A stretch of 64,000 bases of DNA, from positions 21,404,184-21,468,183 of the forward strand of contig CAIIXF020000012.1 in NCBI GenBank assembly GCA_903813345.2, in the 5' to 3' direction. A model generated the notes under the pieces. The model made no database searches and was not told where the DNA came from. It was given only the letters and a program-made list of their open reading frames with translations. Below are positions 1 through 64,000 of this stretch, in pieces. Source of the stretch: Owenia fusiformis. Lineage: Eukaryota > Annelida > Polychaeta > Sabellida > Oweniidae. Positions within the stretch are counted from its first letter, which is position 1; each line of letters begins with the position of its first letter. A program made the translations under genes and the position numbers.

Positions 1-239
1 TAACATGGGAATCTCGATTTTCAAAAATTCATCAAATTTATCATCAATTTTCGACCTATTGTAATTGAGGAAAAAAATTGAGAAAATTTGGAGGTATTGG
101 AATTAAAGTCAAATTACGTTTCAATCAACATTATAAGTATTTTCCTCGCAGGTTAAGTAAATAAAAATTCAAAGGTAAAGAGGCTTTAACACGTAGTTCA
201 ATGGGGGAAAAAAGGTTGCCAAACTTATGGAGGGGAGTG
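1..239. mobile_element. Right arm of a TA-flanked Tc1/mariner-like foldback element
   Basis: This is the terminal part of an element whose other end lies outside the window. It is nearly identical to 38568-38804 and is an inverted match to 37941-38170, the two arms of a complete copy. It ends in ...TATGGAGGGGAGTG followed by TA, which matches the complete copy and points to a TA target site. I see no coding sequence. The classification rests on the TA flank and the long terminal inverted repeat only. Confidence 0.7.
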
Positions 240-354
240 TAGATTCTACTTTTATAATTCAAACAATAACATTTAACAAGAGCAATTGAAAAATGTAAGA
301 TGTCAGGAAGATTTCGATGGTCATTTTGATGTTTCTCCAAGTAAATAATGTCGT

Positions 355-460
355 ATATAAGTATTCGATACCTGGCTACAGAGGTTCTAGGCACATAACG
401 AGCGGGAATACAATCAATTTCGAACTTTTATGTGCCTAGCCCGAAGGGGTGTATTCGACA
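355..460. repeat. Imperfect hairpin with a CTAGGCACATAA stem
   Basis: The left arm (GTATTCGAT...TTCTAGGCACATAA) pairs with the right arm (TTTATGTGCCTAG...GTATTCGAC) around a loop near 400-425. A related hairpin with the same TAGGCA/TGCCTAGCCC core is at 27136-27235 inside another element, so this is probably a small mobile or transposon-derived palindrome. Confidence 0.5.
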
Positions 461-477
461 ATAGTGTACCTGCTCTG

Positions 478-930
478 AGGTCTATTTTACAATTCGAACA
501 TGAAAACTCACCAAAATGTTTCAAATATTTATTCTGGTCCGCAATCACTACCAGGTCAAATCTCAAATCTATTTTGAACTTCTGAGAACTCGTAAATGAT
601 TTTGAAAGAAAATTAATCAATTTGAAGCAAGTAGAAAAAAAATACCTTTTGACCTTTTTCAACCCTTTTGACCTTCTAATGGTCATCGAAGGCCAAATCT
701 AAAATCAGCTTTGAACTTCTAAACAGTATTTGTTAAGTTATTGGAAGTTGTAAGAATTTGTTACAGCCAATCATCAACCTTTTTTTACCTTGAAAAGGTC
801 ATTGAAGGTCAAATCTTAAATCTAAAGTCAGATTTGTACTTCTGAAAACGTATAGATGATTTTGAAAAAAATTAAAATCAGTCTAAACAGTACTTGTTAA
901 GTTATTGGAAGTTAAGAATTTCTTGCAGAC
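478..930. repeat. Degenerate tandem repeat of roughly 140 bp
   Basis: The phrases GGTCAAATC..AAATCT, GAACTTCTGA/GTACTTCTGA and AACAGTATTTGTTAAGTTATT recur at about 553-600, 690-760 and 815-915. I read this as three diverged copies. No coding content is recognised. Confidence 0.5.
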
Positions 931-931
931 G

Positions 932-967
932 CCAACCACCAACCACCAACCACCAACCACCAACCGC
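932..967 (+). repeat. AACCACC microsatellite
   Basis: Four consecutive copies of the 7-mer CCAACCA (AACCACC register) are followed by a diverged copy. Confidence 0.9.
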
Positions 968-2999
968 CATCATAAAAAACCGGAGACCATAACAATGATG
1001 ACATAGAAAAACGCTGTGTCAAAAAATCCATTTTACGAAGTTCAAAAACCAATAACAAAGAAATAAAATATAAATTCACTTTTTGAAGTCAATTTTCTGT
1101 TTCAAATATTAACTTGCTTGCGTAATTGACCCTTTTTCATATAAATGGAAAAATAGATGGCATCGTGGGTGTTGGTAGGACGAGATAACATGGCAACCTA
1201 TGGTAAGAGTCACTTAATTTCTTGATTTAAGAAGCAATTCCATTTGGATTAAGTTAAAACATCATTGGAATTTAACTGTATGATCTTATTGACACGTGGA
1301 TTGTGATTTTTAAAATTGAGATCCATTTAAAGTAAATGAACTTTTAAAGGTTTTTAACATGATGTCAATAATTGTAAGTGAAAGTACAAGTTCTCTTAAA
1401 AACGTGTAGCTTGACCTCCCAAGTATGTGTCGCTTTAAAATCTCCACGGTGTCAATACATTAATTTTAACCCAAAAATTAAACTCTTAAGCTTCTCTACA
1501 ACAAAACTCTGTTATCTACCCCGAAGTCTTATTAAGATGTAAAACATAACTCCATTTGGAAAGAAGCTGAACATAATAAATGGACCTTCCATTAATTCCA
1601 TCAGTGTGTTTCGGAGAGTGTGTTTGGTACTTTTTATGGTTAGTACGTCTTCTATGTTTGCTTATAACACAAATTGGAGAAACTGATCAACCTTGTGAAT
1701 CAAGATGATTGCTGAGTAAAAAAATATGACAAAAATTACTAAGTAATATAAGACTGATGTACAAGTATCATGAGAGTTTTAAATGTACACGTTTACAAAT
1801 AGCCTAGTTCAGAAGACGACATAATCATCAATATAATACCTCACTATTGTTACGTAAACTGACCAGGGTTAAAAGTGCAGAGGTTCTGTTTTCCGGGTTC
1901 TGTTTTCGTTACTGTTCTGTTCTGTTCTTTTCTCTATCATATCCAAGATTCTATCATCTCCTGAGCTATTTTTCACAAAGACCTCGTCATATAAAGTGTT
2001 AATTCACACCAATGTACAGTATATATGGCATTCATCCTCACGTGCTTTTTGCCGAAAAATAAGGCAATCGATCCATCAATGCATGAAAATGGTTCAGAGA
2101 AACATGAATTTTCATCAGTTCTCATAGAAATCAATGGCACGATAATATTTACAACATATTCTTGAGAGTCAGCATGGGTGGGTGGTTGGGAAAGACGGGA
2201 CTAGAAACGCATAAGTACGTAGTATTTTTAGTACTTTTTAATGATGGCCTAAACATAATATGCGCCTCTTGCACTGGTAGAACTTATCATTATAATATAA
2301 TCACGTGAGACTTTTTTAGAAAATGGAGAGTTGATGATGAAAGAGAGTCTGAAATAACAATGATATCACATAATATTAAAAGAGTCGCACATGTACATGT
2401 TTAGTTGTCACAATAATAACAATAACAATGATATATCATATACATGTGCTCTGTAGAGTATCAATAATTAATTAATATATAGTAGCCCGGACAGAATTGT
2501 TCAATGGTCACGTTGGCTACAATCGTGGCAGATTTGCAGAGTGAAATCGGGCTTCACTCCATTTTGGAGAGACATTTGCTCCTGATTTCAGCGGGGCCTC
2601 CTCATGTTTTCAGCTGGGCCTCCTCATGTCCACAGCGGGATCTCTAGTTTATTGCTCATGGTAGAAGCGGGGCATTGATGGATATCGTAAAATTGAAATA
2701 TATATTTTTGTGAAGCTTTAGGAAGTGAAACTCAGAATATCTTTATTTCATACCACTATGACCATTTCAACTGAAGGGCAACAACCTTCTTCAGCTATAA
2801 AATATAGAAATATATAGATAAAGAGTCAAGATGATACATTCTCTCTCCAATTATTAAAAACGAAACACAGAACATCAGCTCGTGATACTTTTTTGCTGTA
2901 GTTACTTTTTAGTATCAATAGCATGTAATAATTGAGGAAAATTAAATGAAAACGCTTTGTTCAACATACAATGAGCCGAAACTAGGTTCATTCCCCATG
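968..2999. other. Unassigned AT-rich intergenic sequence
   Basis: No gene is recognised. Two small items are present. At about 1775-1890, a block (CAGAAGACGAC...AATACCTCAC...TTAAAAGTGCAG) resembles the interior of the CACTGG-ended foldback at 3794-4384. At 2587-2640, a GC-richer stretch holds two copies of a 22-bp motif (CAGCGGGGCCTCCTCATG / CAGCTGGGCCTCCTCATG) plus a partial third. Confidence 0.5.
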
Positions 3000-3520
3000 T
3001 GCCTAAACCAATATTTTATTTTTTATTCACCAATGTTTCAGAACCAGATAACGTGCTTTCTTCTGTGTGTATGAACAACTACTTATATTTTTCCAGTGTA
3101 AATATGAAACAATACTTATTACTGTGTGCATTGACAAATATTATGTACTTTCTCCAGTGTGTATGAGCAAATATCCAGTTATTTAATCAATACTCTGTAC
3201 GCTCTCCACTTTCTATGAACACATTTTATGTACTTTTTCCTGCATTGAACAAATATTTTGTGTCCCATTCTCCAATATGTATAAGCAAATCATTTGTACT
3301 TCAGTGTGTAAGAACCATAACTTTGTTCATCCTCCGTGTGCATGAACCAATATTTTGTTCATTCTCTTCCGTGTCTCAACAAATATTATGTTTATGAACA
3401 CACATTTACGGTATGAACAAATAATATGTACTTTCTCCAGTGTGTATGAACGCAGATTATGTACGTTCTCCAGTTTGTATGAACACATATTTTGTTTATT
3501 CATCAATGTGCGTCCATTAA
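3000..3520. repeat. Minisatellite, unit about 33 bp
   Basis: A degenerate unit of the form ATGAACAAATATTATGTAC followed by TTTCTCCAGTGTGT recurs many times, with indels and phase slips. A few more units follow at 3650-3790. The ORFs read across it are repeat translations without family resemblance. Confidence 0.75.
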
Positions 3521-3539
3521 CCAACACATTTTAATTTGT

Positions 3540-3640
3540 ATATGGAATCTAACGGTTAAGTATTTTCAAGTAAGAATTTTTTAGAAATGTGCCTGTTTGT
3601 GTAATTTAGTCAATAAACTAACCATAAATGTCTGGTTTTT
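3540..3640 (+). repeat. Direct repeat flanking a foldback element (left copy)
   Basis: About 95 bp here (TATATGGAATCTAACGG...AAATGTCTG) recur at 4386-4480 with a few differences. The two copies bracket the short minisatellite tail and the foldback at 3794-4384. This is too long for a transposase target duplication, so a local segmental duplication is more likely. Confidence 0.7.
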
Positions 3641-3793
3641 AATGAGAAGATTGTCTATATACTTTCTCCAGTATGTGTGAACAAATATTATGTACATGTA
3701 CTCCATTGTTTATGAACACACATTTTGTATAAACAAATATTTTGTTTCTTCATCAATGTGCATGCATGAACCAACACATTTTAACTTGTATAA

Positions 3794-4384
3794 CACTGGT
3801 GATCCACTCGATTACGCTGGTTCGTTTCGGTAACAAAATGTCGGAACATCGAAGCTACGATTTTTTTCCTTATTTCACAACTTGTAGGCAGAATTCTCAC
3901 GGCATTTTAATACAAACGTGTATCAGTAACATGTATTTAAGAAAATGTACACTTTTGCGAACAAATAGTTAAGAAGACAACAGAATCGTCGATTTAATTC
4001 CTCACTTAAGTTACAGAAACGGTATTTCGAAAAACAGTTAAGATCTGCACTTTTAACCCAAACCGTTTCTGTAACTTAAGTGAGGAATTAAATCGACGAT
4101 TCTGTTGTCTTCTGAGCTATTTTTTTCGCAAACATGTACATTTTCTAAAACATATGATACTGATACACGTTTGTGTGAAAAACATATGATACTGATACAC
4201 TTTTGATACACGTTTGTGTGAAAAAACATATGATACTGATACACGTTTGTGTGAAAAAAGGGATTCTGCCTACAACGCGTGAAATAGGAAAAAAAGAAAA
4301 ATCGTACCTTCGACGTTCCGACATTTTGTTACCGAATTGAGCCGTTCCGGTAACCAGTGTAATCGAGTATATAGTGTACCAGTG
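3794..4384. mobile_element. Foldback MITE with CACTGG termini
   Basis: The two halves are inverted copies with a centre near 4040. The left half has GGTAACAAAATGTCGG, GAATCGTCGATTTAATTCC and TTAAGTTACAGAAACGG; the right half has their reverse complements. Both ends read CACTGGT inward and share CTCGATTAC subterminally. The right half holds a small expansion of a 28-30-bp GATACTGATACACG unit (4148-4250). Related elements are at 39953-40346 and, fragmentary, at 1775-1890. The target duplication is unclear (TATAA left, TATAT right). Confidence 0.75.
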
Positions 4385-5250
4385 TATATGGAATCCAACG
4401 ATTAAGTATTTCTAAGTAAGATTTTTTAGAAATGTGGCTGTTTGTGTAGTCAATAAACTAACTATAAATGTCTGCAATTATAGAAAAATTCATAATGATT
4501 TTCGGGCATTTTGGTAAAGCCTTTGGTTTGTAATGGGAAGATTGGTTTTATCACTAGAACTGCTCTGCACGGGGTCTTTTGCACATTGATGAAAAATTAT
4601 ATACAAGAACATTTACTACTATACATAGATTTGCAATGTCTAGGTTTTATTCAAGTAACTGACTCCATTAAGTGTGTATTCAAATGTCGAGCTTATACTA
4701 CCTTATACTACCTTTTGAATGGAAATAAACTCTTCCAAAAGTGATAGGACCTTAGTGCACCCATGCCATCGCAAGGACCTTATAGTCCATGGTATGAAAT
4801 ATCTAGGACGTCTAATAAAGGAGATTGTAGCACACTATAGCGCAGCGATATTTGACCTAGCATTAACATACCTACATATGTTCTCTAATGATTTTTATTA
4901 TAACCATTTGATATACTTCCGGCTTTTAGGGTGAATTATGCCTGCCATTAACAGAGGTCAAAAAATTACCAAAAAATAAAATCCCAATTTTTCAGTTTGG
5001 AGAACACAATGTAACAGCAAATAATACAAAAATATTTTAAATATATGATCTAGGTTTCTAAGCTATACGTTTGAGGTTATTTTTCTTATCAATACCAAAA
5101 CATTATGTAACCAGTGCATCGACGTTTTGTATTGTTTCTCAGGTATTAATAAGATTAATGCTAGAAATTAATCACTTTTATATGAGAATGACAAATGCTT
5201 AAATTATGTTAGATTTTCACAAAATGGGTCTCAATATACGTTTTGAGATA

Positions 5251-6109
5251 ATAGAGAGATTTCGCACATACGTAAAATACAACTTATAACGTACACTTAT
5301 ACTTATAAGAAAACATACAAGGTGTTTCATAATGTGGGCTTTTCGTCAGGAAGGATCTTCTCGGACTGTAATAAATAAAAGTTAAAGGGATGCCATTTGT
5401 ACTTTCTTGAATTGTAGCATGTTTAGTTGATCCAAATGTGTTTGTCTAGAACAAAATAGGCTCATATATAGTACATACATATAGACCCATCTCTTCGCAA
5501 ATTGACTTTTTGGAGATGCTCGTTATGAAACACCCTGTATGTCATTTGTTGAGCTACTGAATGGGTCGTTTCCAGGAATTGCTAGAATCTACTGGTTTGA
5601 TTGGTGTTTCAAATTGATGGTTAAAGTATTTGATTGGATACTGTTCCTACTCAGCCAATTAATTTTAAAAGATGCTTGCGGTCAATTGTTCCACACACAT
5701 GTAGGTAAAGCTTTATACGGAGATCCAACTGTATACGTTTATCATCTACGTGTATATACAATTTTGTAAGTTCATTGAACTGATCATGAAAACTTTGAAA
5801 TAATCAACTTGTTTATGTAATGACTCACTTGAAAGGATCATGACTCACTTTAAAGGATCGTGTTTAGAATACACTACAACTACTAGGACATGGAAGTAAG
5901 CATTTGATTATAATGTGCATAGTCTACACGTGCAGATGACAGTGCATTCACAGTCTCTGGTTGATGGAGCTTTTCTATATCGGGAATAGTTATGTTCCAT
6001 CAAGTACAATTTATAATTGATTTTAGTAAATATAATAGTTCGACATGACCCTTTAAACTATACGTATACGTATAAGTTGTACTTGCACTTATGTGCGAAA
6101 TCTCTCTAT
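5251..6109. mobile_element. Second-level insertion with AGAGAGATTTCGCACATA termini
   Basis: Comparison with copies 2 and 3 shows an interruption between GAGATA and GACTTTTATTCAGCGG. The insert begins ATAGAGAGATTTCGCACATA and ends with the near-complement TATGTGCGAAATCTCTCTAT, so it has TIRs. It interrupts a TA. It is itself interrupted at 5318-5537. The 76-residue frame at 5539-5769 is not recognised. Confidence 0.75.
5318..5537. mobile_element. Third-level 220-bp MITE with GGTGTTTCATAA termini
   Basis: The ends are CAAGGTGTTTCATAATG and CGTTATGAAACACCCTG, flanked by TA on both sides. The termini resemble mariner-type MITEs. It has no coding capacity. Confidence 0.75.
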
Positions 6110-7074
6110 TGACTTTTATTCAGCGGTGAACATTAAAAATAAAGGAGAGCCTATTGCTCTTCCTTGACTAATTGGGACTGCAGCTGGAAACTATATTTCT
6201 CGTAGTTAGATATAGCTCAGTTGTTTATAAAAGAACACCAAGACTTGGTCGAAATCCTGAATAATTGAGAAAAATGGTTATCATTATCTTCCTAAAATCT
6301 GCTTATATCCAGCGGTAAGGTCAAAGAAGAAGCAACCATCAAAAAACTTGATGATAGCCAGCAGAAACGTCGAGAAAGAACTGTAAGGCGTTCGATTGCA
6401 TATAACTCTAATTGATTATTAGACATGCCCTTGGAATATATGAACATTTCAATACCTCTGTAACATTTAATTTGATATAAATCTTACCTATTTATTATTG
6501 TATTGTGTTCTATAAAACATGTACAATAATTTGTTGTTTGACCCCTTGCGATTATTTGGAAAACATCTGGTAATAAAATGTTTTAAATGGTAAGAAAACT
6601 AATATATTCCCAATCATAAATTACCTAAATATTCCACACAATTTTGTTGAATCTGCTTGGCTCATATTTGAAAAATCAGACAAAATCTGAAAAACACACT
6701 TGCGTAATTACACTAATTAAACACCTACATCCACAGTAAAATTAAAATATATTTTTACATTACGATAATCTATTTTTTGTTCGTATGCTTAGAATAATGG
6801 TCAGAGTCTTATAAAATGTATAAAAGTTCGAATCAAAATATTTACGTTTTGGACCCCTTGTGATGAAAGACATTTTTCGACCCAAAAGCCGGAAGTTTTT
6901 TCAGCAAATGGTATTTTAAAAGAATCAAGACATATGCACCTCCATAAATATTGCTTCAAATGTTGCTGCGCTATAGTGTGCTACGGATCCATATTCGGAA
7001 GTCATACCATGGACTATTAGGTTGGCATGCCAAAATGTAAAATCTCTAATAACAAAATGTTAAATCGATAATCA

Positions 7075-7275
7075 TGAAACCTTAGGTCTAAGGTCGAGTG
7101 TATAAGAAAACCATTCATAACTGAGACCTTAGACATAAGGTCAGTGTTGTTAGAAAATCATCATTGATGAGACCTAAGTTATAACATCAATTAACTTACC
7201 ATGTAAAATATATCGACGAGATCTTAGGACTAAGGTCGGGTATATAGGGAATGAGACCTTTGGCCTAAGATTAGT
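7075..7275. repeat. Array of a palindromic GACCTTAGGCCTAAGGTC-like motif
   Basis: Imperfect versions of an 18-bp palindrome occur near 7079, 7128, 7222 and 7254, with a half-version at 7171. They are often followed by GGTATATA and a CATTnATGAGACC linker. The same palindrome with the same GGGTATA follow-on recurs at 15427-15500. Function is unknown; it could be a satellite-like or transposon subterminal repeat. Confidence 0.6.
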
Positions 7276-8527
7276 TAATTGACAACGTTTGATATATACT
7301 CCTCAAAAAAATTAAGGACCTCATAGGTTTACATGTTAACCTCCATATTTGTTTAACGACTGTTTTTTAAGCGGGGAACAAAAGAATTCCCAATAAAGAA
7401 AATAAATCTCCATTACATTGGGTCAAAATTTGATGTTAAAATTGATGAATTTCATGAAATTTAACAAAAATGGCAGATCCCATGTTAAACAAATGGGGAA
7501 TGGTTGGGTTGCCATATGAGTCATATGAGGAACGATCCATCCATCCGATTGCTCTCGAAATTGAGATTGTAAGAGATAATTAAATTTAGACAAGGTGCAT
7601 TTTCATCTAGAGGAAATGTGGTAGGCGTTTAGTGTTAAAAGTGTTCTGACAAGTGTTTCTTATGTAACTTTTTATGCTGAATCCAAAAAACCATGTTGGC
7701 AAGCTGAAATATGATTATTTTACCCTTAAAATACCATGTTAGTCTCCCTACCCCCAAAATTCACCCCTATCAGGAGGAAAAAATTCGTCAACCTAAAATA
7801 ACTTTGAATTTATGGTTTTTGTAAGTGAAATACATGGACATTGTATAAAATAAACATTTAAAGTATGAATGATACGGATTACACTTAGGAAATTTGAATA
7901 AAAGCAAAAAGTATGTACCCCAGGGGGCAAATTTATGACCCATTTTTTACTTTTCGTGTCATAACTTTTTTATTAGACAATGATGGATGCTAAAAAAATC
8001 CATGTAAAAGGCTTAATACCTGGTCTACTAATCCTGCAAGAATCAAAGTAATTCCTTTGATAATTGCCTTTAAAAAAATTAGTGAATTTAAGAAAAAATG
8101 ACATTTTAGCTGGGACTGATTTTATGTGTGACTATAACTGACCCCTATTGCTTTAACATTTATCCCTCTGTGTTCATATATTTGGCATTTTAGAATAAAT
8201 CTAAAATATAAAACTTATTTTAGCTAAGTTTTGGGAAGATTTAAGCTTTCTAGCATGTTCAAATATTAAAAATTCATGAAATATGATGTCTAAAATTGAT
8301 AAGTTATAGGTATACCCTTGGAAGACCCCTATAATTTCTTATTTATGAACATATTTGTACCAATATTAGTTTTCTAGCTTAGACAAATAATGTATGATAT
8401 ATCCTGGCTTGGCTTTCTGGTGGTTTGAACAATCTTAGGTGTTATCATTGAAAATTCATTCTTAAATCATAGGTCTGCAATCGATTAAATTCAAGTATAC
8501 CATTAACCTAGTATCATTCTACTGGTA

Positions 8528-9050
8528 CAGGGTGTCCAAAAAACAGGACCGAAGAAAAGTTAATTAACTTTGTCAATCCTGCATATTCTGCCTCAAAACT
8601 TCAGAATTATTCAGTTCATTCAATATGAATTTTGTTGTGAAAGTTTCATGATAATCTGCCTGTGGAGTCAAAAACTACAGCACTTTACAACCAATGTGGC
8701 CACTTCTCCTCTACATGCACAATCAAATCTGGCGAAGGAAGTTGTTCAATTGTCCATGGCGTGACTAAAATCTATCTAGAGAAGTAAAACTAGTGTCAGA
8801 CAAATTCTCAGATGTTCTTCAATTTTAAGTGGATAGCTTCATCAGAAGCTTTGCAATCCATGTTGGTATGTGTAGGAGAGTCATCAACAGCTTCGTTGGC
8901 TGGAGTGGTGGCCACATGGGGCATGTGTTGTAAAATGCTGTAGTTTTTTACTTTATAAGCAGATTATCATTAAATGTTAACAACAAAATCCACATTAAAT
9001 GAAGTAAATCATTCTGAAATATTAAAGCAAAATATGCAAGATTGCCAAAA
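8528..9050. mobile_element. Mariner-type foldback insertion in the left palindrome arm only
   Basis: The left arm (CATTCTACTGGTA, then this insert, then a diverged continuation ending AGCTATGATTTCATAG) is interrupted relative to the right arm at 11890-11935. The insert begins CAGGGTGTCCAAAAAACAGG after a TA. Its halves are inverted copies: ACTACAGCACTTTACAAC near 8675 pairs with TGTTGTAAAATGCTGTAG near 8930. The right terminus seems truncated, so the right boundary is approximate. Confidence 0.65.
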
Positions 9051-10299
9051 ATAATTAACATGAACAAGCTATGATTTCATAGATTAGTTTGATGTATGAC
9101 ATATTCCGAGCTGACTCTCTGTTTATTTAAACCATCTAAGAGGCTTAATCATTGAAAATCATTACAAATAAAGGTCTAAACAGACAGTATTAAGGTACAC
9201 TATTAGAATACCCTTTTTATTTCCAGGCTTAGAGTTTATTGGTACCTACTACTGTTTCATAGCTCGGAGGTTTAATATATGATATATCCTGACTAGTTTT
9301 TCTGCAGATTTGAACCACCTAACAGGTCTAATCATTGATTATACTTCATATACTAGGTCTAAAATTGAAGTATTCAATAGAACCCTCTATGAAAATTCAA
9401 AAAAAGATTCAAAATGACATTAACCTCAACATTAGATCTGAATAAGGATTAAAATCCTTCATAGAGCTGAACAGGGAAGACAAGGCTAACTTCATTCTGG
9501 CGTTGATACATGGACCTGGTCCAAATCTTGCTATACTTCATCCAAGCCCAAAGAAAGGGAAATTAGGAGCTTCATCTCAATGCATGATCCCTTATTTCAT
9601 GACCACCAAAATTATGGAAGGTGTGGCACAGTAAACTTAGAGGAAATGCACTAACTATTATAGTACCTGCTGCAGTTGAGCGAGGATTCTTGCATTGAAC
9701 TATGTGGTAAAAGGCTCTACAAATTCAATCAACCAAGTTGATTGACCCCTATGCCAGTATGCTATTGGTTAGAAGGGTGGCAGAATTGTAGGCATAACAC
9801 AAAGACAATATCTGCATTGAACAGATGGGCACCGGGGTATAATCTTAGGTCACACATGGGGAGTCCAAACAAGAATGATGTTTGGACTTGCGTTTTGAGA
9901 TTCCATAGAGGGGGGGGGTGGTAATTTGCAAATCAAAACAAGAATCTATGGATATATAAGCACAAATGCCAAAGGGAAGGGTGACTAAAAACATTAAAGA
10001 AACCCAACAAGAAAAGCAAACCGCAAGTGCAAATCTGTCATAAGAAAAGTAGACCCTATATATCCCAAAACCATAATCTAACGTGAAAAGAAACAATGTC
10101 TAACATCCCCCTCCCCCCTTCAATCGAGAACCAATATCACAATCCAGGACCAGAACACCAAGGGACATTTCATTCATACTGAAGTCATTACAATACATGT
10201 TGAAGAAAAATTGAAAAAATTGATAGCCAATACTCATAACATCAAAAATAGTTGTAGATACTAGTACTCATAAAAGATAGAGTATTCAGTCTCTGGAAG

Positions 10300-10733
10300 A
10301 AGATAAAATATGTGACATGCTGCTGAAGTTTGGCATGGTTTCAGAAGATCCATTACTTAATCTCCAAAGTATATGTACAAAAGATGTACTCACAGAAACA
10401 ATCAACAGGCTCGACAGTTTGGCCAACAACAACTGGATGCTTTTGTGTCTTAGAGGTTGATACCAACAGGGTCAAATGAAAGACACAACATTTCTTGATC
10501 TACTGAGCAAGCACCAACATTTTTTAAACTATATGCCTAATCCCAATATAAATGAGCAGAAAGTTGTTAAGGCAGACAGGAATGTTTTGCAGAATCTTAT
10601 CACTGCATATGAAGCTAACCACAGACCTGTGGGCATCAATGAAATAATGAAACATGAGCTGATGTCTTTTCCAATAGCCCTCTCATTGACAAATGAAACA
10701 TTCAAGCCAACTCAAATGTACTCTACTCCTTAA
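10300..10733 (+). pseudogene. Captured coding relic at the centre of the palindrome, unnamed family
   Basis: In one frame this reads ICDMLLKFGMVSEDPLLNLQ and continues through SLANNNWMLLCLRG, a TGA at 10458-10460, then YQQGQMKDTTFLDLLSKHQH, LNYMPNPNINEQKVVKADRN and a stop at 10731-10733. A frameshifted continuation (LTNGIEMP) follows near 10740. The composition looks protein-like and the frame stays open on both sides of the single stop, unlike other frames here. From memory it resembles anonymous hypothetical proteins common in invertebrate genomes; I cannot name a function or confirm this. Because of the stop and frameshift I call it a pseudogene fragment, probably transduplicated by the element. 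The 9640-10130 part of the centre holds nothing I recognise. Confidence 0.5.
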
Positions 10734-13364
10734 CTGTTTAACAAATGGTATTGAAATGCCAACCGTAATATTTCCAATATATGATCCTTCTTACAAATTA
10801 GCATCAATTGCATCTACATCTGAGGATTTGGCTACAGTCTTCAAGGAAGCAAAACTTCAGCAGTGAAGTGTACTGTGCCCCATCTTGCATACTTTTGGTG
10901 GTCATATCTCATGAAAAAGGGGATCATGCATTGAAATACATTGAGATGAAGCTCCCAATTTCCCTTTCTTTGGGCTATGGTGAAGCGTATCAAGATTTGG
11001 ACCATGTCCATGTATTACTACCAGAATGAAAAGTAATCCTTGTCTTCCTTGTTCAGCTCTATGAAGGATTGTAATTCTGATTTACAAGAGTCATCCGAGA
11101 TCACATCAATCAGTTGCTTTATTTGATTTCCAGATCCAATGTTATGGTTAATGTCATTCTGAATCTTTTTTGAATTTCCCATATATGGTCCTATTGGATT
11201 TAAATTTCAAAAATTGCTACTCTGCAAAAACTCTCATTAACTGAAACATCCCACTAATTCAAAATGTTGTCAAAGTGAGTATACGCCATTTGTCAAGAAT
11301 TTGCCAAGAGTAACACAGAAAGGTTAATGGGGACAGTGGGGGGGGGGGGGATTTTTTAATATGACTTAACATTGTTCAGGGAAGAAAACTCCATAAAAAA
11401 GAAGATTTGTATGAATCATTGGTACTTTTGCTCTCACGTCATGCAATTGTCAGGCTGCTTAGAATGAAATTAGCCTTGTCTTCCTAGTTCAGCTCTATGA
11501 AGAATTGTAATTCTGATTCAGATCCAGTGTTGAGGTTAATGTCATTCTGAATCTTTTTTGAATTTATCATAGAGGGTTATATTGAATACTTCAATTTTAG
11601 ACCTAGTATATTAAGTATATTCAATGATTAGACCTGTTAGGTGGTTCAAATCTGCAGAAAAACTAGTCAGAATATGTCATATATCAAACCTCCGAGCTAT
11701 GAGACAATAGTAGGTACCAATATACTCTAAGCCTGGAATTAATAAGGGTGTTCTAATAGTCTATCTTAATACTGTCCGTTTAGGCCTTTATTTGTAATGG
11801 TTTTCAATGATTAAGCCTCTTAGAGGGTTAAAATCACAAGAAAGTCAGCTTGGAATATGTCATGCATCAAACAACTAATCTATGAAATCATAGCTAGTTC
11901 AATTATGCTCATACCAGTAGAATGATACTAATGGTATACATGAATTTAATCGATTGCAGACCTATGATTTAAGAATGAATTTTCAATGATAACACTTAAA
12001 AGATTGTTCAAACCACCAGAAAGCCAAGCCAGGATATATCATACATCATTTCTCTAAGCTAGAAAACTAATATTGGTACAAATATGTTCATAAATAAGAA
12101 AATATAAGAGTCTTCCAAGGGTATACGTATAACATATTTCATGAATTTTTAATAGTTGAACATGATAAAAAGCTTTGCTAAAACTTTGCTAAAATAAGTT
12201 TTATATTTTAGATTTATTCTAAAATGCTAAATATATGAACACAGAGGGATAAATGTTAAAGCAATAGGGGTCAGTTATAGTCACACATAAAATCAGTCCC
12301 AGCTAAAATGTCATTTTTTCTTAAATTCACTAATTTTTTTCAAGGCAATTATCAAAGGAATTACTTTGATTCTTGCAGGATTAGTAGAGCAGGTATTATG
12401 CCTTTTACATGGATTTTTTTAGCATCCATCATTGTCTAATAAAAAAGTTATGACACGAAAAGTAAAAAATGGGTCATAAATTTGCCCCCTGGGGTACATA
12501 CTTTTTGCTTTTATTCAAATTTCTTAAGTGTAATCCGTATCATTCATACTTCAAATGTTTATTTTATACAATGTCCATGTATTTCACTTACAAAAACCAT
12601 AAAATCAAAGTTATTTTAGGTTGAAGAATTTTTTCCCCCTGATAGGGGTGAATTTTGGGGGTAGGGGGACTAACATGGTATTTTAAGGGTTAAATAATCA
12701 TATTTCAGCTTGCCAACATGGTTTTTTGGATTCAGCATAAAAAGTTACATAAGAAACACTTGTCAGAACACTTTTAACACTAAACGCCTACCACATTTTA
12801 CAGAGAGACCTTTTGCAGAAAAGCACCCGGTCTAATTTGCTAAATTGTCTACTCGACAAAAATATGATTTAATTGTCCAAGCTTTACAAAAGTTTATGGT
12901 TTCAAATTCAATAATTTTTTAATGAACCTCTTATTGAAATAACACAGGTGGTTCAGTGAGATGGTCAAAATTACTTTAACGCTCCGTATCGCTAATTTTA
13001 ACAACATAAGCGAGACATTTAGCATGTAAAATGTAAAATCATTCAATTTTCTACTTAGAAAGTATTTTTAATAAATGTTTTGCTGAATAGATATTCAAAA
13101 ATCTGAGTTGCCCCTAAGCCACCATTCCCCATTTGTTTAACATGGGATCTGCCATTTTTGTTACATTTCATGAAATTCATCAATTTTGACATCAAATTTT
13201 GACCCAATGTAATGGAGATATAACATTGAAACGTTGCGGACTTTATAGGGAATAGAATCAAGATACAGATTTATTTTCTTTATTGGGATTTCTTTTGTTC
13301 CCCGCTTAGAAAATAGTCGTTAAACAAATGTGGGGGTTAACATGTAAACCTATGAGGTCCTTAA

Positions 13365-13877
13365 AGGGTTCCAATTAGCATCCCGTATAAAAACAATATG
13401 GCGGCTCCAGGCGAATCAACTGGATCAGTCCATTTTAAAGAAATAAGGGGAGTTCTGTAAAATCCAGTTTATTGAAATTGTCTTTGAGATAAAGTAATCC
13501 GTTTATAATGATTTTGAAAACGTTATCCAAAGAGTGATTGCGTTCAAAGAATACATGTACAACAGCCAATATAAATCCTTGTATTAGAAACCGATTTGTC
13601 TTGCTTTGTTTCATTTGTAGGATATTTCATATGCCAAGCTGTGTGCTATTACGTTATGGGGAAATTTAGATGCCAATTTTTCCTTATTGTACACAAATAG
13701 AAGATCCTGAAACTTCACCCATAAATGTGGAATTGATTTGTCAAAATAAAAATCAACCTTTTATAAATGTGTGACGATCTGTAATATACTTATGCTATAT
13801 AACAGTTAGAGGTGTTGACACAACGACCTAGAACCTGTGAACTCTTGAGTATTATTCCGGGATCGGGCCTTTTATAC
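13365..13877. other. Unassigned spacer between elements
   Basis: I see no gene, repeat or RNA in this AT-rich stretch between the TTAA element and the Harbinger-like MITE. Confidence 0.5.
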
Positions 13878-13880
13878 TAA

Positions 13881-14372
13881 CACCCCAGTCACATTTCCTA
13901 CGGCGACCTTGCGGTCTATCATTTCTGCGGCGAGTAGCTTTTCTACGCTCGCCGCAGAATTTCTGCGCTCTCATACTTTTGCAGTCACATTTCCCACGGC
14001 AGCCGCACGGTGAATTTTAAATTTATATTGATAAATAATAGTTTTTTTTCATTTTATTTACATCAGGACAATTTATAAATGTTATTCAAAGTGCTAGGAT
14101 ATAATATCAAATGAAAAGTGATCGTGAAACATTGACAAGTAATGATTCAATCTTGTTGAGCCAGTTGATTTCTACGGGGACCTCAGAAATGAACAAATAT
14201 TATAACTCCGAGTTATAATTTCTACGCCTTCCCTGCGGCCTGTAAAAATCTGCATACGCCGTACGGAGGCCGCAAGGCGAGCGTAGTTTTTCTACGCTCG
14301 CCGCAGAAATTCACCGATTTAATTGTTCTGCGGTCGACTTGCGGCCGCCTTGCGACAAATGTGACTGGGGTG
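13881..14372. mobile_element. Harbinger-like MITE, complete 492-bp copy
   Basis: The termini CACCCCAGTCACATTT and AAATGTGACTGGGGTG are perfect inverted repeats, flanked by TAA at 13878-13880 and 14373-14375. A 3-bp TWA duplication is typical of PIF/Harbinger. The subterminal parts are GC-rich (TTCTACGCTCGCCGCAGAA) and the centre is AT-rich. Other copies are at 21214-22083 (with an insert), 19053 onward (broken) and a right end at 23427-23450. Confidence 0.85.
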
Positions 14373-14433
14373 TAAACGGTGAGCAACACCAGAAACGAGC
14401 GTTCGATTTGCTAAACGATATGAGGAGTATATA

Positions 14434-15424
14434 CGGGTGTCTCAAAAAAATGTACCCAAAAGTATGTGAAGAGCACACTGATAAACCAATCAATATTTTC
14501 AGACATTTTTTGCATGGTCATGTAGCCAAAACATGAAAGTTATCTCCCCAATACACCATTTTTATTTCAGTCTTGTCTTTTTGATGCTTTAACGCTTTAC
14601 CTTTTACACCACATAATTGATGTAACCTCATAATTCGATGACAGCCTGTATCCTTACTGCTACATTGTTCATCACATTTGATAATAATTCTGGTGGAATG
14701 TTTTGGATTTCTCTTTTGATGTTGCCCTTAAGTTGTTCTAGGTCTTTTTGCTTGGAATGAGCATTAAAACACTCCTTCAAATAGCCACAGAGAAAGATGT
14801 TTGAGGATGACGAAGGCAGAACAAACACAGATAATCAGGTCAATTATCGTCAAATGATTCAGGAGTTACCTTCCCGAGTTAGGCAGGCTAGCTTGGAGAC
14901 CAAATCATATCCAAATGAAAACACAGTGGTCTCAAATCGATACACAAACAAAAGCTACATTAGAATCTCAAGCAATGTAGTTTCTTGAACCTCTGACCTC
15001 ACTGTATAAGGGGGCTATAAGACATCGTGAGGGCCTCCCTATTCACCATATTTGACGGCCCATACTTTTTTCTCTATTTGGCTATTTGAAGGACCATTTT
15101 TATGCTAAACCCAAGCTAAGAGACCTAGAACAACTTAAGACCAGCATCCGAACAGAAAACAAAGCATTCCACCAGATATATCAAATGTGATGAACAATGC
15201 AGTAGTAAGGATGCAGACTGTCATCGAAATATGAGGTTACATTGAATATGTGGTGTAAAGGGTAACGGGTTAAAGTATCAAAAGGGCAAAACTGAATTAA
15301 AAACTGTGTACAGGGGAAAAAACTTTCATCTTTTATCTACAAGACCATGCAAAAAATGTCTGAAAATATTGATTGGTTTGTCTATGGTTTTGATATACTT
15401 TTGGGTACATTTTTTGAGACACCC
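14434..15424. mobile_element. Mariner/IS630-type foldback element with two transposase relics
   Basis: The ends read GGGTGTCTCAAAAAAATGTA and its complement, with TA on each side (14432-14433 and 15425-15426). The two halves are inverted copies of the 3' part of a mariner-type element. Each half carries the same transposase C-terminus in a different state of decay, facing each other. It could not move without an external transposase. Confidence 0.8.
14628..14811 (-). pseudogene. Mariner-family transposase C-terminal fragment
   Basis: The reading includes CGYLKECFNAHSKQKDLEQL and IPPELLSNVMNNVAVRIQAV. This pattern (W/C-GYLK...LEQLK..I..EI..IPPE.L.NVM.N...R...) is characteristic of the C-terminal tail of IS630/Tc1/mariner DDE transposases. 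The upstream catalytic domain is missing; the frame runs into the inverted partner at the element centre. A diverged copy with stops lies on the plus strand at about 15040-15235 (SNVMNNAVVRMQTVIE). Confidence 0.7.
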
Positions 15425-15426
15425 TA

Positions 15427-15800
15427 TATACGACACCTTAGGCCTAAGATCGGGTATAAAAGGAAACCATTTATTAATGAAACCTTAGGCCTAAAGTCAG
15501 TTAAATATCGAAGTGTGGTATTTGACCCTTGATGAACCATGTTTAAATGAACTGAAATCAAGGTCATTCCAAGGTCAAAGGTGGATTTCTTAATATTTGG
15601 CATTTTTATGCGTTTGGGCTGTTGTGGCCCTTGGTGACCCATGGTAAGGTGGCCTGGGGTCAAGGTTAATATTTATGGGTTAATGTCAATGGCATTTGAC
15701 TCTAGATGAACCATGTTTAAGTGACCTAAAATCAAGGTCATTCCAAGGTCAAAGGTCGATTTCTTGATATTTGACATTTTTATGCATTTGGGCTGTTGTG
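15427..15800. repeat. Palindromic motif pair followed by a two-copy repeat of about 170 bp
   Basis: Two CCTTAGGCCTAAG palindromes (15430 and 15483) match the array at 7075-7275. Then about 95 bp (GATGAACCATGTTTAA...GGTCATTCCAAGGTCAAAGG...TTTGGGCTGTTGTG) occur at 15531-15625 and again at 15706-15801 with about ten differences. Confidence 0.65.
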
Positions 15801-15801
15801 T

Positions 15802-16952
15802 TGTGTTTTGCTCAAAATTACTTTTTGTTTTACACCACAGGGTTCGATTCGGGAAACACATTATTGCGACAGAAGTAATCCACATAGTTGCTCAGGCAGA
15901 TTTTTTATTTTGATCAATCCAGATATTCATGAAATGATAAACCTTAGAGAATCTTTTGCTGGCTTTGAAGAAAAAAGACGAAGATTGTTCACTATTAAAG
16001 TATCCAATGTTTAGTATTTGTCTCTTGTCGGTTAAGCTGTATCATCATCGTCCTTTGACTCATCAAGGAACAGTGTCGGCGTTATCTCCATTGGATTAAT
16101 AACTTCCCCTTCAAACAAAACAAACGATATTGAAAGCAGCGTATACTAGTAATATGTAGATCGTGCAAATATTATACAAACAGTGACTGCCCAATTTTAG
16201 GGAAATTGTGCAAACTATTTCAATTGTGGAAAGAATATTTCTACAGGGGAACTTAGTTTGCACAATTTTCCGAAAATTTGCCTGTCACCTTTTGTCTTAT
16301 TACATTCCCACATGCATTTCAAAATAAAATAGTTAAAAATCTTCCAAAGCAGCTCCGATTATTTCTGGAGAGTTCGAGTTCGCATCACTGTTGGTTTGTA
16401 ACGTTGATATTGCCTGTATTCTACGAATGCATGAGTTTAGGACTTCCTGGACAGGAAATTAGTCCATCTATTTCATATCACATGACTACGATTTGGCCAA
16501 TAAGCGTGCAGAATATATATGGACTATGCAATAAATTCATTAATTATTTTCATGCTGTTATACTCGTTATTTCATTGGTCAATTAGATATTATGTGACTA
16601 AAATAAATAGCATTATTCCATCCATATGCCAAAATAATTCATTCATCATTGAATATCAGGAGTTATTATAATGCTAAGGGACACGGTAGCTCTGTTTGAG
16701 AACGATGTGTTTCTGAATTTCAAAATGGCCGCCATTTTTCGTTGAAGAACGTAATCTCTGTCAGTTTTGGCTAGATTCATATATTTGCCACAGAATGAAC
16801 ACATTAAACCAGAAAAGTATGCACGCAGCTTGACATGAGCACCGTGAACAGGCAGTGATATGATAAATCAAATAGTAGATACGTTCTACGTATTCTACCC
16901 CCGATGAACGCCTGTGACACTTTCACTTGTGAAAAATGCAGAGGTATTCACC
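15802..16952. other. Unassigned sequence downstream of the LIM-homeobox gene
   Basis: No recognised gene. A 102-residue plus-strand frame at 16278-16586 has no family resemblance and is probably chance. If the gene stops at 16953, this stretch would hold its 3' UTR on the minus strand, but I find no clear AATAAA just downstream. Confidence 0.4.
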
Positions 16953-17221
16953 TTAATAGATTGAAATATGTGTATATAATACATCAGGTATTCGTTTTTT
17001 GCGTATACCTGCAGTTTCCTGAGTGTCAATGTGTGGGAAGTGTACCTCGTCTCGTGTCATTGACACAGATGTCGCTAAACTCGGTAGTGTTCGCAGTTTT
17101 GGTAGAGCAGTGAGACTCGACAAAGTGATGTTTGGGACAATATTATGTGAAACCGGCACGGGTATGGATATGTTGTGGAAGTTCATCACCAGTGGGGGAA
17201 TTAGATGTCCGGTTACTGGGT
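16953..17221 (-). CDS. Probable C-terminal exon of the LIM-homeobox gene (exon 5)
   Basis: An acceptor (CATATTTCAG) precedes AC at 17221-17220. Joined to the final G of exon 4 it completes a GAC codon, so the phase fits exactly. The open frame then runs DPVTGHLIPPLVMNFHNISI...SSLTALPKLRTLPSLATSV...DEVHFPHIDTQETA. It is rich in Pro, Ser, Thr and hydrophobics, as expected for the poorly conserved tail of Lhx1/5 proteins. The stretch is clearly less AT-rich than its surroundings. A donor-like CTGCAG/GTATAC follows at 17009, so the exon may end there; otherwise the frame continues to a stop at 16953-16955, giving a total of 394 residues. No motif proves membership in this gene. The support is phase, composition and position. 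Overlapping plus-strand frames here look like shadows. Confidence 0.55.
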
Positions 17222-17523
17222 CTGAAATATGCAACAATTTTTAAAATGTTGGTAATACGGTTATACGAAACAGGTGTCCTTTTAGTGAATCTTAAATGCG
17301 GGACAGTTATTGAAATGTTGGTTAAGGTGTTTTATGCATTTCATGGAGATCATGAGAAATCATAGACTTCGTAGACTTAGCTTATTTCTAGTTGAAGGCA
17401 GAAATAATTGATAAGTATCAGAATGATACATGGATGCGTTGCTTTGAGGTAAGGTACATGAAGATTTGTAAAATGGTGTATTTTGAACAATGGGCGGGAT
17501 ATTGCTTTACGATTCGACTACTA

Positions 17524-18898
17524 GTCCATGGTATGAACTCTCTAGGACGTCTAATAAAGGAGTTGGTAGCACACTATAGCGCAGCAATATTTGACCTTAT
17601 ATTAACATACCTACATATGTCCCCTAATAATTTTTATTATAACCGTTCAATATACTTCCGGCTTTTAGACTGAATTAGGCCTGCCATTAACAGAGGTCAC
17701 AAAATCACCAAAAAATAAAATCCCAATTTTTCACAATTTGGAGTACACAATGCAAAAGAAAATAATACAAAATGATTTTAAATATATGATTTAGGTTTCT
17801 AAGCTATAAGTTTGAGGTTATTTTTCTTATCAATATCAAAAAATATGTAATCAGTGTATCGACGTTTTGTGTTGTTTCTCAGGTATTAATAAGAGAAATG
17901 CTACAAATGAATCACTTTTATATTGGAATGACAAATGTTTAAATTATGCTAGTTTTTAACAAAAAGGGGTCTCAATACGTTTTGAGATGGACTTTTATTC
18001 AGCGGTGAAAATTATCAATAAAGGCGGGCTTATTGCTCTTCCTTGACTAATTGGGACTACAGCTAAAATTATATTTCACGTAGTTATATATAGCTCAGTT
18101 GCTTCTAAAACAACCATCAAGACTTGATCGAATTCATGAATAATTGAGAAACATCGTTATCATTATCTTCCTAAAATTTGATTGCATCCAGCGGTAAGGT
18201 CAAAGAACAAACAGCCATCGGAAAACTTGATGATAGCCACAAGTAACGTCGAGGAAGAATTTCAAGACATTCGATTGCATATGACTCTAATTGATTATTA
18301 GACGTGCCCTTGGAATATATGAACATTCCAATACCTCTGTAACATTTAATTAGATATAAATCTTACCTCTTTGTTATTGTATTATGTTTTGTAAAACATG
18401 AACAATAATTTGTTGTTAGACCCCTTGCGATTATATGTAAAAATTCTGGTAATAAAATGTTTTAAATGGTAGGAAAACTAATATGTTCCCAATCATAAAT
18501 TACCTAAATATTCCACATAATTTTGTTGAATTGGCTTGGTTCATATTGGAAAAATCAAACAAAATCTGAAAAACACACTTGCATAATTACACTAATTAAA
18601 CATTGACATCTACGGTAAAATTAAACAGTTTATTTTTAAATTATGATAATTTATTTTTGTTCGTATGCTAAGAATAACGGTCTGTGTCTTATAAAATGTA
18701 TAAAAGTTCGAATCAAAATACTTACGTTTTTTGACCCCTTGTGATGAAAGACATTTTTCGACCCGAAAGCCGGAAGTTTTTTCAGCAAATGGTATTTTAA
18801 AAGAATCAAGACATGTACACCTTCATAAATATTGCTTCAAATGTTGCTGCGCTATAGTGTGCTACGGATCTTTCAAATTCGGAAGTCATACCATGGAC
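17524..18898. mobile_element. TA-flanked TIR element, copy 2 (1375 bp, intact)
   Basis: It has the same GTCCATGGTATGA/TCATACCATGGAC termini with TA flanks as the element at 4785-7014 and is collinear with it apart from that copy's insert. It lies just 3' of exon 5 on the plus-strand axis, within intron 4. No coding sequence is recognised. Confidence 0.85.
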
Positions 18899-19052
18899 TA
18901 TACTGGGTGAAAGTGGAACCGATGTAAACGAGTGTAGCCGCTCCACATAACCGATGAAGATCAGTTTTCTGTCCAACAAAACGTATTTATTTGACACATA
19001 TAATATGTATAAGTAAAGCTATGCATTCCTTATCAACATTCTAAATGAATAA

Positions 19053-20050
19053 CACCCCAGTCACATTTCCTACGTCGACCGTGCGGTCTATCATTTCTGC
19101 GGTCAGTAACATTTCTACGCTCGCCGTGGAATTTCTGCGGTCGGATACGTTTGCAGTCACATTTCCTACGGCAGCCACACAGCGAGTTTTTTTTTATTTC
19201 TGTTGATTTAAAGTGTCTCACATATTCGATCAAAATTTGCCATGCAAACAAGTTAGTCTACTTTACTGGCCCCCCTTGCTGTAACAAGGAACCCAAAACA
19301 CATTAAAACGTAAACATAAACCAATTAGTCACTTCACTATGAAAGTGGGGGTGTTAGCAAATGAGTATTACCAGAATACGCTGTGTGCATGAACTCACAC
19401 AATATCAGTGGTCATTTACTGTATCAACTTAGTAACCCTTGCATATCGTGCTCACTCAAGTATTGAATTTTTTTTTATGATCTAAATGTTTGTGGTTTAT
19501 TAAAAATGTGATATATTTTAGTTAGAAATACATTAATTAATATATTCATTCAAACAGCACTAGAATGCGGGAAGAAAGAGCAATGGTGACAAAATGCAGA
19601 CAGAATTTTCCGTAAGGGTTTCAAACATTTCTGGACACAATCATACATGTACTGTATGTGTTATTTTTAGTGCTGTATTTATAGATATAATTTTACGTAT
19701 TAAAATCATATTTTCCAGCAATGACTTCAAATCCGGAACCACACCCATATCACATTTTCTTCAATAACTCCAAATATGTGTAAACATTGACCATGTGCAT
19801 ATAAATTCAGATTTCACGAGCTCTTTTCTATTCGAGTACCTCATACACCCCTGCATGGATTTGAGTTGGATTCGCCTTTTATACGTGAGCCGACACACTC
19901 GCAAACGCTGATTGGATAAAGATTGCGAGAATCTTTAAGGTCAATTCTTCTTTTTATTTTATCTTCATCAGTACAATTTATAAATGTTGTTTGTAGTGTT
20001 AGGATATAGTATCGAATAAAAAGTACAAGTGAAATAGTATCAGTGACCTT
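19053..20050. mobile_element. Broken copy of the Harbinger-like MITE, interrupted
   Basis: The left terminus CACCCCAGTCACATTT with a TAA flank (19050-19052) and the GC-rich subterminal block run to about 19190. The AT-rich interior (CAGTACAATTTATAAATGTT...TTAGGATATAGTATC) resumes only at about 19950-20050. The intervening 750 bp is foreign or rearranged and holds nothing I can name. The right terminus is missing. Confidence 0.6.
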
Positions 20051-20588
20051 ACATCAAACAGTATACGTATTGTGTTGTTTTCAGCAAATATATATGACCA
20101 TAAGTAAACCATTGTCACTAGTTATGTCCCTTGTCCTCCTCTGACTCCGCCACGATGAGCAGAAGGTTGTGGTCTGCTGGTATTTGCGTCAGGTGCACTG
20201 GCCCTGTTAAGACGGTGCTGTATAATCGTATCACTGACCTCACTGCCAACGCTAAATAGGACAATGTCCCCATTCCTTAGCCTCCCAAGGATTTTCCCGT
20301 TTGTTGACCACTGTTGTTCTATATCGAGGTGCTCATTGACCTCTTGTAGTAACTTTCTGTTCATTGGACTCAGGTCCTCATACACGATAATGTTCGATCC
20401 CTTAAGCTTTTTCCTGTTGATATTATCCTTTCGAGTTTCATTCCATTTAAGTTTGGCGAATACTGGTCTCGGATATCTATCATCCTGTTTGTAAGGCCTT
20501 AGTCTGTGACTGACCTCTATGTCATCTGGGGTAATAACACCAGGCATGTATGGCAAGATGGCTTCACAAATGGATTCATTACAGTTTT

Positions 20589-21005
20589 TTTTATAGGTTA
20601 TGTTTTATTTATCAATACTATCATTTCACAATGTCCGACAATGGGCCAAGGCCATTGGCATTAGTGGCCCATGTCGATTTTCACACATACACATTTATAC
20701 AATTTCTAAAATAGAGTTAAGTAGCTGCTGAACACTCAGCATGACAATACATGTAAGTTACCTGTGACATTTTACACCAAATATATAAAGTTAAACATAG
20801 TCTACAATTAAAGAAATAAAGTTGGCAGTTGTTGTGACTATAAGCTTGTTAGTTTCAATTTTATATGTTGAGCCACCATATAACAATGTATCTAGTTTCT
20901 CTTTTGCATTTAGTTTGTTATAATGGTTAATGTTGAAATTGGGTATCCCTGCAAGGTCGAGTGCTAGTTGTTCCCTGAGATCAAGTAAAAGGGGGCAAGA
21001 AAAGA
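20589..21005 (-). mobile_element. 5'-truncated LINE 3' end inserted in the ORF1 relic
   Basis: The insert is bounded by an 8-bp direct repeat ACAGTTTT (20581-20588 and 21006-21013), and ORF1 is continuous if it is removed. On the minus strand it reads FFSCPLLLDLREQLALDLAG, then YNKLNAKEKLDTLLYGG and a stop, the usual C-terminal end of a LINE reverse transcriptase with a CPLL/RE motif. A 3' UTR with TGGGCCAAGGCCATTGGC (plus strand, near 20643) and an A-rich tail follow. 5' truncation, an A-rich tail and a target duplication are hallmarks of target-primed reverse transcription. Confidence 0.75.
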
Positions 21006-21213
21006 ACAGTTTTCATTGTCTCTATCAGCCTTTGTTTCTTTTTCAGGGATTCCGAGGAATCTCACCGTGTTTTTTCTTGAGTATTGAGCATTGTGGTCAA
21101 CGTCCAATACTAATTTATCCAATTTTGTTGTTAGGTTAAGGACTTCAGTCTTCAATTTAGTATTCTCACTTTCAATATTCGAGAGTCTAACATTCGACTT
21201 TTCCAGAGCTTAA

Positions 21214-22083
21214 CACCCCAGTCACATTTCCCACGGCTGCCGTGCGGTCAATACCCTTTGCATTCGTTTGACTTCACTTCTTAAAAGAGAGCTTCGTCTT
21301 CACTCTTTCAAACTAAAATAAACCTGTGAACTCACCGCGCCAATCAGTGTTCGTCGGCCAAATTTGACCGACGTTCTATATATGGGCATTCCTTCTGATG
21401 TCATCGTTGAGCCCGGAATTGACCAATGACATGCGCATATTTAATTATAACGCATTTGGCGTATGTTTCTTCAAGCTTGCTGATTGGTGGAAGAAAGGTC
21501 AGCACGTAGGTCAGAAGTGCTTTAGTACCCAAACTGTCACCGGTAACCGTCCTGAGGGCGGGGCTACTAAACTGTAATATGGTCTCTACTAGGCAGAGTG
21601 TAGTTTAACTAGACTCTGCACGCAGGGTATGCGGTCAATCATTTCTGCGGCCAGTAGCTTTTCTACGCTCGCCGCAGAATTTCTGCGCTCTCATACTTTT
21701 GCAGTCACATTTCCCACGGCGGCCGCAGAGTGAATTTTAAATTTCTGTTGATAAATAATAGTTTTTTCATTTTATTTACATCAGGACAATTTATAAATGT
21801 TATTCATAGTGCTAGGATGTAATATCAAAGAAAAGTGATCGTGAAACATTGACAAATAATGATTCAATCTTGTTGAGCCAGTTGGTTTCTACCTCAGAAA
21901 TAAACAAATATCATAACTCCGAGTTATAATTTCTACGGCGACCCAGCGGCCTGTAAAAAACTAGATACGCTGTACGGAGGCCGCAAGGCGAGCGTAGTTT
22001 TCGTACGCTCGCCGCAGAAACACACTGGTTTAATTGATCTGCGGTCGACGCACGCCCTCCGTACGACAAATGTGACTGGGGTG
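21214..22083. mobile_element. Harbinger-like MITE copy inside the LINE ORF1, itself interrupted
   Basis: Termini CACCCCAGTCACATTT and AAATGTGACTGGGGTG, flanked by TAA (21211-21213) and TTA (22084-22086). It is collinear with 13881-14372 once the 378-bp insert at 21252-21629 is removed. The flank mismatch (TAA/TTA) suggests a mutated or TWA-ambiguous target. Confidence 0.8.
21252..21629. mobile_element. 378-bp insertion with a 9-bp target duplication (Mutator-like?)
   Basis: TGCGGTCAA occurs immediately before (21243-21251) and after (21630-21638) the insert. The termini are TACCCTTTGC and GCACGCAGGGTA, short imperfect inverted repeats. A 9-bp duplication suggests Mutator-like elements but is not diagnostic. 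The interior is less AT-rich and contains CCAATCAG and GATTGGTGG. No coding sequence. Confidence 0.65.
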
Positions 22084-22315
22084 TTAGTCACTGCCTTATC
22101 GATACTTTGTTCCATTTTGTGATCAATAGATCGCATCAGCTGGTCCATATAGTTCATCATCCAGCCTTGGGTCACCGGTGCTGCTGTATTATCAGATTTC
22201 AACATTACTGGGGTGTCAGAACTTACCAACATTTGTAGTTTCTACGTGTTTCTCTTTCTTTGTTGATGGTTCACCATCGTAGTGTGTGGTCTTCATACGG
22301 TATTGCCCTGGTCAC

Positions 22316-22420
22316 ATTAACTCATTTTCTCTACGGCGCCAGGCCGATTGAGTATTTTTTAAAATTAAACTGAATACAACATATTGAGCAAAACACTCAA
22401 TCGGGCGGGCTTCATATATA
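22316..22420. mobile_element. Half copy of a GCCTTGGTCACATT MITE
   Basis: GCCCTGGTCACATTAACTC, then CGGCGCCAGGCCGATTGAGT and CACTCAATCGGGCGGGC, match the first part of the complete 140-bp element at 40422-40561. The right terminus is absent and the sequence passes directly into an 18-bp-type repeat. Confidence 0.65.
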
Positions 22421-22570
22421 AGAGGCGAAGCATCGTAAGCTGGGGATGGAGCATCATATATTGGAGGCGGAACATCGTAAGCTGGGGGTGGAGCATCATA
22501 TGCTAAGGGTCGGACACCATTTTCAGCAGACAAAGTATCATATGCAGGAGGCTTGGGCATATGTAGTGTT
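22421..22570 (-). repeat. Tandem repeat encoding PPAYDAP-like units, with an inverted partner at 22975-23090
   Basis: Units of about 18 bp (GGAGGCGGAACATCGTAA / GCTGGGGATGGAGCATCA) read on the minus strand as PPAYDAPPPAYDVPPPIYDA. A shorter inverted set (GATGATGCTCCGCCTCCGAC...) is on the plus strand at 22975-23060 and reads DDAPPPTYDAPP before a stop. The arrangement suggests arms of a foldback element, not a host gene, although a captured Pro/Tyr-rich gene segment is possible. The stretch between holds nothing recognisable. Confidence 0.5.
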
Positions 22571-23426
22571 TTACCAAAATTAATGGTCGATGTGTCTCCC
22601 TTGGCCATGTTAACAGCAGCAATTCTTTCCAGACATGACCTTAAATGCACTTCAAATAGGGGTATGGCACTTTGTAATGCCCATAAAACCTTTTTGAGGC
22701 ATTTTAGAAGAATTTCCTTGGAGTATCTACCCTCACTAACCTCTTTTTACAACTCAATACCCTATCAATCATCTGACAAACAGCTGCTTCAGCTTCCGAC
22801 ACACAAGGCTACAACTACTCACTACATATTATGCCATATCCCAAAACATACGATCATATACATGTACCTGTGTTTCCATATATGTCTACACCCCAATATA
22901 TATCAAAAACTACCCGCAACTAATTGCCTGATCAGCCTCCTAAATATGATTTTTATTTCCTGAAAATGGTTTCCGACCTTTGGCATATGATGATGCTCCG
23001 CCTCCGACTTATGATGCTCCGCCTTAAACATATGCTGCTGCTCAAAGTGTTGATGTTTCACCTCCACTATTGATGCTACAACTGACTAGAAAATAACAAA
23101 TCCGCGGAGTAGAAAGTCCCATCGAGACTTATTTTTATTAAATACCTTAACATTTTAGACATTACATGATAAAAATAGGAAATAGTAGTTCTTTATCCTT
23201 TCGTGAAACCTTTCTATCAAATTCAATTAGCAGAGGTCTAATTACCATCGGATATTATATAAAAATTGAACCAAATCTGGTAACTCGCAAATTATCTGTC
23301 TTATCACATAGTCATATTTTTCTTGAGAAAGGGCGGCCATTTTGAATTTGTCTACCAACATTTGGAGCGGATGTACGACGTCTGTGACTAGTTTCATTCA
23401 ATTCAAGATATTATATAATTATCTAA

Positions 23427-23450
23427 AATACGACAAATGTGACTGGGGTG
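23427..23450. mobile_element. Orphan right terminus of the Harbinger-like MITE
   Basis: CGACAAATGTGACTGGGGTG followed by TTA is the same right end as at 22064-22083. No matching left end is near, so it is a truncated copy or part of a rearranged compound with 21214-22083. Confidence 0.6.
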
Positions 23451-23830
23451 TTAGGCAAGAAGTACATATATTTTGTCGATACTCCAATTCAATCTATTCG
23501 TTTTCTAAAAAAACATGTACAGTGTACTTTGGCATTTTATGAATAAGTTATTCAAACCAGATTGAACAAACGTAATTTCTATACAATAATAATGCATACA
23601 TTGACCTTTATTTTCCGTTTTGAAATTACCGTGTCTCTCGACTCTACAAAATTGGTTGAAACTCGGAGCCTGGGGACAGGCTCCGCTAATTTGATTTGAT
23701 TCTGGAACGGAATAAGTGGAGCAAAAAAGAAAACGACTAATCAGGGGCCTGTCAGGGGCATTAAAACAGTGAATAAGGAAAAAGAAATAGGGCCAGAAGC
23801 CAATCAAACACAACGAGCAAAATAGCCTAC

Positions 23831-23981
23831 CTGGGTAAAAGCCTAATAAACTAGGGTCAAATACACCCCTGTCTGGGATATCATCAAAACAGTTGTAGCT
23901 CTTCAGTAAATCTCTCTGGTTACCAAGGTATTTCAAATGCTTCATCCGTCTCTCCTTAGATCGCATATTCTGGAACCATAC
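23831..23981 (-). CDS. LIM-homeobox gene exon 4: end of homeodomain helix 3
   Basis: After the acceptor CCCTCTCTAG the frame reads VWFQNMRSKERRMK and then HLKYLGNQRDLLKSYNCFDD...LLGFYP, ending CCCAG/GTAGGC. It supplies homeodomain residues 47-60, including the invariant W48, F49, N51 and R53 and the specificity residue Q50. Position 52 is Met where Arg is usual in LIM-HD proteins. SKERRMK followed by HL is the Lhx1/5 signature (Lhx1: SKERRMKQL). The exon is 151 bp, entering in phase 0 and leaving in phase 1. Without the donor the frame runs on to 23505, but the extra residues look non-coding, so I favour splicing. Confidence 0.88.
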
Positions 23982-25250
23982 CTAGAGAGGGAATTATAAT
24001 CGGTAACGGTAAGATTTCTATGAGCCACTACATTAGACAAAGATATGTCATTTTCACCATTGGTATACGTAGCCTCAGACAATAGACCTGTACCAATATC
24101 TTGTTTGATATCAACTTTTTCGTGTCTTTGAAATCTATTTTACCTCGACGTGTTCGGAAACATCCACCTTTTACAGATTTTAGACAAAATTAAAGTCATT
24201 AAATATGCACTGATGCTTTACTCCTCCAAGGAGTTGTAACTCTTCTCACTTCTTTTTAGTATAAGTACTTCTAATTATAGTGACTGCCATTGAGGGCAAT
24301 AGTGTAAATTATTTCCCCGAGGGAATATCCTCTGTAATTCTTTCAGTATTCTATGCAACTTATAACACAATCCGTGTGACATTTCAACATTGCTTTTGGA
24401 TTTTTGGAAAGTGATTGGAGTTAGTGCCAACTCTTTGTGTGACACTTGATACAACCAGTGCGTGTGTGAATGAAAATAAGTTATGTAAGGTATAACAAGG
24501 TTGGTATAACATGGATTGAAAATGGCATACGATGATGCGAGTTTAGCATATAATGATGCGTATTTCGCATAGTATGATGCGAGTTTCGAATCATATAGTT
24601 CGAGTATCGCATCATATCAATTTACGTTTCATTGGAATCAAAATCGCGTGGTGGATTTCATAGAAAATAGATCTCTAACCAAAAAGTGACCCGCCCTGTC
24701 CAGTATCGATAGCTACATATATCAATGACCATTCTTTGGAGGAGATATCTTTCATCTTTCATGAGTATTATTTCAAGATCCCTACAGCGCAAGGGGTATA
24801 TTACAACTATTAATTAAGAAAGAACACGGATATTTTCCGAAAACAATAGAAAAAACAATGTGACGGATATTAACCCTCATGTCTGCAAGCTTGTTTTCAT
24901 AACACTAAGTCAACACTACAGTACTTGACTCTCCAGATTGAAATTGATACTCTGCCAACTTAACTCTTGCAATTTGAGGTGTTCTCCGAGAAAATAATTT
25001 GCAATGCGTGAAAAGAATTTAAGCCAAAGATTCATTGCATTGTACTTGTTTCATTCCACCCAGGTGTTGTTTCCTAAATTTTACATTCCCGCTGCGCGGT
25101 CGTGCAAAGATTTGGAAACAACACCTTAAATGAAATGATTCGACACACAATGCACTGAGTCCAGGGCTTAAATCCTTAAATATTCCACTGTACAGTGCAA
25201 AACATACACAAAGATTAAACAATGGACATATTGCACGTATACAGTCCGAT
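23982..25250. other. Intron 3, element-free part with small repeats
   Basis: No coding sequence. At 24525-24615 a 20-25-bp unit (GCATAnnATGATGCGAGTTT) occurs about four times, partly inverted. At about 25030-25160 an imperfect hairpin pairs CAGGTGTTGTTTCCTAAATT with its near-complement TTTGGAAACAACACCTTAAA around a GC-rich loop (CCGCTGCGCGGTCGTG). Confidence 0.5.
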
Positions 25251-25251
25251 A

Positions 25252-25535
25252 TTAGGGAGTTTAAGATTAGCGTAAATAAACCATTTACCTATACCTATAT
25301 GTAGTTTGTTATTACACTAAGCGGTATTTTACCTAAGTTACAGGGTTTGCGATACGTAATTACCTATAAATGGCCGAAGATAAGGTAATTCGAAGGTAAT
25401 TCGAAAACGTATGTTTTTATCCAAGAAATTATGTCATTTGTAGATCAAATATCATTTATTAAACTTTAATTTAAAATAGTAATAACAAACATTTCTCATT
25501 CGATCTGCATAGATATTAAGTGGTCGAACACATTC
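25252..25535. mobile_element. Truncated copy of the TTAGGGAG-ended element
   Basis: It starts TTAGGGAGTTTAAGATTAGC and is collinear with 29034-29280 (TTACCTATACCTATA...GGGTTTGCGATACGTA...GGTGGTCGAACA). It stops at about 25535, where a second copy of the same terminus begins, so it is a partial element abutting a fuller copy. Confidence 0.7.
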
Positions 25536-26280
25536 AATAGGGAGTTTAAGATTAGCGTAAATAGAGAGGTTAAGCTACACGTATTTAACAAAACTTGAAC
25601 GTGAACTTCAATGCGCGCGCAGATAAATGACGTCAGATTTGTTTATTTCCTGTGGGCCAGCGTGAAGTTTACAGGTTTTTACATGAAATTATCATATTCG
25701 TGCAATTTACAGACGCGTATTCAACAAAGCATGAACGTGTACTTCTATGCGTGCGCAGGAAAATGACGTCAGATTAGTCTTCTTTCTTCAGGTAAGCGTG
25801 AAAGTTCCAGGTTTTTACGTGTAGATGAGTGATTACACATCGCTCATTACGTGATTGATTTTAGCTATGTTCTAGGATGACCCTGGAGCCCATATTTGAC
25901 ACAGACAATCTTGCTTGTTATATTGGTAAACCCCAATCCTTAATTGGAAATAAGAATAAATTTTAATTGGTAAATGACAACTTCAAATGTGATCGCTTGT
26001 TCATTCCGTACAATATAAATTAGCAAGACCAATTTGATGCCCGGGGCTTAGTACAATATGTAAACTAAACGAAATGAAATGACAACCAGGGCAAGAAAGG
26101 ATCTAGTGTGCTATGATCTCCCCATGAACAAAAATAAATTCATCTGATTTTTCAAAAAAATATACTGCTTTTATTATTTCATTTATATATACACTAGAAT
26201 TCAGCACTGTATTGATGAATGGGCCACTTATTAGGGCCAATATTCAATCATAAAGTGTACAGGGGTTATCCAACCGAGAT

Positions 26281-28135
26281 GGTAACTGGACAAGTCGGAC
26301 CCAGGACAACTCGGACCCAGGACAACTCGGACCCTGGACAACTCGGACCCAAGACATCTCGGACCCAAGACAACTCGGACCCAAGACAACTCGGACCACT
26401 TTTTGAAATGATGATATTTACATCATAATATGGGGTTTTAATTTTTGTTTTATGTTTAGATGACATATATTATGTACTGTGCATTCATTTATTGTGTTAA
26501 TTTGATGAAATTGTTTTAAATCAACTTATTATTTGATGGTAGTTAAGAAGAAAATATTGAAGCTAAAGACCCAAGACAACTCGGACCACTTTTTGAGATT
26601 ATGATTTTTATCATGATATGGTTTTTATTTTTTATTTTATGTTTAGCATGACATATTATACATATTTTGAATTCAAATGTTGTGTTAATTTGATGTAATT
26701 GTTTAAAATCAACTTAATTGATGAGAATTAAGAAGAAAATATTGAAGCTAAAGATCCAAGACAACTCGGACCACTTTTTGAAATTATGATTTTTATCATG
26801 ATATGGTTTTTATTTTTTTATTTTATGTTTAGCCTGACATTTTATACATATTTTGAATTCAAACATTGTGTTAATTTGATGTAATTGTTTAAAATCAACT
26901 TAATTGGTGAGATTAAAGCTAAAAACCCAAGTCAACTTGGACCACTTTTTGAAATTATGATTTTTATCATTATATGGTTTTTTTTATTTTATGTTTAGTA
27001 TGACATACTCGTATATACATATTGTGAATTCAAATATTGTGTTAATTTGATGTACTCGTAATTGTTTTAAATCAACTTAATATTTTGGTGAGTTTTCATG
27101 TTCGGATCGTAATATCAGATCAGGTGTTATATCGACGCATAAACCCTTTAGGGCTAGGCACAAAAGCTTTCGGACCCTCACTCCCTTTGGCCAGTTTGGG
27201 TACAGAACGCGTTCATGCCTAGCCCTGCGGGGTTTATTCGTCCATATAACGACTGATGTTCAGTCTATATTTCTTAATTAAATGATAAAAATGAGGATTT
27301 ACAGAATACAAACACATTCCTCAATCTTTCAGTGAGATTAAGATTAAATTATCAAAAAACTTTAGGATTAACAGAATACAAACTCTTTCATTGATCTCAA
27401 TACGGCATCAATCTTTCAGTGAGATTAAGATTGAATGATCAAAAAATTGAGGATTTACAGAATTTTAAGTTTCCATTGATCTCTATGTGACATAGGTCTT
27501 TCAGTGAGATTAATAAGATTAATAAGACCGCACGGTGGTGAGTGTAAATGAGATAATGAGATTAGGATTAAAATTATTATTGTTTCAATTCCTTAGTGAT
27601 TTTCCAAATGAGTTGGTATTAACTGTATGAAAAGACTCATTGACACCTCTATATAACAAGTTGTATTCTCAACTCTCATCAAATAAGTTAATTGAAACAT
27701 CTTGTTCATCTTTACATGTAAACACAAAATATAGATTCACAATATATCTAAACCGTGTCATGCTAATCATTTATAAATAATTCCATATTATGAAATCAAA
27801 AAAGTACCTAACAAAAACTAACATTTCAGAAAGTGGTCTGTGTTGTCTTGGGTTTATAGCTTCAGTAGCTTCTACTTAATCTTTATCAAATAAGTCAAAT
27901 TAAAACATTTTAATCAAATTAGTACAAAATATGTATTCACAATGTATGATATATTTAATAAGCATAAAACAAAGACTAAAAACCCTAAACAATGATAAAA
28001 ATCATTATTTTAAAAAGTGGTCCGAGTTGTCTTGGGTCCGAGTTGTCTTGGGTCCGAGATGTCTTGGGTCCGACTTGTCCAGGGTCCGACTTGTCCTGGG
28101 TCCGAGTTGTCCTGGGTCCGAGTTGTCCGGAAACC
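26281..28135. mobile_element. Foldback element A: arms of 16-bp GGACCCAAGACAACTC repeats
   Basis: The left arm (26281-26400) holds seven or so units of the type GGACCCAGGACAACTC; the right arm (28016-28135) holds the inverted type GGGTCCGAGTTGTCTT. The termini are GGTAACTGGACAAGTC and GGTTTCCGGACAACTC (right end complemented). The flanks ACCGAGAT and GTTGAGAT share five of eight bases, a decayed 8-bp duplication. The core has four tandem copies of about 170-190 bp each starting CAACTCGGACCACTTTTTG (26388, 26577, 26762, about 26935), a hairpin at 27136-27235, and a repeat of about 100 bp at 27270-27500 (TTTCAGTGAGATTAAGATT). ORFs in the arms are repeat artefacts. Confidence 0.85.
27136..27235. 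repeat. Hairpin with a GCTAGGCA/TGCCTAGC stem
   Basis: ATAAACCCTTTAGGGCTAGG pairs with CCTAGCCCTGCGGGGTTTAT with two mismatches. It is related to the hairpin at 355-460. Confidence 0.65.
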
Positions 28136-28796
28136 GTTGAGATGCCAAACCATGAAGCCTTTTTGTGTCTGCCAAAATCCATTTGCATCCTACACATCCC
28201 TACATCTTATCCAAATATGATATTCATTAATGAAACATAACAGTATAATCTTTGTATTTACAAAGTTGTATGGGATTTCGTAAGTGTAAAAGTTGCTTTT
28301 GAAGCATTTTTCTATAGCCATTTTGTAGGAAAAAATGATGAAAAATGATGAAAAAATGTATTATCTTTTAATTTGAAGTTTGACCTGAATCGATTGCAAA
28401 CTTTATATTTGCACATCTGATGTGATATACCATTTGTGTCATATTGTGAAATTATTTAATTTGCAATTAATTCAGGTCATAGTGTATTTTTGGGAAAATC
28501 AATAGAAACCAATGGCCTCCATCGGAATCTGATGGTATCAACATGTTAAGTCAATAGAACACATCCAATGCCAAGTCAATATACCCTTGCAGAACTTAAT
28601 GACCTCAACCTCAGCCAATGTGGGTCTAAACGCTTAAATTTTTTTCAAAGTATTATGTGACATTGTATTCTTTATGATATACAGTTAAAATTGAATCATT
28701 TTATTCATGGGGAAATCATAATGGAAAGTGCACTAGACCCTTATTGTGGTTGAATATGAAATAAATAAAAAATAAAAAACAAAATGTTTTATTGCG

Positions 28797-28876
28797 ACAA
28801 GATTCGAACCCAGGCATAACGGACAAACGTGAAGTGCTAGATTGCCGAAGTGCTATCCATTACACCATAGAGACAT
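28797..28876 (-). ncRNA. tRNA-like pol III promoter remnant (possible SINE head)
   Basis: The minus strand has an A-box-like TGGTGTAATGG and, about 45 bases on, a B-box GGTTCGAATC, the spacing and consensus of a tRNA gene. The T-stem around TTCGAAT is mostly wobble pairs and the acceptor ends do not pair well, so it is not a working tRNA. An A/T-rich tail follows. A tRNA-derived SINE head or tRNA pseudogene is the likeliest reading. Confidence 0.45.
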
Positions 28877-30320
28877 GACCTTTAGACACAGTCGCCACAT
28901 AAATATAGCTCCACGTCCACTGACATGGTTTCAGACGTGGAGCTCAACTGAAAATTTTCTTTAACGTGTACTTGAGCGTGGACTTGCGCGTTCAGGTTCA
29001 CGGTTTGCATTTATACGTGTAGCTTAACCTCTCTAATATCCCACTTACCTATACCTATACGTAGTTTCTTATTGCACTAAGCGGGATTTTACCTAAGTTA
29101 CAGGGTTTGCGATACGTATTTACCTATAAATGGCCGAAGATAGGTAATTCAAATACGTATGTTTTTTTTCCCAAATACTATGTGACTTGTAGATCAAATA
29201 GCATTCAATAAACTTTAATTTAGTTATAACAAACATTTATTATTCGATCTGCATAGAAATTAGGTGGTCGAACAAAACCATTGATGCGATAAACGATGCC
29301 ATGTGATGATGCATAAAATTGTTGAATTTAGACATTTTTCATCAATTTTTGTTTTGCTCACTGTGAATGTAGAAAATTGCTCATTTTGTTTTATTTGTTT
29401 AATTTTACTATTTTGTCATTCTCATTGCTGGGTTATGCTAGAAATTAACATTTCGCCTTGAGTCACTGCCCCATTAGCAACACGTACTCCCTCCAAGCTA
29501 CACCACGCCCCCTCTCTCTGAAGTGTAAAACAGTTCTTGGTGGTGGCATATACTGGCGAACAAACGCCAAACTCACCACCGCAAGGTTTTTACCCCAAAT
29601 TAGCATGTCATTTTTATCATAAATTGTTGAATACGATTTTGTAGCCCTTTGCGTTAATCTTAAACTCATTTTACAAAGCGCATTACCTATACGTATCCCT
29701 AACAAACATACGGATAGGGATAGGTATACGTATATTTTTACGCTCATCTTAACCACCCTATTGATGCGATAAACGATGCCGTGATGATGCATGAAATTGT
29801 TGGATTTACACATTCTTCATCAGTTTTGCTTATTGTAAATGTATGAAATCGGCCATTTTCTCGTGGTTTTAATTGTTTAATTTTACTATTTGATCACCCT
29901 CATTGCTGGATCATGCTAGAAATTTAACATTTCGCCTTAAGTCACTGCCCCATTAGCGGGCCTACAAGCAACACCCCATCCCAACTACAGTAGTAGCTAC
30001 ACCACTCTCTCTGAAGTATATAACTTCTTGGAGGTGACATGTACTGGTATGTGCCATATAAGCCATCGCATGGTTTTCATTCTACAGATGTCATTTTTAT
30101 CATAAATTGTAGCATACGGCTTCGTAGACCTTTAAGTTAATCTTAAACTCATTTTGCAATACGCATTACCTATACGCATCCGTAACAAACATACGGATAG
30201 GGATAGGTACACGTATATTTTACGCTAATCTTAACCTCCCTAATAATTGTTGACGTTTTTTGCGACAGGAAAAAATATTATATGCATGCGAATTCTAAAA
30301 TAGCAGATGGATGGCCAAAC

Positions 30321-30691
30321 CTGGATGACTCTGACAGGCAGACCAGTTTGTTTTGCTATCGAATCCCTCCCGGCGCGATTCGGTCTTTTGTTCAATTGAA
30401 ACGCCTCCTTCAACGTGGTCAACGTGTCCTCTTTTATTGTAGTTCTAGGCCCCCTGCGTCTGTTGTACGTTGAGAACCTAGGACTCTCACCGTCATTTCC
30501 GTCGAGTGAACTGGCCATGTCGCTATCGCTTTCAAATTGCGACATCATGCCTGACTGATCTAGTTGCTTTAGAAATACGATGTTATCAACATTACTGGAC
30601 ATTCTGAATGCAAAATAAGGGTGTGCTCTGTTTGAGTTGTTCCAAAATGTCAGTTCCTGTCTTTGATCTGCATCCAAATCAGAATCTTCGT
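30321..30691 (-). CDS. LIM-homeobox gene exon 3: linker and homeodomain residues 1-46
   Basis: After the acceptor GAAGTTTCAG the frame reads D-EDSDLDADQRQELTFWNN, an acidic/Ser-rich linker with FESDSDMASSLDGNDGESPR, and then RRRGPRTTIK at homeodomain positions 1-9. Canonical residues R5, L16 and F20 are present. It ends GLPVRVIQ followed by the donor CCAG/GTTTGG. GPRTTIK and RVIQ are typical of Lhx1/5. Helix 1-2 residues (EDTLTTLKEAFQLNKRPNRA) are divergent. The intron at homeodomain position 46/47 is a site used in several homeobox classes. The exon is 371 bp and the phases match exons 2 and 4. The adjacent mobile element ends 77 bp past the donor. Confidence 0.9.
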
Positions 30692-30882
30692 CTGAAACTT
30701 CAAATCACCGGGTGGGAACGTCTAATTTTGTGAAGGCCTTGGAGCATAACATTTTACTAAGAAATGTCAGTAATTTTTCTCAATTGCAATTTGTTTTTTT
30801 TTTTATCTTGAACATGAAAGCCACTTTATGTTGGAAAATGGAAATAATAAACCACCCACGCAATGCCTCTTCCAATCACATT

Positions 30883-31212
30883 GTTCCACAACTAATTACT
30901 TTGACGGAACGTCAATGTAACAAAATGGATAAACTTCCCGGTTGCGAGTTTTCTGTTTTCTTGAGTTAAACCTTCTTATAAGTCAAGTTGCAGATTATAA
31001 TTTGACACAAAGCTAAAAATGTAACTTCTAGTTTTAATAAGTTTCTTCGATTTGGAATTTTAAATGAAGTTGCAATTCATATATTTAGCCCCTCGCTTTT
31101 GTTACATTGACAAAGTTCGCTATATTACCAATGTAAAAACTCGTATCCAGGAAGTCCATCCATTTTGTTACATTGACGTTCCGTCAAAGTAACTAGTTGT
31201 GGAACAGTGAAT
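30883..31212. mobile_element. 330-bp MITE with 75-bp terminal inverted repeats
   Basis: GTTCCACAACTAATTACTTT, GACGGAACGTCAATGTAACA and AAATGGAT...ACTTCC on the left are mirrored at 31137-31212 with few mismatches. AAT flanks both ends, a possible 3-bp duplication. It lies in intron 2 just upstream of exon 3. The 85-residue frame at 30712-30969 overlaps the arm and is not a gene. Confidence 0.75.
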
Positions 31213-31959
31213 CATTATGCTGCAATAATTTTGTTGGAAGCCAATTCGAATACGAAATTACTGACAACTGCAGAAACGATTCTAAAACATCCAGGATAGC
31301 CATAGTACTGATATATACATTTATTATATCAACTCTATACACCCCTGTTTAGATTCACTCTTAAACACATTTATTTAATAATCAATATATCTATTGAAGG
31401 ACCCTGAATTGGTTTGAAACCCGAGCAGTTTAGCTGCATCAGATAATCAAAACATTTATATCATTTACAGTATAAACACAAGAGATTGTTCAAAGGAGTA
31501 TTTATTACCTATCAATCAATCAATTTTATTTTTTCAAAAATGGCAGGTTTAATCTTTTCTATTTCTTAATCATTAGTAAAATGTAAACGTTAGTGTGTCA
31601 AAGGATTTTAAAAGGAGGACAAATGCTGGAGATACAACTGAAGATTCCTTTTTTTATAATGGATTATTTTTTAAATTAGACCACTGCTGAAATCTCAAAT
31701 AAATAAAAATCTGTAATGTTGTGTAATGCTCAACAAATTTAGAAACACTCAATGATGATATTATAACATATATTAACTAATTTAAATCGTTAGACTGTAA
31801 CATTAAACTTTAAGAAAAATTGAACAGCATTCAATGAGTTATACCACCCACTTTGAGTTTGGAGTCCATTTTGATATTATTTTGCAGTTGAAATCATATA
31901 AAATGTGCTTGCTATCAAAGATTTTATGATATTTTTGCTTATTTATTATATATCTAAAA
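31213..31959. other. Unassigned intronic sequence
   Basis: AT-rich, no frame, repeat or RNA recognised before the LINE relic begins. Confidence 0.5.
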
Positions 31960-32198
31960 GAAAACTTCAGCAGCAGGAATAGATGATCTTAAACCTGATG
32001 TAACGAAACAATGTAACAATGAACTTGTCAAACCACTTTTACATATATTTGATAAATCGTTTCAAAAGGGAATTTTTCCTGATAAACTAAAAATATCAAA
32101 AGTAACTGCGGAAGGAAGGAACAAATTAACCTCTTTACCAATTATAGACCAATTTCAGTTCTTCCAGTATTCTCAAAGGTTTTGGAAAAATTAATGTA

Positions 32199-33110
32199 CA
32201 GGGGGTATCAAAAAAACGCAACAAGTAGTTATCTCGTAAAATCACAAAATTAGTGATGACTACATCAATTTCATTTAATGTACCATAGAGCCACGTCTCC
32301 CCTCTTTGTAATGATATGTCATTCATTCACATGTGGTAATGGTTGGGTGAGAAATCCTTCCATTTGCACAGTGGGTCAAAATCGGCTCTGCACCAAGTTT
32401 TAGATATTGAAAAAATCAGTGCAAGGGCTAAGTGCCAATGGCAGTTCCCCTGACTTGAATTGTTGTGACTTTTTCTTTTGGAGCTATCTCAGGAGCATCT
32501 GTGCTCACAATTCCTCCACCAGATATTGCAAAACCTCGAGAAAGATTTGCCCATGGGCTGCTTTTCTTTGCTTTAACCCACACATGATTCAGGGCTGAAC
32601 CGTGCATGACGTGGACAGATGAGCGCATCTTTATGTGCAAGGAAGTGGTGGCAATTTGGAGGGGTATAGGTCTAGGATGTTTTCTTGCAAGAGTATGAGT
32701 ATGAACACTTTACTGTCTATGCCATACCCGTCACACCTTCTTCCAATAGCCCCTATGCCCCCTGTACTGACTTTTGCAATGTTTTAAATTTGGGTCCGAG
32801 CTGTAATTTGGCTTTTGGTACATTGAATTAAAAGGATACATTCAGCATTTCTTTTATGTTTTCGTCCAGTATTGCATCGGGCTCCGTACACTGACTTTTG
32901 CAATGTTTATAACTTGGCCCGAAGCTAATTTTGACCCACTTTGCAAATGGAATGATTACTCGCCCAACCATGACCAAATATCAATGAATGATATATCATT
33001 GTAAAGAGGAGACACATGGCTTCATGGCGCATTGAATGAAATCAATGCTGTTATCACTGGCTTTGTGCTTTTCCAAGATAACAATCTGTTGCGTTTTTTG
33101 ATACGCACTG
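32199..33110. mobile_element. Mariner-type element with long TIRs inserted in the LINE
   Basis: Termini are CAGGGGGTATCAAAAAAACG and CGTTTTTTGATACGCACTG, with TA flanks at 32197-32198 and 33111-33112. The inverted repeats are long, about 190 bp (ATTTCATTTAATGTACCATA pairs with the complement near 33030). A repeated ACTGACTTTTGCAATGTTT (32764 and 32889) is internal. The LINE frame continues across the two ends. Confidence 0.85.
32440..32700 (+). pseudogene. Mariner/IS630 transposase C-terminal relic
   Basis: The frame contains SSPDLNCCDFFFWSYLR, matching the SPDLNP.DFF.WGYLK block at the third catalytic acidic residue of mariner-like DDE transposases, followed by SICAHNSSTRYC and KICP. Stops follow at 32596 and later. 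Only the C-terminal third is present, so the element is non-autonomous. Confidence 0.7.
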
Positions 33111-34784
33111 TATAATCGAATGAGCATCAATTTATCACTAAATTTGAAATTTTGTACCAATTTGGGTTCAGAGAGAAAAGGTCAACATACATGGCTGTTT
33201 TGCATAATATGGGGTAACACAAATCCCACAACGCTTAATCCATTACACTTGATACAGAAGAGGTTTGTGAGGTTGGCAACTCACATGGCTATACAGACCA
33301 CAGTCAACCACTTTTTAAAGAGCTTAGAATCATACAAATACATGTACATGATATTTATAAAATCAATATTGCTGAATTTGTATTTAAATGGAAAAATAAT
33401 ATCAACAATAATAAAGCTATTTTCCCGACTATTTTAAAACCCACGGAGATTTTCATAGATATAATACAAGAGGCAAATTAAACGTCACCCTTCCTTAAGC
33501 AAAAACTGACAATTATGGCAAAAAACAATAGCCTTTAGTGATTCATCCATCTCCCAGAAGAAATGTCAAATTCAAGTTCTTATCTTAAAGGCAGAATCAA
33601 ATCTATGGGGGTGACAAAACTGCAAGGTGCAAGCAACATGTACATATTGACCTACCAATCTATTCTTTACAATCTCAAATACAATATCTCCCAAAAGATT
33701 TAAGATATGTTATTTTGTTATAATGGATTCAAAGTGCAAAAATGGGTAAAAATGTTCTCCCAAATAATAAGAATGGTAATCATTCTTATAGAAAATAAAA
33801 AATCTTTAGTTTTCCTGATACAAAGTGTGCACTTGGGGGATTTTTAGAAAATGGACATGAAAAGGAATGACATAATCCAGAAATATTCTAAAATTGAAAC
33901 AATTTCTTGTTTGGCTGCTCGCTAGATCTGATTCTCTCTTTAAATCACAGAACCGAAGAAGCACATTCTCTCAGCTTATTAATCATTGGTTGACTATATC
34001 ATTTGGGCCGACCTGGGGGCTGCTCCGAACTTCTGAAGATTTAACAAAATAATTCTGATCGTACCAACCTTGGGGAAGTTACCATAATAACTAATGTTTT
34101 ATAAGAATTACACTTTTAAAGATTGTTGACGTCAACGCGGTAGCCTGGCGTTTTTAAATAATAATTAATGAAGCTACACATTCATGAAATTTTCCCATGG
34201 TATATGGCACCTTCTTGGCTTCAAAAGAAACGAGGATCATGGATCCCCCACAACTTTATTTATTGTAACCAACTTTTGTGATAACATTCTGGTTTGATTC
34301 CTTGACAACATAATGATGCACATCATGATTTAACTACTATATGTACGGGTATAAGCATCACCTGTGGTGCCACCTGTGTCCACTGAATAAATTGAAATTG
34401 AAACTTTCAATACAAAAAACTCTCTTGAAAAATGACCCCTGTGTAATCCCAAATTAATAATGAAAGGTAATGTTGTGTGATGCTCAACATGCAATACTAT
34501 GTTCAGTGATATTAAATCTACCAATACGATCTGTTTACAACAGTGGTGCTTCGACGGAGTGAAGTTATTAAAAGTTTGTCAATTCCTTTAGTATTATCTT
34601 AGATGGATTTTTTACTGCAACGACCCGAAGCAAAAATAGAAAACATGAAGACAAAAACTCAAATGACAGTGACACAAGGAAATCGTTTTAGGGTATACAG
34701 GGTCCTTTTTATGGAGAAAATTAAGTTGTTTTGTTTGTGAATATCGGTTCTGGGATGTAGATATTGAAAATATATGGTACTATG

Positions 34785-35828
34785 ACTTTGGGTTAAGTTG
34801 ACAAAGGGTTGAGATGATTTGGGTTGAGTTGACTAAGGGTTGAGATGACTTGGGTTGAGATGAGTTGGGGTTAAATTGACTAAGGGTTGAGCTTACGCTT
34901 CCTGGTCAACCCAACCTAAGTCAACTCAACCCTTAGTCACCTCAACCCCAAGTCAAGTCAACCCCAAGTCATCTCGACCCTCAGTCAACTCGACCTCAAG
35001 TCATCTCAACCCTTGGTCAACTCAACCCTTAGTCAAGTCGACCCCAATGATTTTACTTGTTTTAAGTAGGTTAAAATACAATATAATATATCATTAAATA
35101 GTACTTCCTAAAAATATTTTGATGGTATATGATTTATTAAAGGAATAATAAAAAATCATGGTAAAGGTAAACTTTCCTATTTTAATCCTATTTGATTAAT
35201 GCAATTTCTTCCCTAATTCAAAAAAAATATTACATTGAGAAAATATACTGTATTATAGACTTTTTGATTTAAAGATAATTTTAGAAATGAATATTGAAAT
35301 AGCTGTTGATACACTGAGAAATAATAATGGTAAATACGATATTCAATTCATTTACCCAAACAAAACATTGAACAGAAGAAAAACTGTAAGTTTTCAGTAT
35401 TTATTATTCAGTAAGTTATTCAGATGATTGAAAATTTAAAAACATAAATCCCATTGTTTGTTCAGTCTTGTTATAAAATCTAACTTCAAAAAATTTCGTT
35501 TCTGAAATTTAGCATTCTAGTCCCTCATTCTTTCAAAATTCATCAATATCATACCATGAAAGGTACATTTATTTGTTTTTATGGTGGGGTAAAGTTGACT
35601 AAGGGTTGAGATGACCAAGGGTTGAGATGACTTGGGGTCGAGTTGACTAAGGGTTGAGATGACTTGGGGCCGACTTGACTAAGGGTCGACTTGACTTGGG
35701 GTCGACTTGACTAAGGGTTGAGTTGACTTGGGTTGAGTTGACTTGGGTTGAGTTGACTTGGGGTTGAGTTGACCAGTTACCGAGATTACTTGGGTTGATT
35801 TGAGTTGGGGTTGAGTCTACCAGGAAGC
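34785..35828. mobile_element. Foldback element B', right arm only, split by element B
   Basis: Units of GGGTTGAGATGACTT type at 34785-34890 and again at 35790-35818 are in one orientation. They end in ACTCAACCCC-type sequence (complemented) plus ACCAGGAAGC at 35819-35828, the complement of element B's left terminus GCTTCCTGGT. Element B is inserted between the two parts. No left arm of B' is seen. Confidence 0.6.
34897..35781. mobile_element. Foldback element B: arms of 15-16-bp GGGGTTGAGTTGACTT repeats
   Basis: Left arm 34904-35045 (AAGTCAACTCAACCC type) and right arm 35585-35781 (GGGTTGAGTTGACTT type, about 12 units) face each other. Termini are GCTTCCTGGTCAAC and GGTAACTGGTCAAC (right end complemented), 11 of 14 identical. 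The flanks GAGCTTAC (34889-34896) and GAGATTAC (35782-35789) match at seven of eight, an 8-bp target duplication. The core (35046-35584) is AT-rich with no coding sequence. Confidence 0.8.
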
Positions 35829-37640
35829 TATTGAAAATAGATGATAGTTATGATGACGTCTTGCAATCTTTTAACATTAGGCCCGGTCGATGGGATCACT
35901 TGGTGGCATTTGTTCACATTAATCTACTCTGATATAAAACTAGTATATCACATGAATAACGGACTCGGCATGGAGTTTTCCATTCGACTATGCTTTGCTT
36001 CGATTGGTATGGGTCGTAAACACTCATTCAAAGAATCGCTTTTGGTTCCAAATGTTTTAAATGGCCAACGTTTGATTATCTGATGCAATTGATCCGGGTC
36101 CTTCCCATTTTTGAATATAAATAAAACAAATCGGGGGCATATATTAGAAATAATAGGTATACAAACTATTCTGGACATTTTCCTTTAAAAGCCTCCACGA
36201 AAATATACTGTAAAAAGATGTAATGTATGTTCTCATCTAAAGGAGGAAATAAAGAAACATAAACTGTAAAAGGTTATTATAGAAAAACGATCTTTCGGAG
36301 AGTAGGACGTCTGCATGGGATGGTTTATTTTAAGTCCGAGATGATATGTATTTAAAGTTAAAAATGAATTGTATGAGATTATTATTTTTTCTTACTAAAA
36401 TTTCATGCTCCGTGAAGTCTTCCCAAAATGAGAAGTTCTAACCTCGTGAAAAACGATATCAATAAAAAATTAAACGTTTTACTAGAATCAAATATCATCA
36501 ATTACATATAGCTGGAATTATTATACAAATATGTACTTAATATAGCGGCATTGTACGATAGCCTATATACTGTCAGTACATTATATGTTTTAACATGAAT
36601 CATACGAGGGGTGATCCAAAAGTCATGGACGCCCTGCTCTTAAATGCTGTTGGTTTTTGATAAAATTTCTCAAAACTCTCCAATAATAAAGACCAACAAC
36701 CTAACTATTTTTGTATTAATTTCATGCCGAGAATATTTAAAGTATTTTTCTAGATAGATTTTAATATAGGGACCCTGCCACCCGAAACGGTATTCACACA
36801 TGGCAACTTTCAGCCTTAAATATTGCTCCTATCTGACTTGTTTCGCAAACCAAACCCCCTAAATAGATAAAAATTAAGATAAATCTTTTATTTCATTAAA
36901 GATGCACTCTACCATAGGTTTCTATTAGTGTGGGGAATACCCGTTGAGTCACACAAACGCGCACAGGCTCCTTGAACCAGGCAGCCAATCAGGTTCATGA
37001 TAAACAAATTCAAACTTTCCTTTGTACTATTACAATATTGAGAGACCTAAACACGCTGTGTTTATGTCGTTTTGTTCCAATGAGGTTCGGATAGATGTTT
37101 CATTTCAATGCGAACATATGATACCAAGAATAAAATAAGTGTCTGATGTTTTTTCTAAAACAATATAGAGAAAAGTATAAATATTTTTTCAAGCGTTATT
37201 ACTACCATTCAAAAGATGACCATTAAATTGACGATATGTAGAATTTTCAGAATTTTTTGATGACTGGTTTAAGAGAAACGTGTGTTCAAAAAGTTCACCA
37301 TATCGACACACTCCTTTTGAAAATTTTTACAGATTTTATAAGATGAATTTGAATTTCTTTTAAATAAATTTGATTTTTAAAAGGAATCTTTATTTTTCAT
37401 AAATATTTTGAAAAAAAAAACAATTGGATGTTTACAAAAGTTAAATCCTGTTTTTTAAGCTTTTAGATTTTAAATAAGTATGTTGAGAATTTTCATATGT
37501 TTGTTCAGATTTAGAAAAATAAAATTGATTTTTTTAAATTTGTTAAAAACGTCCCTTTTAAAGCTATGTCCGTTCAATACATTTTAACTTTTCTTCATTC
37601 GTCTTAATGTTTTCTCATCTGCCACGTTGGGTTACACTGA
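35829..37640. other. Unassigned intron 2 sequence with a mariner terminus remnant
   Basis: No gene recognised. CGAGGGGTGATCCAAAAGTC at 36604-36623 looks like the outer end of a mariner-type element, but no partner terminus was found. The 80-residue frame at 35841-36083 and its antisense partner have no family resemblance. Confidence 0.45.
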
Positions 37641-37654
37641 ACGAAATAACTTTC

Positions 37655-37700
37655 AGGGCAAATTCCAGGGAGCGGTGAATACCGCTAGATATTCACCGGT
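37655..37700. repeat. GGTGAATACCGCTAGATATTCACC palindrome region (related to 61870-61905)
   Basis: The stretch AGCGGTGAATACCGC followed by TAGATATTCACCGGT is partly self-complementary (GGTGAATA/TATTCACC). A diverged version (CGGTGAACACCGC, AAGATATTCACCGAT) with similar flanks (ACTGAACAAAAT/ACTGAACGAAAT) occurs at 61836-61905. Confidence 0.5.
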
Positions 37701-37940
37701 CTAATTTGATATGCATGACCAGAATAGCGCCAGACGTTCCATGACATATAAATGTATTTCAAAGTAAAGCTTGATAATTTAAATTAATTTTTAATTCTAA
37801 TTTTTTATCTAAAAAAGCTAATCATCGCGTTTTGCGGCAATATCGATTTTTCAATATCGATTTATCCAGTGTATCACTATTAGCGATAACATTCCAGTTA
37901 TCAAAACTATTGCTATTAGCGCTTTTTAGTCTGGGTCATA

Positions 37941-38804
37941 CACTCCCCTCCATAAGTTTGGCAACCTTTTTTCCCCATTGAACTACGTGTTAAAGCCTCT
38001 TTACGTTTGAATTTTTATTTACTTAACCGGCGATGAAATAACTTATAATATTGATGGAAACGTAACTTGACTTTATTTCCAATACCTCCAAATTTTCTCA
38101 ATTTTTTCCTCAATTACAATAGGTCGAAAATTGATGATAAATTTGATGAATTTTTGAAAATCGTCATTCCCATGTAATCCAATGGGAAATGGAGGGTTCG
38201 GGGCAAATCAGAAATCAGGATATCTTTTCAGTAAAAGATTCAGCAAAAAATATTTTTATATAGAAAATTGAACTTTTTTGAACACCAAGTGTTTAGTTTA
38301 TTTGATGAATATTAAAGTTACAGCGCTTCAAAGTCATTTTTGAAAATAATTTTCCGCCTCCTGTGTTATTTCAATGGGAGAGGTTTTTTGAAAAACAATT
38401 TTGACTTTAAAGCCCTATAACTTTGTTGAACCTGAAGAAACATATCAATATTTTGTTAAATAAAGTTAGCAAATTCAATTGCCTGCCTAACTCGTATTTT
38501 TTGCAAGGACTCGGATGGATGGATATTCTGTCATATGACTTGCGGCAAACCTACCATTTCCCATTGGTTAACATGGGAATCTCGATTATCAAAAATTCAT
38601 CAAATTTATCATCAATTTTCGACCTATTGTAATTGAGGAAAAAATTGAGACAATTTGGAGGTATTGGAATTAAAGTCAAATTACGTTTTCATCAACATTA
38701 TAAGTATTTTCATCGCTGGTTAAGTAAATAAAAATTCAAAGGTAAAGAGGCTTTAACACGTAGTTCAATGGGGGAAAAGGATGCCAAACTTATGGAGGGG
38801 AGTG
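37941..38804. mobile_element. TA-flanked foldback element, complete 864-bp copy
   Basis: Termini CACTCCCCTCCATAAGTTTG and TATGGAGGGGAGTG, flanked by TA. The inverted arms are about 235 bp. Part of the interior (GGGGCAAATCAGA...GATATCTTTTCAG...GATTCAGCAAAAAATATT) is clearly related to the arms of the TTAA-flanked element (13040-13130, inverted). The copy at 1-239 matches its right arm. Confidence 0.8.
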
Positions 38805-38819
38805 TATGTTAATAAAAAC

Positions 38820-39485
38820 AGAGCATCGTTAAATTAGCATTAGCAGATGATCAAGGATAATATCGCCATTATGCAATATATAAATATAACGATAATTAAC
38901 GATAAGCTCAATATTATCAAAGTCATCACTACTAGCAAAAGTATTGATAATATCATCTGCTAATTATAATCCATTCAGTCCTATGTTAGAACCAACAAAG
39001 TACACCTGAAATTAACATCAGATAATATCGTTATTAGCAATAAGAGTGATCGTTTTGATAAAATTGCTATTTGTATTGCAAAACAATTTAGGTTTAGAGT
39101 ATAAGTTAGAACCAACAGGGCACTGTACACCTTAAATTAGCAATATTATCACAAATATCACTATTTTCGCAAAATTCAATTGGCCTAGAGTATACTCATA
39201 TGCTAGAACCAACAGGGCACTGTACACCTTAAATTAGCAATATTATCACAAATATCACTATTTTCGCAAAATTCAATAGGCCTGGAGTATACTCATATGC
39301 TAGAACCAACAGGGCACTGTACACCTTAAATTAGCAATATTATCACAAATATCACTATTTTCGCAAAATTCAATTGGCCTAGAGTATACTCATATGCTAG
39401 AACCAACAGGGCACACCTGGAATTAGCATTATCAGATAATATCGATACTAGCGATAATATCAATATCATCAAAATCGCGTTTTGC
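38820..39485. repeat. GATAATATC-rich sequence with a 97-bp tandem repeat
   Basis: AGAACCAACAGGGCAC marks unit starts at 39108, 39205, 39302 and 39399, an exact 97-bp period with very few differences. A diverged unit is near 38988. The surrounding sequence is rich in GATAATATCGAT-like palindromes, which also occur at 37826-37930 (ATCGCGTTTTGC occurs at both 37826 and 39475), so the foldback at 37941 probably landed inside this repeat. It lies directly next to the exon 2 donor. Confidence 0.75.
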
Positions 39486-39501
39486 TATAATCTATTTGTA
39501 C

Positions 39502-39704
39502 CTTGTTTCAATGTTTCCATGTAGTCTTCTTTGCAGAGAACAGCATGAGTTTTTAAGACATGTACGTGGTCTCCGGGAAAAAAGTCCTTGTTACATCTGG
39601 TACATTTAAAACACCGTAGGTGGAAGACCTTATCCGATGTCTTGTGGACCATATCCGTTGGTAGGATACCTTTAGAGCAGATGTGACACGGATGCCCGAA
39701 ACGT
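39502..39704 (-). CDS. LIM-homeobox gene exon 2: second LIM domain
   Basis: The acceptor TTCTTTATTTAG and split Arg codon give RRFGHPCHICSK, continuing ILPTDMVHKTSDKVFHLRCF, KCTRCNKDFFPGDHVHVLKT and VLCKEDYMETLKQ, then CAAG/GTACAA. Zinc ligands are C70-x2-C73-x18-H92-x2-C95 and C98-x2-C101-x19-C121-x2-D124, a complete double zinc finger. The FYRRFG junction is the conserved boundary between the two LIM domains of Lhx1-type proteins (FFRRFG in Lhx1). The exon is 203 bp, entering in phase 2 and leaving in phase 1. Confidence 0.93.
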
Positions 39705-39952
39705 CTAAATAAAGAAAACAAAATGCATGGTTTCTCATATAAACATTATATAGTTTCCGTTAAAAAAGAAAACATTCCCAAATTGTCCTAGTTCCTATTG
39801 ATACCTACTTTGCCCGAACTGTGTATGACTAATTTATTTGTATTTTTGGTCTATGTGTTTTTTTTAGGGAGTAGTCATTAAAGATATACATTTGAGCAAT
39901 ATAATAGTGATTACTTTAGTACTAAGTATGTTTGAAAAAGCTCGAACAATAA

Positions 39953-40346
39953 CACTGGTACTGCACTATTCAAACTTGTTACCAAAACGGATTCGTTTCG
40001 GTTACAAAATGTCGGACAATCGAAGGTACGATTTTTCTTTTTTCCTTATTTAACGAGTTGTAAGCAGAATTCCAACAACGTTTTCATCAAAAACGTGTGT
40101 CAGTTATCATATGTTTAGAAAATCAACACATTTGCGAACAAATCATTCAGAAGACAATTTAGATCGACTTAATACCTCTCTATTACCACGTAGACGAAAT
40201 GGGTTAAAAATGTATATGTGAACCGTTTTAGAGAGCTATATCTCGAGAAATCTAGAAAAAGGAAAAATCTTTCCGAATTTTCCGGCCAGAACCGTAGCCA
40301 CCTTGTTACCGAAATGGATCCGTTTCGGTAACAGTGAGTACCAGTG
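39953..40346. mobile_element. Foldback MITE with CACTGGTACT termini
   Basis: Ends CACTGGTACTGCAC and GTGAGTACCAGTG, with subterminal GTTACCAAAACGGATTCGTT pairing with the right-hand GGATCCGTTTCGGTAAC. The interior (ACAAAATGTCGGACAATCGA, GCGAACAAATCATTCAGAAG) is homologous to 3794-4384. It lies in intron 1. Confidence 0.75.
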
Positions 40347-40421
40347 AATGAGTGCTACGGCAATGTCCACTTTTCCGCAGTGTGTAGGAGTGCAGAAGGT
40401 TCATATGCATGTGTCGTGTAA

Positions 40422-40561
40422 TGCCTTGGTCACATTTGCTTCGATCCATCGGCCGGCGCCCGCCCGATTGAGTGTTTTGTTCAATATTGTATTCAATTTT
40501 GAACAAAATACTCACTCGGCCGGGCGCCGTAGATAAAATCGGAGGAAATGTGACCAAGGCA
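40422..40561. mobile_element. 140-bp Harbinger-type MITE, complete
   Basis: Perfect 16-bp TIR TGCCTTGGTCACATTT / AAATGTGACCAAGGCA, flanked by TAA on both sides (40419-40421 and 40562-40564). Inner palindromes GGGCGCC and CCGATTGAGT/ACTCACTCGG let most of it fold back. It shares GTCACATTT with the CACCCCAGTCACATTT family, suggesting related transposases. Confidence 0.85.
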
Positions 40562-40959
40562 TAAGACGATGAAGAGATTGATCATCTCGATGACTTAAAA
40601 TTAAACGTATTTATTATTACGTAAAAGCCTGAAATATCAATCTATTTTACATAATTTCCTCAATTTTGGACACACACTCTGCGCATCCTGACACATTCTT
40701 TAAAGCCTTTACGGAGTCCGTCTCGACTCAGCCTGTTCAACACGTGTGAACGCAATGCATTCTCAAATGCATGTCCTCTCAAATCCCGTTACAATTCTTC
40801 ATACAGCAAGTAGACATCATTTGTTGAAAAAGATGGATGCTGAGTTGCTCTAATTCCAACTACTCAAGTGATTACCCTAGTGATGATGGCCGCTTTGTGA
40901 AGGCGCCATTTTGAAATTTGAAATCAAAACTGCATTTTAACTGATCGGTATTTGCCTTT

Positions 40960-42650
40960 CAGACCCAGCAAAAATATCTGAAAAATTCAACGATCCCCAT
41001 GCTAAAATTGAAAAGCCGTAGAATTTTCTTAGGAATCTGAATCCGCAAAGAAAATGTCGACCCGAGTCTCAAAATATCGCTGTTTTAGTATCTCATGTTA
41101 AGTCAATTGGCCAAAGAAAATTACGAATTGTAAAAATACGAGATACAGACTGGACACAGCTAAACTTAATGTAAGCTTGCAATAGGAAGAGGACCTGAAA
41201 AGCTACTTTGCTTCAAAATCTGGAAACTAAAATTGCAAACATACAACACGAGATACAGACTATAATTGATGGAAGCCTACCATAGAACAGGACCTTAAAA
41301 GCTACTTTACTTTGAAATTTGGACAGAAAACCTAAGGTCAAAATCTAGGTTAAATTTACAGGTTTCCTTACCTTTGCAATTCTGACACTATACTTTCGTA
41401 ATAGTCTTCGAAATTTTGTGTACTGATAGCCAAAAGTATGCTAATAGTTTTATCATCAGAGAGTGTTTCTACCTTCTTTTGAGACATGTTGTCCGGAAAG
41501 AAGTTCAAAACAAAAAGTTCTCCAAATTTTCTCAGGAATCGAAATCTGCAAACCGAATTTTGATCCGACTTCCGCTTTGGAAGTGGTTTCTAGACAACTC
41601 ATCCCAAGACAACTCATCCCAAGACAAGTCATCCTTAAGACAACCCATCCCAAGACAAGTCATCCCCAAGACAACTCGTCCCAAGAATCTCATCCCAAGA
41701 CATCTGATCCCAAGACAACTCATCCCACTTGTACAATTGATACATTATTTTGTCCTCTATATTATATATCCCTTTTTCATTTTTATGATTACAAAGTGAT
41801 TTTTGATTACACACTCAATTTTTAATACTGAGTTTTAGCATTTTGAAATGGCACTTGAAAGTTATGTTTTACTTGTAAGTACTGTCGCTATTTTGATTAA
41901 TTCTGGGTAATTCTAAATATATTTGAGAAAATAGAATTGAACATAAAAGTCATAAACATTATTGAAATTTGACAGTTTGAAATTGGCAATCTTATTTAGG
42001 ATTAAGCCAAAATATTTTAAAACAAAGACTGAATTAATCTGAGAGAATTATTTTGATAGCACCTTGGATAATACATTCTGAGTTAATCCTACACCTTTGA
42101 TGATCTTTGATTTAATAATCATATGTTTATCTTTATCCCAATCAATCAACAAAAATTAACTAAAACAAGGCTAAACTAACTACAAAATTCAAAAATATTA
42201 AGTAAATACAGCATGACAAAATATCAAATGTGTCAGTTTAAAATACAGAATGAAAAACGTAATAAAAAACAAAGATATTCCATGACAAGTGTGCTAACTG
42301 CTAAAATCTCTAAATATTTTTCATTCTTTCAAAAGTGAAAATTAATGAGATGTCTTGGGATGAGTTGTCTTGGGATGAGATGTCTTGGGGATGAGTTGTC
42401 TTGGGATGAGTTGTCTTGGGATGAGTTATCTTGGGATGAGATGTCTTGGGATGAGATGTCTTGGGATGAGATGTCTTGGGGATGAGTTGTCTTGGGATGA
42501 GTTGTCTTGGGATGAGTTGTCTTGGGATGAGATGTCTTGGGGATGAGTTGTCTTGGGATGAGTTGTCTTAGGGATGAGTTGTCCTGTTACCTTGGAAGTT
42601 ATGGCGTTTAGAAATTTTATGATAATATCCCATGTTAGTCTTTTTTTGAA
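40960..42650. repeat. Old diverged copy of the 470-bp repeat of the 51-61 kb array, split by element C
   Basis: The phrases AGGACCTTAAAAGCTACTTT, GGTCAAAATCTAGG, AATTCTGACACTATAC, TTCTCAGGAATCGAAATCTG and CCGACTTCCG occur in the same order as in the 51-61 kb units but with many substitutions. The copy resumes at 42592 with TTGGAAGTTATGGCGTTTAG and fades near 42650. Confidence 0.7.
41585..42591. mobile_element. Foldback element C: arms of 15-16-bp GGGATGAGTTGTCTT repeats
   Basis: The left arm (41595-41735) has about nine units of the CCCAAGACAACTCAT type. The right arm (42348-42586) has about 15 inverted units. Termini are GGTTTCTAGACAACTC and GGTAACAGGACAACTC (right end complemented). The target duplication TTGGAAGT is perfect (41577-41584 and 42592-42599), and the interrupted repeat is continuous when it is removed. 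The core (about 600 bp) is AT-rich and non-coding. Reading frames in the arms (SQDNSSQDNSSQ) are repeat artefacts. Confidence 0.9.
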
Positions 42651-42972
42651 TATGTTATAATCAAAGTGACTTACATGTATAGGACTTAATAAATCTAAAA
42701 AAGAATGTATTGATGATAAAACAAGGGATAAATCTGATGTGTAGAATAAAGTTGTGGTGCAATATAAACTCATTCTGCATCAGCATTGTGTACACGACCT
42801 GACGATTTTCACGAGTAGTCCAATGCATTTACAAGCAGGGTTCCCAGATTCTGGTTTCCTGGATCCGGGACAGGGGGTGTTCATGTTTTAGATAGTTAAA
42901 CTGTTATAATAATTGAGAATGTATTGTTTATTATTATATAGGTCAACAATACATTTTGCAGTGGTTTCTTAC

Positions 42973-43163
42973 CTATAAAAATCACGTTTACAAAATAACA
43001 CCTCGTTTTTCTCATAACACTTTCCTTTCAGAGGTTTTCTACATTGTTGGCATATTAGGCATTTAGAATGAAACATTCCAGCTCCGAAGCGATACACAAA
43101 CTTATCTTTGATTTCCTTTTCACACTTCGCACATTTTACATTCTTCCCACACTTAGATGACAT
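42973..43163 (-). CDS. LIM-homeobox gene exon 1: start codon and first LIM domain
   Basis: It reads MSSKCGKNVKCAKCEKEIKD, FVYRFGAGMFHSKCLICQQC and LKGKCYEKNEVLFCKRDFY, then AG/GTAAGA. Zinc ligands are C11-x2-C14-x17-H32-x2-C35 and C38-x2-C41-x16-C58-x2-D61. The ATG at 43163 has A at -3 and lies ten residues before the first Cys, a little more than in Lhx1 (MVHCAGC). The frame stays open a little upstream, so a further 5' coding exon cannot be excluded. The sequence is divergent (Lhx1 has ILDRFLLNVLDRAWH where this has KDKFVYRFGAGMFH), but spacing and fold residues are intact. The exon leaves in phase 2. Confidence 0.9.
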
Positions 43164-43954
43164 CTTTGTGTACAGAATACTTAAACTCAGCCTGTCCGTT
43201 GAGATTTCAAATCTTACTTTTTAAGTGTTTTATTCCGACAGTTCATAATACGTCCATATAAAAATGTATTTTCATATTGTTTCGACATTCTGTAAATTAA
43301 TATGTCCATTAGTTCACTACCACATACAGTACTCAAATGAAATGGCAACACTGATTTCACGACCGATAACGAAAACACACATGTTCATAGCAGGATAAAT
43401 CGCATTCATAAATTCACCGACTTACCAATTGTGTTTTAACTATCGTTAACCTGCTAAACGTAAATGGTTTCGATATAGCTCTATCACATGCTAATACAAA
43501 TCGATTCATTTATATACTAATGTACTACATAATGTAGATTGCATTTTAAAGACATGACTATTCTCCGTGGCACATTTTCTTTATTCGTTTTTGTTTTGAA
43601 TTTAAATTTTCAACACCATAACATTAACTACTCACCCAAGATGCAACGTTTCACCACGTAGAATATAAGTTAAAAAATACCATTTTTATAAGGGAGTCCA
43701 AAAATCAACCGCCCTATTTACGCAAGACATGAAAACGGAAAATAATCATGAAAAAGAATCTACAATATTTACAGAATTAATATATGTCAGTGCGACAAAC
43801 TTTGCATATATGAAGTAAATACAGGATGATCATTGTCCAAAACTCAATACATACATGTACATACTGTATGAACATGTATGTTACATGCAACGATCACACT
43901 TGTGTGGGACAGAACATGGGAAGTGTTGTAGTTTAGAACAGTTTTGGTACTGTA
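43164..43954. other. Upstream region of the LIM-homeobox gene
   Basis: This should include the 5' UTR and promoter on the minus strand. I see no convincing TATA box or initiator and no repeat. Nothing else is recognised. Confidence 0.4.
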
Positions 43955-45330
43955 GTCCATGGTATGAAATTTCTAGGACGTCTAATAAAGGAGCTGGTAG
44001 CACACTATAGCGCAGCGATATTTGACCAAACATTAATATACCTACATATGTTCCCTAATAATTTTTATTGTAACCGTTTAAAATACTTCCGACTTTTAGG
44101 CTGAATTATGCCTGCCATTAACAGAGGTCAAAAAATTACCGAAAAATAAAATCCTAATTTTTCACAATTTGGATTACACAATGCAACAGAAAATAGTACA
44201 AAATGATTCTAAATATACGATTTAGGTTTCTGAGCTATGAGTTTGAGGTTATTTTTCTTATCAATACCAAAAAATTATGTAATCAGTGTATCGACGTATT
44301 GTATTTTTTGTCAGGTATTAATAAGGTAAATGCTACAAATGAATCACTTTTATATTAGAATGACAAATGCTTAAGTTATGCTAGTCTTTTAAAAAATGGG
44401 TCTCAATACGTTTTGAGATATGGACTTGAATTCAGCGGTGAGTATTATCAATAAAGGAGAACCTATTGCTCTTCCCTGACTAATTGGGACTACAGCTAAA
44501 ATTCTATTTCTCGTTGTTAGATATAGCTCAGTTGCTTATAAAACAACCATCAAGACTTGGTCGAATTCATGAATTATTATGAAAAATCGTTATCATTATC
44601 TTCCTAAAATTTGATTGTATCCAGCGGTAAGGTCAAAAAAGAAACAGCCATCAGAAACTTGATGATAGCCACAAGTAACGTCGAGTAAGAATTGTAAGGC
44701 GTTCGATTGCATATTTCTCTAATTGATTATCAGACATGCTCTTGGAATATATGAACATTCCAATACCTCTGTAACATTTAATTAGATATAAATCGTACCT
44801 ATTTGTTAAGTGTATTATGTTTTATAAAACAGGAACAATAATTTGTTGTTAGACCCCTTGCGATTACATAGAAAATTTCTGGTAATAAAATGTTTTGAAT
44901 TGTAAGAAAACTAATCTGTTTCCAATCATAAATTATCTAAATAGACTACACAATTTTGATGAATCGGCTTGGCTCATATTTGGAAAATCAAACAAAATCT
45001 GAAAAATACACTTGCGTAATTACACTAATTAAACACCGACATATACATTAAAATTATAGTATATTTTTACGTTATGATAATCTAGTTTTTGTTCGTATGC
45101 TTAGAATAACGGTCTGTGTCTTATAAAATGTATAAAAGTTCGAATCAAAATATTTACGTTTTTTGACCCCTTGTGTTGAAGGACATTTTTCGACCCAAAA
45201 GCCGGAAGTTTTTTCAGCAAATGGTATTTTAAAAGAATCAACACATATACACCTCCATGAATATTGCTTCAAATTTTGCTGCGCTATAGTGTGCTACGGA
45301 TCCTTCATATTCGGAAGTCATACCATGGAC
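43955..45330. mobile_element. TA-flanked TIR element, copy 3 (1376 bp, intact)
   Basis: GTCCATGGTATGA/TCATACCATGGAC termini with TA flanks, collinear with 17524-18898 throughout. A strongly diverged fourth relative, recognisable only by order of phrases (CAGTGTATTGACATTTTG...GTTTTGAGGAACTGTC...CTAGACTACTTGGGGC...GTCGAATTCATGAATC), lies at about 45620-45930. The 66-residue frame at 45072-45272 is within the element and not a gene. Confidence 0.85.
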
Positions 45331-45930
45331 TACTAGCCTACATTTAATTTCAAGTCTTTCCAATTCATTAAAAGAATATATTAAAGACCCTTCAACCTGC
45401 AACCTTCGGCCTACAACTTACTGGGTGTCCAGAATTTCTTGGAATGTATTTGATACAAACCCTATTACGACCTTTGATCATGACTGGGTACATCTTTTTC
45501 AGAGCACTTACACAACCAATATTAACTGGTTTCACTCTTACTCATATTTTAACTGCTATATAGTCCATGACATTTAACTAAATTGCTCCACATCGTGCAA
45601 CGGAGTATCGAGTTTGAATAATTGCTGCCAATCCTCCTTGCGTTACGTATTCAGTGTATTGACATTTTGATTTGTTTCTTCATTGATGAGGTTAACGGTA
45701 TATTTGAATCAGTTATGTGTTCGAAGGGCATATATACAAATATTATAATCGTTTTTCACAACATGCGACATAATAGGTTTTGAGGAACTGTCATCCTCAG
45801 GGTTCAGTTATCGTTAAAGAAGGACGCTGCATCGCCTTCCCTAGACTACTTGGGGCAACGGTTAAAAGAAGTTTACCCGAGACCAGATATCGCTCAATTT
45901 AGTCGAATTCATGAATCTGAAATAATTTTG

Positions 45931-48900
45931 TACATGTAGACGTAGAGCTAGCCAAAATTTTCAAAAAGACTTTAATGTTTTGTTTAAGAACCCTATTCTC
46001 ATTATTGAAAATGGATTCCACCAATACTCTCCCACATGAATCTACTGTTGAGATTCGATCAACTTGAGTTCTGAGAAAATGAGGATCTCAGCAAGGGTAT
46101 CATTGACTTAACATGGAAATGCAATTGACATTAATCCTGCACACAATCCCGTGATAGAAAATTAAATACTATTCATTTATTTCCAGACTGTAGAGGACAT
46201 TTTCAACAACATTTTCATAGACTCGCGCGGATCGGTTCGAGTTCTTTTCGATTTCCGTATACTCATTTACACTTCGTCAACATTACATCATTCTGTTATA
46301 TTCACAGTCTTTTGGGAATTTTCAAAGGTACTCCGTTATCAAATATACTCATAATAATTGTAATTGATATTCGGGTGAGAATTTAGAATATAAATAATTT
46401 TTATAGTTTTTCTGAAGGGTGTAGTTCATGTTTGTGTAGCTTAAACCGAATGCGATTTCTACTCACTACAAGCTGTATAGTGAATAGCTCTTATTGTATT
46501 GCTCGATTCACATTTGCAGTTTTGAACAAAATACTCATTTAAATGGATCCGATTATCTGTAAATGTGTGCACGTTATCCATTTTCTGGCATTGGGTTTTG
46601 TGGGCGAAAATGAGAAGCGACTATTTTTGTTGTCTGTGTTTCGACACAATCTTGATGTTTTAAGACACTTAATAATTAAGATAACATATCACTTAATGAA
46701 TGTATTTTGCATTAATTATGAAAACGTAAACAAAGTTATGTTTAAGATATCTTCCTATCTATCCGATACATGCAATACCTTGATAATTCAATCAGGGTCC
46801 ATGGATATTAGCGTATATCATACCCTAACTGAAGAGCATTGTGATATTCACGTTATCATTGATATCCCCGAAGAAGCGATCCACCAGAACCTGACACGTG
46901 TGCGCATGCGTTTACATGCGTCAGTTTATAGATCAAGGAAGTCCGAGCTATTTAGCTTCCTGATACCGAAGTAAAAAATCAATGGCTTCTCAGTTGAAAA
47001 CCCTGATTAATCGGAGCGTTAATCTTGCGTATTTTCCTCATTTGCATCAAAATAGGAAAGTCCAGCTTTTGTGAGAATTATAAACAATGTGTACTGCTAT
47101 CTGTTTCCGATTCGTAAATTATGTGTATAATGATACAGCGAGAGATAAACTTTCTTTCATTAAGAGGCGCGTACTTGGTGCGATGTAAAAGGATTCGATC
47201 TTTTGCAGAGTTTCATTTACACATATAAACGGATAATCTAATTACAAGGAATATTAGAATCAGTTGACAAATACTAGATATGCGCCACCATTGTGCACGG
47301 GATACACAAGTTGCACTATTAACATGGGAATTAAAGTCTAAGGCCAATATCCCATCCCCCAGTATAATGGTCCTTTTGGTACCCTTCTCTTGTAAATAGG
47401 ACTCTGTTACCCAGCAATAGACATGGCCCGTCAGTCTATATTCATCAGAGATTATTTAGATACGACTGAAAATGAATTTACAGTGAGTTACATCAGTAGA
47501 AAAAGCCAAAGAAGTGTGGCCATGAAGAGCAAACAGAATTTCCTTCCAAATAATCAAGGTATAGATTTTGCTGTTTTATAGTTTTTTTACAAAGCGCTAG
47601 TACAGCAGGCCCAGTTTAATAGTCATCAAAAAAGTGTCCTTTCTATAAATAGGACAGATCATTTTCATTTTCACACGAATTATCTAACAATTACTTCCCT
47701 CATATTCATTAGGGTACTTGACACTTGAAATATGTTAATGTCTGGATGTCTTTCACACTATTACAAAAAATAAGAACTATTTGTTTAGTAATGTTACTGT
47801 GCGGGGTTTTCAATGAATGGTCTACAAATATTCGTAATATTCGTATTGTCACATACAATGATTTTAACAGGTTCTTTACTATGTGTATGTTTAATACTAT
47901 TTGTTTTCCTACCTTTAAAATCTCTCGTATCCGTGAGAATAGTTTAAAACAATTCTCTCATACGCTCTGGAGAGAATGTGTCTAAAAATGTCACACTGTG
48001 ATGTGGGTGTTGAGATCTTCAAATAGGAAATGAAACGGAAAACGCAAAATGTCGATTGGAAGTCGTATGTATTGAGTAGTAGGTATCGGTTACTATACAC
48101 TACATATGCAATTCTATCTAACCGAAAACGCATTGTATGAAGCAGTATGTCCCCAAAGGACAAGTGTAATTACAACATTAAGAACAATACAATTTGATCG
48201 ATACGAGGATAACTTTACTTTCAAATGGAGAGAGTATTGCGATTCATTGAATAAATCGAGGCCAAAAAGATTTTTATTCAAATCATGTTAGGCTAATATT
48301 TGAAAACAAATTTGTTATAAATAAACATTATGCGGACCAACACAATATATCATATTGGTTACACGGTTTAGATGATGCTCTGAGTGAGTAATTAGTCCTT
48401 ATATACGGTTGACAATCATAAGTGGAAAAACTAGTTCTTAAGATGCAGCTAAAACCCACGAGTATCATCAAAGATCTATTTTGATTTAGTTGAATCCCAA
48501 TCCTATCATTTTGGCGTTAATCTATCTTAATCTATTGTGTCTGTGTCGGATTCGAGATGTGTATGGTCAAACTTAATTACCAGTTTTAATTGTGATGAAA
48601 TGATGTGAGACAACGAGCTCGATCGAACAACTGTCACAACTCGTTTTGGACCAAGTGTTAGCCCGTTTGCAGTATATAGTCTCACAACGCCAACCCCAGC
48701 TTCACTTTTCCGAAGAAGACAATATCATTCAAGAGTTCTAAATACCAAAACACTGCAAGGAAAACACGTCAAACTCCAACATACAGATAGAGAGACCTAC
48801 TTTTTGTCGCAGTTCGTGGGCACATGTTTACGTAACGCGGGGGAAGTGTTATAGACAAAACTATTTATACCCAGTCTTTTCAGTTCAGCCAATCAGTGCT

Positions 48901-50957
48901 AATGTGGCCAGTTTAGACGTCCAGTACATACAAAAACACATCTGCTACAAGAGATATACAACCTAATGCTATGTTTGTTTACTTCTAGACAGATAAGAGA
49001 TGCCCATTGGCTGAAATTCAAAATTACAGTTACTAGTGAGCGTATTTACAAACAAAAGGGAAGTGGTCTTATTTCACAAAAACAACATTTTCAGAATTTG
49101 ATTTGAAATTTTACAGTCATTATAGATTCATAAATCTCTACAAAAAGAGCTTCTAACTATTATATCTCCCTTTTACCCGCTCTCAGGCTTTAATATTTTA
49201 TTTTGAAGTATTACATGTTAGTGTTTGAAATTGGCATATCTTGTATTCCAAAAAGTACCAATCCTCAAAACATCATTGAAACCGTTTTACATTAATTTGG
49301 ATATATGATAAGGACCTTCTCTTGAATTAGAAAGATGGCATCTTATTCCCAATCTTCACTAAGCGTATCTTATTAGCCTTCGCACATAAAACGGTTGCTC
49401 AATGCAGATATGACATTCTAATAGTATTTATAACCGTTTGTATTATATTATAAGCTATACTTTACCATGTAGAATATAACGCAAATCTTTTTAATCATAA
49501 ATTCAAATATTCAGTTGGAATTATATGGAATTACAACACATTTTGGGAACATAATCTTCAAATCCAACAAAATCAAAACTAATCTTTTAGACACCTTCTG
49601 TATTTCTCAGGAATTTGAATCGATCCTAGGTCATATTCTAGAATATCTCTCAAAACACCAGATTTTGTGACAAAGTTCTATTTGTATTGGAGTTTAATAG
49701 TCTCCCGTATGTATTTGTTTATATCATTAACTGTATTAATTTTTTATTTTGTAATCAAGATTTCGTAAGTTAAGCCTAAAATCAATTGGAACTTAGTAGT
49801 GGTGTAAATAGAAAACTGGCTGCTATTGATTGATTCCTGATACTATTATACCATAATTTCCAATTTCTTGCATCTAATCCTTCTTTATAAGTATTGTATC
49901 TTGAACTAGCATTTTCTGTAGAGGTTGACTGTCAAATTCCGCTGGTCGAGGTTTAAGTATCGCATCATTTTCTAGAACCATGAATCGAGTGCCAACTATT
50001 TACTGTATGCGGGGTCAATTAACATAATTATCGTCTGCCCTTCAACGAATCTGTCATAAACTATAGCACGATTTTGTAATATATTGCTGAACGGCGCTAC
50101 ATTTTAGAAACAGATTGTCGCTGTACACTTTTGGGACATTGTATCTGCCATGATGCATTGAACAAAAAAGAACAAATGAACAGGTTAAAATAAGATGCAA
50201 CAATTATGATTTAAATCTACTTGAATATTCACAAACATGCAGTTTCTCCAGATGTTGTTACAAATAAGTATAAATGTCTTTCATTTAAATTTTATTTCTG
50301 AGAAAAATATGTTAAAGCAATTAAAATACAGTAATACACTAAAGTTACTCCCACTCTGTTAGTCATAGGGAAATGTATCCTTTCGCATTTTAAAAGGAAA
50401 TCCCAAAGAACATTAGTCTTATTTAAATTAAATTATGTTTCACTTATCGCCCCTGTCCACTTGTTTGTCTGTACAATAGTATGATTTTAAAATATGTAAT
50501 CAAAGGAGTAACAGCACCCCCGAAGTGGTACAGGCCATCTCACAGATCTAAAGTAATGCTACGGAAAGTTCCTATAATACCTCTGGGCTAGTTGCATTGC
50601 TTGATACGTATACAAATACATAACTCCGACTTAAAGAATGTGTCAATTAGGAAAATATATTGTTTCTGAAGGGTGAAATTGGACACTAGTCAATTATCAA
50701 ATGGATTCGATTAAAATTAATTAAATGCATGGTTTCAATAAATAATGGAATATGCACAACGGAATACGCATTGTGTATTGATGCAATTTATAGGAACTTT
50801 GGCTTGAAATTATATCAAACGTGGTCTCATCGATAGTAACACCAAACTAAAGACACTATTTTCTCACAAATAAATACACGTCCAGGTCGGCACAAAAATG
50901 GGTAGAAAATTACAAACTATGCACATGAATTTGTACTCATTTTATTACTTTTTTCTT
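45931..50957. other. Largely featureless intergenic region
   Basis: No gene, TIR element or tandem repeat recognised over 5 kb. The longest frame, 143 codons on the plus strand at 46543-46974, starts MDPIICKCVHVIHFLALGFV and is rich in His/Ile/Leu. It matches no family I know and no splice or repeat context supports it. Smaller frames at 47725-47985 and 48106-48291 are likewise unsupported. The region may hold regulatory DNA of the neighbouring LIM-homeobox gene, but nothing in the sequence proves it. Confidence 0.4.
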
Positions 50958-50960
50958 ATT

Positions 50961-53606
50961 AGACTCCAGATTGAAAATCTGGAGTCTATTGCTTTTGCCA
51001 GTTTTCTTTATTATTAGACTCCAGATTGAAAATCTGGAGTCTATTGTTTTTGCCTGTTTTCTTTATTAGACTCCAGATTGAAAATCTGGAGTCTATTGTT
51101 TTTGCCTGTTTTCTTTATTATTATTTTTCTTTCTTTTTTCTTCCTCCTCACCAAATTTCTCGTCAACTATAACAGCTTACTTAATCCAACTTACATGGTT
51201 AACTAAAGACTGAAACCGGCTTTCTGGGAAATTAGGTCAAATTTTTATCTAGGTCAAAGGTCAAGAACTAGGTCAAATCTTACATTTTCAACATTCTTCA
51301 TCATATCTTCGTCAATATTCTTTGTAACTCCTTCATCTTTTTTTCATCGTGTAGCTTAGAAAAAGGCGAATCAAAGATATGACATCAGAATTTTGATTAC
51401 TTTTACCGATTTTGAGATATGGCGTCCGAAATGTAGGTCACGCCTAAACATGCTCCAAATCGAATGTGTGAGCTATGAAAAAGATGTAAAATTTTCTCAG
51501 GAATCCAAATCTGCAAACCAAATTTGGATCAGACTTCCGGTCCGGAAGTTATGGCGTTTTGAAAGCTCAAAAATCGCTAAATTTGGTGCCTATGTTAAGT
51601 CAATGGGAAAAAAGACTTATTCAAAGTGTAAAATACAGGATATTGACTGAGTACAGCTTAACATAATGAATGCTTATAAAAGAAGGGGACCTCAAAAGCT
51701 ACATAGCTTCAAAATTTGGACACCAAAATGCCTAGGTCAAAATCTAGGTCAAATTCATAGTTTTTCCTTATTTTTACGATTCTGACATTACACTTTAATA
51801 ATTTACTTCAAAATTTTGTATACAAGTAGCAAAGAGTGTGCTAATAGTGTTAGCCTTTTGCCGTCAGAAAGTATTTTGACCCACTTTTGAGATATAGTGT
51901 CCGAAAAGTAGGTCAAAATAAAAAGTTTTCCAGATTCAACGTATGAGTTATAAATTAAGGGTAGAATTTTCTCAGGAATCCGAATCTGCAAACCAAATTT
52001 CGATCCGACTTCCGGTTCGGAAGTCATGGCGTGTCCAAAAAGTAGGTCAAAATAAAAAATTCCAAATTTAACGTATAAGTTATGAATTAGGGGTAGAATT
52101 TTGTCAGGAATCCGAATCTGCAAACCAAATTTCAATCCAACTTCCGGTTCAGAAGTTATGGCGTTTTGAAAATTCAAAAATCGCTAAATTTGGTGCCCCA
52201 TGTAAATTCAACAGGAAAAAATATTTTTTTGAAGTGTAAAATACGAGATATAGACTTAGCACAGCTAAACATAATGGAAGCCCATAAAAGAAAGGGACCA
52301 CAAGACCTTCTTTTCATAAAAATTTGGACACCAAAATGCCTAGGTCAAAATCTAGGTCAAATTCAAAGTTTTTTCTTATTTTTGCGATTCTGAAACTACA
52401 GATTAATTATATTCTTCGAAATTTTGTATACATGTAGCCAACAGTGTGCTTATAGTGTTAGCCTTTTGCCGTCAGAAAGTATTTTGACCCACTTTTGAGA
52501 TATGGTGTCCGAAAAGTAGGTCAAACTAAAAAGTTCTCCAAATTTAACGTATGAGTTATGAATTAAGGGTAGAATTTTCTCAGGAATCCAAATCTGCAAG
52601 CCAAATTTCAATCCGACTTTTGGTTTGGAAGTTATGTCGTTTGAAAGCTCAAAAATCGCTAAATTTGGTGCCCCATGTTATGGCAATGGGAAAAAAGATT
52701 TTTTTGAAGTGTAAAATACGAGATAAAGACTGAGTACAGCTTCACATAATGAAAGCCTATAAAAGAAAGGGACCTCAAAAGCTAGCTAGCTTCACAATTT
52801 GGTCACCAAAATGCCTGGGTCAAAATCTAGGTCAAATTTATAGTTTTAACTTATTTTTGCAATTCTGACACTACACTTTAATTATTTGCTTCAAAATTTT
52901 GTATACAGGTAGCAAAGAGTGTGCTAATAGTGTTAGCCTTTTGCCGTCAGAAAGTATTTTGACCCACTTTTGAGATATAGTGTCCGAAAAGTAGGTCAAC
53001 ATGAAATTTTCTCCAAATTTAACGTATGAGTTATGAATTAAGGGTAGAATTTTCTCAGGAATCCGAAACTGACACCTGGTTTGAAAGTAATGGCGTTTTG
53101 AAAAATTAAAAAATTGGTATTTTGATATCCCATGTTATGTCAATTATCTTTGTCACTATCCGTCGTTATTCCTTTATCTTTTTTTCAGCATGTAGCTTAA
53201 AGACAGTCCTTTCATTATTGTAACTGTCTTTTTTGATTACTCTTACCGATTTTGAGGAATGGCGTCCGGAAAGTAGGTCAACATAAAAAGTTCTCAAAAT
53301 TTAATGTATGAGTTATGACACAAACGTAGAATTTTCTCAGAAATTCGAATCTGCAAACCAAATTTCGACCCAAATTCTGGTTAGATAGTAATAGCTGTTT
53401 GAAGTCTCGAAAAGTCGATATTATGATATCCCCATGTTAAGCCAATGTAGACGAAGATAAGCTACTTACGAGTTGTCTAAATGTCTGTATTCTAGATGAC
53501 TCAGCTTATTCTGAATGGCTCAGCTTACAGTATTTTGGATGACTCAGCTTAAAAAAAGTTTTAAATCTGGAGTCTTAAATTGAACTTGTTCAATTTACAT
53601 GTCTAG
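50961..53606 (+). mobile_element. Helentron-like unit 1 with triplicated 5' hairpin
   Basis: The 5' end is AGACTCCAGATT-GAA-AATCTGGAGTCT, a perfect 12-bp hairpin, repeated at 50961, 51016 and 51068. The 3' end has the inverted motif AAATCTGGAGTCT (53563-53575), then the hairpin AAATTGAACTTGTTCAATTT (53577-53596), then ACATGT and CTAG (53603-53606). The body has three copies of a unit of about 470 bp, marked by TTTTGCCGTCAGAAAG at about 51858, 52467 and 52941. Asymmetric TIRs, a 3' hairpin plus CTAG and internal tandem repeats fit Helentron/HINE elements. No Rep/helicase is present. Confidence 0.65.
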
Positions 53607-53614
53607 TTATTATT

Positions 53615-55885
53615 AGACTCCAGATGAAAATCTGGAGTCTATTGCTTTTGCCAGTTTTCTTTATTATTATTCTTTCAGAATCTTCCTCCTTCCCAGATTT
53701 CTCACCAACTAGAAGAGCTTACTTTAAGCTGCTTACATGATTAACTAGGGAATGTATCTGGGATGATGGGAAATTAGGTCAAATTTTTTATCTAGGTCGA
53801 AGGTCAAGAACTAGGTCAAATCCAGTACTTTGTCACTTTTTCCCATTATCTCGGTCGTCCTTCAATATTTTTGATCCTGGTTTTTTTCATTGTGTTCCTC
53901 ATAAAAAAGTAGAAAACCTAGGATCGATTTAGTTTTTTGGTATCTCAAACCGATTTCGAGATATCAGTGTCCGAAAACGAGGTCCAAAAAATATTTCACC
54001 GAATCCAATGTCCAGGATATCAGTCTTATAGGAAATTTTCTCAGGATTCCGAATCTGAAAACCAAATTTCGATCTGACTTCCGGTTCAGAAGTTATTGCG
54101 TTTTGAAAATTCAAAAATCGCTAAATTAGGTGCCCCATGTTAATTCAATGGGAAAAAATATTTTTTTGAAGTGTAAAATACGAGATATAGACTAAGCACA
54201 GCTAAACATAATGGAAGCCCATAAAAGAAAGGGACCACAAGACCTTCTTTTCATAAAAATTTGGACACCAAAATGCCTAGGTCAAAATCTAGGTCAAATT
54301 CAAAGTTTTTCCTTATTTTTGCGATTCTGACACTACAGATTAATTATATTCTTCGAAAATTTGTATACATGTAGCCAAGAGTGTGCTAATAGTGTTAGCC
54401 TTTTGCCGTCAGGAGGTATTTTGACCCACTTTTGAGATATGGTGTCCGAAAAGTAGGTCAAACTAAAAAGTTCTCCAAATTTAACGTATGAGTTATGAAT
54501 TAAGGGTAGAATTTTCTCAGGAATCCAAATCTTCAAACCAAATTTCAATCCGACTTTTGGTTTGGAATTTATGTCGTTTTGATAGCTCAAAAATCGCTAA
54601 ATTTGGTGCCCCATGTTATGGCAATGGGAAAAAAGATGTTTTGAAGTGTAAAATACAAGATATAGACTGAGTACAGCTTAATATAATGAAAGCCTATTAA
54701 AGAAGGGGACCTCGAAGGCTACTTAGCTCCAAAATTTGGACACCAAAATGCCTAGGTCAAAATCTAGGTCAAATTTATAGTTTTCCCTTATTTTTGCGAT
54801 TCTGACACTATATTTAAATGATTTGCTTTAAAATTTTGTATACAGGTAGCAAAGAGTATGCTTATAGTGTTAGCGTTTTGCCGTCAGAAAGTATTTTGAC
54901 CCACTTTTGAGATATGGTGTCCAAAAAGTAGGCCAAAGTAAAAAGTTTTCCAAATTTAACGTATGAGTTATGAATTAAGGGTAGAATTTTCTCAGAAATC
55001 TAGATCTGTAAACCAAATTTCGATCCGACTACTTGTTCTGAAGTTTAGGCGTTTTGAGATCTCAAAAATCGCTAAATTTGGTGCCCCATGTTAAATCAAT
55101 GGGACCGAATAATTTTTTGAAGTGTAAAAATACGAGATAAAGAATGAGTACAGCTAAACATAATGAAAGCCCATAGAAGAAGGGGACCTCAAAAGCTACT
55201 TTCCTTCAAAGTTTGGACACCAAAATACCTAGTTCAAAATCTAGGTCAAATTCATAGTTTTTTTTTATTTTGCGATTCTGACACTACATATCAATGATAT
55301 TCTCCGAAATTTTGTATACTTGTAGCAAAGGGTGTGCTAATAATGTAACATTTTGCCGTCAATAAGTTTTTGACCCACTTTTGAGATATGGTGTCCGAAA
55401 TGTAGGTCAAAATAAAAAATCTCCAATTTCAAAGTATGAGTTATGAATTAGGGGTAGAATTTCCTCAGGAATCCGGATCTGAAATTAAAATTGCAATTCG
55501 ACCTCCGGTTTAGATTCTACGCCATTTTGAAGTTTGAAATTCGCACTTGCCAGTATTCACCTATTCAATATACTTTCAAAAATTCCTGCATACCCTACTT
55601 TACCTATCTACCTACTCAGCTACTTATTTGACTACTTACTCAATTACTTAATTAGTTATTACTTACTTAGCAACTTACTCAGCTACTAACTCAGGTACTT
55701 ACTCAGCTACTTACTCAGCTACCTACTCAGCTTTTTACTCAGTTACTTACTCAGCTACTTACTCAACTACTACTAAGGTACTTACTCAGCTAATTACTCA
55801 GTTACTTACTCAGCTCTTTACTGATCTATCTAGGTCAAATAAATCTGGAGTCTTAAATTGAACTTGTTCAATTTCACAAATCTAG
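53615..55885 (+). mobile_element. Helentron-like unit 2
   Basis: It starts AGACTCCAGATGAAAATCTG immediately after the CTAGTTATT end of unit 1. It ends AAATCTGGAGTCT, hairpin (55855-55874), CACAAAT, CTAG (55882-55885). TGCCGTCA markers are at about 54406, 54885 and 55361. Before the 3' end is a 12-bp-type microrepeat (TACTTACTCAGC) at about 55600-55820. Confidence 0.65.
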
Positions 55886-57951
55886 TTATTCTTCTTCTTC
55901 CTCCTTCCCAGATTTCTCACCAACTAGAAGAGCTTACTTTAAGCTGCTTACATGATTAACTAGGGAATGTATCTGGCTTTCTGGGAAATTAGGTCAAATT
56001 TTTATCTAGGTCAAAGGTCAAGAACTAGGTCAAATCCAGTACTTTGTCACTTTTTCCCATTATCTCGGTCGTCCTTCAATATTTTTGATCCTGTTTTTTT
56101 TCATTGTGTTCCTCATAAAAAAGTAGAAAACCTAGGGTCGATTTAGTTTTTTGGTATCTCAAACCGATTTCGAGATATCAGTGTCCGAAAACGAGGTCCA
56201 AAAAAAATTTCACCGAATCCAATGTCCAGGATATTAGTCTTATGGGACATTTTCTCAGGATTCCGAATCTGAAAACCAAATTTCGATCTGACTTCCGGTT
56301 CAGAAGTTATGGCGTTTTGAAAATTCAAAAATCGCTAAATTTGGTGCCCCATGTTAATTCAATGGGAAAAAATATTTTTTTGAAGTGTAAAATACGAGAT
56401 ATAGACTAAGCACAGCTAAACATAATGGAAGCCCATAAAAGAAAGGGACCACAAGACCTTCTTTTCATAAAAATTTGGACACCAAAATGCCTAGGTCAAA
56501 ATCTAGGTCAAATTCAAAGTTTTTCCTTATTCTTGCGATTGTGACACTACAGATTAATTATATTCTTCGAAAATTTGTGTACATGTAGCCAAGAGTGTGC
56601 TTATAGTGTTAGCCTTTTGCCGTCAGGAAGTATTTTGACCCACTTTTAAGATATGGTTTCCGAAATGTAGGTCAAACTTAAAAGTTCTCCAAATTTAACG
56701 TATGAGTTATGAATTAAGGGTAGAATTTTCTCAGGAATCCAAATCTGCAAACCAAATTTCAATCCGGCTTTTGGTTTGGACTTTTTGTCGTTTTGATAGC
56801 TCAAAAATCGCTAAATTTGGTGCCCCATGTTATGGCAATGGGAAAAAAGATTTTTTTGAAGTGTAAAATACAAGATATAGACTGAGTACAGCTTAATTTA
56901 ATGAAAGCCTATTAAAGAAGGGGACCTCGAAGGCTACTTAGCTCCAAAATTTGGACACCAAAATGCCTAGGTCAAAATCTAGGTCAAATTTATAGTTTTC
57001 CCTTATTTTTGCGATTCTGACACTATATTTAAATGATTTGCTTTAAAATTTTGTATACAGGTAGCAAAGAGTATGCTATAGTGTTAGCGTTTTGCCGTCA
57101 GAAAGTATTTTGACCCACTTTTGAGATATGGTGTCCAAAAAGTAGGCCAAAGTAAAAAGTTTTCCAAAATTAACGTATGAGTTATGAATTAAGGGTAGAA
57201 TTTTCTCAGAAATCTAGATCTGCAAACCAAATTTCGATCCGACTACTTGTTCTAAAGTAATGGCGTTTTGAGATCTCAAAAATCGCTAAATTTGGTGCCC
57301 CATGTTAAATCAATGGGACCGAATAATTTTTTGAAGTGTAAAAATACGAGATATAGAATGAGTACAGCTAAACATAATGAAAGCCCATAGAAGAAGGGGA
57401 CCTCAAAAGCTACTTTCCTTCAAAGTTTGGACACCAAAATACCTAGTTTAAAAAATCTAGGTCAAATTCATAGTTTTTTCTTATTTTGCGATTCTGACAC
57501 TACACTTCAATGATATTCTCCGAAATTTTGTATACTTGTAGCAAAAATTGCAATCCGACCCCAGGTTTAGATTCTACGCCATTTTGAAGTTTGAAATTCG
57601 CACTTGACAGTATTCACGATGCAGATTGATCAAATATACTTTCAAAAATTCCTGCATACCCTACTTTACCTCTCTACCTACTCAGCTACTTATTTGACTA
57701 CTTACTCAATTACTTAATTAGTTATTACTTACTTAGCAACTTACTCAGCTACTAACTCAGGTACTTACTCAGCTACTTTCTCAGCTACCTACTCAGCTTT
57801 TTACTCAGTTACTTACTCAGCTAATTACTCAACTACTACTAAGGTACTTACTCAGCTAATTACTCAGTTACTTACTCAGCTCTTTACTGATCTATCTAGG
57901 TAAAATAAATCTGGAGTCTTAAATTGAACTTGTTCAATTTCACAAATCTAG
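55886..57951 (+). mobile_element. Helentron-like unit 3, 5' hairpin missing
   Basis: It begins directly with TTATTCTTCTTC..TCCTCC and is very similar to unit 2 throughout, including the TACTTACTCAGC repeat (57660-57890) and a CACAAATCTAG end (57948-57951). TGCCGTCA markers are at about 56621 and 57098; one unit is shortened by a deletion near 57545. Confidence 0.65.
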
Positions 57952-59978
57952 TTATTATTATTTTTCTTCCTCCTCACCAAATTTCTCGTCAACTATAACA
58001 GCTTACTTAATCCAACTTACATGGTTAACTAAAGACTGAAACCGGCTTTCTGGGAAATTAGGTCAAATTTTTATCTAGGTCAAAGGTCAAGAACTAGGTC
58101 AAATCTTACATTTTCAACATTCTTCATCATATCTTCGTCAATATTCTTCGTAACTCCTTCATCTTTTTTTCATCGTGTAGCTTAGAAAAAGGCGAATCAA
58201 AGATATGACATCAGAATTTTGATAACTCTTACCGATTTTGAGATATGGCGTCCGAAATGTAGGTCACGCCTAAACATGCTCCAAATCGAATGTGTGAGCT
58301 ATGAAAAAGATGTAGAATTTTCTAAGGAATCCAAATCTGCAAACCAAATTTAGATCAGACTTCCGGTTCGGAAGTTATGGCGTTTTGAAAGCTCAAAAAT
58401 CGCTAAATTTGGTGCCTATGTTAAGTCAATGGGAAAAAAGACTTTTTCGAAGTGTAAAATACAGGATATAGACTAAGTACAGCTTAACATAATGAATGCT
58501 TATAAAAGAAGGGGACCTCAAAAGCTACATAGTTTCAAAATTTGGACACCAAAATGCCTAGGTCAAAATCTAGGTCAAATTCATAGTGTTTCCTTATTTT
58601 TACGATTCTGACACTACACTTTAATAATTTACTTCCAAATTTTGTATACAGGTAGAAAAGAGTGTGCTAATAGTGTTAGCCTTTTGCCGTCAGAAAGTAT
58701 TTTGACCCACTTTTGAGATATGGTGTCCGAAAAGTAGGTCAAAATAAAAAGTTCTCCAGATCCAACGTATGAGTTATGAATTAAGGGTAGAATTTTCTCA
58801 GGAATCTGAATCTGCAAACCAAATTTTAATCCGACTTCCGGTGCGGAAGTTATGGCGTGTCCAAAAAGTAGGTCAAAATAAAAAATTTCCAAATTTAACG
58901 TATGAGTTATGAATTAGGGGTAGAACTTTTGTCAGGAATCCGAATCTGCAAACCAAATTTCGATCCGACTTCCGGTTCGAAAGTTATGGCGTTTTGAAAG
59001 CTCAAAAATCGCTAAATTTGGTGCCCCATGTTATGGCAATGGGAAAAAAGATTTTTTTGAAGTGTAAAATACGAGATAAAGACTGAGTACAGCTTCACAT
59101 AATGAAAGCCTATAAAAGAAAGGGACCTCAAAAGCTAGCTAGCTTCACAATTTGGTCACCAAAATGCCTAGGTCAAAATCTAGGTCAAATTTATAGTTTA
59201 AACTTATTTTTGCGATTCTGACACTACACTTTAATTATTTGCTTCAAAATTTTGTATACAGGTAGCAAAGAGTGTGCTAATAGTGTTAGCCTTTTGCCGT
59301 CAGAAAGTATTTTGACCCACTTTTGAGATATAGTGTCCGAAAAGTAGGTCAACATGAAAGTTTCTCCAAATTTAACGTATGAGTTATGAATTAAGGGTAG
59401 AATTTTCTCAGGAATCCGAATCTGCAAATCAAATTTCAATCCGACACCCGGTTTGGAAGTAATGGCGTTTTGAAAAATAAAAAAATTGGTATTTTGATAT
59501 CCCATGTTATGTCAATTATCTTTGTCACTATTCGTCGTTATTCCTTTATCTTTTTTTCATCATGTAGCTTAAAGACAGTCCTTTCATTATTGTAACTGTC
59601 TTTTTTGATTACTCTTACCGATTTTGAGGAATGGCGTCTGGAAAGTAGGTCAACATAAAAAGTTTTCAAAATTTAATGTATGAGTTATGACACAAACGTA
59701 GAATTTTCTCAGAAATTCGAATCTGCAAACCAAATTTCGACCCAAATTCTGGTTAGATAGTTATAGCTGTTTGAAGTCTCGAAAAGTCGACATTATGATA
59801 TCCCCATGTTAAGCCAATGTAGACAAAGATAAGCTACTTAAGAGTTGTCTAAATGTCTGTATTCTAGATGACTCAGCTTATTCTGAATGGCTCAGCTAAC
59901 AGTATTTTGGATGACTTAGCTTAAAAAAAGTTTTAAATCTGGAGTCTTAAATTGAACTTGTTCAATTTACATGTCTAG
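57952..59978 (+). mobile_element. Helentron-like unit 4, 5' hairpin missing
   Basis: The start resembles the interior of unit 1 (CCTCCTCACCAAATTTCTCG), and the body follows unit 1 almost base for base over long stretches, e.g. 58040-58240 versus 51200-51400. Markers are at about 58688 and 59298. Ends hairpin (59949-59968), ACATGT, CTAG (59975-59978). Confidence 0.65.
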
Positions 59979-61694
59979 TTATTATTATTATTCCTCCTCA
60001 CCAAATTTCTCGTCAACTATAACAGCTTACTTAATCTAACTTACATGGTTAACTAAGGACTGTATCCGGCTTTCTGGGAAATTAGGTCAAATTTCTATCT
60101 AGGTCATAGGTCAAGAACTAGGTCAAATCGTTGATTTTCACTAATTCACCACTTTTCTCAGTCGTCTTTCAATATTTTTGCTCCGGGTTTTTTTCATCAT
60201 GTTCCTTGGAAAAAACGCTAATTCCGTAAGGCAAATCATTTTTTGATTACTCTTACCGATTTTGAGATATTGCGTCCGAAAAGTAGGTCAGAACAAAAAA
60301 CTCTCCAAATTCAACATGAGAGTTATGAAATAAGTGTAGAATGATCTCAGGAATCCGAATCTGCAAACCAAATTTCGATCCGACTTCCGGTTCGGAAGTT
60401 ATGGCGTTTTGAAAGCTCAAAAATCGCTAAATTTGGTGCCTATGTTAAGTCAATGGGAAAAAAGACTTTTTCGAAGTGTAAAATACAGGATATAGACTGA
60501 GTACAGCTTAACATAATGAATGCTTATAAAAGAAGGGGACCTCAAAAGCTACATAGTTTCAAAATTTGGACACCAAAATGCCTAGGTCAAAATCTAGGTC
60601 AAATTCATAGTGTTTCCTTATTTTTACGATTCTGACACTACACTTGAATAACTTACTTCCAAATTTTGTATACAGGTAGCAAAGAGTGTGCTTATAGTGT
60701 TAGCCTTTTGCCGTCAGAAAGTATTTTGACCCACTTTTGAGATATGGTGTCCGAAAAGTAGGTCAAAATAAAAAGTTCTCCAGATCCAACGTATGAGTTA
60801 TGAATTAAGGGTAGAATTTTCTCAGGAATCCGAATCTGCAAACCAAATTTCGATCCGACTTCCGGTTCGGAAGTCATGGCGTGTCCAAAAAGTAGGTCAA
60901 AATAAAATTCTCCAGATCCAACGTATGAGTTATGAATTAGGGATAGAATTTTGTCAGGTATCCGAATCTGCAAACCAAATTTCGATCCGACTTCCGGTTC
61001 GAAAGTTATGGCGTTTTGAAAGCTCAAAAATCGCTAAATTTGGTGCCCCATGTTATGTCAATGAGAAAAAGGATTTTTTGAAGTATAAAATACCAGATAT
61101 AGACTGAGTACAGCTTAATATTCTGAAAGCCTATAAAAGGAGGGGACCTCGAAGACTATCTAGCTTTAAAATTTGGACGCAAAAATGCCTTGGTCAAAAT
61201 CTAGGTCAAATTCATAGTTTTTCCTTATTTTTGCGATTCTGACATTACACTTTAAGGATTTGCTTCAAAATTGTGTATACAGGTAGCAAAGAGTGTGCTT
61301 ATAGTGTTAGCCTTCTGCCGTCAGAAAGTTTTTTGACCCACTTTTGAGATATGGTGTCCGAAATGTAGGTCAAAATAAAAAATTCTCCAAATTTAACGTA
61401 TGAGTTATGAATTAAGGGTAGAATTTTCTCAGGAATCAGAATCTTTAAACCAAATTTCGATCTGACTTCTGGTTAGATAGTTATAGCGGTTTGAAGTCTC
61501 GAAAAGTCGATATGATGATATCCCCATGTTAAGCCAATGGAGTCGAAGATAACATTCTTAAAAGTTGTCTAAATGTCTATATTCTAGCTGACTCAGCTTA
61601 TTCTGAATGACTCAGCTTACAATTGGATGACTCAGCTTGAAAAAAGGTTTAAATCTGGAGTCTTAAATTGAACTTGTTCAATTTACATGTCTAG
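59979..61694 (+). mobile_element. Helentron-like unit 5, last of the array
   Basis: Begins TTATTATTATTATTCCTCC, ends AAATCTGGAGTCT, hairpin (61665-61684), ACATGT, CTAG (61691-61694), followed by unrelated TTTTATATACTG. Markers are at about 60712 and 61316. Opposed reading frames in this and earlier units (SQESKSANQISIRL and the antisense SEPEVGSKFGLQI type) recur in every copy and are repeat translations, not genes. Confidence 0.65.
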
Positions 61695-62660
61695 TTTTAT
61701 ATACTGTCTTATTGAAATGAATACTCTAGTTTGTTTCATTCCTCAGTATTATTAATTCACATGTTTAGATATTAATGAATACATTTTGTATAAGTTAAAC
61801 GTTTTGTTTACGTGCCATATGACCTTGGTATACACTGAACAAAATCAATGGAAATTCTCAGACACGGTGAACACCGCAAGATATTCACCGATTTGATAGC
61901 AAGGCCCGTGAATAGTGAATACCACCTGACTTTTCATGAAATATGATCCCGTTGTCCAATCATACAATCGCAAGCTTGACAGCGATATAATAATAACCAA
62001 TATCATATTTTCGTTAATTACGCAGCAGCACCGGAGCTTGCTTGTTATATCATTTTCGAACTCTGCACTTCAACCATTACATTTAGGAAAATAAAAATAC
62101 GAAATAAGAAATTGGCATCGCAAGTTGAAAGTGTCCGGGTTATCAGACCATTGCCTCGTTATGTCGGTTTTACGATATTCCCTCAATTATCTGTGAAATT
62201 GCTTATTGATTTTGAAACCATTTTCCAATTTTCAATTACCGCTGCCAAAATAGAACTTTGTAAAATGTCTCATTTCCCATTTAACATCTACGATTTATTC
62301 TTGTTTGCTTTTCAACATTAACGCGAGAGCTGATTTACCAAAGAAAATAGCAGAGGCAACCCATCCTTCATTCATTCCAGTAATGTTCTCATGCAAAAAT
62401 ACAGATTTTTAAAAGGGGAAAAGGTGTTATATCAGTAGCAAGTGATAACCCAGAACTACACGTTAGGATTAGATGTAATACACATACATTGTATGTTAGT
62501 GACGATAGACATAAACAGCAGACCCAAAGACATCTCTTATTTTCAAAACACAGCTGTAAATACAATGCAACTAAGAGCTCCATGTATAATTGAATTTCAA
62601 CATTAAAGATTTATAAAGTCTCACAGAGAAAACTAAATTACAACTCCATAAAGTAACTCT
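61695..62660. other. Unassigned sequence after the array
   Basis: No gene recognised. Contains the diverged GGTGAACACCGC/ATATTCACCGAT block near 61870-61905, shared with 37655-37700. Confidence 0.45.
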
Positions 62661-63014
62661 ATTATTTCATATTCAATGGCCTTTTGAAGTATGTAGGATT
62701 GGTCTTTTGTTGATTAACTAGTAATTGTATTGTGCGATCTTCCGTATGATATGGCTAGATCGCGTCTTTCTCAACCCACCTGTATTTAACCCTCTTCTAC
62801 ATCAGGGATTATTTTTTACCTTAATGTATTGCTTCTTACGTTGATTATTAAACACTCGTATACCTTGAATTATGGGCTGCTCTTTACACATTCTAACCCG
62901 TCCTTGTAAATTACATATAGAATTGTATATCAGCCAGGACGCATGAAAAGGGGTCTTATCACAGATTTTTTTCAATATATATATATATATGTCTTAACAA
63001 TTCTTCCTTGCAGA
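62661..63014 (+). repeat. 354-bp direct repeat, copy 1
   Basis: It runs from ATTATTTCATATTCAATGGC to TTCTTCCTTGCAGA and is repeated, with no difference seen by eye, at 63647-64000, offset 986 bp. It includes a short (AT)n tract. The pyrimidine-rich TTCTTCCTTGCAG end resembles a splice acceptor, but no exon is recognised after it. Confidence 0.9.
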
Positions 63015-63646
63015 TATCTAGACCAAAATGATGAATTTAAATTTAGCATATTTTCTTCTAAATCTTGGGCACATTTTTGGCTCTGTAGCAGAATTTTAAT
63101 ATTTGTGATTAGACCGGTTTTCCTGTGTTGAGGCCCGTTTGTTTATTGTTAAACAATGTTTCGTATTCACCCTTGGTATACAGCTAACGAAAATTGACCG
63201 GTACTGGTCAAAAGCTGGACCGGTACGGCCGGGTTGACGGTTTTATTTGAATTTAAAACAGCCATAACTTGCTCAATATTGACTTCCTCGTGTCTAATTT
63301 GAAATATATGATGCCTCCCGATGCTTTTAAGTACCCCAATTTTTTACAGATTTTTAAACGGACCAAAACTCTCTAAATGCGCATTTATGCTCCTTTCTCT
63401 CGAGAACGACTGTCTCATTTTCACGATAACTTTTATTTAGTACTTCTAACATATAAGATCTATTTTTCCCCATCAAGGTATGATGTAAATGACATGCTAT
63501 TTACATCTTGTGAGTTTCAATGACGCGCGTTTGATTTTATAAAAAATGCCAAACTTTGTGACAAAGAATTTCATTCTGCTTGCAGCGAGAAGACGGACCG
63601 GTTCGGGGCAATAACACACATGTATAAAGATTCCTAAATTATGTTC
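63015..63646. other. Spacer between the exact direct repeats
   Basis: Contains CCGGTACTGGTC and GGACCGGTACGGCCGG, small GC-rich near-palindromes at 63197-63236. Otherwise AT-rich with no gene recognised. Confidence 0.45.
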
Positions 63647-64000
63647 ATTATTTCATATTCAATGGCCTTTTGAAGTATGTAGGATTGGTCTTTTGTTGAT
63701 TAACTAGTAATTGTATTGTGCGATCTTCCGTATGATATGGCTAGATCGCGTCTTTCTCAACCCACCTGTATTTAACCCTCTTCTACATCAGGGATTATTT
63801 TTTACCTTAATGTATTGCTTCTTACGTTGATTATTAAACACTCGTATACCTTGAATTATGGGCTGCTCTTTACACATTCTAACCCGTCCTTGTAAATTAC
63901 ATATAGAATTGTATATCAGCCAGGACGCATGAAAAGGGGTCTTATCACAGATTTTTTTCAATATATATATATATATGTCTTAACAATTCTTCCTTGCAGA
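63647..64000 (+). repeat. 354-bp direct repeat, copy 2 (runs to the window edge)
   Basis: Matches 62661-63014 to the last base of the window, so the true repeat is at least this long. Confidence 0.9.

Follow-up and report, generated by a model that had tools for sequence, protein, structure and literature searches.

What kind of transposon has long inverted arms built of 15-16-bp tandem units, and can elements with different units be moved by one transposase? This question is raised by a 64,000-nucleotide stretch of the Owenia fusiformis genome (the window), in which a first-pass annotation had described three foldback elements, A, B and C. Here, we conclude that they are very probably transposase-less copies of three sibling Phantom-type MULE foldback families, whose transposase would read the units and move such copies in trans. 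The features are as follows (no strand is assigned where none is given).

26281..28135, element A: TCC-a family, without transposase; termini and 5/8 flanks; left end is end1 (GGTAAC), right end is end2 (GGTTTC)
26281..26397, minus strand, A left arm: terminus and 7 parsed units of the CAACTCGGACCC type
26378..27054, A inner-arm domain: tandem copies of about 171 bp, each starting with a unit (TRF)
28019..28135, plus strand, A right arm: 7 parsed units of the GGGTCCGAGTTG type
34782..34891, left piece of an older TTG-type array, the insertion target of B (TRF)
34897..35781, element B: TTG family; termini, 7/8 flanks; left end is end2 (GCTTCC), right end is end1 (GGTAAC)
34897..35047, minus strand, B left arm: 9 parsed units, AAC and GAC centres mixed (TRF)
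35593..35781, plus strand, B right arm: 12 parsed units (TRF)
35782..35828, right piece of the older TTG-type array, with an end2 motif (GCTTCC) at its end
41577..41584, plus strand, target duplication of C, TTGGAAGT: second copy at 42592-42599, 8/8
41585..42591, element C: ATG-a family; perfect duplication TTGGAAGT; left end is end2 (GGTTTC), right end is end1 (GGTAAC)
41585..41727, minus strand, C left arm: 9 parsed units, mostly 15 bp (TRF)
42345..42591, plus strand, C right arm: 15 parsed units (TRF)

Termini and target duplications

The coordinates first given for A, B and C proved exact, and the claimed fixed termini were recovered with a polarity: GGTAACTGGACAAG at 26281 and GGTTTCCGGACAAC at 28135 in A, GCTTCCTGGTCAAC at 34897 and GGTAACTGGTCAAC at 35781 in B, and GGTTTCTAGACAAC at 41585 and GGTAACAGGACAAC at 42591 in C. 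The 8-bp flanking repeats also agree as had been reported, at 5/8 positions in A (ACCGAGAT and GTTGAGAT), 7/8 in B (GAGCTTAC and GAGATTAC) and 8/8 in C. The cores are indeed unrelated, as the interiors (200 bp inside each terminus) gave no mutual blastn match at 1e-8. A shares interior DNA with other TCC-a members (L004-L007, L043-L046), and the core of C has at least 52 matching pieces genome-wide, C itself counted. The empty site of C is present in repeats of the window (51489-51564 and others, alignment 87-90%). When the flanks of B are joined, they match the arms of L001 and L060 at about 82% across the junction; TATTGAAA lies at 35829, directly after the older array, and occurs a second time at 34762.

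Genome-wide, a perfect duplication of 8 or 9 bp was found in 32 of 41 two-ended elements (three of 9 bp, the others of 8 bp), and in 0 of 1640 mismatched flank pairs used as a control. Among the 41, B, L001, L019 and the cross-locus pairs L053/54 and L055/56 are manual entries, and pairs made by internal units were taken out manually. Loci with one terminus only (L003, L029, L032, L036, L040, L041, L042, L050, L058, L060) and L061-L067 stand outside the set; L023, L028, L030, L033, L034, L035, L037, L038 and L039 have no recognised terminus, and the two terminus matches in L027 are spurious. Five of the 41 (A, L031, L026, L048 and L055/56) have no convincing duplication, which counts against our explanation, and none was found by eye in the distant L030 family. 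An ordinary satellite was rejected, since the two-ended elements as a rule have fixed termini and duplications. The families bear two distinct terminal motifs, end1 being GGTAAC-like and end2 GGTTTC-, GCTTCC-, GGTTCC- or GGCTTA-like; end1 GGTAACTGG is common to the TAC and TTG families. By eye, L061 contains an element bearing end2 on either side.

Repeat units and their inheritance

The proposed common framework was confirmed: the arms consist of 15-16-bp units, with CAACTC-NNN-CCC read on the other strand, and TRF reports the arms of A, B and C as 15/16-bp arrays. When the whole genome was searched with the unit, tandem framework pairs gave 486 and 1283 matches for two patterns (counts of unit pairs, not of elements), and the reversed patterns gave 0 for both, so the framework arrays are not due to chance.

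The block after GGG varies between families, as first noted, and its supposed homogeneity within each element holds for A (GGA in 14/14 parsed units) and nearly for C (ATC in 23/24) but not for B, where 13 AAC, 6 GAC and 2 other centres alternate among 21 parsed units. Since the units of the TTG family are themselves mixed (GAC 88/172, AAC 81/172), the mixture in B is a family trait. Of 18 TTG arms, 8, of both end kinds, show exactly the order of three AAC, five GAC, two AAC and one GAC, and in both TTG and ATG-b the copies have inherited their unit order, which is common to both arms.

This inherited order does not support the view that arrays are homogenised copy by copy. The distance between end1 and end2 was significantly smaller within than between elements in only one of six families, TCC-a (p=0.028, uncorrected), which likewise gives it no support; in this test the end1/end2 pairings were shuffled within families, two of which have only 2 and 3 elements and give little power, and the comparison was made without L018, L025 and L051 (fewer than three parsed units on one side) and L057 (two end1). 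Homogenisation of the array as a whole fits, at best, the founding copy of a family. We suggest that one arm may occasionally be copied onto the other, by gene conversion or recombination between the inverted arms and not by constant homogenisation, which would give both arms the same array. L057 has end1 at both ends and a perfect duplication, as such copying or exchange would give. Mixed arrays in L040 and L042 count against our explanation.

Transposases between the arms

Transposase-bearing copies with such arms, which the first-pass annotation had proposed to look for, exist in the genome and carry FLYWCH and MULE domains. MULE (PF10551) scores above the Pfam cut-off in L004, L021 and L023, and FLYWCH (PF04500) in L004, L006, L021 and L023. 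Of the zinc-finger and D-D-CxFH-E motif patterns searched, 5 were found in L004, 6 in L021 and 4 in L023, where the second D and the E were read by eye. A PHD match in L021 (E 0.0012) reaches 19.2 bits, below the 24-bit cut-off, and is weaker in L023; PDB matches are Pygopus PHD entries (E 0.007-0.09). The open frames are 599-631 residues long. In L004, L006, L021, L022 and L024, the transposase has an arm on either side and the duplication is perfect. In a hand-entered table of 10 loci, the gene points from end2 towards end1 in 9 (three of the nine judged from one end only); the opposite direction in L025 counts against our explanation. A genome search with PF10551 gave at least 7 matches (39 candidates scored), of which C11 and C9 lie outside the sibling families.

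The P/Galileo, hAT and Merlin elements first named as relatives share 8-bp duplications, and the foldback arms are like those of Galileo. However, the transposases enclosed by the arms match MULE and FLYWCH, and the Pfam matches of those read include no P, THAP, hAT or Merlin model; for these copies the assignment was wrong, and as a general explanation its probability is practically negligible. The elements are filed here as Phantom-type, meaning MULE and FLYWCH domains with 8-10-bp duplications, based on a MULE (DDE) domain, a FLYWCH zinc finger and the 32/41 perfect duplications of 8 or 9 bp, and as foldback (type 2), meaning long arms of short tandem repeats, based on their long inverted arms of this make. 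The Phantom subclass is reportedly that of Marquez and Pritham 2010.

We propose that the N-terminal zinc fingers (PHD-like and FLYWCH) would bind to the repeated units, that cleavage would take place at the short terminus, that the DDE core would cut and paste the element, and that copies like A, B and C would be mobilised in trans. Binding of the Galileo THAP domain to sites within its own arm repeats, as given in the consulted part of PMC3688188, counts in favour. Alternatively, the arrays may bind another factor, encoded by the element or by the host, for instance an anti-silencing protein, like VANC on the Arabidopsis VANDALs, which are also MULEs. According to the consulted part of PMC5735166, VANC binds short motifs in tandem repeats that differ between related VANDALs, and the VANC6 motif AGTTGTCC occurs six times in the window, every time in the arms of A or C, a match that is, however, post hoc. 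Against a separate factor, no second frame of at least 150 aa was found within the L021 or L022 element (unsplit frames), and the arrays adjoin the termini at both ends, like those of Tm1 and Muta; we regard it as improbable.

Array type and transposase lineage

Framework arrays were found in 12 of the 21 transposase-bearing loci read.

TCC-a transposase loci with arrays: L004, L006
TCC-b transposase loci with arrays: L021, L022, L032
ATG-b transposase loci with arrays: L023, L024, L026
TTG transposase loci with arrays: L025, L034, L061
TAC transposase locus with array: L029

In seven of the 21 (L027, L028, L033, L062-L065) no arms were found in the stretch read, nor for L028 in its flanks L066/L067, and two (L030, L035) have other 15-bp arrays. 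Five of the six unit types distinguished here are linked on the DNA to a transposase gene, or part of one, from a lineage of their own, with FLYWCH and MULE domains where the gene is intact; the TAC link is one decayed copy with two units only, and the TTG links are fragments, that of L061 lying beside, not clearly between, TTG arrays. For ATG-a, the unit type of C, no transposase was found among the 21 loci.

The five lineages are 37-65% identical over the compared stretches, and each is attached to one unit type, which argues against the one transposase system first envisaged. A single transposase indifferent to unit type would agree with termini that are alike across families and with the same end1 in TAC and TTG, and C's family, having no found transposase, may be cross-mobilised; with five lineages of one unit type each, a single transposase for all three elements seems improbable too. 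It is also unlikely, if slightly less so, that the arrays are passengers without a binding role, produced at foldback ends by slippage and by exchange through hairpins. The number of parsed units does vary, between 1 and at least 21 per arm (up to 330 bases of an arm read), and L051 and L025 keep their duplications despite a 2-unit arm; however, passengers would be expected to drift, whereas the framework is kept in five families with such diverged transposases.

The transposase tree separates ATGb, TTG and L028 from TCCa, TCCb and TAC (UFBoot 100; 95 with L030 as outgroup) and groups TCCb with TAC (100 without outgroup, 100 with L030). TTG is represented by one 181-residue fragment; rows below 150 residues (L032, L033, L034) were left out, later trees also lack L027 and L035, and one lacks L030. 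Whole-arm distance did not correlate with transposase distance (Mantel r 0.12; 46/120 permutations as high), and co-divergence of whole units with transposases was rejected as unsupported. The 3-base centre correlated weakly (r 0.61; 8/120 as high), and its third base, A in TCCa, TCCb and TAC and C in ATGb and TTG, fits the well-supported split, but if five families were divided 2|3 at random, a fit to one of the two internal edges would have a probability of 0.2.

Returning to units read by the transposase, a new unit type would originate in a master copy whose array and transposase change together, and transposition would then spread it. Tentatively, the 3-base block and linker could be a specificity code, each sister transposase recognising, with its PHD-FLYWCH head, no block but its own, which is possible but rather doubtful. 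If true, transposase/array pairs would be mutually insulated and would split as array and reader change together, the VANC/VANDAL principle within the transposase itself.

Comparison with known systems

The foldback Mutator design is already known from Tm1 and Muta1/Muta5; what is new is that a single genome has a set of sibling families whose array types are linked to lineages of transposase. Five lineages, each with its own version of the unit on a shared framework, provide matched and mismatched pairs for testing whether the transposase reads the unit. Our findings may also bear on the sea-urchin TU elements of the 1980s, which have foldback arms with 15-bp tandem repeats in their outer domain, duplications of 8 bp and modular centres. 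This likeness (15-bp outer repeats, 8-bp duplication) is one of described structure, and to our knowledge no TU transposase has been found.

Contrary to the first impression that no described family has this design, Tm1 of root-knot nematodes (Meloidogyne) and Muta1/Muta5 of Aedes match closely. Tm1 is a Phantom-type Mutator/Foldback element, and the consulted part of PMC3169594 describes, as here, 7-bp end motifs generally different at each end, arms with a variable number of 13-15-bp tandem repeats, a FLYWCH and MULE transposase, 8-10-bp duplications, mostly MITE-like copies (30/39 in M. incognita) and one copy with an identical end motif at both ends. Unlike the elements here, Tm1 has another unit sequence, duplications most often of 9 bp (mostly 8 here) and a same-ended copy without a duplication, whereas L057 has one; a PHD-like finger is not named in that part of the source. 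In the consulted part of PMC5225508, Muta5, a MULE of Aedes aegypti, is described with nine units of 15 bp and a terminal motif of 8 bp, a unit framework common across families is not reported, and Muta transposases have 416-554 residues, shorter than the open frames here. Phantom elements share FLYWCH and MULE domains, 8-10-bp duplications and, in some, FB-like arms (PMC3169594, PMC6446971, in part). Rehavkus (Repbase) is similar in its closeness to MULE and its repeat array near an end, and its PHD finger may be a further likeness; it differs in that its duplications are of 9 bp and a minisatellite precedes the 3' TIR, FLYWCH not being listed in the consulted part of PMC6446971; here, 3 of 32 perfect duplications are of 9 bp and the arrays form arms at both ends. 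Finally, the Arabidopsis VANDALs are MULEs whose tandem short-motif arrays change together with a DNA-binding protein, as may be the case here, but that reader is, in the consulted part of PMC5735166, the anti-silencing protein VANC and not the transposase.

Results

Transposon copies in the window

Direct reading of termini and flanks confirmed the three foldback elements without transposase as the first-pass annotation had placed and described them:

26281-28135, element A (family TCC-a)
34897-35781, element B (family TTG)
41585-42591, element C (family ATG-a)

In the opposite orientation, the repeat unit of the arms reads CAACTC-NNN-CCC with a linker, usually 3-4 bases long. The claim that units are homogeneous within one element fails for B, in which the three-base centre is a mixture of AAC and GAC. 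B is inserted within an older TTG-type array, and its joined flanks match the arms of L001 and L060 (L numbers are loci fetched from this genome) at about 82% across the junction. The surroundings of C resemble window repeats at 51-61 kb, several of which are uninterrupted and align with the joined flanks of C right across the insertion site (76 bases at 89% for the best). Tandem repeats of ~475 bp and ~132 bp form an extensive field at 51897-61014, which the host sequence of C resembles. Joined flanks of A revealed no empty site in the window or the fetched loci. A homeodomain exon lies at 30240-30677 on the minus strand (PF00046, E 9.7e-11).

The interior of A groups with L004-L007 and L043-L046, that of B shares parts with L001, L002, L025, L057 and L059, and that of C matches L016-L018. 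Each itself counted, the core of C has at least 52 matching genome pieces (40 of 117 candidates scored) and that of B at least 79 (40 of 106). The core of A contains an inverted repeat at 27140-27236 (TAAACCC..AGGGCTAGGCA / TGCCTAGCCCTGCGGGGTTTA), probably a small unrelated inverted-repeat element; similar letters also adjoin L004. Three long copies have additional coding sequence inside or within the stretch read: gag/protease-like in L003, mariner-type in L023 and Gypsy-like in L002, where a TTG element encloses a polyprotein frame (1364-6343) that also matches the SCAN domain.

Unit types, termini and target duplications

Across the 498 Mb searched, exact TCC-type units gave 73 matches, tandem unit pairs with the CTTGGG linker 486 and a looser pair pattern 1283, with none for the reversed-pattern controls of both pair searches. 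At least six unit types occurred among the loci read, drawn from roughly the first 100 places listed for each pair search and thus from part of the genome. The centre was GGA in TCC-a (117 of 120 units) and TCC-b (30/31), GTA in TAC (107/115), and ATC in ATG-a (86/89) and ATG-b (103/108), while TTG was mixed (88 GAC and 81 AAC among 172); odd or mixed arrays were also present (L038-L042).

The expected 8-bp duplications at fixed termini were borne out: perfect 8- or 9-bp duplications flanked 32 of 41 two-ended elements (a non-random sample, 3 from the window and the rest chosen for both arms visible or for transposase), compared with 0 of 1640 mismatched left/right flank pairs. Three of the 32 were 9 bp (L002, L012, L051). 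L001, with TTATTCTC at both sides, falls outside the 32, its start having been set one base off; B, L008 and L013 showed 7/8, and matching duplications were lacking in A (5/8), L031 (6/8), L055/56 (4/8), L026 and L048 (2/8 each). The ends are unlike each other, end1 being GGTAAC-like and end2 GGTTTC, GCTTCC, GGTTCC or GGCTTA. The two need not differ, since both termini of the L057 element (464-1073) are end1 and its 8-bp duplication is perfect. At C1:44767842-44782857 (L053/L054), TTG ends stand 15.0 kb apart with the perfect duplication ATCACACC; judged from these, the pair is one very long element.

Transposase-bearing copies

Copies with a transposase between such arms, which the first-pass annotation suggested seeking, do exist. 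In both L021 and L022, perfect duplications flank TCC-b arms that enclose one 617-aa frame, the two frames being 99% identical; the 599-aa frame of L004, a copy with TCC-a arms, encodes MULE (E 2.4e-10) and FLYWCH (E 3.4e-6) domains. L023 (ATG-b, single arm found) has a 631-aa frame, and L024 and L026 are transposase loci with ATG-b arms. Searches with the L004 and L023 frames listed 33 and 38 genome matches. Broken or decayed copies include L006 (TCC-a), L029 (TAC end1 and two units) and L032 (a TCC-b relative); transposase fragments accompany TTG arrays at L025 and L034, and a C-terminal one adjoins them at L061. Framework arrays were present at 12 of the 21 transposase loci read and other 15-bp arrays at 2, with no arms within the stretch read at the remaining 7. 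The gene runs from end2 to end1 at 9 of 10 loci. Transposase lineages are 37-65% identical pairwise, varying with the copies and stretch compared. A PHD-like finger at the N-terminus is suggested, though its match lies under the Pfam cut-off; all seven PDB matches are Pygopus PHD entries (E 0.007-0.09).

L030 (C11:14058200-14064700) contains at 1732-6057 a distant MULE, 23-28% identical to intact siblings, whose arms consist of a different 15-bp unit, CCCATTTCGCCCCTT, beginning GGT. Tandem pairs of this unit have 15 genome matches, two within L030 itself; no target duplication of the element was recognised. A further 15-bp array, CATTGTACCGAAAAG, adjoins a GGGATAACCCC end in both L035 (1718-1826) and L030 (1796-1874), perhaps representing a third array-bearing transposon family.

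Discussion

Homogenisation of arrays within each copy did not find support. With end pairings permuted in six families (p values uncorrected), within-copy similarity of arms was in significant excess only in TCC-a (0.044 vs 0.058, p 0.028, 9 elements), and not in TTG (p 0.14, 7 elements), TAC (0.44, 11), TCC-b (0.49, 2), ATG-b (0.90, 5) or ATG-a (1.0, 3). Unit order is instead inherited: 8 of 18 TTG arms, of both end kinds and from different copies, repeat one ordered run of 11 centres exactly, with linkers varying at a few places, and a short second linker recurs in 10 of 10 ATG-b arms, which argues that arrays are inherited as blocks. The two ends are distinct in ATG-a (distance 0.082 between end1 and end2, 0.015 within end1, 0.045 within end2). 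Families other than ATG-a have much the same array on both arms, and therefore copying of one arm onto the other at or near the family's origin is likely for them.

Co-divergence of centre and transposase in five families is a lead, short of proof. The transposase tree, in which TTG is one 181-residue fragment, separates ATG-b, TTG and L028 from TCC-a, TCC-b and TAC (UFBoot 100 without outgroup, 95 with L030), and the third base of the centre is C in ATG-b and TTG and A in the other group. Centre distance correlates weakly with transposase distance (r 0.61, 8/120 permutations), and whole-arm distance does not (r 0.12, 46/120). In our literature search (titles and abstract openings of the best matches listed, mostly without subscription papers), none tied unit types to transposase lineages in such elements; for VANC, PMC5735166 reports such a tie. 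The Arabidopsis VANC6 motif AGTTGTCC has six matches in the window (26304-26336, 28105-28121, 42577), all within A and C arms; this post hoc match is probably coincidence.

The first-pass annotation knew of no described family with this design; Tm1 and Muta1/Muta5 share it. Because of this likeness of design, we file A, B, C and their relatives as new families of Phantom-type MULE foldback elements and, by analogy, they would work like Tm1 and Muta1/Muta5.
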